Shown: one piece after another, positions 1-64,000 of the stretch | Position numbering within the stretch: position 1 is the first letter of the stretch | Layout: each line of letters starts with the position of its first letter | From: Ceratobasidium sp. AG-K | Lineage: Eukaryota > Basidiomycota > Agaricomycetes > Cantharellales > Ceratobasidiaceae | Length of the DNA stretch: 64,000 nt | Direction: 5' to 3' | Assembly: GCA_037039685.1 (NCBI GenBank) | Contig: JAWNGF010000001.1 | Location: 6,510,001 to 6,574,000 of the forward strand | Translations under genes and position numbers: made by a program | The notes under the pieces: model-generated | Told to the model about the DNA's origin: nothing | Database searches by the model: none | The model's input: only the letters and a program-made list of their open reading frames with translations

Positions 1-687
1 TGGGTAGGATTGGTCATTTCCAATAAAGGAATCGAAACGGATCAGGAAAAGGTCACGGCGGCTATGAATTGGAAAGCTCCCAAAAATGTCAAACAAGTTC
101 AAGAATTCCTAGGATTCGTCAATTTCTATCAAAGATTCATTCAAGACTTTGCCGGCAAAGCCAGACCTTTGTACAACCTACTTAAGAAGGATCAAAAGTG
201 GCAGTGGACAAGCAAAGAACAAGAGGCCATGAATGCACTAAAAGAAGCTCTTAAAGTGGCACCTGTAATGATGCAGCCCGATCAGAATAAGGAATTTTTC
301 CTCGAGACAGATGCGTTGGGATTTGCCACAGGAGCAGTCTTATCTCAGAAGGATGAAGAAGGGAAATTACACCCTGTAGCTTTCCTTTCTAAATCACTAA
401 ATCCGGCTGAGCAAAACTATGACATTTTCGACAAAGAACTATTAGCAATAATTAGAGCTTTTAAAGAATGGCGGCACTTACTTCAAGGCACAGAAAAAGC
501 CATTCAAGTGATAACAGATCACAAAAATTTGGAATACTTCTCATCATCCAAACAATTGAATCAACGCCAAATCTGCTGGATGAATTTCTTGGTAGACTTC
601 AACTTCCAAATCTTGTACAGGCCAGGAAGTCAAAACAAAAAAGCAGATATTCTCTCAAGGCGATATGACCTAGAACCTTTGGGGGGG
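1..687 (+). pseudogene. pol fragment of copy 2: end of RT, RNase H (upstream part)
   Basis: The open frame from the window edge encodes the end of the reverse transcriptase (connection region with FLGFVNFYQRFI) and the RNase H domain (ETDALGFATGAVLSQ, FDKELLAI, TDHKNLEYF). It is nearly identical to the matching part of the two complete pol genes. It breaks after RYDLEPLGG where copy 1 is inserted, and the reading continues at 7632. Apart from the insertion no stop or frameshift is visible, so the copy was intact when it was hit. ETDAL replaces the ETDAS of the two complete copies. Confidence 0.88.
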
Positions 688-1102
688 TGTCCCGACTTGG
701 GTCAATTAGGTATATAAAAGGTTAAGGGGTTCGACTTAAACAAGTCTTTGAACCCAAGGAGTGGTGATGAGTAAGAGGATTTGATTAGGCAAGTCCTAGT
801 GGAGAGGAGGTCAAGCCTTGTCGTTAACCAGCTTGACCTCTGGGTTTATATACATGAGGGATCAGTGCCACGTCATCATTTATCAGTGTGGGAAAGCCGA
901 GTACAACCGATGATAAGCGAGATAAGAGATATGACTCGACATTCTGGAAGTTCCGGAAGCATCACTAATATCAAATGAAAAGACAAATACGTCACATGAT
1001 ACAAATTAAGCGCCAGAGGACATTTGTACCAAAAAAGGAAAGTGTTCGGAAAAAAAGATATAAAATCAGAATTAAATGTCTGAGCTTAGTCAGCTCATGA
1101 CA
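688..1102 (-). repeat. 3' LTR of copy 1
   Basis: 415 bp, matching 7217-7631 at all but one position. On the plus strand it begins TGTCCCGACTTGGG and ends AGCTCATGACA; in the sense of the element it begins TGTCATGAGC. It directly follows the pol stop codon and the purine tract (GGAGGGGG on the minus strand, about 1106-1113). Confidence 0.95.
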
Positions 1103-1112
1103 TTACCCCCTC

Positions 1113-4100
1113 CTAAGGGCCTGGCGCGGTGGGATGGAGTTTGTGAAATTTATCAACTATTTCAGGAGCGTTCTTGAGATCTTCCTTTGACTGCCAAGAG
1201 TTGTCTGCATGAGAGTACCCTTTCCACTTAACGTAATAGTGGAGCTGGCGGCGGATTTTCTTGGAATTAAGGATCTCTTCAACCTCCCATTCTTCTTCTC
1301 CATCTTGTGTGACAATAGGGGGTGGTTGAGCGGGTTCGCGGCCGTGGGGATCAGAGTGGAATTTCTTGAGCAGCATGACATGGAAGACAGGATGAACTTT
1401 CATCGATTTTGGTAACTCCAGTCTGAAGGCGTGAGTCCCTACTTTTTCCAATACTTTGTAAGGGCCTAAAACTTTGTGAGAGAGTTTTACTGAAGGTCTG
1501 TCTGTGGATATGTTTTGATGATTAAGCCAGACTTTATCTCCAGGGTTTATCTCTTCTGGTTCTCTAGCTCCTTTATCAAAGTAATGTTTGTAGGACTGAT
1601 TTGCTAGGATGAGGGCGGCTTTGACTTCGTCGTATCCTTTCAACAGGAATTCCGCATGGGCATCAGCTTCAGGAACGGTATAGTCTGATTCTTCTCCTAT
1701 GTTCATTCTAGGGTTGAAACCTTGGCAGATTTGGAAAGGGGTTTTGCCAGTGGATGCTTGGGTTCCATTGTTGTATGCAAATTCTGCCATAGGGAGCAGG
1801 GCCACCCAGTCGTTTTGCCTATGGTTGACGAAAGCCCTGATAAAGATTTCAACGACTTGGTTTGCTCGTTCTGACTGTCCGTCTGTCCTTGGATGGTACG
1901 CCGTGCTGAAGGTAGGTTTTACATCTAACCGTTTGTACAGATGCCTAATGAACTTTGAGTTGAAAGTGGATCCTCTATCCGAGACTGTTGCTTTTGGAGT
2001 GCCGTGAAGTTTCCAAATGTTTGCAATAAAAATATTGGCTATGTCTACTGCTGTGGCCGTTGATTTGCAAGGGAGATAGTGTGCCATCTTGGAGAACCGA
2101 TCCACTACTGTTAAGATTGCGTCGTATCCTTCTGATTCTGGGAGCCCTACAATCATGTCATAGGAGATCTCTTCCCAAGGTCTTTCAGGAATATGTAAAG
2201 GGCGCAGTAATCCTGTGGGAAGTTGGTTTGATGGTTTAACTCGAATGCATGTTTCGCAGTGTGACACATAAGAGTTAACAAATTTCTTCATGGTTGGCCA
2301 GTAGTAAGTTCGGGAAACCAATTCCAATGTTCTTGCTTGTCCAGGATGCCCAGCTGTAATATTGTCATGGCGCGATTCTAATATCAGGTTTCTGATGGTT
2401 TCATCCTTGGGGACAAAGATCTTTCCTTTGAACATTAGGAGTCCTTCTCTGTATTCCCAATCTTTGACTTTTTCTCCGTTTCTCAGCTTATTGTGGGCTT
2501 CTTCTAATCTGGGATCTTCAAGATTTGCTTCTCTGATTAGATCGTTAATCTCCTGGTCAGGGGTAATAGCCGAGATGAAAATGTCTGGTTTGAGGAGGAC
2601 TTGGTTCTCTACCCCCCCCAAAGGTTCTAGGTCGTATCGCCTCGACAGAATATCTGCTTTTTTGTTTTGGCTTCCTGGCCTGTACAAGATTTGGAAGTTG
2701 AAGTCTACTAAGAAATTCATCCAGCGGATTTGGCGTTGATTCAATTGTTTGGATGATGAGAAGTATTCCAAATTCTTGTGATCTGTCACCACTTGAATGG
2801 CTTTTTCTGTGCCTTGAAGTAAGTGCCGCCATTCTTTGAAAGCTCTAATTATCGCCAATAGTTCTTTGTCGAAAATGTCGTAGTTTCGCTCAGCCGGATT
2901 TAGTGATTTAGAAAGAAAAGCTACAGGGTGTAATTTTCCTTCCTCATCCTTCTGAGATAAAACTGCTCCTGTGGCAAATCCCGACGCATCTGTCTCGAGG
3001 AAAAATTCCTTATTCTGATCAGGTTGCATCATTACAGGTGCCATTTTCAGAGCTTCTTTTAGTGCGTTCATGGCCTCTTGTTCTTTGCTTGTCCACTGCC
3101 ATTTTTGATCCTTTTTAAGCAGGTTGTACAGAGGTCTGGCTTTTCCAGCAAAGTCTTGAATGAATCTTCGATAGAAATTGACGAATCCCAGGAATTCTTG
3201 AACTTGTTTGACATTTTTGGGAGCTTTCCAATTCATAGCCGTCGTGACCTTTTCCTGATTCGTTTCGATTCCTTCATTGGAAATGACCAATCCCACCCAG
3301 TCTAGTTTGGTTTGATGGAACTTGCATTTCCTCAGTTTCGCAATCAGCTTGTGTTCCCTTAGTCTTCTTAGCACCTCTTTCACGTGTCCCGGATGATCTT
3401 CGACTCGTTTGGAAAAAACAAAGATATCATCAATGTATACGAGTACGAAAACCCCCATAATGTCCCTGAATATGCAGTTCATCAGGGACTGGAAGCTTGA
3501 TGGAGCGTTTTTGAGACCGAAGGGCGTGACTTTCCATTCGTACATGCCATATTGAGTTTTGAATGCTGTTTTCCATTCATGGCCTGATGCTATTCGGGTT
3601 TGATGGAACCCTTGTGCCAAGTCTAGAGTGGTGCCAATGACAAATCCTTCCAGGGCCCTTAACCATTGGTCCAATAGAGGTATTCCACTTGCGTTGAATT
3701 TGCATAGCGAATTCACATATCTGTAGTCAACGCAAAAGCGTAATTCGGGGTTGTTTGGATCTTCTGGGTGGGGTTTTTTGACAAATAGAACCGGGGAAGC
3801 CAAAGGAGACTTAGAAATCTGAATGTGTCCCCTTCGGATAAGGGTTTCTAGTACTTTCTTCATTTCTTTGTCTTCAGCTGGGGATGTTTTGTAAATAGGG
3901 CCATGTTTTAGTTTAGCTTCTGGTAGGAGGTCGAGTGTAATGTCAGTTGGCCTATGAGGTGGGAGTTCTTCTAATCTGGATTCGTCGAACACATCTGCAA
4001 ACTCTTTGTATTCCTCTGGTAGTGTAGTTTCTGCTGCGATCTGGAGCGTAGATGGGACATCTAGGCAGTTTTTTGAGCAGAATTCGCTTGTGTATGCAAT

Positions 4101-4511
4101 TGTCCTATTTTTCCAATTAATTTGTGGGTTATGTTTCTTGAGCCATGACATCCCAAGTACGATAGGGTGTCTTCCAATGTTTGTAACATGACATTCTATT
4201 TCGCTGGAATGTGTTCCCATGACAAGTTTAAATTTTGTATAGTGGGTGACTTTTCCAGACGAGACTTCTCGTCCGTCTATAACTCGCAGAGTCTTGGGTT
4301 TTTCGTGTTGGAAAAGGGGGAGGTTTGCCTCCTTTGCTAGGGACGGGTTGATGAAACAGGAGGTTGCGCCGCAGTCAAGAAGTGCTTGTCCAGAGAATTT
4401 TTTTGATCTGTTAACTGACTTAGAACCAGGAGCCGTAGCTAGTGGATGAGCGGTGAAATCAAGGTATAATTGGTTTTCATTCGATATTGACATGATTTCT
4501 AGTTCATCCAT
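1113..4511 (-). CDS. Pol polyprotein of copy 1 (PR-RT-RNaseH-IN-chromodomain)
   Basis: 1132-aa polyprotein of a Ty3/gypsy retrotransposon. Domains in order: aspartic protease near residue 45 (LLDCGATSCF); reverse transcriptase around 230-420 with the catalytic VYIDDIFVFS box; RNase H around 500-620 (ETDASGFATGAV, FDKELLAI); integrase zinc finger HHCC (H..H..CETC, about 740-790) and a DDE core (YDMIVG, TVSDRGSTF, HPRTDGQSERAN); and a C-terminal chromodomain (WEVEEILNSK...YYVKWKGY...SWQ). The chromodomain suggests targeting to modified histones, as known for chromoviruses. The start is the first ATG after gag, but the frame stays open upstream past the gag stop, so a -1 frameshift or reinitiation is possible. 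No disabling lesion is visible. Confidence 0.95.
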   Translation of the reverse strand: MDELEIMSISNENQLYLDFTAHPLATAPGSKSVNRSKKFSGQALLDCGATSCFINPSLAKEANLPLFQHEKPKTLRVIDGREVSSGKVTHYTKFKLVMGTHSSEIECHVTNIGRHPIVLGMSWLKKHNPQINWKNRTIAYTSEFCSKNCLDVPSTLQIAAETTLPEEYKEFADVFDESRLEELPPHRPTDITLDLLPEAKLKHGPIYKTSPAEDKEMKKVLETLIRRGHIQISKSPLASPVLFVKKPHPEDPNNPELRFCVDYRYVNSLCKFNASGIPLLDQWLRALEGFVIGTTLDLAQGFHQTRIASGHEWKTAFKTQYGMYEWKVTPFGLKNAPSSFQSLMNCIFRDIMGVFVLVYIDDIFVFSKRVEDHPGHVKEVLRRLREHKLIAKLRKCKFHQTKLDWVGLVISNEGIETNQEKVTTAMNWKAPKNVKQVQEFLGFVNFYRRFIQDFAGKARPLYNLLKKDQKWQWTSKEQEAMNALKEALKMAPVMMQPDQNKEFFLETDASGFATGAVLSQKDEEGKLHPVAFLSKSLNPAERNYDIFDKELLAIIRAFKEWRHLLQGTEKAIQVVTDHKNLEYFSSSKQLNQRQIRWMNFLVDFNFQILYRPGSQNKKADILSRRYDLEPLGGVENQVLLKPDIFISAITPDQEINDLIREANLEDPRLEEAHNKLRNGEKVKDWEYREGLLMFKGKIFVPKDETIRNLILESRHDNITAGHPGQARTLELVSRTYYWPTMKKFVNSYVSHCETCIRVKPSNQLPTGLLRPLHIPERPWEEISYDMIVGLPESEGYDAILTVVDRFSKMAHYLPCKSTATAVDIANIFIANIWKLHGTPKATVSDRGSTFNSKFIRHLYKRLDVKPTFSTAYHPRTDGQSERANQVVEIFIRAFVNHRQNDWVALLPMAEFAYNNGTQASTGKTPFQICQGFNPRMNIGEESDYTVPEADAHAEFLLKGYDEVKAALILANQSYKHYFDKGAREPEEINPGDKVWLNHQNISTDRPSVKLSHKVLGPYKVLEKVGTHAFRLELPKSMKVHPVFHVMLLKKFHSDPHGREPAQPPPIVTQDGEEEWEVEEILNSKKIRRQLHYYVKWKGYSHADNSWQSKEDLKNAPEIVDKFHKLHPTAPGP

Positions 4512-4546
4512 ATTACTAGCTAATATATCACCGAGTACTTGGCTCC

Positions 4547-5899
4547 TTAATAAGCCTCGGTGACGTCTTTTCCCGATTCGATGTCTGAGGAGATTTCTTC
4601 AATCTGAGCTTCAAACCCTGAGGCTGTATTCTTGGAGGGACAGACTCTTGCTGAGTGTCCCTTGCCGCCGCAAGTGAAGCAAATCATTGGTCCTTTTCCT
4701 TTTCCATCAATATCCATTGCATTAGGGTCCTTAGCAGGGGTGGACGGTTTGGGTGTGTGGATGGTAGGAGCATTGAGGTTACTGGTTCGGGTGTCTCTCT
4801 GAATTGCTCCAAAAGGGACATTTCCTCTTGTCCCATCATCCCAAGAAATCTGTGGAACTGGGCGGCCCTTGGCGTTTCGGGTGATGCTTGCAATTTTGCC
4901 GTATTGCACCCCTCCTGTAGGTTTTGACATAAAGACTCGATCGTTTACATTGAATCTTTGACCCAGTGAGGTGTTTGCAGTGCCTGGTGTTGTCTTGGAA
5001 GTGGTTTGTTTTGAGATACTGGTTTGGGGGCTTTGCGACTTCTTTGGTGCATTGATGGCATTCATTGTGGAGTCAATTTCCAAGGCTCTTTCGCGAACTT
5101 CGTTGAATGTTCTTGTTGCTTCGTGGGGTTTAAAGTTCTGTGACACCGTGGCCATCTTGATTTCATCCTTAAGACCGTCATAGAAATCATCACGAAGTAC
5201 TCGATCGGTGTATCCGAGTACCGATGAATAAGTGACAAAGTCTCGTAGATAATCTTGGACAGAGTTCTTCTGGACCAATTTCTTGTATAATTGCCTATAT
5301 CGGTCGATTTTGTGAACGTCACCAAACCTAGCTTGCATTTCGTTCCAGAATTCCTCCATGTCGTGTAGCCAAGTTGTTGCTCCCCTCCTTGCCGTGTCTA
5401 CATCAATTCCAGGTTGCATCCATACATAGGCAGGCCCCTTGCAATAACCCATGATATAGGTGATTTTTTGTTCTGTGGTTGCCTGGGGGGATGTGTGGTT
5501 TATGTACAGAGTACATTGCGATTTAAACTCATCGAATTTATCTACATCTCCAGAGAATTCCTCTGGTGGATGCATCTTGAGTTTGTATCCTGGGGTGGTT
5601 GTTGACGCGGTGGTAGAGGGTGTTGCACCTATGTTTGCAAGTGATTGGGATACCGCATTCATTAATTGGTGAAGGGGTGCGATTTGCGCGGTTTGATTCT
5701 GAATTGCATGAATATCTGCAATGTTATTGTCGATTCCCAATTCTAGGGTAGAGGTGATGCCATTTAAGGCATTAATGTGACCGTTAATTTTTCGCACTTC
5801 GTCTATTAAGGCATTGATTGCCTGTGCAACTACATCAGGTCCAGATGTTGCTGAAATTTGGGTAAATCCCCCTTGACCAGGTGATGGGGCTCTCGACAT
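4547..5899 (-). CDS. Gag-like protein of copy 1 with CCHC zinc knuckle
   Basis: 450-aa structural protein of the retrotransposon. The N-terminal third is low-complexity and helical. The middle (about 110-260, from YKLKMHPPEEFSGD to NEVRERALEID) is the retrotransposon gag/capsid type. A C-terminal CX2CX4HX4C knuckle (CFTCGGKGHSARVC, about 407-420) should bind RNA. Between capsid and knuckle lies a segment DRVFMSKPTGG...ISWDDGTRG that resembles a small beta-barrel; that is only an impression. The gene ends with a double stop (TAATAA) 35 bases before the pol ATG. A 90% similar protein is present in copy 3. Confidence 0.93.
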   Translation of the reverse strand: MSRAPSPGQGGFTQISATSGPDVVAQAINALIDEVRKINGHINALNGITSTLELGIDNNIADIHAIQNQTAQIAPLHQLMNAVSQSLANIGATPSTTASTTTPGYKLKMHPPEEFSGDVDKFDEFKSQCTLYINHTSPQATTEQKITYIMGYCKGPAYVWMQPGIDVDTARRGATTWLHDMEEFWNEMQARFGDVHKIDRYRQLYKKLVQKNSVQDYLRDFVTYSSVLGYTDRVLRDDFYDGLKDEIKMATVSQNFKPHEATRTFNEVRERALEIDSTMNAINAPKKSQSPQTSISKQTTSKTTPGTANTSLGQRFNVNDRVFMSKPTGGVQYGKIASITRNAKGRPVPQISWDDGTRGNVPFGAIQRDTRTSNLNAPTIHTPKPSTPAKDPNAMDIDGKGKGPMICFTCGGKGHSARVCPSKNTASGFEAQIEEISSDIESGKDVTEAY

Positions 5900-5923
5900 A
5901 TTGGAGCGGGGAAAGAGGTAGAT

Positions 5924-6175
5924 TTATTGAGATCCAAGGCCGTACAAAATGTTACGAATTCTTCTCCGAACCCTTCTATCTTTAATGACTCGCAAACTCC
6001 TCAAAAATATCAGTTCAAGATTTTCGTCCTCCAGAAACAACGCGTTGATTACTCCTAGTTCGTCGTACTGTTCGTATATGTAGTTACGACGAACGTCTTC
6101 AATAAAGAGTGTTAGGGACTCTAGTCTAAGCTGTTCCCTGTGTTGTTCCTGTGTGAGTCGAGGTCTTGGTCCCAC
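5924..6175 (-). CDS. Small basic ORF upstream of gag in copy 1 (83 codons)
   Basis: Open frame of about 83 codons between the 204-aa ORF and gag. It overlaps the end of the 204-aa ORF in another frame and stops 24 bases before the gag ATG. The product is rich in charged residues, with an acidic middle (EDENLELIF) and a basic end (RRVRRRIRNIL). It lacks an ATG near its beginning (the frame opens with GTG), so it may be reached by frameshift from the 204-aa ORF. In copy 3 the same frame is kept (17868-18119), but an early CGA codon has become TGA. I recognise no family. Confidence 0.5.
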   Translation of the reverse strand: MGPRPRLTQEQHREQLRLESLTLFIEDVRRNYIYEQYDELGVINALFLEDENLELIFLRSLRVIKDRRVRRRIRNILYGLGSQ

Positions 6176-6735
6176 TGAAAAGGATTGGGCGCGATAGAAT
6201 TAAGGTGATTTAGAAGGCGGTAATCCTGGTTAATAGGAATACGCACTTCTGTTGCGAGATGACAGTATTTTCCCTTGATTTTGTCTTTAAGGGTTTCGAT
6301 AGTGCGCCACTGTCGTTTGTTGTTGTTGATGAGGGTTTCGACCTTTCGAGTGTATTTTTCTTGGATTTTAATAAGTTGGTCGCAATTTTCGATCAACACA
6401 CGGGTTTGTTCTTGTAAGCGCTCGACTTCGATATTGGTGTCAGCTAGATTTATACTTTGGACACGATCTTGATCGGCTTGTTGCTTGTTTGTGTTGTCGA
6501 GGTTAATTTCGACGAACTCGAGCCTTGAATGGAGGGATTGATAATCGGCTTCGAGTTGATTGTGGTTTTCGTCGTTTCTGGTACGTTCGGCCCTTAAATC
6601 CTCTGCTTGTTCGACTTGATCTTCTTCTAGCACTTCAATTCGACTGTTCAATTCGTCGACTTTGGTGTCTAGATCAAGTACGAAGTCCTTGAGTCTAAAA
6701 ACTGCTTCGCAGAGGCTAAAAAATGCGGGGAACAC
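6121..6735 (-). CDS. Coiled-coil protein encoded upstream of gag in copy 1
   Basis: 204-aa ORF, the first after the 5' LTR and about 480 bases from it. The sequence is dominated by heptad-like runs (LDLDTKVDELNSRIEVLEEDQ, then repeated E/L/N/Q-rich stretches to about residue 155), predicting a long coiled coil. No zinc finger or enzyme motif is visible. A copy of equal length with scattered substitutions is present in copy 3 (18065-18679), so the frame has been maintained. Standard Ty3/gypsy elements have only gag and pol here, so this is an accessory gene or a split N-terminal gag. Function unknown. Confidence 0.75.
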   Translation of the reverse strand: MFPAFFSLCEAVFRLKDFVLDLDTKVDELNSRIEVLEEDQVEQAEDLRAERTRNDENHNQLEADYQSLHSRLEFVEINLDNTNKQQADQDRVQSINLADTNIEVERLQEQTRVLIENCDQLIKIQEKYTRKVETLINNNKRQWRTIETLKDKIKGKYCHLATEVRIPINQDYRLLNHLNSIAPNPFQWDQDLDSHRNNTGNSLD

Positions 6736-7202
6736 TTCTTAAGGTTAATTAGTTAGTACTAATTAGTTCCTTTTTAGTGCGTACTGATGGAAACGACAAG
6801 TTGATGTGGTTCTTGAAGGATGAGAGTGTTAACTTGGGTGGTGCTCCGACCACTTTCCAGTTTTGCTTGAGAGGATCTGGCTTCCTCGAGATGTTGATTT
6901 GGATGTGAAGGGTGCTAGACGCTAAGCTTTTGCTTTATATACTCCTTATCTGATCTTATCAGTTATCAACAGCCTTGGGCGGGCGTGATAGCGACAGTGT
7001 ATAACAGAGTAAGGGTGTATTTAGCTGACTAAAGCCGCTATGACCCGAAAGAGGATAACGATTGGGTTCACTGACAGCGTATAGCGACGTGGAACTACTG
7101 GTCTATATCAAGTATAGCTCTTCGTTCGTTGTACTATGCCCGTTTTCCCGTGTACGTTCTATCTACTTGATGGAAGAGCAGGGGCTTATGGCCGGTGCTT
7201 AG

Positions 7203-7214
7203 AAGGCTTGACCT
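7203..7214 (-). promoter_or_regulatory. Primer-binding site of copy 1, self-primer type
   Basis: On the minus strand AGGTCAAGCCTT starts two bases after the 5' LTR. It is the exact complement of AAGGCTTGACCT inside the same LTR (7337-7348 on this strand), which lies about 33 bp downstream of the LTR TATA box and so near the expected transcript 5' end. No TGG-type tRNA 3'-end complement is seen. The layout matches the Tf1/sushi self-priming mechanism; the mechanism itself is inferred. Confidence 0.7.
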
Positions 7215-7216
7215 AA

Positions 7217-7631
7217 TGTCCCGACTTGGGTCAATTAGGTATATAAAAGGTTAAGGGGTTCGACTTAAACAAGTCTTTGAACCCAAGGAGTGGTGATGAG
7301 TAAGAGGATTTGATTAGGCAAGTCCTAGTGGAGAGGAGGTCAAGCCTTGTCGTTAACCGGCTTGACCTCTGGGTTTATATACATGAGGGATCAGTGCCAC
7401 GTCATCATTTATCAGTGTGGGAAAGCCGAGTACAACCGATGATAAGCGAGATAAGAGATATGACTCGACATTCTGGAAGTTCCGGAAGCATCACTAATAT
7501 CAAATGAAAAGACAAATACGTCACATGATACAAATTAAGCGCCAGAGGACATTTGTACCAAAAAAGGAAAGTGTTCGGAAAAAAAGATATAAAATCAGAA
7601 TTAAATGTCTGAGCTTAGTCAGCTCATGACA
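7217..7631 (-). repeat. 5' LTR of copy 1
   Basis: 415 bp. In the sense of the element it contains TATATAAA followed by an inverted repeat AGGTCAAGCC...GGCTTGACCT, and ends GTCGGGACA. Differs from the 3' LTR at one base. A GGGGG duplication lies at its outer border with the interrupted pol of copy 2. Confidence 0.95.
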
Positions 7632-9136
7632 GGGGGGTAGAGAACCAAGTTCTCCTCAAACCAGACATTTTCATTTCGGCTATTACCCCTGACCAGGAGA
7701 TTAACGACCTAATCAGACAAGCAATCCTTGAAGATTCCAGATTAGAAGAAGCCCACAATAAGCTGAGAAACGGAGAAAAAGTCAAAGATTGGGAATACAG
7801 AGAAGGACTCCTAATGTTCAAAGGGAAGATCTTTGTCCCCAAGGATGAAACCATCAGAAACCTGATATTGGAATCGCGCCATGACAATATTACAGCTGGG
7901 CATCCTGGACAAGCAAGAACATTAGAATTGGTCTCAAGAACTTACTACTGGCCAACCATGAAGAAATTTGTCAACTCTTATGTGTCACACTGCGAAACAT
8001 GCATTCAAATTAAACCATCGAACCAACTCCCCACAGGACTACTGCGTCCTTTACATATCCCTGAGAGACCCTGGGAAGAGATCTCCTATGACATGATTGT
8101 AGGGCTCCCAGAATCAGAAGGATATGACGCAGTCTTGACAGTGGTAGATCGGTTCTCCAAGATGGCACACTATCTCCCTTGCAAATCAACGGCCACAGCA
8201 GTAGACATAGCCAATATCTTCATTGCAAACATTTGGAAACTTCACGGCACCCCAAAAGCAACAGTCTCGGATAGAGGATCCACTTTCAACTCAAAGTTCA
8301 TTAGGCATCTGTACAAACGGTTGGACGTAAAACCTACCTTCAGCACAGCCTACCATCCAAGGACAGACGGACAGTCAGAACGAGCAAACCAAGTCGTTGA
8401 AATCTTTATCAGGGCTTTTGTCAACCATAGGCAAAACGACTGGGTGGCCCTGCTTCCTATGGCAGAATTTGCTTACAACAATGGAATCCAAGCATCCACT
8501 GGCAAAACCCCTTTCCAAATCTGCCAGGGTTTCAACCCTAGAATGAACATCGGGGAAGAATCAGACTATACTGTTCCGGAAGCTGATGCCCATGCGGAAT
8601 TCCTGTTGAAAGGATACGACGAAGTCAAAGCTGCCCTCATCCTAGCAAATCAGTCCTATAAATACTACTTTGACAAAGGAGCCAAAGAACCAGAAGAGAT
8701 AAACCCGGGGGATAAAGTCTGGCTTAATCATCAGAACATTTCCACAGACAGACCCTCAGTAAAACTCTCCCACAAAGTTTTAGGCCCTTACAAAGTAATG
8801 GAAAAAGTAGGAACTCATGCCTTCAGACTGGAATTACCAAAATCAATGAAAGTTCATCCTGTCTTCCACGTCATGCTGCTCAAGAAATTCCACTCTGATC
8901 CCCACGGCCGCGAACCCGCTCAACCACCCCCCATTGTCACACAAGATGGAGAGGAAGAATGGGAAGTCGAAGAGATCCTTAATTCCAAGAAAATCCGCCG
9001 TCAACTCCACTATTACGTTAAGTGGAAAGGATACTCTCATGCAGACAACTCTTGGCAGTCAAAGGAAGATCTCAAGAACGCTCCTGAACTGGTTGATAAA
9101 TTTCACAAACTCCACCCCACTGCACCAGGCCCTTAG
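7632..9136 (+). pseudogene. pol fragment of copy 2: integrase and chromodomain
   Basis: Continuation of the pol frame cut at 687. It resumes with GVENQVLLKPD and runs through the integrase zinc finger (HPGQARTLELVSRTYYW, CETC), the DDE catalytic core and the C-terminal chromodomain to a TAG at 9134-9136. The sequence is uninterrupted and almost identical to the complete copies. It could no longer be expressed from its own promoter as part of pol because 6.9 kb of antisense element precedes it. Confidence 0.9.
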
Positions 9137-9146
9137 GAGGGGGTAA

Positions 9147-9562
9147 TGTCATGAGCTGACTAAGCTCAGACATTTTATTCCGATTTTATATCTTTTTTTC
9201 CGAACACTTTCCTTTTTTGGTACAAATGTCCTCTGGCGCTTAAACTTGCATCATGTGATGTATTTGTCTTTTCATTTGATATTGGTGGTGCTTCCGGAAC
9301 TTCCAGAATGTCGAGTCATGTCTCTTATCTCGCTTATCATTGGTTGTACTCGGCTTTCCCACACTGATAGTTGATGACGTGGCACTGATCCCTCATGTAT
9401 ATAAACCCAGAGGTCAAGCCGGTTAACAACAAGGCTTGACCTCCTCTCCACTAGGACTTGCTCAATCAAATCCTCTAACTATCACTATTCCTTGGGTTCT
9501 AAGACTTGTCTAAGTCGAACCCCTTAACCTTTATATATACCTAATTTACCCAAGTCGGGACA
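9147..9562 (+). repeat. 3' LTR of copy 2
   Basis: 416 bp, TGTC...GACA ends, preceded by a purine tract. It contains TATATAAA, the AGGTCAAGCC/GGCTTGACCT inverted repeat and, nearer its 3' end, a second hairpin (GGGTTC...GAACCC). It carries the ATTTACCC variant shared with copy 3 rather than the ATTGACCC variant of copies 1 and 4. Confidence 0.93.
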
Positions 9563-10479
9563 ATGTGTCAGAGTGGCTCCGCCAGCAGGTAAGTCCATTG
9601 CACGCGTATTAAGCCTAGGATCGTTGACCGGACTATGTTGGAAGCTGGACCTTGTGGACTACGAACTGCTCAGTCATAGATATCAATATTGGGAAATACC
9701 CCTTGCCGATACCTGCCGGCACTACTGTTCCTCATTGGGCGTACTATGACTTCACTGATACGGGCGTGTTCAATGCCACTATTGGTAGGTCGCATTGGCT
9801 TGTGCGTGTGAACTTGTTGACTTACAATCGGGATTGCAGTGTCACAGCAGTCAGGTAGGTTTCAGCCACACTCTAAGCTCACGTTATATATCTAACTGTT
9901 TTACATAGGCCCTGAATCCACTGCGGAATCAGGCGCGACTGCAACAAGCTCTGCGACTCCCAATCCGCCCCAGGCCACGGTCACACAGCAATGACAGCAG
10001 TCACAGTCGGCCAACAACACAGGCGCAATCGTCGGTGGCGCTGTCGGAGGCGTGCTTGGCCTCGCTATTATTGGCCTCATTGCATTTGTAATAGTCCGGA
10101 AGAGTAAGAGAGAGCCAGAGCCAGCTAGCCATCATACACAGAGCGCCCAAGGTGGTTATAATCCGCCCACAGGAACTCAGCCAGGATCGGCAGCTCCAAC
10201 GATGGCTCAGTACCAGTCGCAACCTGAGTGGCCGGGTATGGTACCAGCACCCTCCACGCGGTCAGGCTCCACGTACAAGCGGCAGGATTCGAGGCAAGCA
10301 CTTTAACTAACGACAGAGAAGTAGTACCCTGACACATAGTTTATAGTGATCTCCACACATTTCGGTCTGGGCCGAACATGTCGAGTCCTCCCACACCCCA
10401 CACCCAGTCCTTGCCTTATATCAATATCCCTCAACATCAAGTTCGCCCAGGCAACTACACTGGCGCTCCCCAAGTGTGA
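9563..10479 (+). pseudogene. Gene A: 5'-truncated single-TM ectodomain protein, tandem paralogue
   Basis: Remnant of a fungal secreted-ectodomain, one-TM protein. The LTR of copy 2 abuts the middle of an exon (MCQSGSAS), so the signal peptide and the first cysteine-rich exons are missing. The following exons read WTLWTTNCS...YPLPIPAGTTVPHWAYYDFTD, a Ser/Thr-rich stalk, a TM helix (AIVGGAVGGVLGLAIIGLIA) with a basic stop-transfer KSKR, and a proline/glutamine-rich tail ending PGNYTGAPQV. A TGA at 9992-9994 interrupts the stalk where paralogue B has TCA. The last intron appears to use a GC donor (GCAAGC). The 3' flank is also similar to the flank of gene B, so the unit arose by tandem duplication. 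Confidence 0.75.
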
Positions 10480-11811
10480 CTTTTTAGGGATTAGATAGCA
10501 TCTATAATGACTGGTTTGTAAGGCTGGCATATCATCCTGTTACTTTGTTAAACATTGTGGTTCTTTATAATATCTGTTGGGGCTTTTGGTAGTATTCAGG
10601 TACAAACCAGCGCATACTGCCCAAAAATCACTTCTATCTCAAACCCGCGTCCTCTTCCTTGTCTCTACCCCAAGTATTGTCTTGTCAGCGCTGTCTGCTG
10701 AAAGCGGAAGGCCAAATCATTCCGATTTGCAACAAATTTCGACCAGCGCATCTAACTTGAAAGTTGAAACGAGTAAGCAATTCTTTCCTTTTTTGTCGAA
10801 GGCCTGAGCCCAAGTAAGGGTTGTGCACGCAAACCCGTTATATACTATCAAAAAGTAGGTCAGCCCTACAGCAAAGTCATCTAAGCATAGTTACTAGTAG
10901 GGCACAAATATTGTGCCGTTTGTATCTTTAAGTCACATACCTGCTGATGTATATCTTCTAGTCACCCACAGATGGGAATAAAAAAACCTTGACTTGCATT
11001 GTATCATTCTGCTGAGTGCGTTGCAAAAGCCTGCTCTCACTCCTCAAGCCCCAGAGCGGGATTTTCTCTGCAGCCCAAGGTGCTGTTACTTCTAACTGAT
11101 ACTTGGGACATCCTTGATTTTCAGCACGTTATTGTTAGGCTTCTGAACTGCCAACTGGCGTTACAGTTCACAGATAGAAAAACAATTAGTGATTGCCACT
11201 AGCTATTCTGGATCACACTCGTAAGGCCAGGGTATCTACAATCTAGGCAAGTGTAGAACATAGCTAGAGTCTACTTCAACTTGAACCGCATTCACAGGGT
11301 ATATCAGGCGCACCCTGAGTGTTGTTCTGTCTCCATATGCTTCTTGTTCATGTATGCTACCCGTTTATTCTATTTCTATGTATTCTCAGCATACTTTTCA
11401 ATGAACAGACTAATGTGGTTGTAAATGGACCAAAACCTTACAAATGTGCCCACAGATGGAAGGAGATTAACCATGGTTATAGGAGTGTTCTATGGCCCTC
11501 AAACAGATTGCCTATCCAACTCTGAAATTCGTATGCCCGGCAGGAGGTTGGGTGGTCCAGGGTTGACCCCCTGTGCAACAGTTTATCATTCCATCTATTT
11601 CTAGTATGGGGCTGATCTGGCTCATTGCTTTGCTTTTTGCGGTAAATACAGGCATGTGCCAAGACATTGCCATCACAGTTCTATGGTAATTGGGCTGACC
11701 AAGCCAATCCCTTGTTGCTCAGCGCTATGATTGACCCACATATAGACGGTGTTATTATGTGCAGAGGGACACTGTATCCTTGCAGGACTTCCTCATCCAA
11801 CCACCACCATC
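10480..11811. other. Intergenic spacer between paralogues A and B
   Basis: About 1.3 kb with no supportable gene. The first part (to about 10700) is similar to the sequence after gene B (20271-20480), showing that the duplicated unit includes 3' flank. The remainder holds only short frames without recognisable domains. Confidence 0.6.
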
Positions 11812-12629
11812 ATGACCCATTTTCTTGCTGCTGGGAGTCTCATTGTCTCTACTATTCTTGTTGCCGGAGTCCATGCCCTACCAGTGAGTGCTGAGGTTAT
11901 TACAGTGTTGTTTAGTGATTATCTGAACTTTGGTCAATGCGTCCCTAGTGGACTAACACAACTTGTGTGAGCAAAATTTGGGTTGGTTTCTGTACTATCA
12001 ACCCCAGTCTGCTAGCTTACAACTGTCCTCTAGTCATTTAACTCACACCAGCAGTCACCCTGTCTGGTCTCTGCCTACCTCGGCACCCCTTGCACCACCA
12101 CCAATGGTAATTATTTTGCTTGAATATGAGCTCCGCACCCAGTTAAACTATGTGATAGACTGGGGCATGAAAGCCCTAGAACTGGGGGACATCGTGAGTA
12201 TACATGCTGATTCTCCACCATCAGTTGCTGATACTAGACATGCTCTAGTATGTGCTACCTACAGGAGCTGCTAACCCCTGTCTGTCCATATTTTTATCAT
12301 GGTGGTTGGTGACCTAGCATACTAATCCTCCGGTGGTAGATGCAACACCGTTCTGTGGAATCTTCTTTCAGCCTGCTCCATGTGTCAGGGTAGCTCTGCC
12401 AGCAGGTAAGTCCAATGCGCACACATTAAGGCTTGGTCCACTGATCTGCCTATATTGGAAGCTGGGCCCTGTGGACCGCAAACTGCTTGGCCGTGAACAT
12501 CAATATTGGGAAATACCCATTGCCAATACCTGCTGGTGTTACTGTTCCTCATTGGGCATACTATGACTTTACCAACACGGGTGTGTTCAACACTGCTATT
12601 GGCGCGTTGTGTTGGCTAGCATGTGCAAA

Positions 12630-13045
12630 TGTCCCGACTTGGGTAAATTAGGTATATATAAGGGTTAAGGGGTTCGACTTAGACAAGTCTTAGAACCCAA
12701 GGAATAGTGATAGTTAAAGGATTTGATTGAGCAAGTCCTAGTGGAGAGGAGGTCAAGCCTTGTCGTTAACCGGCTTGACCTCTGGGTTTATATACATGAG
12801 AGAACCGTGCCACGTCATCATTTATCAGTGTGGGAAAGCCGAGTACAACCGATGATAAGCGAGATAAGGGACATGACTCGACATTCTGGAAGTTCCGGAA
12901 GCATCACCAATATCAAATGAAAAGACAAATACATCACATGATACAAGTTTAAGCGCCAGAGGACATTTGTACCAAAAAAGGAAAGTGTTCGGAAAAAAAG
13001 ATATAAAATCGGAATAAAATGTCTGAGCTTAGTCAGCTCATGACA
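12630..13045 (-). repeat. 3' LTR of copy 3
   Basis: 416 bp, one base different from 19165-19580. Flanked on its outer side by GCAAA, the target duplication, and on its inner side by the purine tract that precedes the pol 3' end. Confidence 0.95.
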
Positions 13046-13055
13046 TTACCCCCTC

Positions 13056-16000
13056 CTAAGGGCCTGGCGCGGTGGGGTGGAGTTTGTGAAATTTATCAAC
13101 CAGTTCAGGAGCGTTCTTGAGATCTTCCTTTGACTGCCAAGAGTTGTCTGCATGAGAGTATCCTTTCCACTTAACGTAATAGTGGAGTTGACGGCGGATT
13201 TTCTTGGAATTAAGGATCTCTTCGACTTCCCATTCTTCCTCTCCATCTTGTGTGACAATAGGGGGTGGTTGAGCGGGTTCGCGGCCGTGGGGATCAGAGT
13301 GGAATTTCTTGAGCAGCATGACGTGGAAGACAGGATGAACTTTCATTGATTTTGGTAATTCCAGTCTAAAGGCATGAGTTCCTACTTTTTCCATTACTTT
13401 GTAAGGGCCTAAAACTTTGTGGGAGAGTTTTACTGAGGGTCTGTCTGTGGAAATGTTCTGATGATTAAGCCAGACTTTATCCCCCGGGTTTATCTCTTCT
13501 GGTTCTTTGGCTCCTTTATCAAAGTAGTATTTATAGGACTGATTTGCTAGGATGAGGGCAGCTTTGACTTCGTCATATCCTTTCAACAGGAATTCCGCAT
13601 GGGCATCAGCTTCAGGAACGGTATAGTCTGATTCTTCCCCGATGTTCATTCTAGGGTTGAAACCCTGGCAGATTTGGAAAGGGGTTTTGCCAGTGGATGC
13701 TTGGATTCCATTGTTGTAAGCAAATTCTGCCATAGGGAGCAGGGCCACCCAGTCGTTTTGCCTATGGTTGACAAAAGCCCTGATAAAGATTTCAACGACT
13801 TGGTTTGCTCGTTCTGACTGTCCGTCTGTCCTTGGATGGTAGGCTGTGCTGAAAGTAGGTTTTACGTCCAATCGTTTGTAAAGATGCCTAATGAACTTTG
13901 AGTTGAAAGTGGATCCTCTATCCGAGACTGTTGCTTTTGGGGTGCCATGAAGTTTCCAAATGTTTGCAATGAAGATATTGGCTATGTCTACTGCTGTAGC
14001 CGTTGATTTGCAAGGGAGATAGTGTGCCATCTTGGAGAACCGATCTACCACTGTCAAGATCGCGTCATATCCTTCTGATTCTGGGAGCCCTACAATCATG
14101 TCATAGGAGATCTCTTCCCAGGGTCTCTCAGGGATATGTAAAGGACGCAGTAGTCCTGTGGGGAGTTGGTTCGATGGTTTAATTTGAATGCATGTTTCGC
14201 AGTGTGACACATAAGAGTTGACAAATTTCTTCATGGTTGGCCAGTAGTAAGTTCTTGAGACCAATTCTAATGTTCTTGCTTGTCCAGGATGCCCAGCTGT
14301 AATATTGTCATGGCGCGATTCCAATATCAGGTTTCTGATGGTTTCATCCTTGGGGACAAAGATCTTCCCTTTGAACATTAGGAGTCCTTCTCTGTATTCC
14401 CAATCTTTGACTTTTTCTCCATTTCTCAGCTTATTGTGGGCTTCCTCTAATCTGGGATCTTCAAGTATTGCTTCTCTGATTAGATCGTTAATCTCCTGGT
14501 CAGGGGTAATAGCCGAAATGAAAATGTCTGGTTTGAGGAGGACTTGGTTCTCTACCCCCCCCAAAGGCTCCAGGTCATATCGCCTTGAGAGAATGTCTGC
14601 TTTTTTGTTTTGGCTTCCTGGCCTGTACAAGATTTGGAAGTTGAAGTCTACCAAGAAATTCATCCAGCGGATTTGGCGTTGATTCAATTGTTTGGATGAT
14701 GAGAAGTATTCCAAATTTTTGTGATCTGTTATCACTTGAATGGCTTTTTCTGTGCCTTGAAGTAAGTGTTGCCATTCTTTGAAAGCTCTAATTATTGCCA
14801 ATAGTTCTTTGTCGAAAATGTCATAGTTTCGCTCGGCCGGATTTAGTGATTTAGAAAGAAAAGCTACTGGGTGTAGTTTCCCTTCTTCATCCTTCTGAGA
14901 TAAGACTGCTCCTGTGGCAAATCCCGACGCATCTGTCTCGAGGAAAAATTCCTTATTCTGATCGGGCTGCATCATTACAGGTGCCACTTTGAGAGCTTCT
15001 TTTAGTGCATTCATGGCCTCTTGTTCTTTGCTTGTCCACTGCCACTTTTGATCCTTCTTAAGTAGGTTGTACAGAGGTCTGGCTTTGCCGGCGAAGTCTT
15101 GAATGAATCTTCGATAGAAATTGACGAATCCTAGGAATTCTTGAACTTGTTTGACATTTTTGGGAGCTTTCCAATTCATAGCTGCCGTGACCTTTTCCTG
15201 ATCCGTTTCGATTCCTTTATTGGAAATGACCAATCCTACCCAGTCCAGTTTGGTTTGGTGGAACTTGCATTTCCTCAATTTCGCAATCAGCTTGTGTTCC
15301 CTTAGTCTTCTTAGCACCTCTTTTACGTGTCCTGGATGATCTTCGACTCGTTTGGAGAAAACAAAGATATCATCAATGTATACAAGTACGAAAACCCCCA
15401 TAATGTCCCTGAATATAGAGTTCATTAGGGACTGGAAGCTTGATGGAGCGTTTTTGAGACCGAAGGGCATGACTTTCCATTCATACATGCCGTATTGAGT
15501 TTTGAATGCTGTTTTCCATTCATGGCCTGCTGCTATTCGGGTTTGATGGAATCCTTGTGCCAAGTCTAGAGTGGTGCCAATGACAAATCCTTCCAGGGCC
15601 CTTAACCATTGGTCCAATAGAGGTATTCCACTTGCGTTGAATTTGCATAGCGAATTCACATATCTGTAGTCAACGCAAAAGCGTAATTCTGGGTTGTTTG
15701 GATCTTCTGGATGTGGTTTTTTGACAAACAGAACTGGGGAAGCCAAAGGAGACTTAGAAATCTGAATGTGTCCCCTTTGGATAAGGGTTTCTAGTACTTT
15801 CTTCATTTCTTTATCTTCAGCTGGGGATGTTTTGTAAATAGGGCCATGCTTTAGTTTAGCTTCTGGTAGGAGGTCGAGTGTAATGTCAGTTGGCCTGTGA
15901 GGTGGGAGTTCTTCTAATCTGGACTTGTCGAACACATCTGCGAACTCTTTGTATTCCTCTGGTAATGTAGTTTCTGCTGCGATTTGGAGCGTAGATGGGA

Positions 16001-16454
16001 CTTCTAGGCAGTTTTTTGAGCAGAATTCGCTTGTGTATGCAATTGTCCTATTTTTCCAATTAATTTGTGGGTTATGTTTCTTGAGCCATGACATCCCGAG
16101 TACGATAGGGTGTCTTCCAATGTTTGTAACATGACATTCTATTTCGCTGGAATGTGTTCCCATGACAAGTTTAAATTTGGTATAGTGGGTGACTTTTCCA
16201 GACGAGACTTCTCGTCCGTCTATAACTTGCAGAGTCTTGGGTTTTTCGTGTTGGAAAAGGGGAAGGTTTGCTTCCTTTGCTAGGGAAGGGTTGATGAAAC
16301 AGGAGGTTGCGCCGCAGTCAAGAAGTGCTTGTCCAGAGAATCTTTTTGATCTGTTAACTGACTTCGAACCAGGAGCCGTAGCTAGTGGATGAGCGGTGAA
16401 ATCAAGGTATAATTGGTTTTCATTTGATATTGACATGATTTCTAGTTCATCCAT
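13056..16454 (-). CDS. Pol polyprotein of copy 3 (PR-RT-RNaseH-IN-chromodomain)
   Basis: 1132 aa, same length and domain order as the copy 1 protein, with only scattered substitutions. Protease LLDCGATSCF, RT box VYIDDIFVFS, RNase H ETDASGFATG, integrase HHCC and DDE motifs, and the C-terminal chromodomain are all present, so the product should be functional. It begins at the ATG 35 bases after the double stop of gag; the frame is again open upstream past that stop. Confidence 0.95.
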   Translation of the reverse strand: MDELEIMSISNENQLYLDFTAHPLATAPGSKSVNRSKRFSGQALLDCGATSCFINPSLAKEANLPLFQHEKPKTLQVIDGREVSSGKVTHYTKFKLVMGTHSSEIECHVTNIGRHPIVLGMSWLKKHNPQINWKNRTIAYTSEFCSKNCLEVPSTLQIAAETTLPEEYKEFADVFDKSRLEELPPHRPTDITLDLLPEAKLKHGPIYKTSPAEDKEMKKVLETLIQRGHIQISKSPLASPVLFVKKPHPEDPNNPELRFCVDYRYVNSLCKFNASGIPLLDQWLRALEGFVIGTTLDLAQGFHQTRIAAGHEWKTAFKTQYGMYEWKVMPFGLKNAPSSFQSLMNSIFRDIMGVFVLVYIDDIFVFSKRVEDHPGHVKEVLRRLREHKLIAKLRKCKFHQTKLDWVGLVISNKGIETDQEKVTAAMNWKAPKNVKQVQEFLGFVNFYRRFIQDFAGKARPLYNLLKKDQKWQWTSKEQEAMNALKEALKVAPVMMQPDQNKEFFLETDASGFATGAVLSQKDEEGKLHPVAFLSKSLNPAERNYDIFDKELLAIIRAFKEWQHLLQGTEKAIQVITDHKNLEYFSSSKQLNQRQIRWMNFLVDFNFQILYRPGSQNKKADILSRRYDLEPLGGVENQVLLKPDIFISAITPDQEINDLIREAILEDPRLEEAHNKLRNGEKVKDWEYREGLLMFKGKIFVPKDETIRNLILESRHDNITAGHPGQARTLELVSRTYYWPTMKKFVNSYVSHCETCIQIKPSNQLPTGLLRPLHIPERPWEEISYDMIVGLPESEGYDAILTVVDRFSKMAHYLPCKSTATAVDIANIFIANIWKLHGTPKATVSDRGSTFNSKFIRHLYKRLDVKPTFSTAYHPRTDGQSERANQVVEIFIRAFVNHRQNDWVALLPMAEFAYNNGIQASTGKTPFQICQGFNPRMNIGEESDYTVPEADAHAEFLLKGYDEVKAALILANQSYKYYFDKGAKEPEEINPGDKVWLNHQNISTDRPSVKLSHKVLGPYKVMEKVGTHAFRLELPKSMKVHPVFHVMLLKKFHSDPHGREPAQPPPIVTQDGEEEWEVEEILNSKKIRRQLHYYVKWKGYSHADNSWQSKEDLKNAPELVDKFHKLHPTAPGP

Positions 16455-16489
16455 ATTACTAGCTAATATATCACCGAGTACTTGGCTCC

Positions 16490-17842
16490 TTAATAAGCCT
16501 CGGTGACGTCTTTTCCCGATTCAATGTCTGAAGAGATTTCTTCAATCTGAGCTTCAAACCCTGACGCTGTGTTCTTGGAAGGACAGACTCTTGCTGAGTG
16601 TCCCTTGCCGCCGCAGGTGAAGCAGATCATTGGTCCTTTTCCTTTTCCATCAAGATCCATTGCATTAGGGTCTTTAGCAGGAGTGGGCGGTTTGGGTGTT
16701 TGGATGGTAGGAGCGTTGAGGTTACTGGTTTGGGTGTCTCTTTGAATTGCTCCAAAAGGGACATTTCCTTTTGTCCCATCATCCCAGTAGATCTGTGGAA
16801 CTGGACGGCCCTTGGCGTTTCGGGTAATGCTTGAGATTTTGCCGTATTGCACCCCCCCTGTAGGTTTTGACATAAAGACTCGATCGTTTACATTGAATCT
16901 TTGACCTAGTGAGGCGTTTGGAGTACTTGTGGTTGTCTTGGAAGTACTTTGTTTCGAAGTGGTGGTTTGTGAGCTTTGCAACTTCTTTGGTGCGTTAATA
17001 GCATTCATTGTGGAGTCAATTTCTAGGGCTCTTTCGCGAACTTGGTTGAATGTCCTTGTCACTTCGTGGGGTTTAAAGTTCTGTGACACCATGGCCATTT
17101 TCATTTCATCCTTAAGACCGTCATAGAAATCATCACGAAGTACTCGATCAGTGTACCCGAGTACCGATGAATAAGTGACGAAGTCTTGTAGATAATCTTG
17201 GACAGAGTTCTTCTGGATCAATTTCTTGTATAATTGTCTATATCGGTCGATCTTGTGAACATCGCCAAACCTAGCTTGCATTTCGTTCCAGAATTCGTCC
17301 ATGTCGTGTAGCCAATTTGTTGCTCCCCTTCTTGCTGTGTCTACATCAATTCCAGGTTGCATCCATACATAGGCAGGCCCCTTGCAATAGCCCATGATAT
17401 AAGTAATTTTTTGTTCTGTGGTTGCTTGTGGCGACGTATGATTTATGTACAAGGTACATTGCGACTTAAACTTGTCAAATTTATCTACATCTCCAGAAAA
17501 TTCTTCTGGGGGATGCATTTTGAGTTTGTATCCTGGGGTGGTTGTTGACGCAGTGGTGGAGGGTGTTGCTCCTAGGTTTGCAAGTGACTGAGACACTGCA
17601 TTCATTAATTGGTGAAGGGGTGCAATTTGTGCAGTTTGATTTTGAATTGCGTGGATATCTGCAATGTTATTGTCGATCCCCTGTTCTAGGGTAGCGGTGA
17701 TACCATTTAAGGCATTAATATGACCGTTAATTTTTCGCACTTCGTCTATTAAGGCATTGATTGCATGTGCAACTACTTCGGGTCCGGATGTCGTTGAGAT
17801 TTGGGTAAATCCCCCTTGACTAGGTGATGGAGCTCTTGACAT
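16490..17842 (-). CDS. Gag-like protein of copy 3 with CCHC zinc knuckle
   Basis: 450 aa when started at the MSRAPSP methionine, the start also used in copy 1. An upstream in-frame ATG at 17899 would add 19 residues but lies within the preceding 83-codon frame and has no equivalent open extension in copy 1, so I prefer the inner start. Capsid-type middle and a C-terminal CX2CX4HX4C knuckle (CFTCGGKGHSARVC) are intact. Confidence 0.92.
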   Translation of the reverse strand: MSRAPSPSQGGFTQISTTSGPEVVAHAINALIDEVRKINGHINALNGITATLEQGIDNNIADIHAIQNQTAQIAPLHQLMNAVSQSLANLGATPSTTASTTTPGYKLKMHPPEEFSGDVDKFDKFKSQCTLYINHTSPQATTEQKITYIMGYCKGPAYVWMQPGIDVDTARRGATNWLHDMDEFWNEMQARFGDVHKIDRYRQLYKKLIQKNSVQDYLQDFVTYSSVLGYTDRVLRDDFYDGLKDEMKMAMVSQNFKPHEVTRTFNQVRERALEIDSTMNAINAPKKLQSSQTTTSKQSTSKTTTSTPNASLGQRFNVNDRVFMSKPTGGVQYGKISSITRNAKGRPVPQIYWDDGTKGNVPFGAIQRDTQTSNLNAPTIQTPKPPTPAKDPNAMDLDGKGKGPMICFTCGGKGHSARVCPSKNTASGFEAQIEEISSDIESGKDVTEAY

Positions 17843-17867
17843 ATCGGAGTGGGGAAAAGAGGTAGAT

Positions 17868-18119
17868 TTATTGGGATCCCAGACCGTACAAAATATCACG
17901 GATTCTTCTTCGAACCCTTCTGTCTTTAATGATGCGCAAGCTTCTCAAAAATATCAATTCAAGATTCTCGTCTTCCAGGAACAACGCGTTGATTTGACCT
18001 AGTTCGTCGTACTGTTCGTATATGTAGTTACGATGAACGTCTTCAATAAAGAGTCTTAGGGACTCTAGTCTAAGTTGTTCCCTGTGTTGTTCCTGTGTGA
18101 GTCAAGGTCTTGGTCCCAC
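17868..18119 (-). pseudogene. 83-codon frame upstream of gag in copy 3, with early TGA
   Basis: Equivalent of the 5924-6175 frame of copy 1. The reading is the same apart from a few substitutions and a TGA where copy 1 has CGA (within GPRP-x-LTQEQ). The stop lies in the stretch that overlaps the 204-aa ORF, so expression by a frameshift downstream of it would not be affected. Confidence 0.45.
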
Positions 18120-18679
18120 TGAAAAGGGTTGGGTGCAATATTATTAAGGTGATTTAGAAGGCGGTAATCCTGATTGATAGGAATACGCACTTCTGCTGCT
18201 TGATGACAGTATTTGCCCTTGATTTTGTCTTTAAGGGTTTCGATAGTACGCCACTGACGTTTGTTGTTGCTGATGAGATTTTCGACCTTTCGAGTGTGTT
18301 TTTCTTGGATTTTTATAAGTTGGTCGCAGTTTTCAATCAAGACACGGGTTTGTTCTTGCAATCGCTCGACTTCGATATTAGTGTCCGCTAGATTTATGCT
18401 TTGGACACAATCTTGATCGGCTTGTTGCTTATTTGTATTGTCGAGGTTAATTTCGATGAACTCGAGCCTTGAATGGAGGGATTGATAATCGGCTTCGAGT
18501 TGATTGTGGTTTTCGTCGTTTCTGGTACGTTCGACCCTTAAATCCTCTGCTTGTTCAACTTGATCTTCTTCTAGCACTTCGATTCGACTGTTTAATTCGT
18601 CGACCTTGGCGTCTAGATCAAGTACGAAGTCCTTTAGTCTAAAGACTGCTTCGCAGAGGCTAAAAAATGCGGGGAACAC
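18065..18679 (-). CDS. Coiled-coil protein encoded upstream of gag in copy 3
   Basis: 204-aa frame, same length as its partner in copy 1 (6121-6735), with about a dozen conservative substitutions and no break. Heptad-like Leu/Glu/Asn-rich stretches fill residues 15-155. The C-terminal 50 residues (IPINQDYRLLNHLN...FQWDQDLDSH) are conserved between copies. Preservation in two independently inserted copies argues that it is translated. Confidence 0.75.
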   Translation of the reverse strand: MFPAFFSLCEAVFRLKDFVLDLDAKVDELNSRIEVLEEDQVEQAEDLRVERTRNDENHNQLEADYQSLHSRLEFIEINLDNTNKQQADQDCVQSINLADTNIEVERLQEQTRVLIENCDQLIKIQEKHTRKVENLISNNKRQWRTIETLKDKIKGKYCHQAAEVRIPINQDYRLLNHLNNIAPNPFQWDQDLDSHRNNTGNNLD

Positions 18680-19151
18680 TTTTAAGGTTAATTAGTTAGT
18701 TACTAATTAGTTCCTTTTTAGTGCGTACTGATGGAAACGACGGGTTGATGTGGTTCTTGATGGATAAGAGTGTTAACTTGGGTGGTGCTCCGACCACTTT
18801 CCAGTTTCGCTTGAGAGGATCTGGCTTCCTCGAGATGTTGATTTGGATGTGAAGGGTGCTAGACGCTAAGCTTTTGCTTTATATACTCCTTATCTGATCT
18901 TATCAGTTATCAACAGCCTTGGGCGGGCGTGATAGCGACAGTGTATAACAGAGTGAGGGTGTATTTAGCCGACTAAAGCCGCTATGACCCGAAAGAGGAT
19001 AACGATTGGGTTCACTGACAGCGTATAGCGACGTGGGACTACTGGTCTATATCAAGTATAGCTCTTCGTCCGTTGTACTATGCCCGTTTTCCCGTGTACG
19101 TTCTATCTACTTGGTGGAAAAAGCAGGAGCTTTGAGGCTGATGCTTTAGTG

Positions 19152-19162
19152 AGGCTTGACCT
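19152..19162 (-). promoter_or_regulatory. Primer-binding site of copy 3, self-primer type
   Basis: Eleven bases (AGGTCAAGCCT on the minus strand) starting two bases after the 5' LTR, complementary to the AGGCTTGACCT stretch in the LTR (19285-19295). One base shorter than in copies 1 and 4. Confidence 0.65.
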
Positions 19163-19164
19163 AA

Positions 19165-19580
19165 TGTCCCGACTTGGGTAAATTAGGTATATATAAGGGT
19201 TAAGGGGTTCGACTTAGACAAGTCTTAGAACCCAAGGAATAGTGATAGTTAAAGGATTTGATTGAGCAAGTCCTAGTGGAGAGGAGGTCAAGCCTTGTCG
19301 TTAACCGGCTTGACCTCTGGGTTTATATACATGAGAGAACCGTGCCACGTCATCATTTATCAGTGTGGGAAAGCCGAGTACAACCGATGATAAGCGAGAT
19401 AAGGGACATGACTCGACATTCTGGAAGTTCCGGAAGCATCACCAATATCAAATGAAAAGACAAATACATCACATGATACAAGTTTAAGTGCCAGAGGACA
19501 TTTGTACCAAAAAAGGAAAGTGTTCGGAAAAAAAGATATAAAATCGGAATAAAATGTCTGAGCTTAGTCAGCTCATGACA
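19165..19580 (-). repeat. 5' LTR of copy 3
   Basis: 416 bp with TGTC/GACA ends, TATATAAA and the internal inverted repeat. Outer flank GCAAA is the second half of the target duplication. Confidence 0.95.
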
Positions 19581-20892
19581 GCAAACCTGTTAACTTACGA
19601 TTGGGCTTTCAGCTTCACAGCAGTCAGGTAGGTTTCAGTGTAAATTCTAACCTGACTTTACCTAATTTGACTACCAAGGCCCCAAATCCACTGCTGGTGC
19701 AACTTCAACGAGCTCTACAACAAACTCTGCAACAAGCTTTGCAACAAGCTCTGTAACTTCCAATCTCACCCAACCTATGATCACACCACAATCACAGTCG
19801 ACCAACAACACAGGTGCAATCGTTGGTGGCACTGTCAGAGGCGTGCTTGGCCTCGCTATTATTGGCCTCATTGCATTTGTGGTATTCTGGAAGGGTAGGG
19901 GAAAGCCCAAGCCAGCCCGCCAACATCCTCAGAATTCCCAAGGTGGATATGGCCCGTCTGTAGGGGCCCACCCAGGGTCAACGGCTCCAATGATGGCTCA
20001 GTACCAGTTGCAACCTGGGCACCCAGGCATGGTACCAGCGCCATCCACAGGATTGGGCTCCACGTACAAGCCATACAATCCAAGGTAAGTGCCTTAACTA
20101 ATGACAGACAAGCAACAGTCTGACACATGTCCAATAGTAATCCCTCTACGTTCCCATCCGGACCAAACGTTTTGAGCCCTGCCACTCCCTACACTGAGTC
20201 CTTGCCATATAGCAATATCCCTCAGCATCAAGTTCGCCCGGGCAATTACACTGGCACTCCCCAAGTATAACTTTTAGGGACTGGATAACGTCAGTTGTGG
20301 CTGCCTTACATTAGCAAGCATGTCTTCCTGGCAATCCGTCAAACGCACTGTTTTTCATAACTACCCTTGAGTCTCTCATGGTATATTTAGGTACAAACCA
20401 ATGCACATTGTTCAGAAATCATTCCTAGTCTTGACCCACTCCAATCATTTGTCTTTATCGTAGGTATTTCTATTAAATGTGTTGTCCTTCAAGTTTGAAA
20501 CCAGGAGGCCAGTCGTTTGATTACTGGTAGCAAATTTTCAGGATACCACCATATGGCACTATTAGCCCATGATGATTGTATGCCACGGAGGCTACTCGTA
20601 CCTGGTCCACAAAATGCTCCGAAAACGACTCCAGCCCAGCACCAAACATGATGCAACGTCATTTCCTGGTATACACCTCCAAATTCAAACTCCACAAGCC
20701 GCATACAGCTTTAAAAAGCATTCAGCACTGCCTTTGCCATCACACCTGGTGTTTGCAGAGCACGCCTAGACCATGCAAGCGCTTGTTCAGTGTTCACTCT
20801 GCCCTCAAAAATAGGGTAGAACAACTCCTGAATACACACCTCACATACAATCCTTTGGTTAGAAATCAATTGAAACTGCCCCCGCTTCATTC

Positions 20893-22050
20893 ATGCTTGT
20901 GAGCCTTGTCGCACTTGCTTTGCTAAATCTTTGCGTCTGTGCTGAACCAGTGAGCATTGTTGAGAAATTCAGGTCGCCTCCATACTTACCTCAATCTAGT
21001 GGACCAATGCTAGTTGCATTGCCGTCGCCGGGCGTTGGGTAAGTAGCTTAAGGTCTCGCCCCTTTTCAGGCGCTTCACATGCCAGTAGACCCGAAATGAA
21101 CGTGGGCAAACACCTTGCCTAATTGCCGCATATCTCGCCGCCCAGTGTACGGCCGACAACAGTACGCCTGGCACCTATTCATGCCCTCACGGGGATTCGC
21201 TAATCAGTATGGTGGTAGCTTGGGGAGTCCTGGCAATCAATCGAGGATTTGTAAGTTTAAGCCTTTCCACCCCAAGTTCATGCAACGCTCATGTTCGCTG
21301 AATTTCTCAGTACAATCCCCCTACGCAGGAACAATCGAGTGTTTGCCTGTGAGTACTAAGTGCGTCCTTGAAGGCGCCCAACTGTTCACGCCGTAATGTC
21401 CGTAGCTGTAACTCCGTAACATGGAGCCTCATATCCGCATGTGCATTGTGCCAAGAGAGCTCTGCGGGTCGGTGAGAACGTCAGCAACCCTCCCCATATT
21501 AAAACTGATGCCATCGTATCACGCTTGGCGAAAGCTGGGGAGACTGGATTACCAATTGTCCTAATCCCATTATTGGGAGTTATCCAATTCCCCTCCCTTC
21601 TAGGATTTCTGTTCCTCATTGGGCGTATTACGACTACACAGTTGATGGTATTTTTCGTAAAGAAATAGGTTCGTCAGCTCCCATTTGAATCACTGCATTG
21701 TTTACTAACTCGCTGACACCCAAGCATGGGATCTCGAAGGTATGTATAGTTTGCCTGGTAACCGTTCCCAGCTCAACTCCTTTGCTTCAGGTGCCGAATC
21801 CTCTGCTCCCCCAGCCCCTACAGCAGCCCCTACCACCTGGGCGGTTTCGTCCCCCACTACCAACTTTTCATCTGGCAACAGTTCACCCAAGATAAATGAT
21901 ACTACGCGTGCTATCATAATAGGGGTCATCGGGGGTATTGTGGGACTCGTGCTGATCGTTTCTATTATATACATTATTGTGCGGAAGCGAGGCAAAGACA
22001 AGCCCGCTGGTCCCCAGTTTACCGCAGTGGATTTGGCCGGCGGTATTTAA
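20893..22050 (+). CDS. Gene C: signal-peptide, single-TM ectodomain protein, intact paralogue
   Basis: Third and apparently intact member of the tandem family. Exon 1 (20893-20949) encodes a 19-residue signal peptide ending AEP, with the same exon border as gene B. Following exons contain a cysteine-containing segment (CTADNSTPGTYSCPHGDSL), CNSVTWSLISACALCQ, then WGDWITNC...VPHWAYYDYTVDGIF, a short linker exon, and a last exon (from about 21792) with a Ser/Thr/Pro stalk, a TM helix (AIIIGVIGGIVGLVLIVSII) and a basic RKRGK cytoplasmic start, ending at TAA 22048-22050. The cytoplasmic tail is much shorter than in A and B. Exon-intron phases match those of A and B. Function unknown; topology suggests a surface protein with a small cytoplasmic tail. 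Exact exon borders in the first half are less certain. Confidence 0.65.
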
Positions 22051-23918
22051 ATTGCACGAGGTTCTGTATCCGTGCGACATCTGTGTCTGAAATTATGTTT
22101 TCTGTTCTCCGATGGGTTCCTATCAATTTCTCTTTCAGGTTACTTCTGGCCAAGTGTCCGATCGTCTTTTGTATTACGCCACAAAGCCCTCGTGTGTATA
22201 CGCCCAGCCAAACAACGCGCCGGTGGTACTAATGCTCAGGTTCGGAACCATGATGGCGCTTGCGGTACCTTTATCACGATAAACTTGAGCATCACTCTCG
22301 TATTGCACGTGCTATGTAGGCTCGACCGCGGTAATTCAACGGAGTGTTAAATGCGGATAACACCGAGAGCACCTGCATGAGTATTCCGGCCCACGCCTGA
22401 CTACCCTCCTACTGGCAGTCTGTACGCACCATTTATAGATTGTCATGTGACGCCCGACGGCGAACTTAAACCGATACTTCAGCGAGTATATATGCGTACT
22501 GCCAGTGCGCCGAGTGGAGAATCCTCCGAATGGGCGGCAGGCATACTCAAATTCCGGATACCATAATAGGTGCTTATACAATTGCCGCAGTGTAAACGAG
22601 CGCTCGCACATTGGAGGAAAGCGCATCGAGCAGGACCCCGAACGTGTTCTCCATTGTCTACATATCTAAAACCGGCACCTAAATAGCCTCCGTTCTAGAA
22701 CGTTCTGTGCACTCACTCCAGTCCTCAACGAACGGGAGCATATGTCAAGCCGGTTATTGACCCTCCGTTCTTTTGCCTCGAGCGCCGCCTCCTATTCCTA
22801 TACAATCCGTAAAAATGGGGTGAACATTCATGATTATGAGCCCGGATAGATCTGAACGAGGTTATCGCTGCTATCGGGGGCGAACTAGTCATCAAGATGA
22901 TAAGATCTGTGGGACATATTTGCTCGTAGCGTGAGCTCGAGGCGGAAATCATGACCCACGATGATTCGATCGAGAGTCTCGTCCAACCGCATGACAAGAA
23001 TTTCGTCAAGAACCGCTACGTGGATTGTCCTCATCGCATGAAAATCTGAAAATTCATAACGCGGTAAAGGATGTCAGGGTTGGTGCCGCGGCCGGTTTGG
23101 TCTCTGGGAAAGACTGCCCGAAGCCGAAAAAGAGCGATGGCTGTGAGAAAGGCGCTAGGATTGGTCGGGTCTGTAAATGCGGGGTCTTGTGCGCGCCTTG
23201 GTAACAAAAAACAAACGACAAATATATCGCGATAACCGCGCTCGACCTGCCTCCGCGGTAGCCGAAGTTTATACTATGCTCTCTACGTCAGCTGGGGGAA
23301 GTTGACGTTCCGTGCAGCTTCGTCTCCCCAATTGATGCCCCGGTTCTTGAAATGAGCGACTGCTTACGGCCGAGCTTGTACCGTAATACCAGGATTGGAA
23401 CGATACACTTGACGTGTAAGGCTCGAAATCAGCATACTGAGATGATGCACAAGGGTTCCGATGGCATGAACACAGTGTCGAATATGGTCCGAGATTCGGG
23501 GATTGCTCTTGTGCCTGCCCCCCTGACACCCTCATGGATGAATACGGAATTGTCTGATTTACGATTGGCCATCGGCTATAAGAGACACCGTCCCACTTTC
23601 TTCACTTTCATCCACCACTCAGCCAGGTGAGCTGAAATAATCTCTGTCGCTGAGCACGCCAGCTCACCCAGACGCCCTAGTTCATCTAGTAGTATCGGAT
23701 AGTCGTTGTCTCTGAGAACAGTCGGTGAGTTCGGACGTGTCAAAAATCTCGCCATTGTCGTCATCTCACGAACCGTCCAGTCACAATGCACGGAAATCAA
23801 GTCTTGTCGGCACTAGCCAAGTACAATACCACATGTTCCTACTTAGGTGAGCCTTCACCAGCGTAGTCTGTGCGCCAATGCTGACCCACTCTTCATAGGA
23901 CGCACCAAAACGGCCTCG
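22051..23918. other. Gene-poor interval before ALAS
   Basis: About 1.9 kb in which I see no supportable gene. Short frames occur on both strands (for example at 22725-23009 minus and 22738 onward plus) but none shows a recognisable domain. The last hundred bases should include the promoter and 5' UTR of the ALAS gene; GTGAGC at 23847 could be the donor of a 5' UTR intron. Confidence 0.5.
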
Positions 23919-25935
23919 ATGGCTCGTCTTACTCTCAAGGCTCGTAGCTGCCCCGTCATGAGCCAGGCCATCGCCTTCCGCTCTGCAGGATATGCCAGCT
24001 TTGCCGGTCGCGCTGAAGTCGATGCCATTCACAAGCAAGAGGGTGTCTTCCCCGTTCCGAGCGGCGGTGCTTGCCCCCATGCTCAAGCTGGTCGCGAGGC
24101 TGCCCGTCGCGCGACCCAGCTCGCTCGCGCCAAGAGCAACCCAGCCTCATCTCCCGCTGGTTGCCCTCATGCTGCCAAGGCCGCTACCGCTGCCGCCGTC
24201 GAAAACACCCATGCTACCCGCCCTGGATTTGATTACCAGGCGTTCTATGCGGCTGAGCTCGAAAAGAAACACCAAGACAAGAGCTATCGCTACTTTAACA
24301 ATATCAATCGAATTGCTCCCAAGTTCCCCGTCGCACATACTGCGGTTGCCTCGGAAGAGGTTGATGTCTGGTGCAGCAACGATTACCTTGGGATGAGCAA
24401 GAACCCGGTCGTGCTCGACACAATGCAGTACGTAATTTGCAAATTATCCCATGTCTAAGTTTCTCACGTGCCCGACATTAATCACAGTCGCACTCTTGAC
24501 CGATATGGTGCGGGCGCAGGTGGCACGCGCAACATCGCAGGCAACGGCCAATTCCATTTGTCGCTCGAGGACGAACTTGCTTCTCTCCACCGCAAGCCGG
24601 CTGCGCTCGTCTTCTCGTCGTGTTATGTCGCCAACGACGCGACCCTCTCGACTTTGGGAGCCAAGTTCCCTGGATGCGTTATTTTCTCTGACAAGATGAA
24701 CCACGCGTCGATGATTCAAGGCATGCGTCACTCGCGCGCAGACAAGGTCATTTTCAAGCACAATGACGTCGAAGACCTGGAGGCCAAGCTTCGCATGTAT
24801 CCCAAGGAAACACCCAAGATCATTGCCTTTGAGAGTGTCTACTCGATGTGTGGCAGCGTTGGCCCTATCGAGAAGATTTGCGACCTCGCTGAAGAGTACG
24901 GCGCGATCACTTTCCTAGACGAGGTACGTATCAATACCTACTTTTAGATGTTCCGCATTTGACTAACCTCCTGTATTAGGTTCATGCCGTCGGCATGTAC
25001 GGACCCCGTGGGGCCGGTGTCGCCGAGCACCTTGACTTTGAGACCCACAAGCGCGCCGGGCAGAACCCCAATCCTATCAAGGGCACCGTCATGGACCGCG
25101 TCGATATCATCACCGGCACGCTAGGAAAGGCTTACGGAGCCGTGGGTGGTTACATCGCGGGCTCTGCCGATTTGGTCGACATGGTCCGCTCGTATGCGCC
25201 TGGCTTCATCTTCACGACCTCGCTGCCGCCCGCCGTGATGGCTGGCGCTCAGGCCAGCGTCGCCTATCAAATGGAGTTTATGGGCGATCGTCAGCTCCAG
25301 CATTTGAACACGCGCGAGCTCAAGAAACGTTTCAAGGCTGATGGCATCCCCGTTGTGTAAGTCCTATTATACTTCACCCCAAGTTATCGGTGTCTTATCA
25401 TTACTTGTTTAGTCCCGGTCCGTCTCACATCGTCCCTGTTCTGGTTGGTGATGCTGCTTTGGCCAAGGCTGCGTCCGATTCGCTTCTCGTCGACCACGGC
25501 ATCTATGTTCAATCCATCAACTACCCCACTGTGGCAGTGGGCGAAGAGCGCCTCCGTATCACCCCAACCCCTGGCCACAATCTCGAACAGATGGACCGCC
25601 TGGTATCTGCCGTCAACGAGACGTTCGACCGCCTCGGCATCCAGCGCGAGGCTGACTGGAAGGCCGCTGGCGGACGCGCTGGCGTGGGAATGCCCGATGA
25701 AAAAGTCATCGAGCCCATCTGGAACGACAAGCAGCTCGGACTATTGGACGGCACTAGCCCTCGTTTGCTCACCAAGGGCATGCCTCACCATGTGGGCCTA
25801 GGCGCAGTGCGTATTGCAGCCGAGCGCAACGCTCATGTGCTCGGCCGCCAAGCCACTCACGCGCTCGGCCAGTCGGCTCCGACCTATGTTGAGTCTGCTG
25901 CACGCACTCCTACATCTGTAGCCGTCGGTGCTTGA
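23919..25935 (+). CDS. HEM1: 5-aminolevulinate synthase, mitochondrial
   Basis: Catalyses condensation of glycine and succinyl-CoA, the first step of haem synthesis, in the mitochondrial matrix with PLP. Four exons: 23919-24427, 24488-24923, 24980-25356, 25413-25935; all introns are GT-AG. The N-terminus is a basic presequence followed by two Cys-Pro haem-regulatory motifs (GACPHA, AGCPHA). Catalytic core: [46 protein letters not shown], and the PLP-lysine motif [13 protein letters not shown]. The C-terminus is complete, with a short Ala/Thr-rich end. Start chosen at MARLTLKA, which gives the presequence; an upstream in-frame ATG at 23847 would give a poorer one. Codon use is strongly biased to C/G third positions, suggesting high expression. 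Confidence 0.96.
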
Positions 25936-26759
25936 GAAATTTGATCAATGTTGGCGGAATAAGTGGAATGGTTTAGCAGTGTATTTCTGTGTTGTACGTT
26001 TACGGCCTGGTACCGGAGGATCGTATTCTTGCGACCTGTCAAATAAATACATTGCTTTTGGGTTCTCTTGAGGCTAGAATTGCTAGCTGAGACGCGAATG
26101 ATTACACGTTGCTTGGGATGAAAGATGGAAAAGAGAGAAGAAATGACATTGCGACTGGTGGAGCGCCCGCAATAACGGCGACGACGAGCGAACAAGTCGA
26201 TCATCTGTCGATCTCCCACAGGCTTTGGACAGCTTGGACACTCATTTGGGGACTGTCGGAGTGGGGACTAGGCTTGCTTACCCGTTGCGGGCGTTGATAG
26301 ACGGTAATCTGTTTGCGCACGATCGGGGGGTATACAGTGGCCTATTCGAATCGGGACCAACGACTCATCATTGAAACACTCGCGAACCACATGATCTCCT
26401 TCATCATACCTCTTATAGCATCTATCATGTCTGCATCGAGTGGCTGGACAGGCGCCGTTCAGCCGTTTCGAAGTGCCGGGGCACAAATTCGCAATTTCTA
26501 GCTTCACGGTCCTTTGATGGCTCGAGTTGGACAGGATATCCAGGAGAAATGGGCAATCGAACATTTCACTCGGCATCGTCCTCGACTTTAAAGCTGCTCG
26601 TGCGATGGTAGCCCAATCATCGTACTAGACTTCCTCCCCTCATCGACTCGCAAGTCGTTAGCTCGTGAGCGCTTCGCTCTACCTCTTATTGTTCTCTGCT
26701 CTCCTAACGCATTTCTTCCCCTTACAGTAGTCTGTACATCTCCCCCACGCTCGAGTATC
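25936..26759. other. Intergenic region
   Basis: Holds the 3' UTR of the ALAS gene (AATAAATAC at about 26041 may be a polyadenylation signal) and the promoter of the 7-TM gene, with pyrimidine-rich stretches around 26620-26750. No gene seen. Confidence 0.5.
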
Positions 26760-28408
26760 ATGATCAACTGGTCCGATCCTGAGATCATCGGCAAGCAGGC
26801 GCAAGCCTTTGCCCAAGTGCTGTTGGTCTTATTGGGCATGTACGCATGGGAAGTCCTCAACACTCTAGACTTTGACTATGGCGTGCTAGCCAAGTGGAAA
26901 AGCTTCAAGGTATGTTGCTGTTAACTATAGGAGCATGTCGAGAGTTCTCATTGCGTGGATTTGCTATGTGGGGGTTGTAGTGGCCAATGGTGAGTTTCAA
27001 CTTTAGTTTGTGAAGAACTTTGACTCACTCTTCTATTGTGATCCAGCTCGTCTATTTCACTTGTCGCTATTCTATCTTGATTGGAGTTATTATGCTTATA
27101 GTCGCTAATAACATTACCCGAGAGTTGAACTGCCAGGGTGAGCCACATGCTAGATGTTGCTAGTACAGAACAACCCAACTTACATTCCGTTCCAGTCTTC
27201 TACACCATTATCCAAGTTTGTGTCACCCTATCTTTTTAAAGACATCAACCTAAATTTCCTAACTTGTAGTTATTCGGAAATATTGCAATCGGAACGGCCT
27301 CTGCATTGCTGATGTTCAGAGCGTAGGTGTTTTTCATGCCATCAAACTTAATTACTTGCTGATTCGTCGAGACTCGTAGGATAGCGATATGGTCCCGGAA
27401 CCGCTATGTCTTGTTCGGCTTGTTGGCGGTTGCTCTCGGTCACTGGGGGATTCTTTTCTTGGGTGAGCGCTCCCCGGTCCGCGTCGGGCTGAAAACACGA
27501 TGATTAATATGCTTCCAGGTGTGATATCTGTGCGCGCGGCCTGGAATCCTGCGGGGAATATATGCGTTGTTACGGGTACTTCAACGACCCTTCTGCGTCT
27601 GGTTTATGGATATAGTGGGTTGATTAGGCGCATAATCGGGACAACATCATTGATTGAATTTGTGTTTTTAGCTATGGCATTTGACTTGACGGTACTGGTT
27701 GTTTCAACTGCCGGTTTGCTGCGCGCTGGCGGAACACAGGGGTCAGATCTCTGGAAACTGCTTTTTCGCGATGGAATAGTGTACTTCCTTGTCGCTTTCG
27801 TCGGAAATGCCGTCGCGTCGGTAAGTGGGCATCGTTACGATGGCGTTAGCATTCCCAACCAAACCTTTGTTAGGTGTTCACGATTTTACATTTGAATGCT
27901 GCGTAAGCCCGCTGTCACTTTGCTCGGTGAAGGTTTTTTTTTATTAACATTTTTCAAATAGTATGGATATTATGTTCACCGTCCCGGCCGCCGTATTCAG
28001 CACCATTGTGGCATGCCGGGCTGTTCGAAGATTGTCCGAATGGGCTCATCAGGATGTGTACATCCAGTAGGTCTTCAGTCAGCTTATCTCTTACAACGAT
28101 ACTCATGCCAATTTCAACCACAGTTCGCACTCGCGGACCAACCAACCTCCTGTCCTACGTAAAGAATCCCAACGGCCCGCCGTGCAGATTACAATGGAGA
28201 CATACACTGCGTATGTCCACCGGATTAGACTCGTCGTTGATATGTCAGCTGATTGGTTATATGTAGGCAGAGGGAAGAGTCGTTCTACCATGTCGAGAGG
28301 AACCGCGTGGGGCCGACCAACGTAGATTTGGAGCGGCGCCAGAGTTCAGACGATGATATGCTGTCGCGCAAAATATCGTCCCAAAAAGAATTGACGACGC
28401 CTCTCTAA
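26760..28408 (+). CDS. Multi-pass (about 7-TM) basidiomycete membrane protein
   Basis: Many short exons encode a hydrophobic protein of roughly 330 residues with about seven TM helices. Exon 1 (26760-26909) gives a helix (VLLVLLGMYAWEVL) and ends SFK; a 9-nt exon (26981-26989, WPM) follows; then LVYFTCRYSILIGVIML, a conserved NC, IGTASALLMFRA-IWSRNRY, and further helices to about 27985. The cytoplasmic tail is polar and charged (final exon 28267-28408, ending QKELTTPL). The pattern, including FKWP, YF..RY and the ASALLMFR-IW motif, is that of a large Agaricomycete family of integral membrane proteins without assigned function. It converges with the Exo70 gene. Exon borders in the second half are approximate. 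Confidence 0.72.
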
Positions 28409-28751
28409 TCTCGAACACTCGTCGAGTTTTCATTGGACATGGCATAGAACTATACACGATACAGTGTACTACATTATTGCTTTCTTCGTTTTATTCGTTT
28501 GGCTGTCGATCCTTCGCTCTTACTTCTTTGTTAGGATATCCAATCTGTTCGCTCTCTTATCGATACCATGGGTATATACGTCGTACAATCGTGTAAATAG
28601 TGTAATATACGAGTCGTGCGGTATTGTGATGGGAATTTGGACTCCTTGCGGGGGCTAAGCTACTTGGGCAGATCGAGATGACCTGTCAATCTGTCGAGGC
28701 CGCATCGCACCATCAGGCGCCCGCAATTTACCGAGTTGCCGCCTGAAATGT

Positions 28752-31198
28752 TCATTTATACAGTCCCCGTAATTGGCGCTCCACTTCTTCGGGCGTCAGT
28801 TTGATATCTGGTCGTCCGAGTAAGCAATAGTTGAAAATCGATACCAGGCTTGGTGCTCACACTTTGAAGGATCTGTAATCAATGAAGAGCGTTAGTGTCA
28901 ATGGGTAAAGTGTGATTAATCAGGTGACAAGACGCACTTTTACTGAATTCCTTGTCTCTATGCTTTTGCGTGAACCGTTGCAAAGCGGGAATAACCAGCC
29001 GCACAACCTCGTCTTGGAGCTTTTCCCTACCTTCCTCGTCGTCTGCCAAGACTCGGGCGTATCGATGGCGTTCCGCAACCTCTTCGAGCGCTTCGAAGAA
29101 CCTGGCAAATTTGTCTTTGATTCCAGCCTTTTTATCTTTCGCATCATCGGTCAAGCAGCCCAATAGCGCAGTAAAGTTGGTATCAAAGTATGCGGCCTAT
29201 TGGAAATACCAGATATTATTCTGCATCATTGATTGAAAGATCAAGCATACCTTAGAGCTCCGAAAGTTAGAGTTCAAGGTGTCTTGGGTGGGATTTGATA
29301 GCAATGCATCGATATTGGATCGAGGAGCGAGCAAAATTCGGTCCCGAATGTAACTGACATTGTTTAGCATGAATATCGCAGTTAGTGCTGGCCTTTTCAG
29401 GAACCTAGATATGACGTTGAGCGTAGAGATCAAGGAGGAGACAATGTCAACTAAAAGTTCGAGATCAATTTCAGTTTAACACACAGTGAAGCAAATGCAT
29501 GCTTACAAGTAAAGTGCTCGAGGATTATTCGCTCTGGATCGTCTGATTCCTCAATTCGAGCTTTCGCCCCAGGAATCATGCCTTCACCCATTCTCCAGTT
29601 TCCATCTCCTAGTGTGATCAGCATCGAGCTCATGGCGTCGCCCACGTCCGGGATACGTTCTAAATAATCTACGGTCTGCAGGGCGTTGGCTCGGACTAAC
29701 ATCTACCTGTGAGAAAGTGCCCACCATAACGGTCACGTCCGCAATACCAGTACCAATTTCACCACGCCCAGGTGTGGCGGTAGGTGGCGACATGGCTGGT
29801 GTCTTGATTTCCAGGAGCAGCTCGGGGAAACTACGGATGCACACTCCCTTGAGCGCATGAATGCCTGTACTTAGGTCGTTTTCCTTCCTCCCGGTGCGAC
29901 GAAGCATGATATCCGTATATCCGTCTTGCATCTGAGAAAGCGAGGAGTAGACGGCTAGTGCCATGAAAATATTGTTTTGCAAGTTTTTCTTCACGAGGGA
30001 GCTAAGGTTTGAGAGGGATGAAGCAAATAGTGTAACTAGCGGTCGGGTCATGACCTCGAATGCTTCCTTGAGCTGGTCTCTTCCCGTGAGTAATGCACAT
30101 CGTGTAAGTGTATTGTACTCTGCCTTGGAGGGGGCTTGATTCCGGGTGAACGACGGTTTGAACGAGAAGACTCACGTCGGCCATAGCTAGCAACCCCTCG
30201 ACCCACGATCCAAACTCTCGTCCAATTACAATTCGATCCGTTCCAGTATCGGCGGCTGCTAAGATTCTTCGTATCCCACCATCCACTGCCTTCTTACACC
30301 ATTGGCTTCGCATATCTGCGTAACCCGCCTGCGCCTCTTGTACCACCGCAAATATAGCAGCGCTGCCTGGGTGCGAAGGATGCGTGGCTGGAGTTGGCGA
30401 CTTTCGCAGTGCGTCGACGACGGGCAGTAGCTTGGACATTGTGTTTTCATCAATGGTCGGAAATTCTTGGGATTCTAGGTGATTAACTGGATCGATCGCG
30501 GGCCGAGCAGTCGCCTCTGCAACGATCTTTGTATACAGCTGACAAAGTTTCTTGGCTCCAGTTTCCACAAGACGCGACTATGCAAGTAGAATATCATTGC
30601 GTGGTATTTTTGCTTGTGAATCCACCTACAGTTTCTTTGGATCGTGGATCACCACTCTGAAATGCAATGTTTGCGTTTAATCGCTCCAGCGCGTCTACGT
30701 AGAGATGAAGCTGCCCGGACTTGGGGCTAAAGGATAGTTCTTAGTCTTGTTTGAGGCAAGATTACATGGCCGACGCACCCTTTGAGCACCATATTCTCCT
30801 CCGCAACGACGTCTTGTTTTTGACTCGCCATCGAGTTAATAGCCTCCATGGTACGGTCGATGTCTAAACCCAAATATCAGCTCGTGGGCGCGTGCAATAT
30901 TCCTGTCTCGCGTACTGTTTGCGAGCAGCGTTAGAGATTCTGTTGCATTGTGCAGTGGCCGGATGGTCTTTTCCAACTTGACAAGACGGGAGTCGAACTT
31001 GGCGAGGATACCTGGAATGATCGAGCTTAACAATACGATACCCAGGTCGTTAGGCCAACTGACCAGTCATCTTTCTCGATGTATCTGACGTCTTCTTCAG
31101 ATGTTGCTCAAGCTTAAGATGTTAAATAATTATTTTGCAAGCTGATTTAAACGGCAGAGTGTACGAACCAACTCTATATCTGCCATCTCGTCCTCCAT
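28752..31198 (-). CDS. EXO70: Exocyst complex subunit Exo70
   Basis: Subunit of the exocyst, which tethers secretory vesicles to the plasma membrane; Exo70 binds PI(4,5)P2 and Rho GTPases. The gene starts with MEDEMADIEL and contains a coiled-coil N-terminus (LAKFDSRLVKLEKTIRPLHN, EAINSMASQKQDVV). The middle includes LMADVSLL-type helices and the region around ALAVYSSLSQMQDGY. The C-terminal Exo70 domain ends with LNNVSYIRDRIL, FEALEEVAERHRYA, QDEVVRLVIPALQRF and the family hallmark KLTPEEVERQLRGLY at the very end. About ten exons. Start ATG at 31196-31198, stop TGA at 28752-28754. Divergent from the pfkB gene about 400 bp away. Confidence 0.92.
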
Positions 31199-31597
31199 TG
31201 TTCTGGGTACAAGAAATTGTGTGGTCGCGATGGGTTACTGTAAATGTGACACTTTGTACCTGCCAAATAATCACAGCAGTTTCAAGAATTCAATATTTAA
31301 GAGCAGGGGCTGGAGCCCGCGGTAGCTTCAAGTGTTGGTCCAATGACTATCGACGATGACTGACACTGATGGTGGTCGTGAGGACGTAACGCCTCGCCGC
31401 CAGGTTAGGCATAATTGCTCCCGATTGATCGGGTTCAAGTTCATCACCGAATCATAGTCTCGACCACGATAGCGCCTAAATTGGCGTCTTTATTTGTTCG
31501 TCTCGTCTAGCACTTCTATTGTATTACAACGATTGAGCGCAGTTATTCGCTGTTCATTCACAGACTCCAGGCCGGAATCGCGGATCGGAACGTAATC

Positions 31598-32979
31598 ATG
31601 TCTCAATCCATGCGACCTGTCAAGCATCTTGTCTCTCTTGGAATGTTTATACTAGACGAGTTTGAGTTCTCAGACTCTGAAGGAAACCCTACTGGAAAGA
31701 CTCAGCCGACCCAAGTAAGCTACTTCCCTTATCAGGGGCAATCTGGGATTGAAACCACTGCGCTAGATTGGAGGTGGAGGAACATATGCAGTGGTCGGAG
31801 CGCGAATATGGTACGTCTGAACTTGGCGATGAGTGGATATGTTTAGTATTGGCGCAAGCCAACAAGGCTGCCACCATCTAGAGTAGGGCAAATTGTCGAT
31901 CGAGGGCTCGATTTTCCAGCATGGGTTCAGAGTGAACTCGATCACTACGGACTGGAGATGTGGCATTTCCGAGACCCAGCTGATCATAAGACAACGAGGG
32001 CGGTCAATCACTATAGAGGAGAGTTGAGAGGGTAAGCATTCACCCGCGCTTGGCCACTAAAATAACGATATTCACGGGCAGGAGCAGTTTCGACTATCTT
32101 ACCCCCCGTATCCGACTTACCCCCAAGGATCTCCCCGGCACGCCACTCGAATCTCCCCAACAGATTCACTTTGTGTGTTCTCCAGCACGAGCTGCTCAAA
32201 TATTGCAAGATGCAGACGTGTATGGTGCAAAGGACTGGAAGCCATTCACAATATATGAACCAATTCCTGTAAGCTCAGCTCGAACCTTGCCGACCGTATC
32301 ATTTAAGAGGCATGTATGTTTAGTTTCGGTGCGTTCCGGAGGAGTTGCCCGCTCTCAAACAGGTGCTTGGTCAAATCGATATCCTGAGTCCGAATGCCGA
32401 AGAAGCCTTGGGCTTGCTCTCACTCGACAAGTCTGGCGAGAACGATCCGTCGGTCATTGAGTCTGCGGCGGCGGAATTTCTCTCGTTTGGAGTGGGCGCT
32501 CAGGGGTTGGGTCATGTCATTATTCGTTGTGGCGCAATGGGTGCGTACGGAGCCACGTTGAAAGATGGAAGGGTAGAAGGATGGTGGGTGCCTGCGTATT
32601 GGACCTCGGAGGATAAAGGCATGGTAGTAGATGTAACAGGCAAGTTCGGCGATACTGAATGGGGTTGCGAGTTTTGACGAATGGTTCTAGGTGCCGGCAA
32701 TGCATTTTTGGGGGGTCTTTCAGCGGGGCTCAGTCTGTCAAACGGTGACGTTCGTGAAGGTGAGAGCTCCAAGTGCAGTTTCACGTATTCATGCTTATAC
32801 GCTGCCCAGCTGTCTTATATGCAACGGTTTCTGCTGGATACACGATCCAGCAGCTCGGGCTTCCTCGCGTCGAATATAAAAGATCGGGCTCGGCTGAATC
32901 AGTAGAGCTCTGGAACGGAGACTTACCTAAAGATAGACTGGAACGACTCAAACGGCGCTGCACACGATCAGGAGTATAA
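31598..32979 (+). CDS. MAK32: MAK32-like pfkB-family protein
   Basis: Ribokinase (pfkB) fold protein most like yeast Mak32, a protein of unclear biochemical role known from dsRNA killer virus maintenance. Exon 1 (from 31598) encodes VSLGMFILDEFEF; the next exon holds the glycine-rich IGGGGTYAV; then the ARIWLPP...GLDFPAW, RIRLTPKDLPGTP and ILSPNAEEALGLL segments. The C-terminal pfkB signature reads DVTGAGNAFLGGL: the position of the catalytic Asp in GAGD kinases is Asn. Yeast Mak32, as I recall, also departs from the consensus here, so loss of kinase activity is plausible but inferred. The splice between ARI and WLPP needs the acceptor ACAAG at about 31866. Convergent with the NC2-beta gene. 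Confidence 0.8.
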
Positions 32980-33114
32980 TTGAGAATTATGATATCAATA
33001 GAATACATACACGTGTTGAAGTACATGGAGACGGCTGGCTGTAGACGAATGATGATAATACCATTCATCAGTGACTTCAAGTAGGACAGCACATGAGTTC
33101 AATCCGGATTCCAT

Positions 33115-33770
33115 TCATTGCGTCGCTTCAAACCGAGCTCTGCTGGCGGCAAACAACCGTTCTTGCTCGCGGAGCAACTCCTCTTCGGATTTGCCAGAGG
33201 CTTCAAACTTGGACGTTTTCTTCTCTCGATCCTAGGTACTATACTGTCAGCGCACGGATGACGATGAAGGCGAAAGGACTGACTCTCTGAGCCTGTTTGT
33301 GGTCTTTGAGTACACCTTCGACCTCTTCGACGTAAGACTCGAATCCAAGTGTCTGGCAAGGCATAAGTATGGCATACGTGCTAGACACAAGCGAATAGCC
33401 TCGCACCTTCAGCGCCCCAACAATGTGTTCAGGAGAAATAGTCTTCTTAGATTCCTTCTCACAAATTTCGTTGGCTTCGGTCGATATCATGTGGATAAAT
33501 TCTTGCCGTGGATGGGAATCAGCCAAGAGTGCCAAATACGGAGGAGACGTATGGATGAACGGGACTCACCGACACAGCACTCGATAATCAGATCCCTCGA
33601 CTCTTTCGAGCTTAGAATGTCCTTTGGCAAAATCTCTAAGGAATCGGTCAGCCTTGCCGTAACGGCGGTGTCCTGGAGACAAACTCACCGGCGATCAACT
33701 TTTGAACGGTGGCCTTGGGAAGAGACAACTCGTCGTCGGCAGCACCACTGGGTCCTTCATGATCTGACAT
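33115..33770 (-). CDS. NCB2: NC2-beta / Dr1, TATA-binding-protein repressor subunit
   Basis: Histone-fold subunit that pairs with NC2-alpha (Drap1/Bur6) to bind TBP and block TFIIA and TFIIB. Exons on the minus strand: 33689-33770, 33570-33635, 33501 downward, and so on. The protein begins with an acidic segment, then SLPKATVQKLI, the histone fold DILSSKESRDLIIECC-VEFIHMISTEANEICEK, KTISPEHIVGALK-TLGFESYV, and a charged C-terminal helix (KFEASGKSEEELLREQE). The motif PEHIVGALK.LGF is diagnostic for Dr1. Its start is 162 bp from the start of the divergent SmF gene. Confidence 0.93.
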
Positions 33771-33932
33771 GGTCTTCTACTTTATGGTGTCGTTTGAAGA
33801 ATGAGGAAAACTCAATAGTGGCGACTTTGTGATGGTCATTTATCGGTTCTCAGAACTTGGTGTGTGCTCGTGTTGATGTCCTGACCGCACAAGCGCCGGG
33901 CCACAGCTACGACCAAACAACCATACCCAGCA

Positions 33933-34393
33933 ATGTCGGCGGTCAGTAGACTTGCGAAAAAGGCAACAGTTTTTATTGAAAATTTCTACGATTTAGGTCA
34001 CTCCAGTCAACCCCAAACCTTTTCTCCAGGAACTTACCGGGAAGCCCGTCTTTGTTCGTCTCAAGTGGGGATTAGAGTACAAGGGTTATTTGGTTAGCAC
34101 GGACAGCTACATGAACCTTCAGGTGAGTCTGGATCTCCTCCGTCATGGGTCTTTGTTTACTATGCGATGCCTCTAGCTTGCTAACACGGAAGAGTTCGAG
34201 GACGGCAAATCCAACGGAGCATTGGGTGAAGTCTTCATTAGGTACGTCCTCTCGAATCGTGGTACCATTCATTTCTGACATGTTGCCACAGGTGTAACAA
34301 CGTGCTTTATATAAGGTACGTACCTGTTTGCTTTCGGCCTGGACAAAAACTGATGATTTATGTGTTTACAGAGAAGCACCGTCAGAGTCCTAG
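33933..34393 (+). CDS. SMX3: Small nuclear ribonucleoprotein F (SmF)
   Basis: Core spliceosomal Sm protein of the heptameric ring on U1, U2, U4 and U5 snRNAs. The first exon encodes only MSA (33933-33941). The following exon holds [20 protein letters not shown] and the Sm1 motif ([18 protein letters not shown]), followed by the Sm2 region [18 protein letters not shown]; the short last exon encodes EAPSES and TAG at 34391-34393. The length of about 85 residues is normal. The gene ends 70 bp from the end of the convergent phosphopantetheinyl transferase gene. Confidence 0.94.
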
Positions 34394-34463
34394 CATTTTT
34401 CATGTCTATTACGTCCCTTGTACCTCCTGGAAAATCAAAAATGCGGTTATACCCGCTTATCTA

Positions 34464-35333
34464 TTACATCGAGGAGGCTACGCATTCGGCAAGTGCATTC
34501 ACCTCCACAAACTCTACCAGCCCATGCGGCGCGTTATCCAAATGTAGTACACTCGATTGATCCCCGTTGATTTGACGCGCGGTTGATACGACATACGCGT
34601 CCAACGCATGTTGTGTGACAAAAGAGGTGATTTCCCACCCTCGAGGGGGTTTTCCATCCACCGTGACATTGCCGCCAACGACGTCGTATTCAATTCGTGC
34701 GAAATCGTACCCTAGGCCTTCTCCAAGTGCCTTGGTATACGCCTCCTTTACTGTCCACATTCTATAGAGTCTCAGCAGTCGCGTTGGCTCGTCCGCTGCG
34801 CTGGGTTCAAGCTGTTTCTTTTCTCGTTCGGTGAGCTGTTGGTGGGTACGCGTTAGTACTGACACTTGTTGGAGGACTCGCTTACCTGGTCGGTAACAAA
34901 TTCGACAAATTCGTCCATGGTCGTCTTTCGAGGCAACGCTACCCTCATTACATCTATTCCTACAGACTCCCCCGAGCCACAAACGATCGCTACCATGTCG
35001 GAATCATGGGTGACATTGTAGGTCAAGGGCTTCGGACTTTGTAGCTTTCGAGTAAGTGAGTGTTCAAACACTCGGTGGCGTGAGTCTCCGGTCCACTCAC
35101 AATCAGTGGCTTTCCATGCTCAGTCTTTCCAAACTTGATTTGTTCCAGGTGAACATTGTTTTGAGTGAGCCAGTACCGAGGGAGTAGATGGCCAATCAGT
35201 GACCCTTTGCCAACTTGACAATCGAGTTTTTGAGGACGGGCGCAATGGACTTACGCCAAGAGTCCTCTGCGTGATAGAACCGGCGTAGTCTATCTTGTAT
35301 ATCCGGGGGAAGCACGGACATGAGGCGGTCCAT
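34464..35333 (-). CDS. 4'-phosphopantetheinyl transferase (Sfp/Lys5 type)
   Basis: Transfers phosphopantetheine from CoA to carrier proteins (aminoadipate reductase, polyketide and non-ribosomal peptide synthetases). Exon 1 (ATG 35331-35333) encodes MDRLMSVLPPDIQDRLRRFY; exon 2 has RSLIGHLLPRYWL and IKFGKTEHGKP. The magnesium-binding motif is VGIDVM, and the second signature is RLYRMWTVKEAYTKALGEGL. The C-terminal extension (about 80 residues) ends at TAA 34464-34466. The GxD and WxxKE..K residues required for catalysis are present. Confidence 0.92.
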
Positions 35334-35652
35334 GTTCTATATTGCACTTTGAGTGTACAGACGATACTAGTATGCAGTTGAAAGGTACATCACGCTTCAT
35401 AAATTGATCGTCCCATTGAATGCACACGATAAATATACGCGTTGCCTCGTTTGACATTGGATAGTAACCCAAAGCGGTGGTAGTTAATTAGAAGGTCACT
35501 GAAATCCATACCTTCCACATGCCGAAACAACAAGTATCTCGGGCGTGGCTGTGTGTCTTGTTTATATCCTGGAGACGACCACAACCGAGTTGCAAGCCAC
35601 TCAAGCTCTACAAGTATCTCGTTGTGCCTGACCACTCCGAGGACTGTACAAC

Positions 35653-37225
35653 ATGTTGCGATGGTGTAATCTTCAAGTCGTCAAATGCTTCAAATGCATG
35701 GAACGTGCCGCAGAGACAATCACAGGCGTGGCCGGTCCATTCTTCATCGGGTTTGCATGTATTCTTATGGGAACGGGTGTTTTAGTGTTCTGTGAGTATA
35801 TCTTCCCTGCTCCCCACTTGCTTCTAACCGCCCCTATCCAGTCGAAGTAGTTGCACCGACTCTGCCCTGGCCCTTAATAACCATTCCTCTGTGCATGCTT
35901 ATTGCCTCCAACTTATTGGCGCACTACTACTATGTATGTACCATCCATCCAGGCCGACCTGATGATGGTCTGGGTACTGGGGAGGGCCGGGGATGGAACT
36001 GGGCTCCGAAACGTGGGGGAAAGGGCGTCAAGTGGTCTCCGGTCAACCTCTCGGGCTCACCGGGGTCGGATATCGGCGAGAGACAGAATATCCCGAGATG
36101 TAACAGATGTCAAGGACTGAAGCCCGAGGTAAGGTTGAATGTTGCACCAGTGAAATTTGGAATTAACGAATCATCAGCGGACGCATCATTGCCGTGAGTT
36201 TGACATTAGACGCAGACTATACTACATCTCACGGGATTCGACCTGATTAGGCGTATGCAAGTCGTGTATCCTCAAATATGTAAGTTAAAGCGTGGATATG
36301 TGACTGTACTAAAACTAACAATCGCTTTACAGGATCACCACTGTCCCGTAGGCGAGTTTTACGCGGCACTGCGCTGAGTTGTCTGACCGTTTGATAGTGT
36401 AAGTAACGTCGATAAACCTCATAGCTATTCCTAACGGCCACGGCGCAAAGGGATTAATCAATGTGTACGTGGGCAAAAGCATCTGAGTATGCGGTAATCA
36501 CTAACTTGCTCTGTTGCCAGGTTGGATTACGCAACGAAAGACATTTTGTGCTTTTTATGTGAGTAGCTCTAGAAATTGCAGGACTATGGTCGAATCGTAG
36601 CATCAGGTTTTACTTCGTAGTCGCGACGTCCTGCTTTGTTGTTGCCGGATACCCATTTGTTTGGTCAGCTCTAGACTTTGGTCGTAGTGTGAGTTGGACT
36701 GCTTCTGACCAGTACGGCACCCGCCTAACTATACTAGTGGAAGCACCTGACGCCCGAGATGGTATTTGTGATCATCTACATACTTTGCCTGGCGTTGGGA
36801 CTCGCTGTCTCGGTGATGCTCCTTTGGAACATCTATCAGATTGGGACTGGTGTGACTACCGTCGAAGGCTATGACCATGGTATTTATTCTGACAGAGCTC
36901 GAAACCGTGGCGAGGTGCGAAACCCTTGCTGTCCTCGACGGGCCGAGACTGACAACCCATGACAGACATTTGTGAATAGCTACGATCTCGGATTTTTCAA
37001 GAATATTTCCTATTTCTTCAACGTAATCCCTTCAGGATAGTAAGTTTACGTGAAGCCATTTTACTAGAAATTATCTCACCTTCAATTGTTAGTCCATTGT
37101 GGGTCTACCTACTCCCACTTCGAACAGCACCGTACACCGATGGTTTTGTTTGGGCGAGGCGTCAGGGTTATACTCAGCACGCCGGTGTGCGAGATGGGGA
37201 CGAGATGACAGATGATGATGACTAG
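35653..37225 (+). CDS. DHHC-type protein S-palmitoyltransferase
   Basis: Integral membrane enzyme that attaches palmitate to cysteines of target proteins. About eleven exons: 35653-35791 and 35842-36128 encode two TM helices and a cytoplasmic cysteine-rich lead (PRCNRCQGLKPE). Then come the short exons 36178-36193, 36251-36279 and 36333-36347, a single T at 36398, 36451-36464 and 36521-36558, which together give [34 protein letters not shown]. Two more helices follow (FYFVVATSCFVVAGYPFVW, MVFVIIYILCLALGLAV), then the TTVE motif (GVTTVEGYDH) and the PaCCT-like NSYDLGFFKNISYFF. Stop TAG at 37223-37225 after an Asp run. The DHHC cysteine is the acyl acceptor. The 1-nt exon is needed to keep frame (see findings). 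Tandem with the AspRS gene, 125 bp downstream. Confidence 0.92.
36398..36398 (+). other. Predicted single-nucleotide exon (T)
   Basis: It lies between introns 36348-36397 (GTAGGC...CTGAC...GATAG) and 36399-36450 (GTAAGT...CTAAC...CAAAG). Its T joins CCC to GG to form the Trp codon of DHHCPW. Without it the frame shifts after DHHCP. Seen directly in sequence; splicing itself is inferred. Confidence 0.7.
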
Positions 37226-37350
37226 AATTTCGTGTACCGCGACTTGACCCAACGATATAGCATATACGAATTGTATGCACCCAATTTTGTCCCCGATTGG
37301 TTTGAGTGGTCGCTTCTCACACAGCCACCAACTACTTTCTCTGAGCTAAG

Positions 37351-39917
<2,567 letters not shown>

Positions 39918-40133
39918 ACCCCTGTAGAAACTGAATGAATCACACTTCAAGTCCACATAAGTGCGATTGAAAGAAAGTGCATACAACAATTCCTATAGGA
40001 AACATGATGTCGAAAACAAAACGAGAGAACAAACATGTCCGAAAAAAGCATATCAGAAACATATGGAGCGGGCTGTACACTCTAGCGAGATGCTATACAC
40101 TCTAGTCGTAAACCGCCCTGCGTATCGTAAAAC

Positions 40134-42095
40134 CTATCGTGCGTTCTCCTCGGCGGTCACGGTCACACCGCCCTCGCTCGCCGTGTCTTCCTTCTCCCGT
40201 CCCTCTTGTGTGTTGCGTCCAACCGTTCCTCCGCTCCCGCTCCTGGAAAACGAGAACCGCGTTGCAACAGGAGTAGAATCCAACGCAGCCTCACTCATCC
40301 CTTGAATCGTTAAAGTCTGCCCCGAGTCCTGTCCCAGCGGCGTCGGACCCGGCGGAGTATGGAACTGGGACCGTTTCGGGAACGCGTACGATGCCCACCC
40401 TCCATCCCCGCCCTCGACCTTATTCCGTTCCACACTCGACTCTCTCGAAGCAAACCTGCTGCCGTACCCGTCCGATTTGTTGTTATCCTCCCCCCGCGCT
40501 TCCTGGATCATACCCATCAGCGGTGGACTCGCGAGCGGTGAAGAGGCAACGGCTGCATAAGGAAAGTGTTGAGATTGGGACGCAGGGTACCCTACACCAC
40601 CCGTACCGACAATCGGAGGGACGGAATGCCTCCTCCCAGCCGCGCTCCCAGAGTCTGACCAGTCGTTTTGTCCATCGAGCCACGACTTGAGGCCGTTTTG
40701 GCTCGTCGCGGGTGTGCTGGCGAGACCTTGAGTGGTGCTAGAAGTGGCGGGACCGGTTCCCGCGCTAGACGCGGCGCTACCTGGAGCCGTGGTTTCGCCT
40801 GTTGGTGTTTTTGTGCCTGAAAGAATGTCGAGTGGAGCGAGGATGGAGAAGATTGCGTCAGCAGAGGGTTCTTGGGAGGAGTATTCGTCGAATGGGTCGG
40901 GGACAGAGGCGAGGATGTGTTCGAGGGACGGATCGGAACTAGTCCAAGTCAGTGGGAGCTCTATAAGGTGGACGACTAGACTCACGCCTTGGCTGTAATT
41001 CGATCATACACGTCCATAGTCGACCGAACGACAACTGAAACCTAAAGGCAAATTAATTCTTGTTGGCAGGTGGACCCAGGAATAGGGCTCACATTGCCGA
41101 GAACGCCATCCCATATCCGTTGTTCGTGTTCCAACACTTGCTGATAATAGTCGGATTTGAGCTTGTCAAGGTCGTTTACTTGCGCTTGCAGCGTAGCCAG
41201 CGCCGTGCGGAATGAATTCAAGTCTGTCCATTCGTCCGGGATTTAACCCCAGTAGCCGAGCTGTCAAGACTGGTGACGTACCGCGCAACTTCTTCCTCCC
41301 GACTCTCATATTATCGGCCTCTGTCTTCCGAATAAGCCTACTCTTCTCTGTCAGTGCATGCTCATATTCTGCCGTCCGTGTCTAGCAATTCATTGGTCGT
41401 TAGCAAGCAGTAAATAATCTACGTAACAATCACTCACAGCTACAGTCGACTTGTAGGTCTCGTAGCCCTGCCGTAAAGGAGCCTCAAACTTGTGCGCGAG
41501 GGTATGTTCGAGGATCCGCTCGTGATTCGACATCAAGTCTGCCAAAATAGACGCGAATGAGACCTAATCGAGACGGGCGGCAACTGCGGTGGCTCACGGT
41601 GCAGTCCAGCAGCAGCCTAATCAGGATCGAGTCAGACGTGTGAGCCGGAGCTACAGATGTGGGTTGTACATACCTGGAGGTCCTTTCCACACGCATCCGA
41701 CGGTCCTTTGAGTCTATCGTACTGTGGCATGAAAGGCTGAGCCAACTAGACGTAATAGTTCAACTAACCTCGAGCACTTCTCTATCGCCTCTGCAAACTC
41801 GGCGCTCGCAAGGGACACTCCAGACAGTGCCTCTCGGAATGAACGACTCGCGTTCAAGAGCTGTTCGGTCATATTAACTTGTATTTCCATTGTGAAAAGC
41901 TAATCGACTCACCTGCTCAAATGCGTCTGCACTGGCTCTCAAATCTGCCCGGGTAATGATACGCTCTGCTCTCCCAGTAAGCTCACGCACATCCGAGGCA
42001 TTGGTCGTGACCGAGAACGTAGGCGACGTGGGGCGAGTGTTGCCCAACAGCTGAGTGGAATTCAGCGACTGGGTCCGTGTGCGTATCCGGCTCAT
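40134..42095 (-). CDS. IVY1-like BAR-superfamily protein
   Basis: About 530-residue protein with a helical membrane-binding module followed by a disordered tail. Segments in order: SDVRELTGRAERIITRADLR, SADAFEQ-LLNASRSFRDAL, LASAEFAEAIEKCSR, ASGLHHVMSNHERILEHTL, FEAPLRQGYETYKSTV, and LATLQAQVNDLDKLKSDYY. These match the pattern of fungal Ivy1-type inverse-BAR proteins (vacuolar, Rab/Ypt7- and lipid-binding in yeast). From about residue 240 on the large last exon (to 40134) is Ser/Gly/Thr-rich without a domain. The start is chosen at MSRIRTRTQ (42093-42095); an upstream in-frame ATG at 42159-42161 would leave only 28 bp to the start of the divergent bL19m gene. Family assignment is by pattern and moderate. 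Confidence 0.65.
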
Positions 42096-42189
42096 GCTGT
42101 CGTCGTCGGTAGTTGGCGACGTAACGCAATCGGTAATGGAATCATTGGTATTAGTCAGCACGGTCTAACCTATTTTCTACTCTACCACC

Positions 42190-42726
42190 ATGCTCAGCCG
42201 CTTGTTGACTCGCGGGCTGGCGACGGCCGCGAGCAAGCCGTATCCGTTTGCGAGTCTGGTGTCGACGCCTGCACCGCCCCCACTTCCAGAGACCAGGGAC
42301 CGAATGCTCGTCGGCAAAGGTCTCATGGCTCACTTACACAAAACTCTTCCGACTCCCGCTGCACAAACCCTCATGAGCACTTTATTTGCTAAAAACCACC
42401 CAGACCGGGTATTGCCTGGCTCGGTTCTGGCGCTTACTCTCACCCACGCGCCCAACAACTTTTCTGGCGTGCTGATCGCCATTCGTCGAAAGGGCCCCGA
42501 TACGAGCTTTACCTTGCGAAACGTCGTACAACGGACAGGGGTCGAGATGAGGTTTAGCGTAGGCAGCCCAGCAATCAAAGAAATCAAGGTCATTCAGCGA
42601 GCAGGCACGGGAGGAGGAAAGAGCGGGCGCAGGATGAGAAGAGCCAAGTTGTACTACCTGAGGGACCAGCCGGCCAAGATGAACGCTATTTCCGCAGGGG
42701 TCAAGCGTGCGACGGCCAAGTCATAG
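42190..42726 (+). CDS. IMG1: Mitochondrial large-subunit ribosomal protein bL19m
   Basis: Single-exon 178-aa protein. A short basic presequence (MLSRLLTRGLATAASKPYPF) is followed by the L19 fold: HPDRVLPGSVLALTLTH, FSGVLIAIRRKGPDTSFTLRN, VEMRFSVGSPAIKEIKVI and a basic C-terminal RRMRRAKLYYLRD. The FTLRN...GVE.RF...SP.I..I pattern is diagnostic for L19. It starts beside the divergent IVY1-like gene and ends 111 bp from the riboflavin kinase stop. Confidence 0.93.
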   Translation: MLSRLLTRGLATAASKPYPFASLVSTPAPPPLPETRDRMLVGKGLMAHLHKTLPTPAAQTLMSTLFAKNHPDRVLPGSVLALTLTHAPNNFSGVLIAIRRKGPDTSFTLRNVVQRTGVEMRFSVGSPAIKEIKVIQRAGTGGGKSGRRMRRAKLYYLRDQPAKMNAISAGVKRATAKS

Positions 42727-42837
42727 CGGTGCGTGTTTATACAGGCCGGTACGACTCGTGCTCATGTGTACTCAGTTAAACTTCATGGGTATATTAATGA
42801 ATTATGTCTATCACAATCTACTCGGCTCGTCGTCTAC

Positions 42838-43451
42838 TCAGATGTCAGATGCGTGTACTCGATATGCAGGCCGATCGAGCGATTTGAGCGCGACTCGCTT
42901 GTCCGTCTCGATGTCCTCGATGAGCGCCTCTGCATACACCCGTTAGCTCGTGTGCCCACTCAAATACAACGAACCCACCTCGGGAGACATAGTCCAGTTC
43001 AGGCCTAATGTACCCAAGTACTACCACGGTCATCTCGGTCCCGTAGAAATCCTCCTTGTACCCGTGCATAATATGCACCTCCTACACCACGTCAAACCCA
43101 AAATCCAATCGCCCGAAATGCCACTCACCGCAGTCAACTTTTCGTTCTTGTAATACGGATTCCACCCCATACTCATCACCATCGGCCATACTTTCCTATC
43201 CTCTTGAGGCGAAGTATCAGAAAAGTGCACCTTTGCATATCCATAGTAGATCCCAGGCTTCGCCACAGTCGTCATAGGATCAAGAGACTCGTCCGGGAGG
43301 TTAGCTGACACAGCCACGAGTGTGAGCCTCAGTTGCGATAAACTATCAAGCAAAACATACCAGTCAAACATCCCAAATCCCTCCCTCCTCGCCCAAACCC
43401 TCGCTGCACAGCGCCCCTCATGATCACAGGGAAACGGCGCCTCGGGCTCAT
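42838..43451 (-). CDS. FMN1: Riboflavin kinase
   Basis: Phosphorylates riboflavin to FMN. Exon 1 (from ATG 43449-43451) encodes FPVIMRGAVQRGFGRGGRDLGCLT, the nucleotide-binding start of the family; after an intron come ANLPDES, KPGIYYGYAKVHF, VWPMVMSMGWNPYYKNEKLT, then EVHIMHGYKEDFYGTEMTVV, GYIRPELDYVSR, and finally EALIEDIETDKRVALKSLD, ending at TGA 42838-42840. Four exons. The frame is open upstream to an ATG at 43748, so a longer N-terminus (possibly a targeting sequence) cannot be excluded. Confidence 0.93.
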
Positions 43452-43833
43452 CAGCGCCGACGATCGCAGGCCCGTGAGCTCCTGAATGACTCGGTACGCA
43501 GCGGGGCAGTTGGACGAGAGGGCGATCGAATGAGCTCGGCGGCCGTTTTGGTCGTCTGTGAGAAGACATGGCAGAGATGCGGTTGAAATCCGACTGTCGA
43601 CTTTTTGGATTAATATTGGGTTCTGCTCGGTAATCACGGGCACGCAGCGTGGGATTCCGTCATTCGCGTGTTTTAGCGCTGGCCCTGGTTGACTCGAACG
43701 CGCCCATGGCAATATCGACACGTAACATGGGACTTGGCCTGCGATCAACTGAAATTGTATTGCATCGGATTACAGCGTGGCTATACCTTTATAAATATTC
43801 TTCGGAGCTTATGCTGTCGTTCAAGTCACAACA

Positions 43834-44808
43834 ATGTCTGAATCCATGGCCACGTTGATCTATGACTTTCTACCTGCTCTTGCTGCGCTCGATCCTCACC
43901 ATACCTACACAATCACTCCTCTCTCCGTGTGGCTATCGTGAACCTTACTGTCCGGGCAAAAATAACTCCCGCGACCGGAAGATCATGAATGCGTGTTCGG
44001 GACGCTGGATCAATGATCGCCATGTATGCTCCGGCGTACGTTGCATCAATAGGCGAGAGTGCGCCATTTAGCCAGTATAGACAAGTGAGGAATCTACCCA
44101 ATTAGTATATTCTGTGAAATTTTCACACTAAACTTGCCAGGTACCTTCGAAGCTCGTGGCCTTGGCCTATGTCTTTCACAGCCCTCGCTGGGCGCATCAC
44201 ATCCAGTCCAATGTTATCCGGGGGGGGGGGGGGACCCTCCCCCGCTTATTCCACCACGATGCCTGCTTTGTTTATCCTACTTTATGAGCGACCTAGGAGA
44301 TGTATCTACCCGTGATCTATGGTTAAATTCAGAATCGAACTACCATCAGAGCAGGCTGAATCTGCTGGGAGGCTATTTCTGGAGAATTTCTTTTGCCCGT
44401 TTTGGGTTAGCATCGTCGGAGCATTGTCAATAAAAGGTTTGGAGTCTCCATACGTACCACCCAGTTTGAGACCAATAGATTACTAAAACTATGGGCAAGC
44501 TGAAATCACCATCGACCTTCCAACGCACTTTTCGAATCCATCGACACACGAGTTTATCGATCCCGTTGCCAGTGCTTCTCGATTGAACCCCACATGAATA
44601 CATGCGGGCTCGATCCAGACGAGGCATCCTTCCTCGGCAAGGCTTGTCTAGAGATGTAGCGAGCGCCAGCAGAAACCTGGACGAGCCAAGGTGTTTGGGG
44701 TTGGGCGACTGTTGGCCCAAGTCGTTGCTCGTCGGTGTGATAACTTAAGTGTGATTGACTGGGAGTTTGCCCGTATGATCGAGCCGTTGGGTGATTTGGC
44801 GCAATTTA
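43834..44808 (+). pseudogene. APH/choline-kinase-type phosphotransferase, broken, runs into gap
   Basis: Fragments in different frames are collinear with a fungal aminoglycoside-phosphotransferase-fold protein: MATLIYDFLPALAALDP, then VNLTVRAKI, MIAMYAPAYVASIGESAPF, a GT-AG intron-like stretch, VPSKLVALAYVF, LMSDLGDVSTRDLWL, and the catalytic C-terminal LSVIDWEFARMIEPLGDLAQF just before the Ns. The frames do not join by plausible introns alone: there are frame changes near 43975 and after a 14-base G run (44220-44233). I read it as a pseudogene, or a gene with sequencing errors in the G run. Function of the family members is kinase-like on small molecules. Confidence 0.6.
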
Positions 44809-44908
44809 NNNNNNNNNNNNNNNNNNNNNNNNNNNNNNNNNNNNNNNNNNNNNNNNNNNNNNNNNNNNNNNNNNNNNNNNNNNNNNNNNNNNNNNNNNNN
44901 NNNNNNNN
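44809..44908. other. Assembly gap (100 N)
   Basis: Exactly 100 Ns, the usual placeholder for a gap of unknown size. Gene order across it is therefore not guaranteed. Confidence 0.99.
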
Positions 44909-47900
44909 TATATGTAATTTTTCCTCCTAACTGTACGATAGTGATCTATCGCAGGCTCACATTGATTCTATTATGCAACAACAGCACCATTACCAATATT
45001 GAAATGCTGAATACACTCTATTCGAGCAATAAATTTGTAGCCTTATCATTTTGCACATAATACCGTTGTAAATCCGACAACATTTTCAAGTAAAAAATCG
45101 TTGAAGTTCCTTGTTTTGATCACAAAATGCTTTCTCTTGCTCACTAGACCGCGTTGTAAAACTATGTACAATCAACACTCGGGTGGTCCAGTAATTGTTA
45201 GTTTTGAAATGCACAATAGGATGGCCACCAATCGCCAAAAGCCTTCAAGTTTCCAAACTCTGACTTGATAGAGCATCAAATCTAGTTTCTTATTATCTTG
45301 TGGTAATATACATGTTGACGAGTAGAATTATGCAGCTCAATGGAATTGAAATCAAAGACCAGTCTGTCCACACTGGTATATGCACGTAATCCATACCCGG
45401 GTCGATTGCAATTTCAGTCTGAAATTATCACACTGGATCTAGGTTAGCACTAAGTTTGTGGTGGGTAGTCTGGCTCACCTCAACACCACAGCTCGCAACC
45501 ACTGCAAATGCGGTGGGAACCCTATGTAGTCACTACCAGGGAGGTAGAGACTTGATAGCTTGCGCTTTAATAGGACCCAGGGCTCTCTCATCAGTATCCG
45601 GTTCCTTGTTGCTAGATACCAACTCTCACTGCTTGTACCACCAGCCTCCGTTGTCAACCGGAATATCATTTGCTAAGAAACCATCAGCATTGATACCTTG
45701 ATACCTGAGTTTCAGTATGAGCCTGGTTGTGCACCTTCCGAAGTACAGATTAGATTTTTGTCACTTCCGCTGCTTCTGTAGTTTACGAAGTTGTTGTTAG
45801 CATAGAAGATGATTTACTACTGCTAAGACCAGCATTGTAACGCTGAGGGGGGCGAGTAATATGGACCGGACTTTCCACTGCCAGTGACGAGATGGACGGC
45901 GACGAAACAGCCGTTTTTTTCGGTGGTCTTTATACATAGCAAGTGCACGTACCAAGAATACAGACACGACTCAAAGGGTTTCACGAGTCCGAGGACCAAA
46001 GAGATGACAATAACTGTAGGAATGGGCCCAAAGGAGCGACAAAGCGATGAGAAAGAGAAAACACGAAGCACAACTTAAAACATACCAACCAGCTAGGTCA
46101 CTAAGCTCCGGCGCTATGCCTTTGGGACCCGAGAAGTGTCCTTGTATTGAAGGACGGCATCGACGACATTCACACATAATCAATGATCGAACCTTGATGC
46201 ATAATTTTATCAACTATTAAACCCCCTTATGTGCCTTTGGATTTCCTCTGAGGGTTTGATAAGGCTTTCAAGCCCACCCTAAACTTGTATTATGAATGAT
46301 CCCATTGGGGGACCATATTATCGCCCCTAACATGTATTCTAATGGGTCTTGGGAATAGCAATCGTGACGTTGTTCGGTAACTGGTTACACTCCGCTGAAA
46401 TCTCGAATAACCGTGTTGGTATTGGGTAATCCGCCCAATTTGTCTCCATCTTCCGGCCATTTTGCCGATGTTTGCAGCAAGATTTCGCAAACGCTATTTG
46501 AGTGAGACAAGGTTCTTGTTCTAAGCGTTAGTTTCAAGTCGTTAGCCGACTGGGAAGTGTACAGAACGAATTTGAAGTACAACCGATTTAGGTACACAAG
46601 CTATTGTAACTCAACAAGTCTCGCGCTTGCATAATGGGGCGGTCAGCTATACAATAACTCCGGACTCGGCGAATGATACCGTTGCGCAATGAAATTAATT
46701 TGTGTGGATTCGAAAAATAGACCGAGGTGTTACCCTATCTACGGAGCTCATTCAGAAGCACTGGTGGCGAAACGAGCACCGAACTCAGTCACCAAGAGTG
46801 TGAACCCGGGATTAGGCTTCTAGGTTGATTGGGCGTGAATAATGCAGGTCTCGGAAACTTTTTGACGGATGGATTCGCGCTTCGACTTTCAATAATGTGA
46901 TATATTTCATCCCTCCAACTCCAGCTTGGGTCCAGAGAAACGTTCAAAGTACCAGGAATCCGGAAGATCCAAGACCGGTTGATGATAAAAATACGAGCCC
47001 GAGAGTAGCGAATAAGATAAGATAATGGGAGGCACCAGGAATCCGTAGAAGTCGAATGTTTGTTGGGTGAGCCGTCGCCAATGCAAGGAAGGGCCTCGCA
47101 AAGTTAGACGTTTCGCCAGCGAGGATGAGTCAGCAATTTGGAAATGAGTGAATAGGACCTTGATCCACTCGACCATCAAGGATTTACAAAACGCCATTCT
47201 GGGCGCAGAGGCAAGAGCCCAGTGCATCGAGCGATACTGAGATAGAGCGCCACAAAATGGAGGAATACTTACTTCCGGTACGCTTGTTACTTTTCTTATT
47301 GACTTGGTTGATGTTCGCACAGGACCAAGGTCTCACGAGCACCCTCAACGGCTGGTCCATAACATTTCTCACACCATGTTAGATATGGTCATTCCACTAG
47401 TTTATTGGGTCTCTGGAGGGTGGGTACTGGGCTGAATTGTCTTAGATCACACTGATATTTCATAGAACACCAGTGTATCGTCCCACATACTAGTCATCCC
47501 GCCCCTCTTACTGCGTCTTGCACCCTGTAGTCAAGCGTGGATCTCCTGCCCCTCCGATCAAACCCACCGAACTCAATCTCTCTCTCTTAGCCACCGTACA
47601 ACGGTCACTAAACCTCCGCCATCGAAGCGACCGCCCTTTGGATGTCAAGGTCCGGACAATTTGCGCGAACGCCTGGCCCTACCATACCCCGATCGTTGGA
47701 GTTTGTGATTTCACACATGTGCTTTGCGGCCCTGGCCGTATACCTTGCTTTCCTCTATTCTACGCAATTATGAAACCATCAGCAAATCCGACTCTGGTGT
47801 AAATTAAGGAACCAACCGGTTCGAAGTGAGTACGTCCAAGGCGATCTGCTTGAATACTTGGAAATTAGCGTCTGGCACCTACTCAGTTCCCGGGAACGCG

Positions 47901-50448
47901 AAGGAAAGCAATTTTGGTCTCCGCATTATCGTACTTGCTATAATCCCACTAACACGATAGGCTGATTTGCTCCGGCTCTGTTCATTCCCCCCTCACTTCA
48001 CGTAGGACTAGAGCCACCGCCGAACTTGACCCGGGTGTCATTCCAGCGAGGTCGGCTTCAAATTGGGCGTGTCCAAGGCTATCCATCTAAACATCTTGCA
48101 AGGGACACGCGGTCGACGTATGGGATGACTAGGGAGTATCCAGTCCCAGAGGTGAGGGAAGCTGTTTCTATTTCAACGCAGCCGTGCTTTCTTTGGAACC
48201 TGGCTCGCTGTGGACCCGTTTCACCCTTACTGCCGTCTCGGTAGCTTCACGCTAAATTTACCGTCAGATATGTGATCAATTCATGGTCCACAGCGCTTCC
48301 CTACACGAATTCGAGTATCCAGCCCGCCAGGTCATGGGTCCATCCAAACCGGCTACTTTTATCCCAACCAAGTCGGGGCCACTTGGTCCGACCCACCAGC
48401 CCATTCCTTCAAGTTGAGCCCAAGCCCACTGAGAGGATGCACTTCTTCTCCCCAATCTCCCACCCGCCTCGCCCCACCACATCCCGCCATTCAAAATACT
48501 TCGTCACTTATAGATAAGTCAGCTATTCGGACACGCATGTAACCTCTATCCTCTTCCAAGCGAACCCCGTTGACCCCAAATGGACCTAGTTATCGCTCGC
48601 GAAAGGACTCTCTCGCGACTTTGACGATCTCAGGATGGTGAAGGCCGCCCTGACTATCTACGTCAGCTTGTGCAACCGCATCAACGACACCTATATCAGT
48701 TATACCATGACGCCGCCCACATTTTGTCCAACGCGCTTAGGTTACTATATATTTCGGCGGTGCGATGGAACGTAGTTTCTTGTCGAATTTCCCCACACGG
48801 ATTCCGGAGTGGCTCGTAGTATCAAGCCTATCGCCACGGTTGTGCTAACCACCAGACACCTCTGGCCCGTGCCACAAAGTGCCTTTCAATTCCTTGTATA
48901 TAATTCCGACGCTCCCTTGTGATCATCAGATTCGGACTACTCAACTCTTCCTCTCCGTTTGCGCTCGCGACCACGATAGAGGGCAGCGGTTGATTCGGTA
49001 GTCAAACTCAAATATGAGGATTGCTTTACATATAGTCTGCTTCCTGGAAGCCATGATGGCAGGCAATTCACGTGAAATACTCGGTTATAGCATCGGGAAC
49101 AAATTTCCTGCTACGCATACAACCAGCTACCAACTGCAAACCAGACGACCGAGGTTGACCTCGCTTTTGGTGCTTCTGCCTAATACCGAGTGACATCGAG
49201 GTGCGCTTAGATAAGCGTCAAGGTCGTTCTCACCTCGCTGTTTCCTTGTCAAGTATTATCCTATCACGCCGACTCTTGATATTCACCTTAGGGTTCGAGG
49301 CTTACACAACCCTCGAAGTTTTGACAGCGAGGTCGAGGTGACCTCGTCCGACCTCGATTCCAACACTAAAATCACCAGAGTCTGTGTCTCTATACCCGCT
49401 GACAGAAGCAAAACTTGAGACACGAAAATACGTTTCAAGGTAGCGTCGATCGAACAATTACCATAAAAGGACTTATGAACAAGACAAATAACTGATAGCG
49501 GGACCACCGCGGGGCCGGTACAATATGTTTATCCGTGGACAGCTGTGGGGTAAAACTTAGCGCGTCATGCTGTGCGCTATGATCGATGACGGGTAATTGT
49601 ACACTTCCGTGTACTTGCAAACGAGGTCGGGGGTTTACCTAGGTTTGAGAAGTCGGTGGTCGTGTTGGTTGCTGGGCTTGGAGACTGATCCGACGCTGGT
49701 CAAAGAGGATATCTGAATAGGTTGTTGCGCCACTCCAGCCTCCAGTCAAAAGATCAAATTGGCCAAACGTTGTGGTGAATAGGAATTCAATGCGGTACTC
49801 AGGTCTGGCACGCATAGATCTGCCCGAGTTGTATGCGTACCTTTGAGTGTAAAATTCCTACACGACCAATCGAACCGCAGGATGGTTAGATTTATTTGCC
49901 TATCCAGCGATAGGGCAAGGCTGAACTATTCAAACACACCTGAACTACAGTGAATACCATCCTAACAATTGCATATCGCGTTTATAGAAACACAAATTCA
50001 CATTTCAAGTTATGGTTCTAGTCAGGGGCTCGAACATTCCCACGCCCAGATCAGACAATCAGGCTAGACCCGCCCATCAGATGAGATACGGCCTCGGGAC
50101 AAGAGTCCAGCCGCGAGTGGGACTGAGCAAGGCGCCTGGCGTGAATGGCTGGGTGGAGTCGTGCCGGGATCCGAGTGATACGTCACAAAAGACAAGACAA
50201 GTTGTGGGAAATCCCGGGGTCAGTGCGGCGCTTCGGGAAGGAATCGGAGAAGATGAGGTCATAGTGGATCCTGCACCCGTCAAGTCGGACAGTAACTCGC
50301 AAAGAGCACAAGGGTACTGCGACTCGATCCCGACCCGGAACACTCGTAACGCACGTCAAGCGGGGGTCATTTACCCAAAAGGGTGAGTCAGCAATTGGCA
50401 ACCGAGGAGATCACGTGGTAACATGTGTTTGTGGGCTTCAAGTTGACC
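44909..50448. other. Gene-poor interval
   Basis: About 5.5 kb without a supportable gene. The first kilobase is AT-rich. Several frames of 60-137 codons exist (for example 46907-47320 minus and 50012-50386 plus), but none has a recognised motif, signal peptide or convincing splice context. Around 49150-49340 and 49620 the words GAGGTCG/CGACCTC recur in both orientations, including GAGGTCGAGGTGACCTCG, suggesting a decayed inverted repeat. The last 400 bp must include the promoter of the KIN1-like kinase. Confidence 0.5.
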
Positions 50449-53400
50449 ATGGCCGACGACGAGTTTCCCCGGGGACTGCACAACCAAGCACTGAGCACGG
50501 TGGCCGAGGACGGGCAAGCCACACCATCGCACGGGGGAACCGTCACAGCGGGTGAGCCACCACGGCTTGGTCATGGGTGTAGCTAACTGGGGCCAGGGCA
50601 CGAATACGAGATGCACATTGAGAAACCCAAAGACAAGCTCCCGACACCGGCCGAGGCGCCCGCTGCCAGGCCACGTGCGGTGAACCCGGCGGCGATTGCG
50701 GCGAGGCGGCCCGTGTCGATGCCGCCGCAGTCGTCGGCCCAGGCGGCTGCGCTTGCCGAGCGGATGTCGGTGGACGAGAATCGAGAGCGGGAAAAGGAAA
50801 AGCGCAAGCCGGCGGAAAAGTCGCGTGGGCGGGTGTTGGGCGACTATGTGCTGACCAAGACGCTCGGCGCAGGCAGCATGGGCAAGGTCAAGTTGGCGGT
50901 GCACACTCCGACGGGCCAGAAGGTGAGACTACTGGTTGTATTTTACTTGTGCTGATACTGCGTAGCTGGCGATTAAAATCGTACCGCGCGTGTCGACCCA
51001 CAACAATGGCCAGCCAATGACCGCCTCGCAGCTGGCCAAGGCGCAGGCAAAAGACGCCAGCAAAGAGATCCGCCACATCCGCGAGGCGGCGCTCTCGATG
51101 CTGCTCTACCATCCATATATCTGTGGCATGCGCGAAATAATCACCCATCCTGGGCACTATTACATGGTCACCGAATACGTCGACGGCGGCCAGATGCTCG
51201 ACTATATCATCTCCCACGGCCGACTCCGGGAACGCGCCGCCCGCAAGTTCGCACGTCAGATCGGGTCGGCCCTTGAATACTGCCACAAGAACAACGTCGT
51301 CCACCGCGACCTCAAAATCGAAAATATCCTGATTTCGCAAACCGGAAACATCAAGATTATCGATTTTGGACTGAGCAACTTGTACAACCCCGAGGACCAC
51401 CTCAGCACGTTTTGCGGCAGTCTCTACTTTGCCGCCCCAGAGCTGTTGAATGCCAAGCCCTATACTGGCCCTGAAGTCGACGTGTGGTCGTTTGGTGTCG
51501 TGTTGTACGTGCTCGTGTGTGGCAAGGTTCCGTTTGACGATCAGTCCATGCCCGCCCTCCATGCCAAGATCAAGCGCGGCCTGTTTGACTCGCCCATGTG
51601 GCTCTCCCAAGGTACGTCCTCAGCTAATAACACAACTAAAGCTAACAATTTGTAGAATGCAAACACATCCTCTCGCGCATGCTCGTCACCAACCCCACCC
51701 TCCGCGCCCCCCTCTCCGAAGTCCTTAACCACCCCTGGATGATCCGCTCATTCGGACACCCACCCGACCCCCACCTCGTCCCGCGTGAACCTCTCACGAT
51801 CCCCGAACTCGACCCCGCCGTCATTCGGGAAATGACTGGATTCGAGTTTGGCACCCCCGAGACGATCCATGCCGACTTGATCCGCGTGTTGAGCGGTGAC
51901 CGGTACAAGCACGCCGTCGAGCGCTGGCGGCGGACCCGCGCCGGCGAGAGCGGCTCGAGTCTAGGCCTGGATACCGTCACTCCCGCGGCAACTTCGACTA
52001 CTTTGAGCGTACCAAGCACGAGCGCGAGCACTGAACCTTCCACACCCAAGTCCCGTTCAAAGCGGTTCTCCGGCTTCGACTTTTACCGTAAAAAATTCCT
52101 CGCCTCGCCACCGCCCCCAACACCCGCCCCCGCCCCCATCATCCCCGAAACCACACCCGTCAAGGACGCCGAACCCGATCCAACGCGGGGCTTCCATCCC
52201 CTCATCTCGATTTATTACTTGGTGCGGGAAAGGATGGAGCGGGAACGCATGTACGGACCCGGCAGGTTCGCGAGTTCCCAGTTGAGTCTTGGTGAAGCGG
52301 GCTATGCGCAGCCTGTCCCCCATTTAGCTGCCCCTCCTGCATCGCACGTTTCCGGAACGTCGTATGACCCTGGTGCAGTCCCCACTACTCCCACCACAAC
52401 TGTTGGACCCGTTCCGCGCGCGAGGGCCAAGGACGGTGAGGGTGTCCCCTCGCCTGTTCCCTCGCCTACGCCTACGGGGGGCATGAGCGTTCCTAAACCG
52501 GCGTCGCATAGGCGGAGCCACTCGTTGAGTCAGAAACCACGCGCGTTTGAGCAGGAGCCTCCACGGACGGCGGGGCCGGCGGTTGGGACGTTTAAGCAGG
52601 CTGAGAGGATTAGGGAGGAGGGTGCGGAGGAGGAGGGGGATTCCGAGGGTGAGTCGAGGTTTTTTTTTGGGCGGTTGGAGTTGGCTCGATTGTCCTCTTG
52701 CCTCGGTTCGCGATTCTTATTTCGCGATAATTGGTTCTTATTTCGATTTAATTATTCTCGGTTCCTTGATCGACTGGCCTTGATCCAACTATTCCCCATT
52801 CGCTCGATTTCTAACTCGGTTACGCATCGCTAACTCGAACATAGGCACCGAACTAGGAATCCTCCCACCCGAGTCGCGCCCCGTCCCCGAGCTCGCCTCT
52901 CCGCGCGCATCCTCGCTCGCCCGCAGGTTCGGCTCGCTCCTCGGCGGAACAGCAGCCTCGAAACGCGTAAGCTCGCTCATTGAACGCGAACGTCCCGAAA
53001 AAGACGCCGACGCCAAGTCCGCCAAATCTGCCGAAGTCCCGTCGACTCCTCCTGTCATGGCATCTGCGAGTGGAGGAATCGGGAACCATCGGCGTGCGGC
53101 GACGGTTACGGATTCGACGTCGGCGAGTGTGGGACGCAAGCATGAGCGGAGGGGAAGTTTGCAGGCTGGGGCTGGGAATGAACTTGTTCGGCCTAAAACG
53201 GCGGGGGATGGCTCAACGAGGGAAAAGGTGGAAGAGGAAAAGGGAGACAAGGTCGAGTCGGGGAGTGAGGATGTCAAGCCTGTGTACCTCAAAGGTCTCT
53301 TTAGGTGGGTCCCCATCGTTTGGACTCGAGCGGGCGCTAACGGGTTGATAGCGTCGCGACGACATCGACGAAACCCGCACACGTGATCAAGGCGGATGTC

Positions 53401-54041
53401 AAGCGCGTGTTGGACAGGATGCAGGTCCAGCACCGCGAGATCCGGGGCGGGTTCGAGTGTATCCACGTTCCGAGTATCGACCTCACCTCGCTCGCGCCTA
53501 CAGCCGACGGCGAACCTCGACGCAGTGTCGTCCGCAAAGGCAGTCGGATTTCGTTTGGCAAAAAGGGCGAGGAACGCAAAGCCACGGTCGACGAGAAGAA
53601 ACCCGAGGAAAAGAAGCCCGAGGACAAGAAACTGGACGAGAAGAAACCCGAGGGCAAGGAAGTCCCCACGAGCCGCTCGAGTCTGTCGTTTGGCGGACCT
53701 CGGCCAGACCCCAATTCGAACCCGGCCTCGCCCAATCGAACCAAGTTTTTACCCCCCATCCCGCGCGACTTTGTCGAAAAGGGACAGGGCCAACCGGTCA
53801 CACCCGAAACGGCCGAGGACGTGTGGGAGAATGGGACGGCCAACGAGTTGTGTGTCAGGTTTGAGATTAGCATCGTCAAGGTGAGCTCCTCGTTTTTTTT
53901 AAAAAAATGATTATACGAGGTACTGACGATTCGCAGGTCCCGCTTTTGCCATTGCACGGCATCCAATTCCGACGTGTCGGCGGGGACGGGTGGCAGTACC
54001 AAATGCTCGCCCGACGCGTGCTCACCGAGCTCAAACTCTAG
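50449..54041 (+). CDS. KIN1: KIN1/MARK-type serine/threonine protein kinase
   Basis: Large kinase of the KIN1/KIN2/MARK (PAR-1) family, which acts on polarised growth and secretion at the plasma membrane. The N-terminal region is basic and Pro/Ala-rich; the kinase domain starts at [22 protein letters not shown] and includes [21 protein letters not shown] and the activation segment [14 protein letters not shown] with the LKB1-type Thr. After it come HPWMIRSF, a long Ser/Pro-rich linker, a charged repeat ([10 protein letters not shown], about 53595-53660), and a C-terminal KA1 domain ([15 protein letters not shown]...[23 protein letters not shown]...[12 protein letters not shown]). Exon 1 begins [10 protein letters not shown] at 50449; the stop is TAG 54039-54041. 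One intron (about 52650-52843) is near 200 bp, far longer than the others. Confidence 0.9.
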
Positions 54042-54667
54042 ATTCATTTCTATTCTTGTCACGAAACGCGCTTTTTTACTCATGATTATACCGGTTTTTA
54101 CACTTAGTTTAGTATTTTTTTTTGTCGTTGGTGCAATCGATTCGCGTGGTGTGTATACCTACGCCGTAATATGCAGCTCACTGTTGGAGACGAGCAATGC
54201 TTTAATTTTTGGTGGCCCAGTTCAATTTATTGTGCTGTTGCACCGCGTACCTTGTGGAAGTAGAATGCGTACGCATTGGAGAATCCAGGGAACGGCCGTA
54301 GGCACATGGATATTTCTCACAGAGATGGTGATCCAAAGAGGAAACAGGCAGAGAAGGCGAAAACAAAGTGACTGCTAACCACGCTATACTTTGTTCTCAA
54401 AAATGTTCAACTAGCTATGTGACCATAAGGTCAAACCGCCAGTAGCCTAAGCCAAAAAAAGAATCGTCTACTGTATGTACGAATCATGTGATGCGTATGT
54501 ATGCGCCGCATTCCACAGGGATGTTCAATCCCGTACTCTGAGCGCTCGTGACAAAACTAGAGCTACGGAGAGAGGCGAAAATCAGGATCACATACCATCC
54601 AGTTGTTCCCTTAATATGTTCGGGCTTGATTCCCAAATCCCTCTTGGCTTCGACCTCCATGGACAAA

Positions 54668-54930
54668 TCAGAGCTTCAAGCGGACCAGGAGCACCTCGAT
54701 CTTGCACGCGTACTCCGTTCCCCTAAATTCTTCTAGCAGCGGGTAAATATCAGTTCTGGTTAAACCTGTTGCACGCCAGCACCGCTTTTACCAATTAGCT
54801 GTCAGGACACAACAGCATGAATAAGTAGTGACTTACAATAGCCACCTTGTTGTAGTGTCGTCACAGCTTCGGACAAACGACCACTTCGATCAAGTAGGGT
54901 TTCTGGTGAATGGCTACATGTCTCCTGCTA
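54668..54930 (-). CDS. Possible C-terminal exons of an unidentified gene
   Basis: Two minus-strand segments join through a 71-bp GT-AG interval into LLDRSGRLSEAVTTLQQGGY-C-LTRTDIYPLLEEF...KIEVLLVRLKL, ending at TGA 54668-54670. The first part reads like an ACT-type regulatory fold (LxDRxGxLxEAVxxL), but similarity is too thin for a name. The remaining upstream exons are not visible before the oxidase gene at 55059, so this may be a relic or chance. Confidence 0.22.
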
Positions 54931-55058
54931 GATTGGGAGCGATACCTTGGTGGGGATGGGGTATGAACCTGCAAGAGGTGACTGATTCTATCGCACAACA
55001 CGCGGGCCAAAGGTACAGCTATTTCATGTCAATTATGTTGTTGGTGTACTACAAACAT

Positions 55059-57283
55059 TTAGGCAGAAACCTCCACAGTGCTAAATTCAGCAAGTTGCAG
55101 GGTCTTGCTAATCTGCAACTGTTTAATGAGCAGTCGCTCCGAGACTACAAAGTCGGGGTGCCATCGCGCAATAAATTCCTTGACTAGATCTTTCTCGCCT
55201 TCTTCGTCATCTTTTCCCTCTTCGCCTTTGGTTTCGCCTCCCCTGCTCCTGTCCCAGGTCACCTTTGGGCTCAACTCGAGCAACTGACGTACGCCGCGTT
55301 GCGCACTCTCAAGCGCGCCCGCCACCCAGCTATTTTGTTGTAGGTTGGTCTGAAACACCCAGCATAAGGGTTTGCAAACTCACCCGTGAATTGTACTAAT
55401 CGTTTCTCCGACAAAGTACACGTGTCCTCCAGCTGCTGGTCGGCTCAGCGCACAATAAAACTGCTGATACTGAGTTGGCCCAAAAAGTCCAAAGGCGCCT
55501 ATCGGAGGAGAGGTTAAAAGCAAGTACGTGTATGAACTGCTTCATCAGACCTACCCATGGATTCCGGACGGTGAGTCCAATCCCACGGATACATTTCCTC
55601 GAATTGTTCGTGCAAGAACTCAGAACTGAGACCATGGACATAGGCAAGGTCCTCAAGCATCAGCTCCTTTAGACGCTCTTGGGCCGCAGTACCAGGCCCT
55701 TGCATCAATGCACTAAGTGACACGGCATCCTGAGCTAGGGAACAAATATCTCAGCCAAGTGTCTCATAAGAAAAAATAATTGAAGGTTACTCCAGGAATA
55801 GCTTGCAATTAGTACAGTTGACTCCTGATTTCCGTAGGAGGGGTACACTATCGTTCGAGCGAGCCTATCCGTCATGCTCTGGCCTCCGCTGATGTCCTCT
55901 TTCGCCCACCAAGCAGTCTTGAACTTGATGCCAATCTTGCAGGAGGGACCAACCGATGCTAGACGTAGGGCGTTTCGCTGCTGATAATCGAGCTCGCAGG
56001 TCGAAAGATCAATTGTCCGAAGGCAGGGAGGTGGAACGGCAAAAACAACGTGAGAATACTGGGCCTCGAAGGGTTTAGATTTAACATTCGAACCCTCTCC
56101 AGTCGATTCAAGTCCGAAAATGGTGATTTTCTGGTCGTTGGTAGGATCAGATTTATCGTAGACTACCGATGTGACCTGGTGATTTTTCTTGACAAACACG
56201 TTATTCGGGTAATCCGTCTTCAGCTTATCCATCATTGCGTGAATGATATCTTCAGAGCCTCCCCTGTAAGCATCGTAGTGGTTATGTTGCTGTACCTAGT
56301 GCGTTGAATGTAGGAGTCAACTCACTCGACGCAATACCAATCAAGGTCCGATGGGCTTTTCTTATTATATAGGAAGCACAGTTCCTCAAAAACGGTCTCG
56401 CTGTTCATTAGTGAGCCTTGAACTGCATTGGTTTGGTCCCAGAAACTCACGCAAGTGCCCGATCAAACCACCCAGTCCCAAAGCACATGGTTTCCATGTA
56501 GTCGACGGTTGAGGCATCAAACCCGCACTCCATCATCAGGTAACCGCGAGTTGAATAGCGGTCATATTTCAATAGTTCCCTTATACCTGCCTCGCGGTCG
56601 TCAACCAAGCCTTGGATAAAGTGCTCGATGGCGCTGTATAATAGCTCCGAGGGATCCTTTCGTGCATTTTTCGTCGGTACAGCCCCACCGCGGTCAGTCC
56701 CAACGTCAAAAGGGTCCTCTTCGTATGATTTAAGATCCCCTTTTCGATAGCGCTTGAGGTTGTATGCGAGCCAGTTTTGGGGCTCACTAATGTTGTACTT
56801 CGTGAGGGGAAGTTTTAGATAGTCAAGCAACTCGAACGTAGGCTTCATGAGCTTCGTATTAGGAAACCGCATGGCCCCAACGTCCTATTGCACAGGTCAG
56901 TCAGGTGAAGTCGACCCAAGGAACACAAAACCTACAAAATAGTCCCATTTCCCACCACTTTTGAACTTGTGAGTGTAAAGCCGCCCTCCAACACGATCGC
57001 TCGCCTCATAAACATCAACCTCATGATTCACGCCTAGCATCATGGCAGTGAAGAGTCCAGCAACTCCTCCCCCAACAACCGCAATCCTTTTGATGGGAGA
57101 CGTATCAGAGCTATTGCCGTTCCAAGTATCTGGGAGCGAATCCTCCTGAGAGGGGGGAAGCCATGGGCCGGGGGTTGATTGTTCAAGCTGAGCGACGGAG
57201 TGGTGGTAGTCCTTGATCAACTTTTCGCAATAATCACGACGAGCGTCATACGCCTCTGAAAGAATAAGGTTGATACCAGACAT
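55059..57283 (-). CDS. L-amino-acid-oxidase-like flavoprotein
   Basis: FAD-dependent amine oxidase fold. The start codon is at 57281-57283. Exon 1 has an N-terminal helix (EAYDARRDYCEKLIKDY), then the dinucleotide-binding motif IAVVGGGVAGLFTAMML and EASDRVGGRLYTH. Next come DVGAMRFP, a helical substrate-domain part (SAIEHFIQGLVDDREAG), GGSEDIIHAMMDKL, VVFAVPPPCL, IGIKFKTAWW, MYPWDW, AFGLFGPTQYQQF, and the C-terminal FAD motif GGHVYFVGETIS..HGWVAGALESAQRGV. It ends in a charged linker (KGEEGKDDEEGEK) and TAA 55059-55061. No secretion signal is seen, so it is probably intracellular. Substrate not determinable from sequence; fungal relatives oxidise L-amino acids to keto acids, ammonia and hydrogen peroxide. 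Confidence 0.88.
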
Positions 57284-58389
57284 ACGGATACTCGGTTTAT
57301 AGTGCTGAAGTGAGTTGCGGCTGAAAGGAGTTGCCCCAATGTCGACTCATTTTATATCGGTCTGAGGGTTGACTCGGCGTTGTATGGCCAATTTTTTGGG
57401 GTCGTTTGAAGCAGGACAACACCTCTGTGTTCCGTTGTGTTGAGGGTGCTCTGGTGACAGATAGGGGGAGATGGTCAGCCTCCGGGTGCCTCGGTCACAG
57501 CGTCCGGGTCTCACCTTTGCGTCTCGGGAACCTTTACCCCGAGTACCCACAGCGGTTATCATCATCGCGATATTGAGTCATACACTAGTTCATCCGCCGA
57601 ACAACCACACGTGACACTCGCATGACATCCTTTTGGTCTCGAGCACAGCAACTTGAACACCTTGGCTTTGTTGCCAGAAGAATACGATGTGTTGGCTCAT
57701 ATCCTAACGTACTTGCGGTATCGCTCCATCAGCTATCTTGATTCGTCATGGAAGGACAAAAATATTGTCATTGTGGATTGATATTGAGCTCAGGGGGAAA
57801 GTCTGACTTATTTATATTTCACTAGAGGCGTCACGCCTTATAGGTTGTGTATTTAGTAGTGGCGCATGTGAAGAGATGACAAATTACTTGGGTGAACGGC
57901 TTCCATACACCCCTGATTCTCGTAGTTACAGTAATAGATATATAGGACTTCGGTAAGATCTAGACGGAATTCTGGGGTCCCAGCCACATACCTAAGATCT
58001 CAAGCGTGCCTGGCACCAGAGGAGGGTTTGCGGCCACCAACGGTTATCGGTCGACAAAGAATAAAGTTCAAGGAGTACCATTAGTGCCTAATGATTGGCC
58101 GTTCAATGAATATTGCGGAGATCAAACTCTCCAAACCATTCTACAATCCAATACCTGTCCAACGCCAACCCATGTGGTGCGGTTATGATAGGTCCCGTAC
58201 GCATCGTCTCTTTGTGTTGTGACTGCGCACCCGATCTGGTCTACTGTGTTGAAGCGCCGGTGACGAAACCTTCCGAAATAGTGCCTCCTGGCTACGTTGC
58301 CTGATGATTGCCGTTGATATATGCCACGGGTTAACGAAGCGTGGCGCAAGTGCCCCTTGTCGGACACGAAATGAGCGCCCGGCTACTCG
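57284..58389. other. Intergenic region upstream of the oxidase
   Basis: About 1.1 kb; no gene supported. It contains the promoter of the oxidase gene and normal CpG content, in contrast to the following block. Confidence 0.5.
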
Positions 58390-59622
58390 GGGTCCGCTTG
58401 GTCACGTGCTGGAACTGTATACAGATGGCTCTCACTTTGCGAATGACACGGGCCGCAAAACCGGGTGGTGCTGGGTCCTGTTCAGGAACGGGTGAGAAAT
58501 TTCCTTAGACATTGGTGGACTCGGGTGCAGGGTGACTAGTTACAATGGGGAGGCCTGGGCACTTTCCCTAGGCATCACTCACACCTTACAGGTCATGCAC
58601 AACAATGACAACCAACACATTCACATCCTAGGCAATAACACTTCCCTACTCCAGGCTCTTTTGTCAAGGGATCCCAAGGGCACATCATCAGCACTGGATT
58701 CATCCAGGTGTGCCCTCCTTGATTTTCTCCTGCTTCATGTGGATGCAAATATTGAGTTTTCATGGGTCCCTTTCATGAAGGAGTTTTTGGGAATGAACAG
58801 GTGGACAGGCTGGCCAAGATGGCAGCAAAAATGACCCCCACACTGTGGTTCAATATGTCTATCAACTACATCAAGCACCATGCATGCAAGCAGCTCCCAA
58901 GGGATTGGAATTCCAATTCAGAGCAGTACAAGAAGTCTAATCAAACATCACTGGTGATGCAAACCCTAGGTTTTCCACCCAGACTGAAACTGCATCCCAT
59001 TTGCACTAAGCCGGGGAATCAAAGAGGCATACATACACAGCTGATCCAGGCCATCACCAGTCACAGTTGGCATGCCTATTTCCTTGCACACACTGGTTCC
59101 ATCACTTCACCTGCATGCCCCTGTGGTGCCCCTTCTCAAACTGTCTCCCACATCTTCCAGGAGTGCCCAAACACAACCAGGGGAGATGGGCTTTCAAAGG
59201 CATCAGCTGGTCATTGAATATGTAGTTCCTCTTCTCCAAGTCTGTACTCAAGCAAATCTGTTGGTTCTCTTTTGGGCTTGTGAGCACCAATTTGCTTGTG
59301 CATGCTCACTTGGGTGCTCCTGAGTGCTCCTGTACCCAAGCAAGCATGTATGAGCAAACCAGTGCTCATTAGCATCAGAGAATTTTGGTGACATAGGTCT
59401 CAAGGCAGCTCTGGGGTTTCTGACTTTGGAGAGGGTTGACATCTAATTTACCTTTGCACATACCTATGCTCCTTACCTTACTCCCATTTTTTACTTCCTT
59501 CTTGTTTTTGTTCTCCTGTGTACTGTCTTCCCCTGGGTTGTACTTAGTGTCTGGCTTTGTTGTGGTGTCTCCCTTGTAGGAGGCCGCCTTACAAATAGCA
59601 TCCAAAAAGAAAAAAAAAAAAA
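58390..59622 (+). mobile_element. Decayed non-LTR retrotransposon 3' end (RNase H, zinc knuckle, poly-A)
   Basis: Broken plus-strand reading of the C-terminal part of a LINE-type ORF2. RNase H motifs: LELYTDGSH (about 58407), SYNGEAWALSLG, HILGNNTSL (Asn where an Asp is usual) and GNEQVDRLAKMAAK, the last in another frame from its predecessor. After it comes the C-terminal cysteine motif CGAPSQTVSHIFQECP (about 59121-59170), typical of fungal Tad1-like elements. The element probably ends at the A-rich tract 59604-59622. Two frame changes and a stop after FRNG show it is dead. From about 58540 on the sequence is almost free of CpG. Confidence 0.7.
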
Positions 59623-59905
59623 GCTTGGTCACATGCCTGTTTTGAAATTTCATCCTGTGGCTTTAGTCACAAAATGAGCACTTGCATACAGTGCAAGCTG
59701 TTGTGCTTGTGCAACAGTGCATGCCTTTGCCATGTAAGAATTTATTTCATCAACTAATAATGCTAGTTACCCACATCACTACTTTAGCAATACCTGTACA
59801 TACCTTTTCTGACTTCTGTGCTCTACCAAAAATCCAAATTCTCATTTGGCTTATGAGGCCTTGTAATGACAAGGACAATCTCTTCAAGCTTGTAACAGGT
59901 TGTGG

Positions 59906-59929
59906 GGGCTTGTAAGATCTTACAAGCCC
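59906..59929. repeat. 24-bp perfect palindrome
   Basis: GGGCTTGTAAGA followed directly by its reverse complement TCTTACAAGCCC. No spacer. Confidence 0.9.
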
Positions 59930-59943
59930 AGACTAGTTTATTG

Positions 59944-60038
59944 CTTGTTTGTCTCCTGAGCACTCCCCAGCAATTGCAAGTGATCTAGAGCCTGCTGAGA
60001 TAGTCCCTGGCATCACAAGACCTCAGGAGACAAACAAG
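59944..60038. repeat. 17-bp inverted repeat with 61-bp spacer
   Basis: CTTGTTTGTCTCCTGAG at 59944-59960 and its exact reverse complement at 60022-60038. It could be the ends of a tiny non-autonomous element or a hairpin. Confidence 0.85.
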
Positions 60039-61548
60039 AATTTCGATTTTTGGTAGAGAGTTTCAATGAAAGTTTCCAGCAAGTTCCAAAGATATGGATG
60101 GGGCTAGTCCAAAAAATGCATGTGGCTTATTGTTCCTGCAATGAGCTCAATACTCAGCTGACACTGACCCAAATTCAACCAGTTTGTGGGGAGTCCAGTA
60201 GTACAGTTTGGAACAAATATGAACAAATAAAACCTGCTGTAATTGGTCAAGCTGGAGAACAAGACAACCAAAGCACACAAAATATGTTAGGTACTATATG
60301 TCTTAGATACCTAGAATCAATGTCAGGCTTTCTCACCATGTGTGTGTGATTACCATATTAGGCAATTCTGACTTAGCTGCTATAGGAGACAGTGTCAGAA
60401 AAATACTTAAGTTGGAATGTCAATATGCACAGCATGTTGCAAGGTAGCTAGACTTCATTTATGAATTTTTATATTTTCTTCTGATAGCATTCATAAGGAA
60501 ATGGTGGAGTTATTTGCATTCCAATTAATGGTGCTTCCCAGATAACGTGGTTGACCTTTTTCTTTCTTTGTTTTTGGATACTATTTACATTGGGGGGATT
60601 TTACAGGCCTTTAGAGCCTTGTGGAGCCCAAGAGTGCAGGGATGTAGTCTCCATTCCCTGGATGTCCTGGGAGCATCTGGGAGCAAATGACAGCTGAGTC
60701 AGCTGTCAAAATCCTAAAGCAGCATAGTACCTGTAACCAGGAGATGCACTGAGGGTACAGGTGTGTTTGGGTACTCATTTATGGCTTTCTTGCCTGTTTT
60801 GTATCAAACCCATAGCTCAACAAAATATAAATATTTAAAGAGACCACCTCCCCCATGTGACAATGCATTGGGACCTTTGACTTGTGTGTATGCACTCTTT
60901 GTCACAACCCTAACCAAACCCTGGAGGCCAAGACCCCACAGGTGGTGAGGATGGGGGTTGGGACAACAACAAAGGTCAAATGTATGGCACTAAGGCCAAA
61001 GTGAGTCACACATCAAGTGATTGGGGAAAACAACAGGAGAACAAGTCTTGTAGAGACAAGACTTGTGTCGCTGGTATATATACTATCTAGTGTGGCTATG
61101 TACAATAGATAGAAGGTGACAAAGGGAGCCAAAACAAGAAAAGGCAAGAGTCCAAGAGAAGCAAGGACAAGACAAAGGAAATGTGTTAAGTCCATGGAAA
61201 ACGGTAAAAGGAGAAGACATGCCAGGCAGGCATGTCCTGCAATCATGGCTTACAGAAAGGTGACTAAATGCGCCAAGGCGAGAGGAACAAGACCAAACAC
61301 AAGGTAAACAGACAAGAGGGGAAAAGAAGAAGAAAAGGTCATGACACTCTTGGTGCCTTGCAAACTGCATTTGGAAAACTGGGAATACCTAGATGGGGAT
61401 ATAAATGACCAGCTAGAATACCTAGCTCACCTAGCTCACCTTGAAAGGTCCTATGTTTATAGTACTATATAGCAATAAGGAGAATGAGCTGGGCACATCT
61501 GGTGGTACATACCTCCAGCTAGCAAGCTATCATGGCTATTTAGTGCTA

Positions 61549-61758
61549 CACTAGGCCACAAAAGTTTTGCTGCATGTGACCCTAAAGGTGCCTGACAACT
61601 GTGGCGGATGGTGTAGGAGTTGCAAAATTAAGTAAAAATTACTGTCAGACTTGCATGTATGATTAGTATATACATACCCAGTCTCATAGCAAATGATCAT
61701 GAAATGACTTAACTGTGGAGAAAGTCAGTCAATAGACCCTGGCAAAACTTTTGTGGCA
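61549..61758 (+). repeat. Left inverted arm of the Tc1-type element
   Basis: About 210 bp, starting CACTAGGCCACAAAAGTTTT and ending GGCAAAACTTTTGTGGC, that is, with inverted copies of the same word at both borders. Matches 62942-63150 in reverse complement with scattered, mainly transition, differences. Confidence 0.85.
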
Positions 61759-61853
61759 TGCAAGCACCAATTACCACCACAAACAAGAAGTTGTCTGTGC
61801 TCCAGCTCACAGTCTAGGAATCAATGCTAATATATTTTTTATAGTTTACACCC

Positions 61854-62879
61854 ATGCCCAAAAACACAAGCCCAGCTTCCAAAGCCTGGATTGTCACACT
61901 TGTTGAGAGTGGGCAGGACTTCAATGTTGTTGCCCCCCAGGTGGGCAGGGACCCTCAGACTGTTGCTCAAGTCTACAAGAGGTACCACAAATCACATGAT
62001 TTTGAGTCTGTGGCACCTTGAAGTGGTTGTCCTTGCAAGCTGAGCTCAGCTGATGCACATTGTGCCACTCTCAGGCTCACTTGGGGGCAAGCCACAAACA
62101 CCACCCAACTCCAACACACCACATTTCCCAAGGTTTCAGTTGAAACAGTCTGCCAAAGGCTCAAAGATGAAGGCCTGTACAACTCTAAACAGTTCAAGGT
62201 CCCCAAACTGAACTGTAGCCCCATCAAATTACCGCATGCCTGGAATGGGGAATTGAGTGGCTTCTCTGGACCCCAGCAAACTAGGCATTTGTTGTCTATT
62301 CCAATGCCTCAAAATTTTATCTTTTTGGCTTGGATGGATGTCAGCAAGTCTGGAGGGAACCTGGGCAAGCTCTCAATCCACGTTATGTGCAAAAAAAAAG
62401 TGGCTCACGGTGGGGGATCAGTCATGGTCTGGGGGTGTGTCACACATGATGGAGTAGGCCAACTTTGCTGCATCAACGACAGGCTCACATTGCCTGGGTA
62501 TGTCAAGATCTTGAACAAGCATCTGCTCAGGTCTGGGGAGAACCTCAAAATTGACCTGCACAACATCCTCTTCCAATGTGATAAGGATTGGAAGCAATGG
62601 ACAAAGCTGGCATGTGATTTCCTTACCAAGCAGGAAGTCGACTTGCTCCCCTGGCCAGCAGCCAGCCCCAATATGAGTATAATTGAAAACCTAGGGGATT
62701 ACCTGGACCAACAGGTTCATTCTCAGGTGCCAGCTCCAAGCAACAAGACTGAACTTTGGGAGTTTCTGCAGGAAGAGTGGTATAAAATTGACAAAAAAAT
62801 TATTGACAATCTATATGACTCAATTCCTACCAGAATCCAGGCATTGGTGGAGGCAAAGGGTGGGAACACTGAGTATTAA
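61854..62879 (+). pseudogene. Tc1-type transposase with one in-frame TGA
   Basis: A single frame from MPKNTSPASK runs 341 codons to TAA at 62877-62879, interrupted only by TGA at 62019-62021. The stop sits where relatives have an Arg in the PRSGRP loop, so CGA to TGA is likely. The N-terminal helix-turn-helix half (VTLVESGQDFNVVAPQVGRDPQTV) is followed by HGGGSVMVWGCVTHDGVG, FQCDKDW (second Asp) and WPAASPNMSIIENLGDYL (Glu of the DDE triad). The usual first Asp region is poor (WMDVSKS) and about 20 residues seem missing around it. Inactive in its present form. Confidence 0.8.
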
Positions 62880-62941
62880 TTACAGAATTTCCTTGTTTCT
62901 GATTGTTGTGTAATGTACAATACTCTTGTCCAGTGAATCAA

Positions 62942-63150
62942 GCCACAAAAGTTTTGCCAAGGTCTATTGACCTACTTCCCTCAAAGACAAGTCATTTCAT
63001 GATCATTTGCTATGAGACTAGGTACATATATACTAATCATACATGTGAGTCCGACAGTAATCTTTACTTAATTTTGCAACTCCTACACCATCTGTTGCAG
63101 TCATTGGGCACCTTTAGGGTCATGTGCAGCAAGACTTTTGTGGTCTAGTG
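62942..63150 (-). repeat. Right inverted arm of the Tc1-type element
   Basis: About 209 bp, reverse complement of the left arm with transitions, ending ...GTGGTCTAGTG next to the TA target site. Confidence 0.85.
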
Positions 63151-63232
63151 TAGGTTTCTTCCAGCTAGTGCTATATGAGGCTAGCTGGTGCTGGGTAGGC
63201 ATCTGTTCCATGGAGGGCAAAGATGGTAACAG

Positions 63233-63646
63233 TGTCATGAGCTGACTAAGCTCAGACACTTTATTCTGATTTTATATCTTTTTTTCCGAACACTTTCCTT
63301 TTTTGGTACAAATGTCCTCTGGCGCTTAACTTGTATCATGTGACGTATTTGTCTTTCCATTTGATATTGGTGTTGCTTCCAGAACTTCCAGAATGTCGAG
63401 TCATACCTCTTATCTTGCTTATCATTGGTTGTACTTGGCTTTCTCACACTGATAGATGATGACGTGGCACTGATCCCTCATGTATATAAACCCAGAGGTC
63501 AAGCCGGTTAACAACAAGGCTTGACCTCCTCTCCACTAGGACCTGATCAATCAATCCTCTAAACTATCACTACTCCTTGGGTTCTAAGACTTATCTAAGT
63601 TGAACCCCTTAACCTTTTATACACCTAATTGACCCAAGTCGGGACA
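63233..63646 (+). repeat. 5' LTR of copy 4
   Basis: 414 bp, TGTCATGAGC...GTCGGGACA. TATATAAA at 63483-63490, then the inverted repeat AGGTCAAGCC...GGCTTGACCT. Inserted at the edge of the CpG-depleted block, whose low-CpG character stops exactly here. Confidence 0.95.
63483..63527 (+). promoter_or_regulatory. LTR core promoter and predicted transcript start
   Basis: TATATAAA at 63483-63490; AAGGCTTGACCT at 63516-63527 begins 33 bp downstream of the first TATA base, a normal distance for transcription start. This stretch is complementary to the primer site after the LTR. Confidence 0.6.
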
Positions 63647-63648
63647 TT

Positions 63649-63660
63649 AGGTCAAGCCTT
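63649..63660 (+). promoter_or_regulatory. Primer-binding site of copy 4, self-primer type
   Basis: AGGTCAAGCCTT two bases after the LTR, the exact complement of 63516-63527. Confidence 0.7.
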
Positions 63661-64000
63661 TCTAGCATTGGCCTTAAGCCCCTGCTCTTCCACCAAGTAG
63701 ATAGAACGTACACGGGAAAACGGGCATAGTACAATGGACAAAGAGCTATACTTGATATAGACCAGTAGTCCCACATTGCTATACGCTGTCAGTGAACCCA
63801 ATTGTTATCCTCTTTTGGGTCATAGCAGCTTTAGTCAGCTAAATACACCCTTACTCTGTTATACACTGTCGTTATCACACCCGCCCAAGGCTGTTGATAA
63901 TTGATAAGATCAGATAAGGAGTATATAGAGCAAAAGCTTAGTGTTCAGCACCCTTCACATCCCCATCAACATCTTGAGGAAGCCAGATCCTCTCAAGCCA

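Follow-up and report, generated by a model that had tools for sequence, protein, structure and literature searches.

Evidence for a one-base exon within the catalytic motif of a DHHC palmitoyltransferase gene in Ceratobasidium and its apparent conservation in related fungi

Introduction

Single-nucleotide exons have been regarded as extremely rare, and the preliminary description of the locus considered here named Arabidopsis APC11 as the known example. Their rarity holds, but APC11 is not alone, as VPS55, CYP621A, Candida snoRNA clusters and mitochondrial cases have also been reported. The one-base exon of APC11, found in Arabidopsis and land plants, has been tested with reporter constructs (PMC4674806, PMC8831610). 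Like the candidate described here, it is a single base, flanked by AG and GT, without which the reading frame is lost, and annotation had missed it; it is retained in most land plants. It differs in being the base A within a 422-nt intronic stretch of a plant gene, whereas the present candidate belongs to a fungus, lies between introns of about 50 nt and falls in a catalytic motif. VPS55 of land plants likewise has a one-base exon that is deeply conserved and absent from reference annotations, with a conserved GTRAGT donor, but it is alternatively spliced in some lineages and belongs to an unrelated gene of another kingdom (PMC8831610). The plant cases had already shown both the deep conservation and the pervasive misannotation of one-base exons. 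RNA evidence has been published for APC11 and VPS55 as well as for CYP621A.

In fungi, a 1-nt exon supported by RNA reads has been described in 20 Fusarium orthologues of CYP621A (PMC12940212). It resembles our candidate as a protein-coding one-base exon in a conserved motif for which nearly all database models are wrong, and differs from it as an Ascomycete case reported within Fusarium, whereas the present gene is from Basidiomycota and its exon shows apparent conservation over two classes. The same paper suggests that G is favoured (PMC12940212); the exon base in the palmitoyltransferase gene is T. Candida parapsilosis and its relatives also have single-base exons, set between introns that carry snoRNAs, where nuclear fungal introns stand one base apart as they do here and the splicing order was inferred from RNA-seq; these hosts differ in being non-coding, the base having no coding role and the exon shrinking to size zero at one place in D. 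hansenii (PMC5033589). This paper (PMC5033589, 2016) predates the 2026 report on CYP621A (PMC12940212), which claims the first case in a fungal gene, and the two literatures seem not to be linked to each other.

Single bases are also kept between mitochondrial introns, namely between group II introns in the rnl gene of Ophiostoma, with Ceratocystis cited (PMC12308204), and in placozoan cox1, where the base preserves a conserved residue (PMC5436844). Both share with our candidate a single base retained between two introns, but they do not involve the nuclear spliceosome. The [D1,2] stwintrons of ascomycetes also consist of two introns removed by consecutive splicing reactions, but the mRNA keeps nothing of them, whereas here one base must remain (PMC12403724, PMC5639578). 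The literature searched, outside which most subscription journals lie, yielded no single-nucleotide exon from Basidiomycota and none in a palmitoyltransferase gene. If our reading is true, this would be, within that literature, the fourth nuclear protein-coding gene with a one-base exon after APC11, VPS55 and CYP621A, the first such exon in Basidiomycota and, with the plant cases, among the most widely conserved.

Results and Discussion

The palmitoyltransferase gene

The window analysed is a 64,000-nt stretch of the Ceratobasidium sp. AG-K genome (contig JAWNGF010000001.1, positions 6,510,001 to 6,574,000), in which a DHHC palmitoyltransferase gene is interrupted by 11 introns, all GT-AG and 48-57 nt long (Table 1). 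Its exons measure, in order, 139, 287, 16, 29, 15, 1, 14, 38, 82, 177, 74 and 133 nt, giving a coding sequence of 1005 nt (334 aa plus stop) with an intact reading frame and a coding share of 64% over the gene's own span. The product matches the Pfam profile PF01529 with 115.7 bits against a cut-off of 28.7 (residues 133-252), a search of NCBIfam gave no match, and the spliced product carries both the DHHC catalytic motif and the cysteine-rich domain. Relatives with a solved structure include DHHC20, ZDHHC9, ZDHHC5 and ERF2, and human DHHC20 aligns with the product through the motif DHHCPW. The top organism-named relatives among the matches listed are Ceratobasidium and Rhizoctonia proteins of about 80% identity. 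As controls we used one other DHHC gene (L001), in which the DHHCQW codons are unsplit, and a second paralogue (L002), in which an automated search located no DHHC.

Table 1. Positions in the window of the palmitoyltransferase gene, the parts around its one-base exon and the duplicated block
Feature	Position	Strand	Length	Description
DHHC palmitoyltransferase gene	35653..37225	+		ATG to stop; 12 exons, 334 aa
Exon 5	36333..36347	+	15 nt	Encodes D-H-H-C-P including the catalytic cysteine; ends ...CACCACTGTCCC
Intron 5	36348..36397	+	50 nt	GTAGGC...CTGAC...GATAG
Exon 6	36398..36398	+	1 nt	Single T, base 1 of the Trp codon in DHHCPW
Intron 6	36399..36450	+	52 nt	GTAAGT...CTAAC...CAAAG
Exon 7	36451..36464	+	14 nt	GGATTAATCAATGT; first GG is the final two bases of the Trp codon
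Duplicated block containing the gene	19581..44806	+	25.2 kb	Other copy on the same contig, 6165887-6191052, 99.1% identical

A single T and the DHHCPW motif

The preliminary description placed a lone T at 36398 between two canonical introns of about 50 nt, in an otherwise intact gene with exons of 16, 29, 15, 1, 14 and 38 nt around the motif. Re-reading reproduced its coordinates and the sequences of both exons, both introns and the T exactly; the exon sizes and the intactness of the gene were borne out by the model above, and the 103 bases between exons 5 and 7 do divide into 50 nt + 1 + 52 nt, within the intron sizes seen gene-wide. Exon 6 of the model thus conforms to the definition of a single-nucleotide exon, one base between the acceptor AG and the donor GT of canonical introns, and the Trp that it completes stands two residues past the catalytic cysteine.

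The earlier claim that the T restores the frame and gives Pro-Trp agrees with an enumeration of all partitions inside 36333-36464 that contain no more than two introns, each 35 nt or longer and bounded by a GT or GC donor and an AG acceptor. Twenty-three partitions were in frame (the unspliced stretch included) and six had no stop; one, the one-base-exon solution, yielded DHHCPW, and no alternative canonical partition did. A single intron of any boundary type fared no better, as none of the 2882 frame-keeping contiguous excisions inside 36333-36464 gave the motif. T36398 is therefore required for the frame, no other splicing tried keeps the motif, and the one-base exon is the sole canonical way found to retain DHHCPW.

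The six in-frame solutions without a stop include a single intron 36343-36450 with the donor GTCCCG, the product of which (DHHW-INQC) would preserve the frame and the Trp while losing the catalytic Cys and Pro, and would thus be an inactive isoform. This form is seen in 3 of the 94 public models of relatives listed (see below), but its donor is poor and C-P-W is kept in 26/26 short contigs and in 40/40 outgroup annotations listed, so we give it almost no credence as the explanation of this stretch; as a minor isoform the DHHW form is possible. The layout of two adjacent canonical fungal introns with nothing sizeable between them also resembles a stwintron (nested introns) or a recursive-splice unit, the whole 103 nt of which would be removed to leave nothing in the mRNA. 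Full removal of a stwintron keeps the frame, whereas excision of these 103 nt as one unit shifts it directly past DHHCP, as had been pointed out before, and leads to a stop after 183 aa; moreover, the splice elements of each intron are left whole by the other. A stwintron here is thus scarcely credible.

There are 26 T's within the 103 nt, and T36398 is the only one flanked by AG and GT. In 100,000 shuffles of the 103-nt interior with its ends fixed, judged by criteria set after the sequence had been seen, AG-T-GT that left neither intron shorter than 45 nt arose 1750 times. Under the same post hoc criteria, 242 of the 100,000 shuffles also had a GTRNGN donor, and 17 had this donor together with two branch-like sites.

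The gene is part of a duplicated block whose copies stand about 364 kb apart, which may be either a true segmental duplication or a retained haplotype (alleles). Over 5.5 kb compared base by base, the 103-nt stretch is identical in the second genomic copy, and the sole internal indel falls in intron 10; the coding sequences differ at 12 positions (nine synonymous and three amino-acid-changing, with no coding indels), and both copies stay in frame only with the T. This bears on the possibility that the 103 nt are one intron and that the assembly lacks a T beside 36347 or 36451, in which case there would be no tiny exon. A lone missing base would explain the frame equally, and 36348 and 36450 do end a valid GT-AG pair. 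An error shared by the copies is conceivable from the copies alone, because both come from one assembly, but annotations from dozens of differently named species fail at the same codon (see below), a 103-nt intron would be an outlier in this gene, and the co-occurrence of AG-T-GTAAGT with two branch-like sites would have to be coincidence (17/100,000 shuffles). Together with the identical second copy, these observations make an assembly error very improbable.

The same codon in the proteins of relatives

Homologues were scored for the motif in 120 proteins listed of 265 passing the E-value, grouped into 26 proteins on short contigs (longest 1095-4043 nt) and 94 organism-named genome annotations, the latter from Agaricomycetes and two Dacrymycetes. 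DHHCPW is present in 26/26 short-contig proteins compared to 2/94 named annotations listed (Fisher p 2.5e-24), the other 92 failing at this codon. In 18 of the 26 short contigs the coding share exceeds 64% (0.65-0.93), which leaves no room for the same intron load, and these 18 are presumably cDNA; the remaining eight (P0010, P0011, P0026, P0029, P0043, P0045, P0047 and P0049) are not coding-dense enough for this argument. The closest relative among those listed, P0001, is 87% identical, has 957 coding nt in a 1180-nt contig and carries an intact motif. When each short contig is paired with its nearest neighbour among the 94 named models, that model is broken at this codon in 23 of 26 cases (54-81% identical); the partner of P0026, P0042 and P0049 is P0054 (Taiwanofungus camphoratus) or P0014 (Tricholomella constricta). 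These are the two named annotations with DHHCPW, and could either be well annotated or lack the intron pair. A scan of the gene against genome-contig and viral-contig collections found no relative.

The 92 failures listed fall into a few classes: PVR (42), inserts without Trp (24), PG (12), PVW (4), DHHW (3), inserts ending in Trp (3), PCVG (2) and other (2). PVR can be decoded as CCC-GTRA joined to GG, with the donor shifted by 4 nt inside GTRAGT, and PVW would arise in the same manner from GTAT|GT. DHHW, which also arises in the window's own enumeration, would borrow the T of TGT, and PG looks as if the extra base of the cDNA had been forced onto an intron G; in the window, PG results only from 102-nt excisions with non-canonical ends. 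The PG models include one of Rhizoctonia solani (P0003) and that of Ceratobasidium AG-I (P0002), while P0005, a further R. solani model, is garbled and the model of Ceratobasidium AG-Ba (P0004) contains an insert. PVR and PVW (46/94) would place a donor directly behind CCC and an acceptor directly ahead of GG, with one base absent; PG and DHHW (15/94) appear to fit the same layout, and PCVG and the two others agree with it only loosely. By pattern matching, 79/94 models preserve the flanking motifs to either side of the codon (upstream 82, downstream 90), so the damage is mostly local and the models are not generally poor.

The relatives could have failed for another reason, for example a non-canonical intron in the Trp codon, in which case the exon would be real in Ceratobasidium sp. 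AG-K without being conserved. The comparison was made at the protein level, and the decoding covered the classes other than inserts (27/94 models, 24 without Trp and three ending in Trp), which gives this explanation some room. Against it stand the layout implied by PVR and PVW, with which PG and DHHW fit, the expectation that annotation would cope easily with an ordinary intron in the codon, and the outgroups, which show no such errors; we consider it improbable. The same DNA layout in relatives, deduced from their proteins and from the decoded annotation errors, is the reading that we prefer.

Two further searches added 97 listed proteins, comprising, to judge by their names, 15 from Agaricomycetes, 40 named from other groups and 42 remaining. 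DHHCPW was found in 0/15 of the Agaricomycete annotations listed, in 40/40 of the listed annotations named from other fungal lineages and in all of the remaining 42. The profile of one of these searches was built from Trp-bearing proteins; broken Agaricomycete models were nonetheless among its matches. P0131, of the 15, and P0005, of the 94, are weak tests, because the former, a fusion, is missing the DHHC part and the latter is garbled. In P0131 (Ceratobasidium sp. 395) the public model joins part of the palmitoyltransferase to a protein bearing PF01336 and PF00152, which we take to be tRNA synthetase domains. A similar-looking synthetase gene lies, by eye, directly downstream in the window from about 37382, so that gene order seems conserved and P0131 is probably a fusion artefact.

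The outgroups with DHHCPW are smuts and allies, rust relatives and other Pucciniomycotina, Phaffia, Kwoniella, Cryptotrichosporon, Wallemia, Mucoromycota and Calcarisporiella. The motif is thus intact in Phaffia (Tremellomycetes) and Wallemia (Wallemiomycetes); both Dacrymycetes listed are broken (Dacryopinax PLG, Calocera PVR). On this strong protein evidence the one-base exon appears conserved across Agaricomycetes and Dacrymycetes, and the simplest reading would be a single origin before these two split. The layout would then be inherited, having probably arisen before the Agaricomycetes-Dacrymycetes split and after the parting from Tremellomycetes. It may have been retained since because loss of the T, or removal of 36348-36450 as one intron, shifts the frame after the catalytic cysteine.

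DHHCPW is absent in 107/109 named Agaricomycete and Dacrymycete models listed, which means that public fungal catalytic motifs can be wrong class-wide, a systematic error. The one-base exon in this gene looks old, conserved and overlooked, and nearly all of the public Agaricomycete and Dacrymycete annotations examined stumble there. Given its apparent presence in very many species, of which some are genetically tractable, the exon would offer a natural series for studying the spliceosome, intron order and exon persistence, and one that bears on how an exon without room for exon definition is handled.

Proposed splicing

The reading of the preliminary description is supported, and relatives add independent backing at the protein level. 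We are highly confident that T36398 is a genuine, normally included exon, that the flanking introns of about 50 nt are removed sequentially and that the arrangement is inherited, the splicing in this gene being judged from the genomic DNA. Both introns would be recognised through intron definition and their removal would be sequential, because a single base separating AG from GT is unlikely to let both sites be occupied together. Stepwise splicing is plausible, and the authors of the APC11 study argue likewise for stepwise removal, citing potato invertase, in which the second intron goes first (PMC4674806). For the present gene we lean somewhat towards intron 6 being removed before intron 5, because intron 6 has the full-consensus GTAAGT and CTAAC compared to GTAGGC and CTGAC in intron 5.

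If the base is skipped, the predicted stop comes after 183 aa and is followed by three exon junctions; retention of intron 5 would give a stop after 171 aa and retention of intron 6 one after 164 aa, so each failure would end translation soon past the catalytic motif. For this reason the exon, after one origin in the ancestor of Agaricomycetes and Dacrymycetes, might also have been kept as a gate through which splicing efficiency sets the amount of active palmitoyltransferase, an idea that we regard as speculative and rather doubtful.

Other repeated sequences in the window

Besides the duplicated block that holds the gene, a 3.1-kb piece (window 9563-12629) is shared, at 97.9%. Window 1001-2500 lies within a high-copy repeat with 39 other (near) full-length matches at 96-98% identity among the 40 scored out of 661 candidates, and is probably a recently active transposable element. 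Window 61501-63000 has a second copy at 99% (C1:284621-286115) and relatives on C7 at 85-86%.
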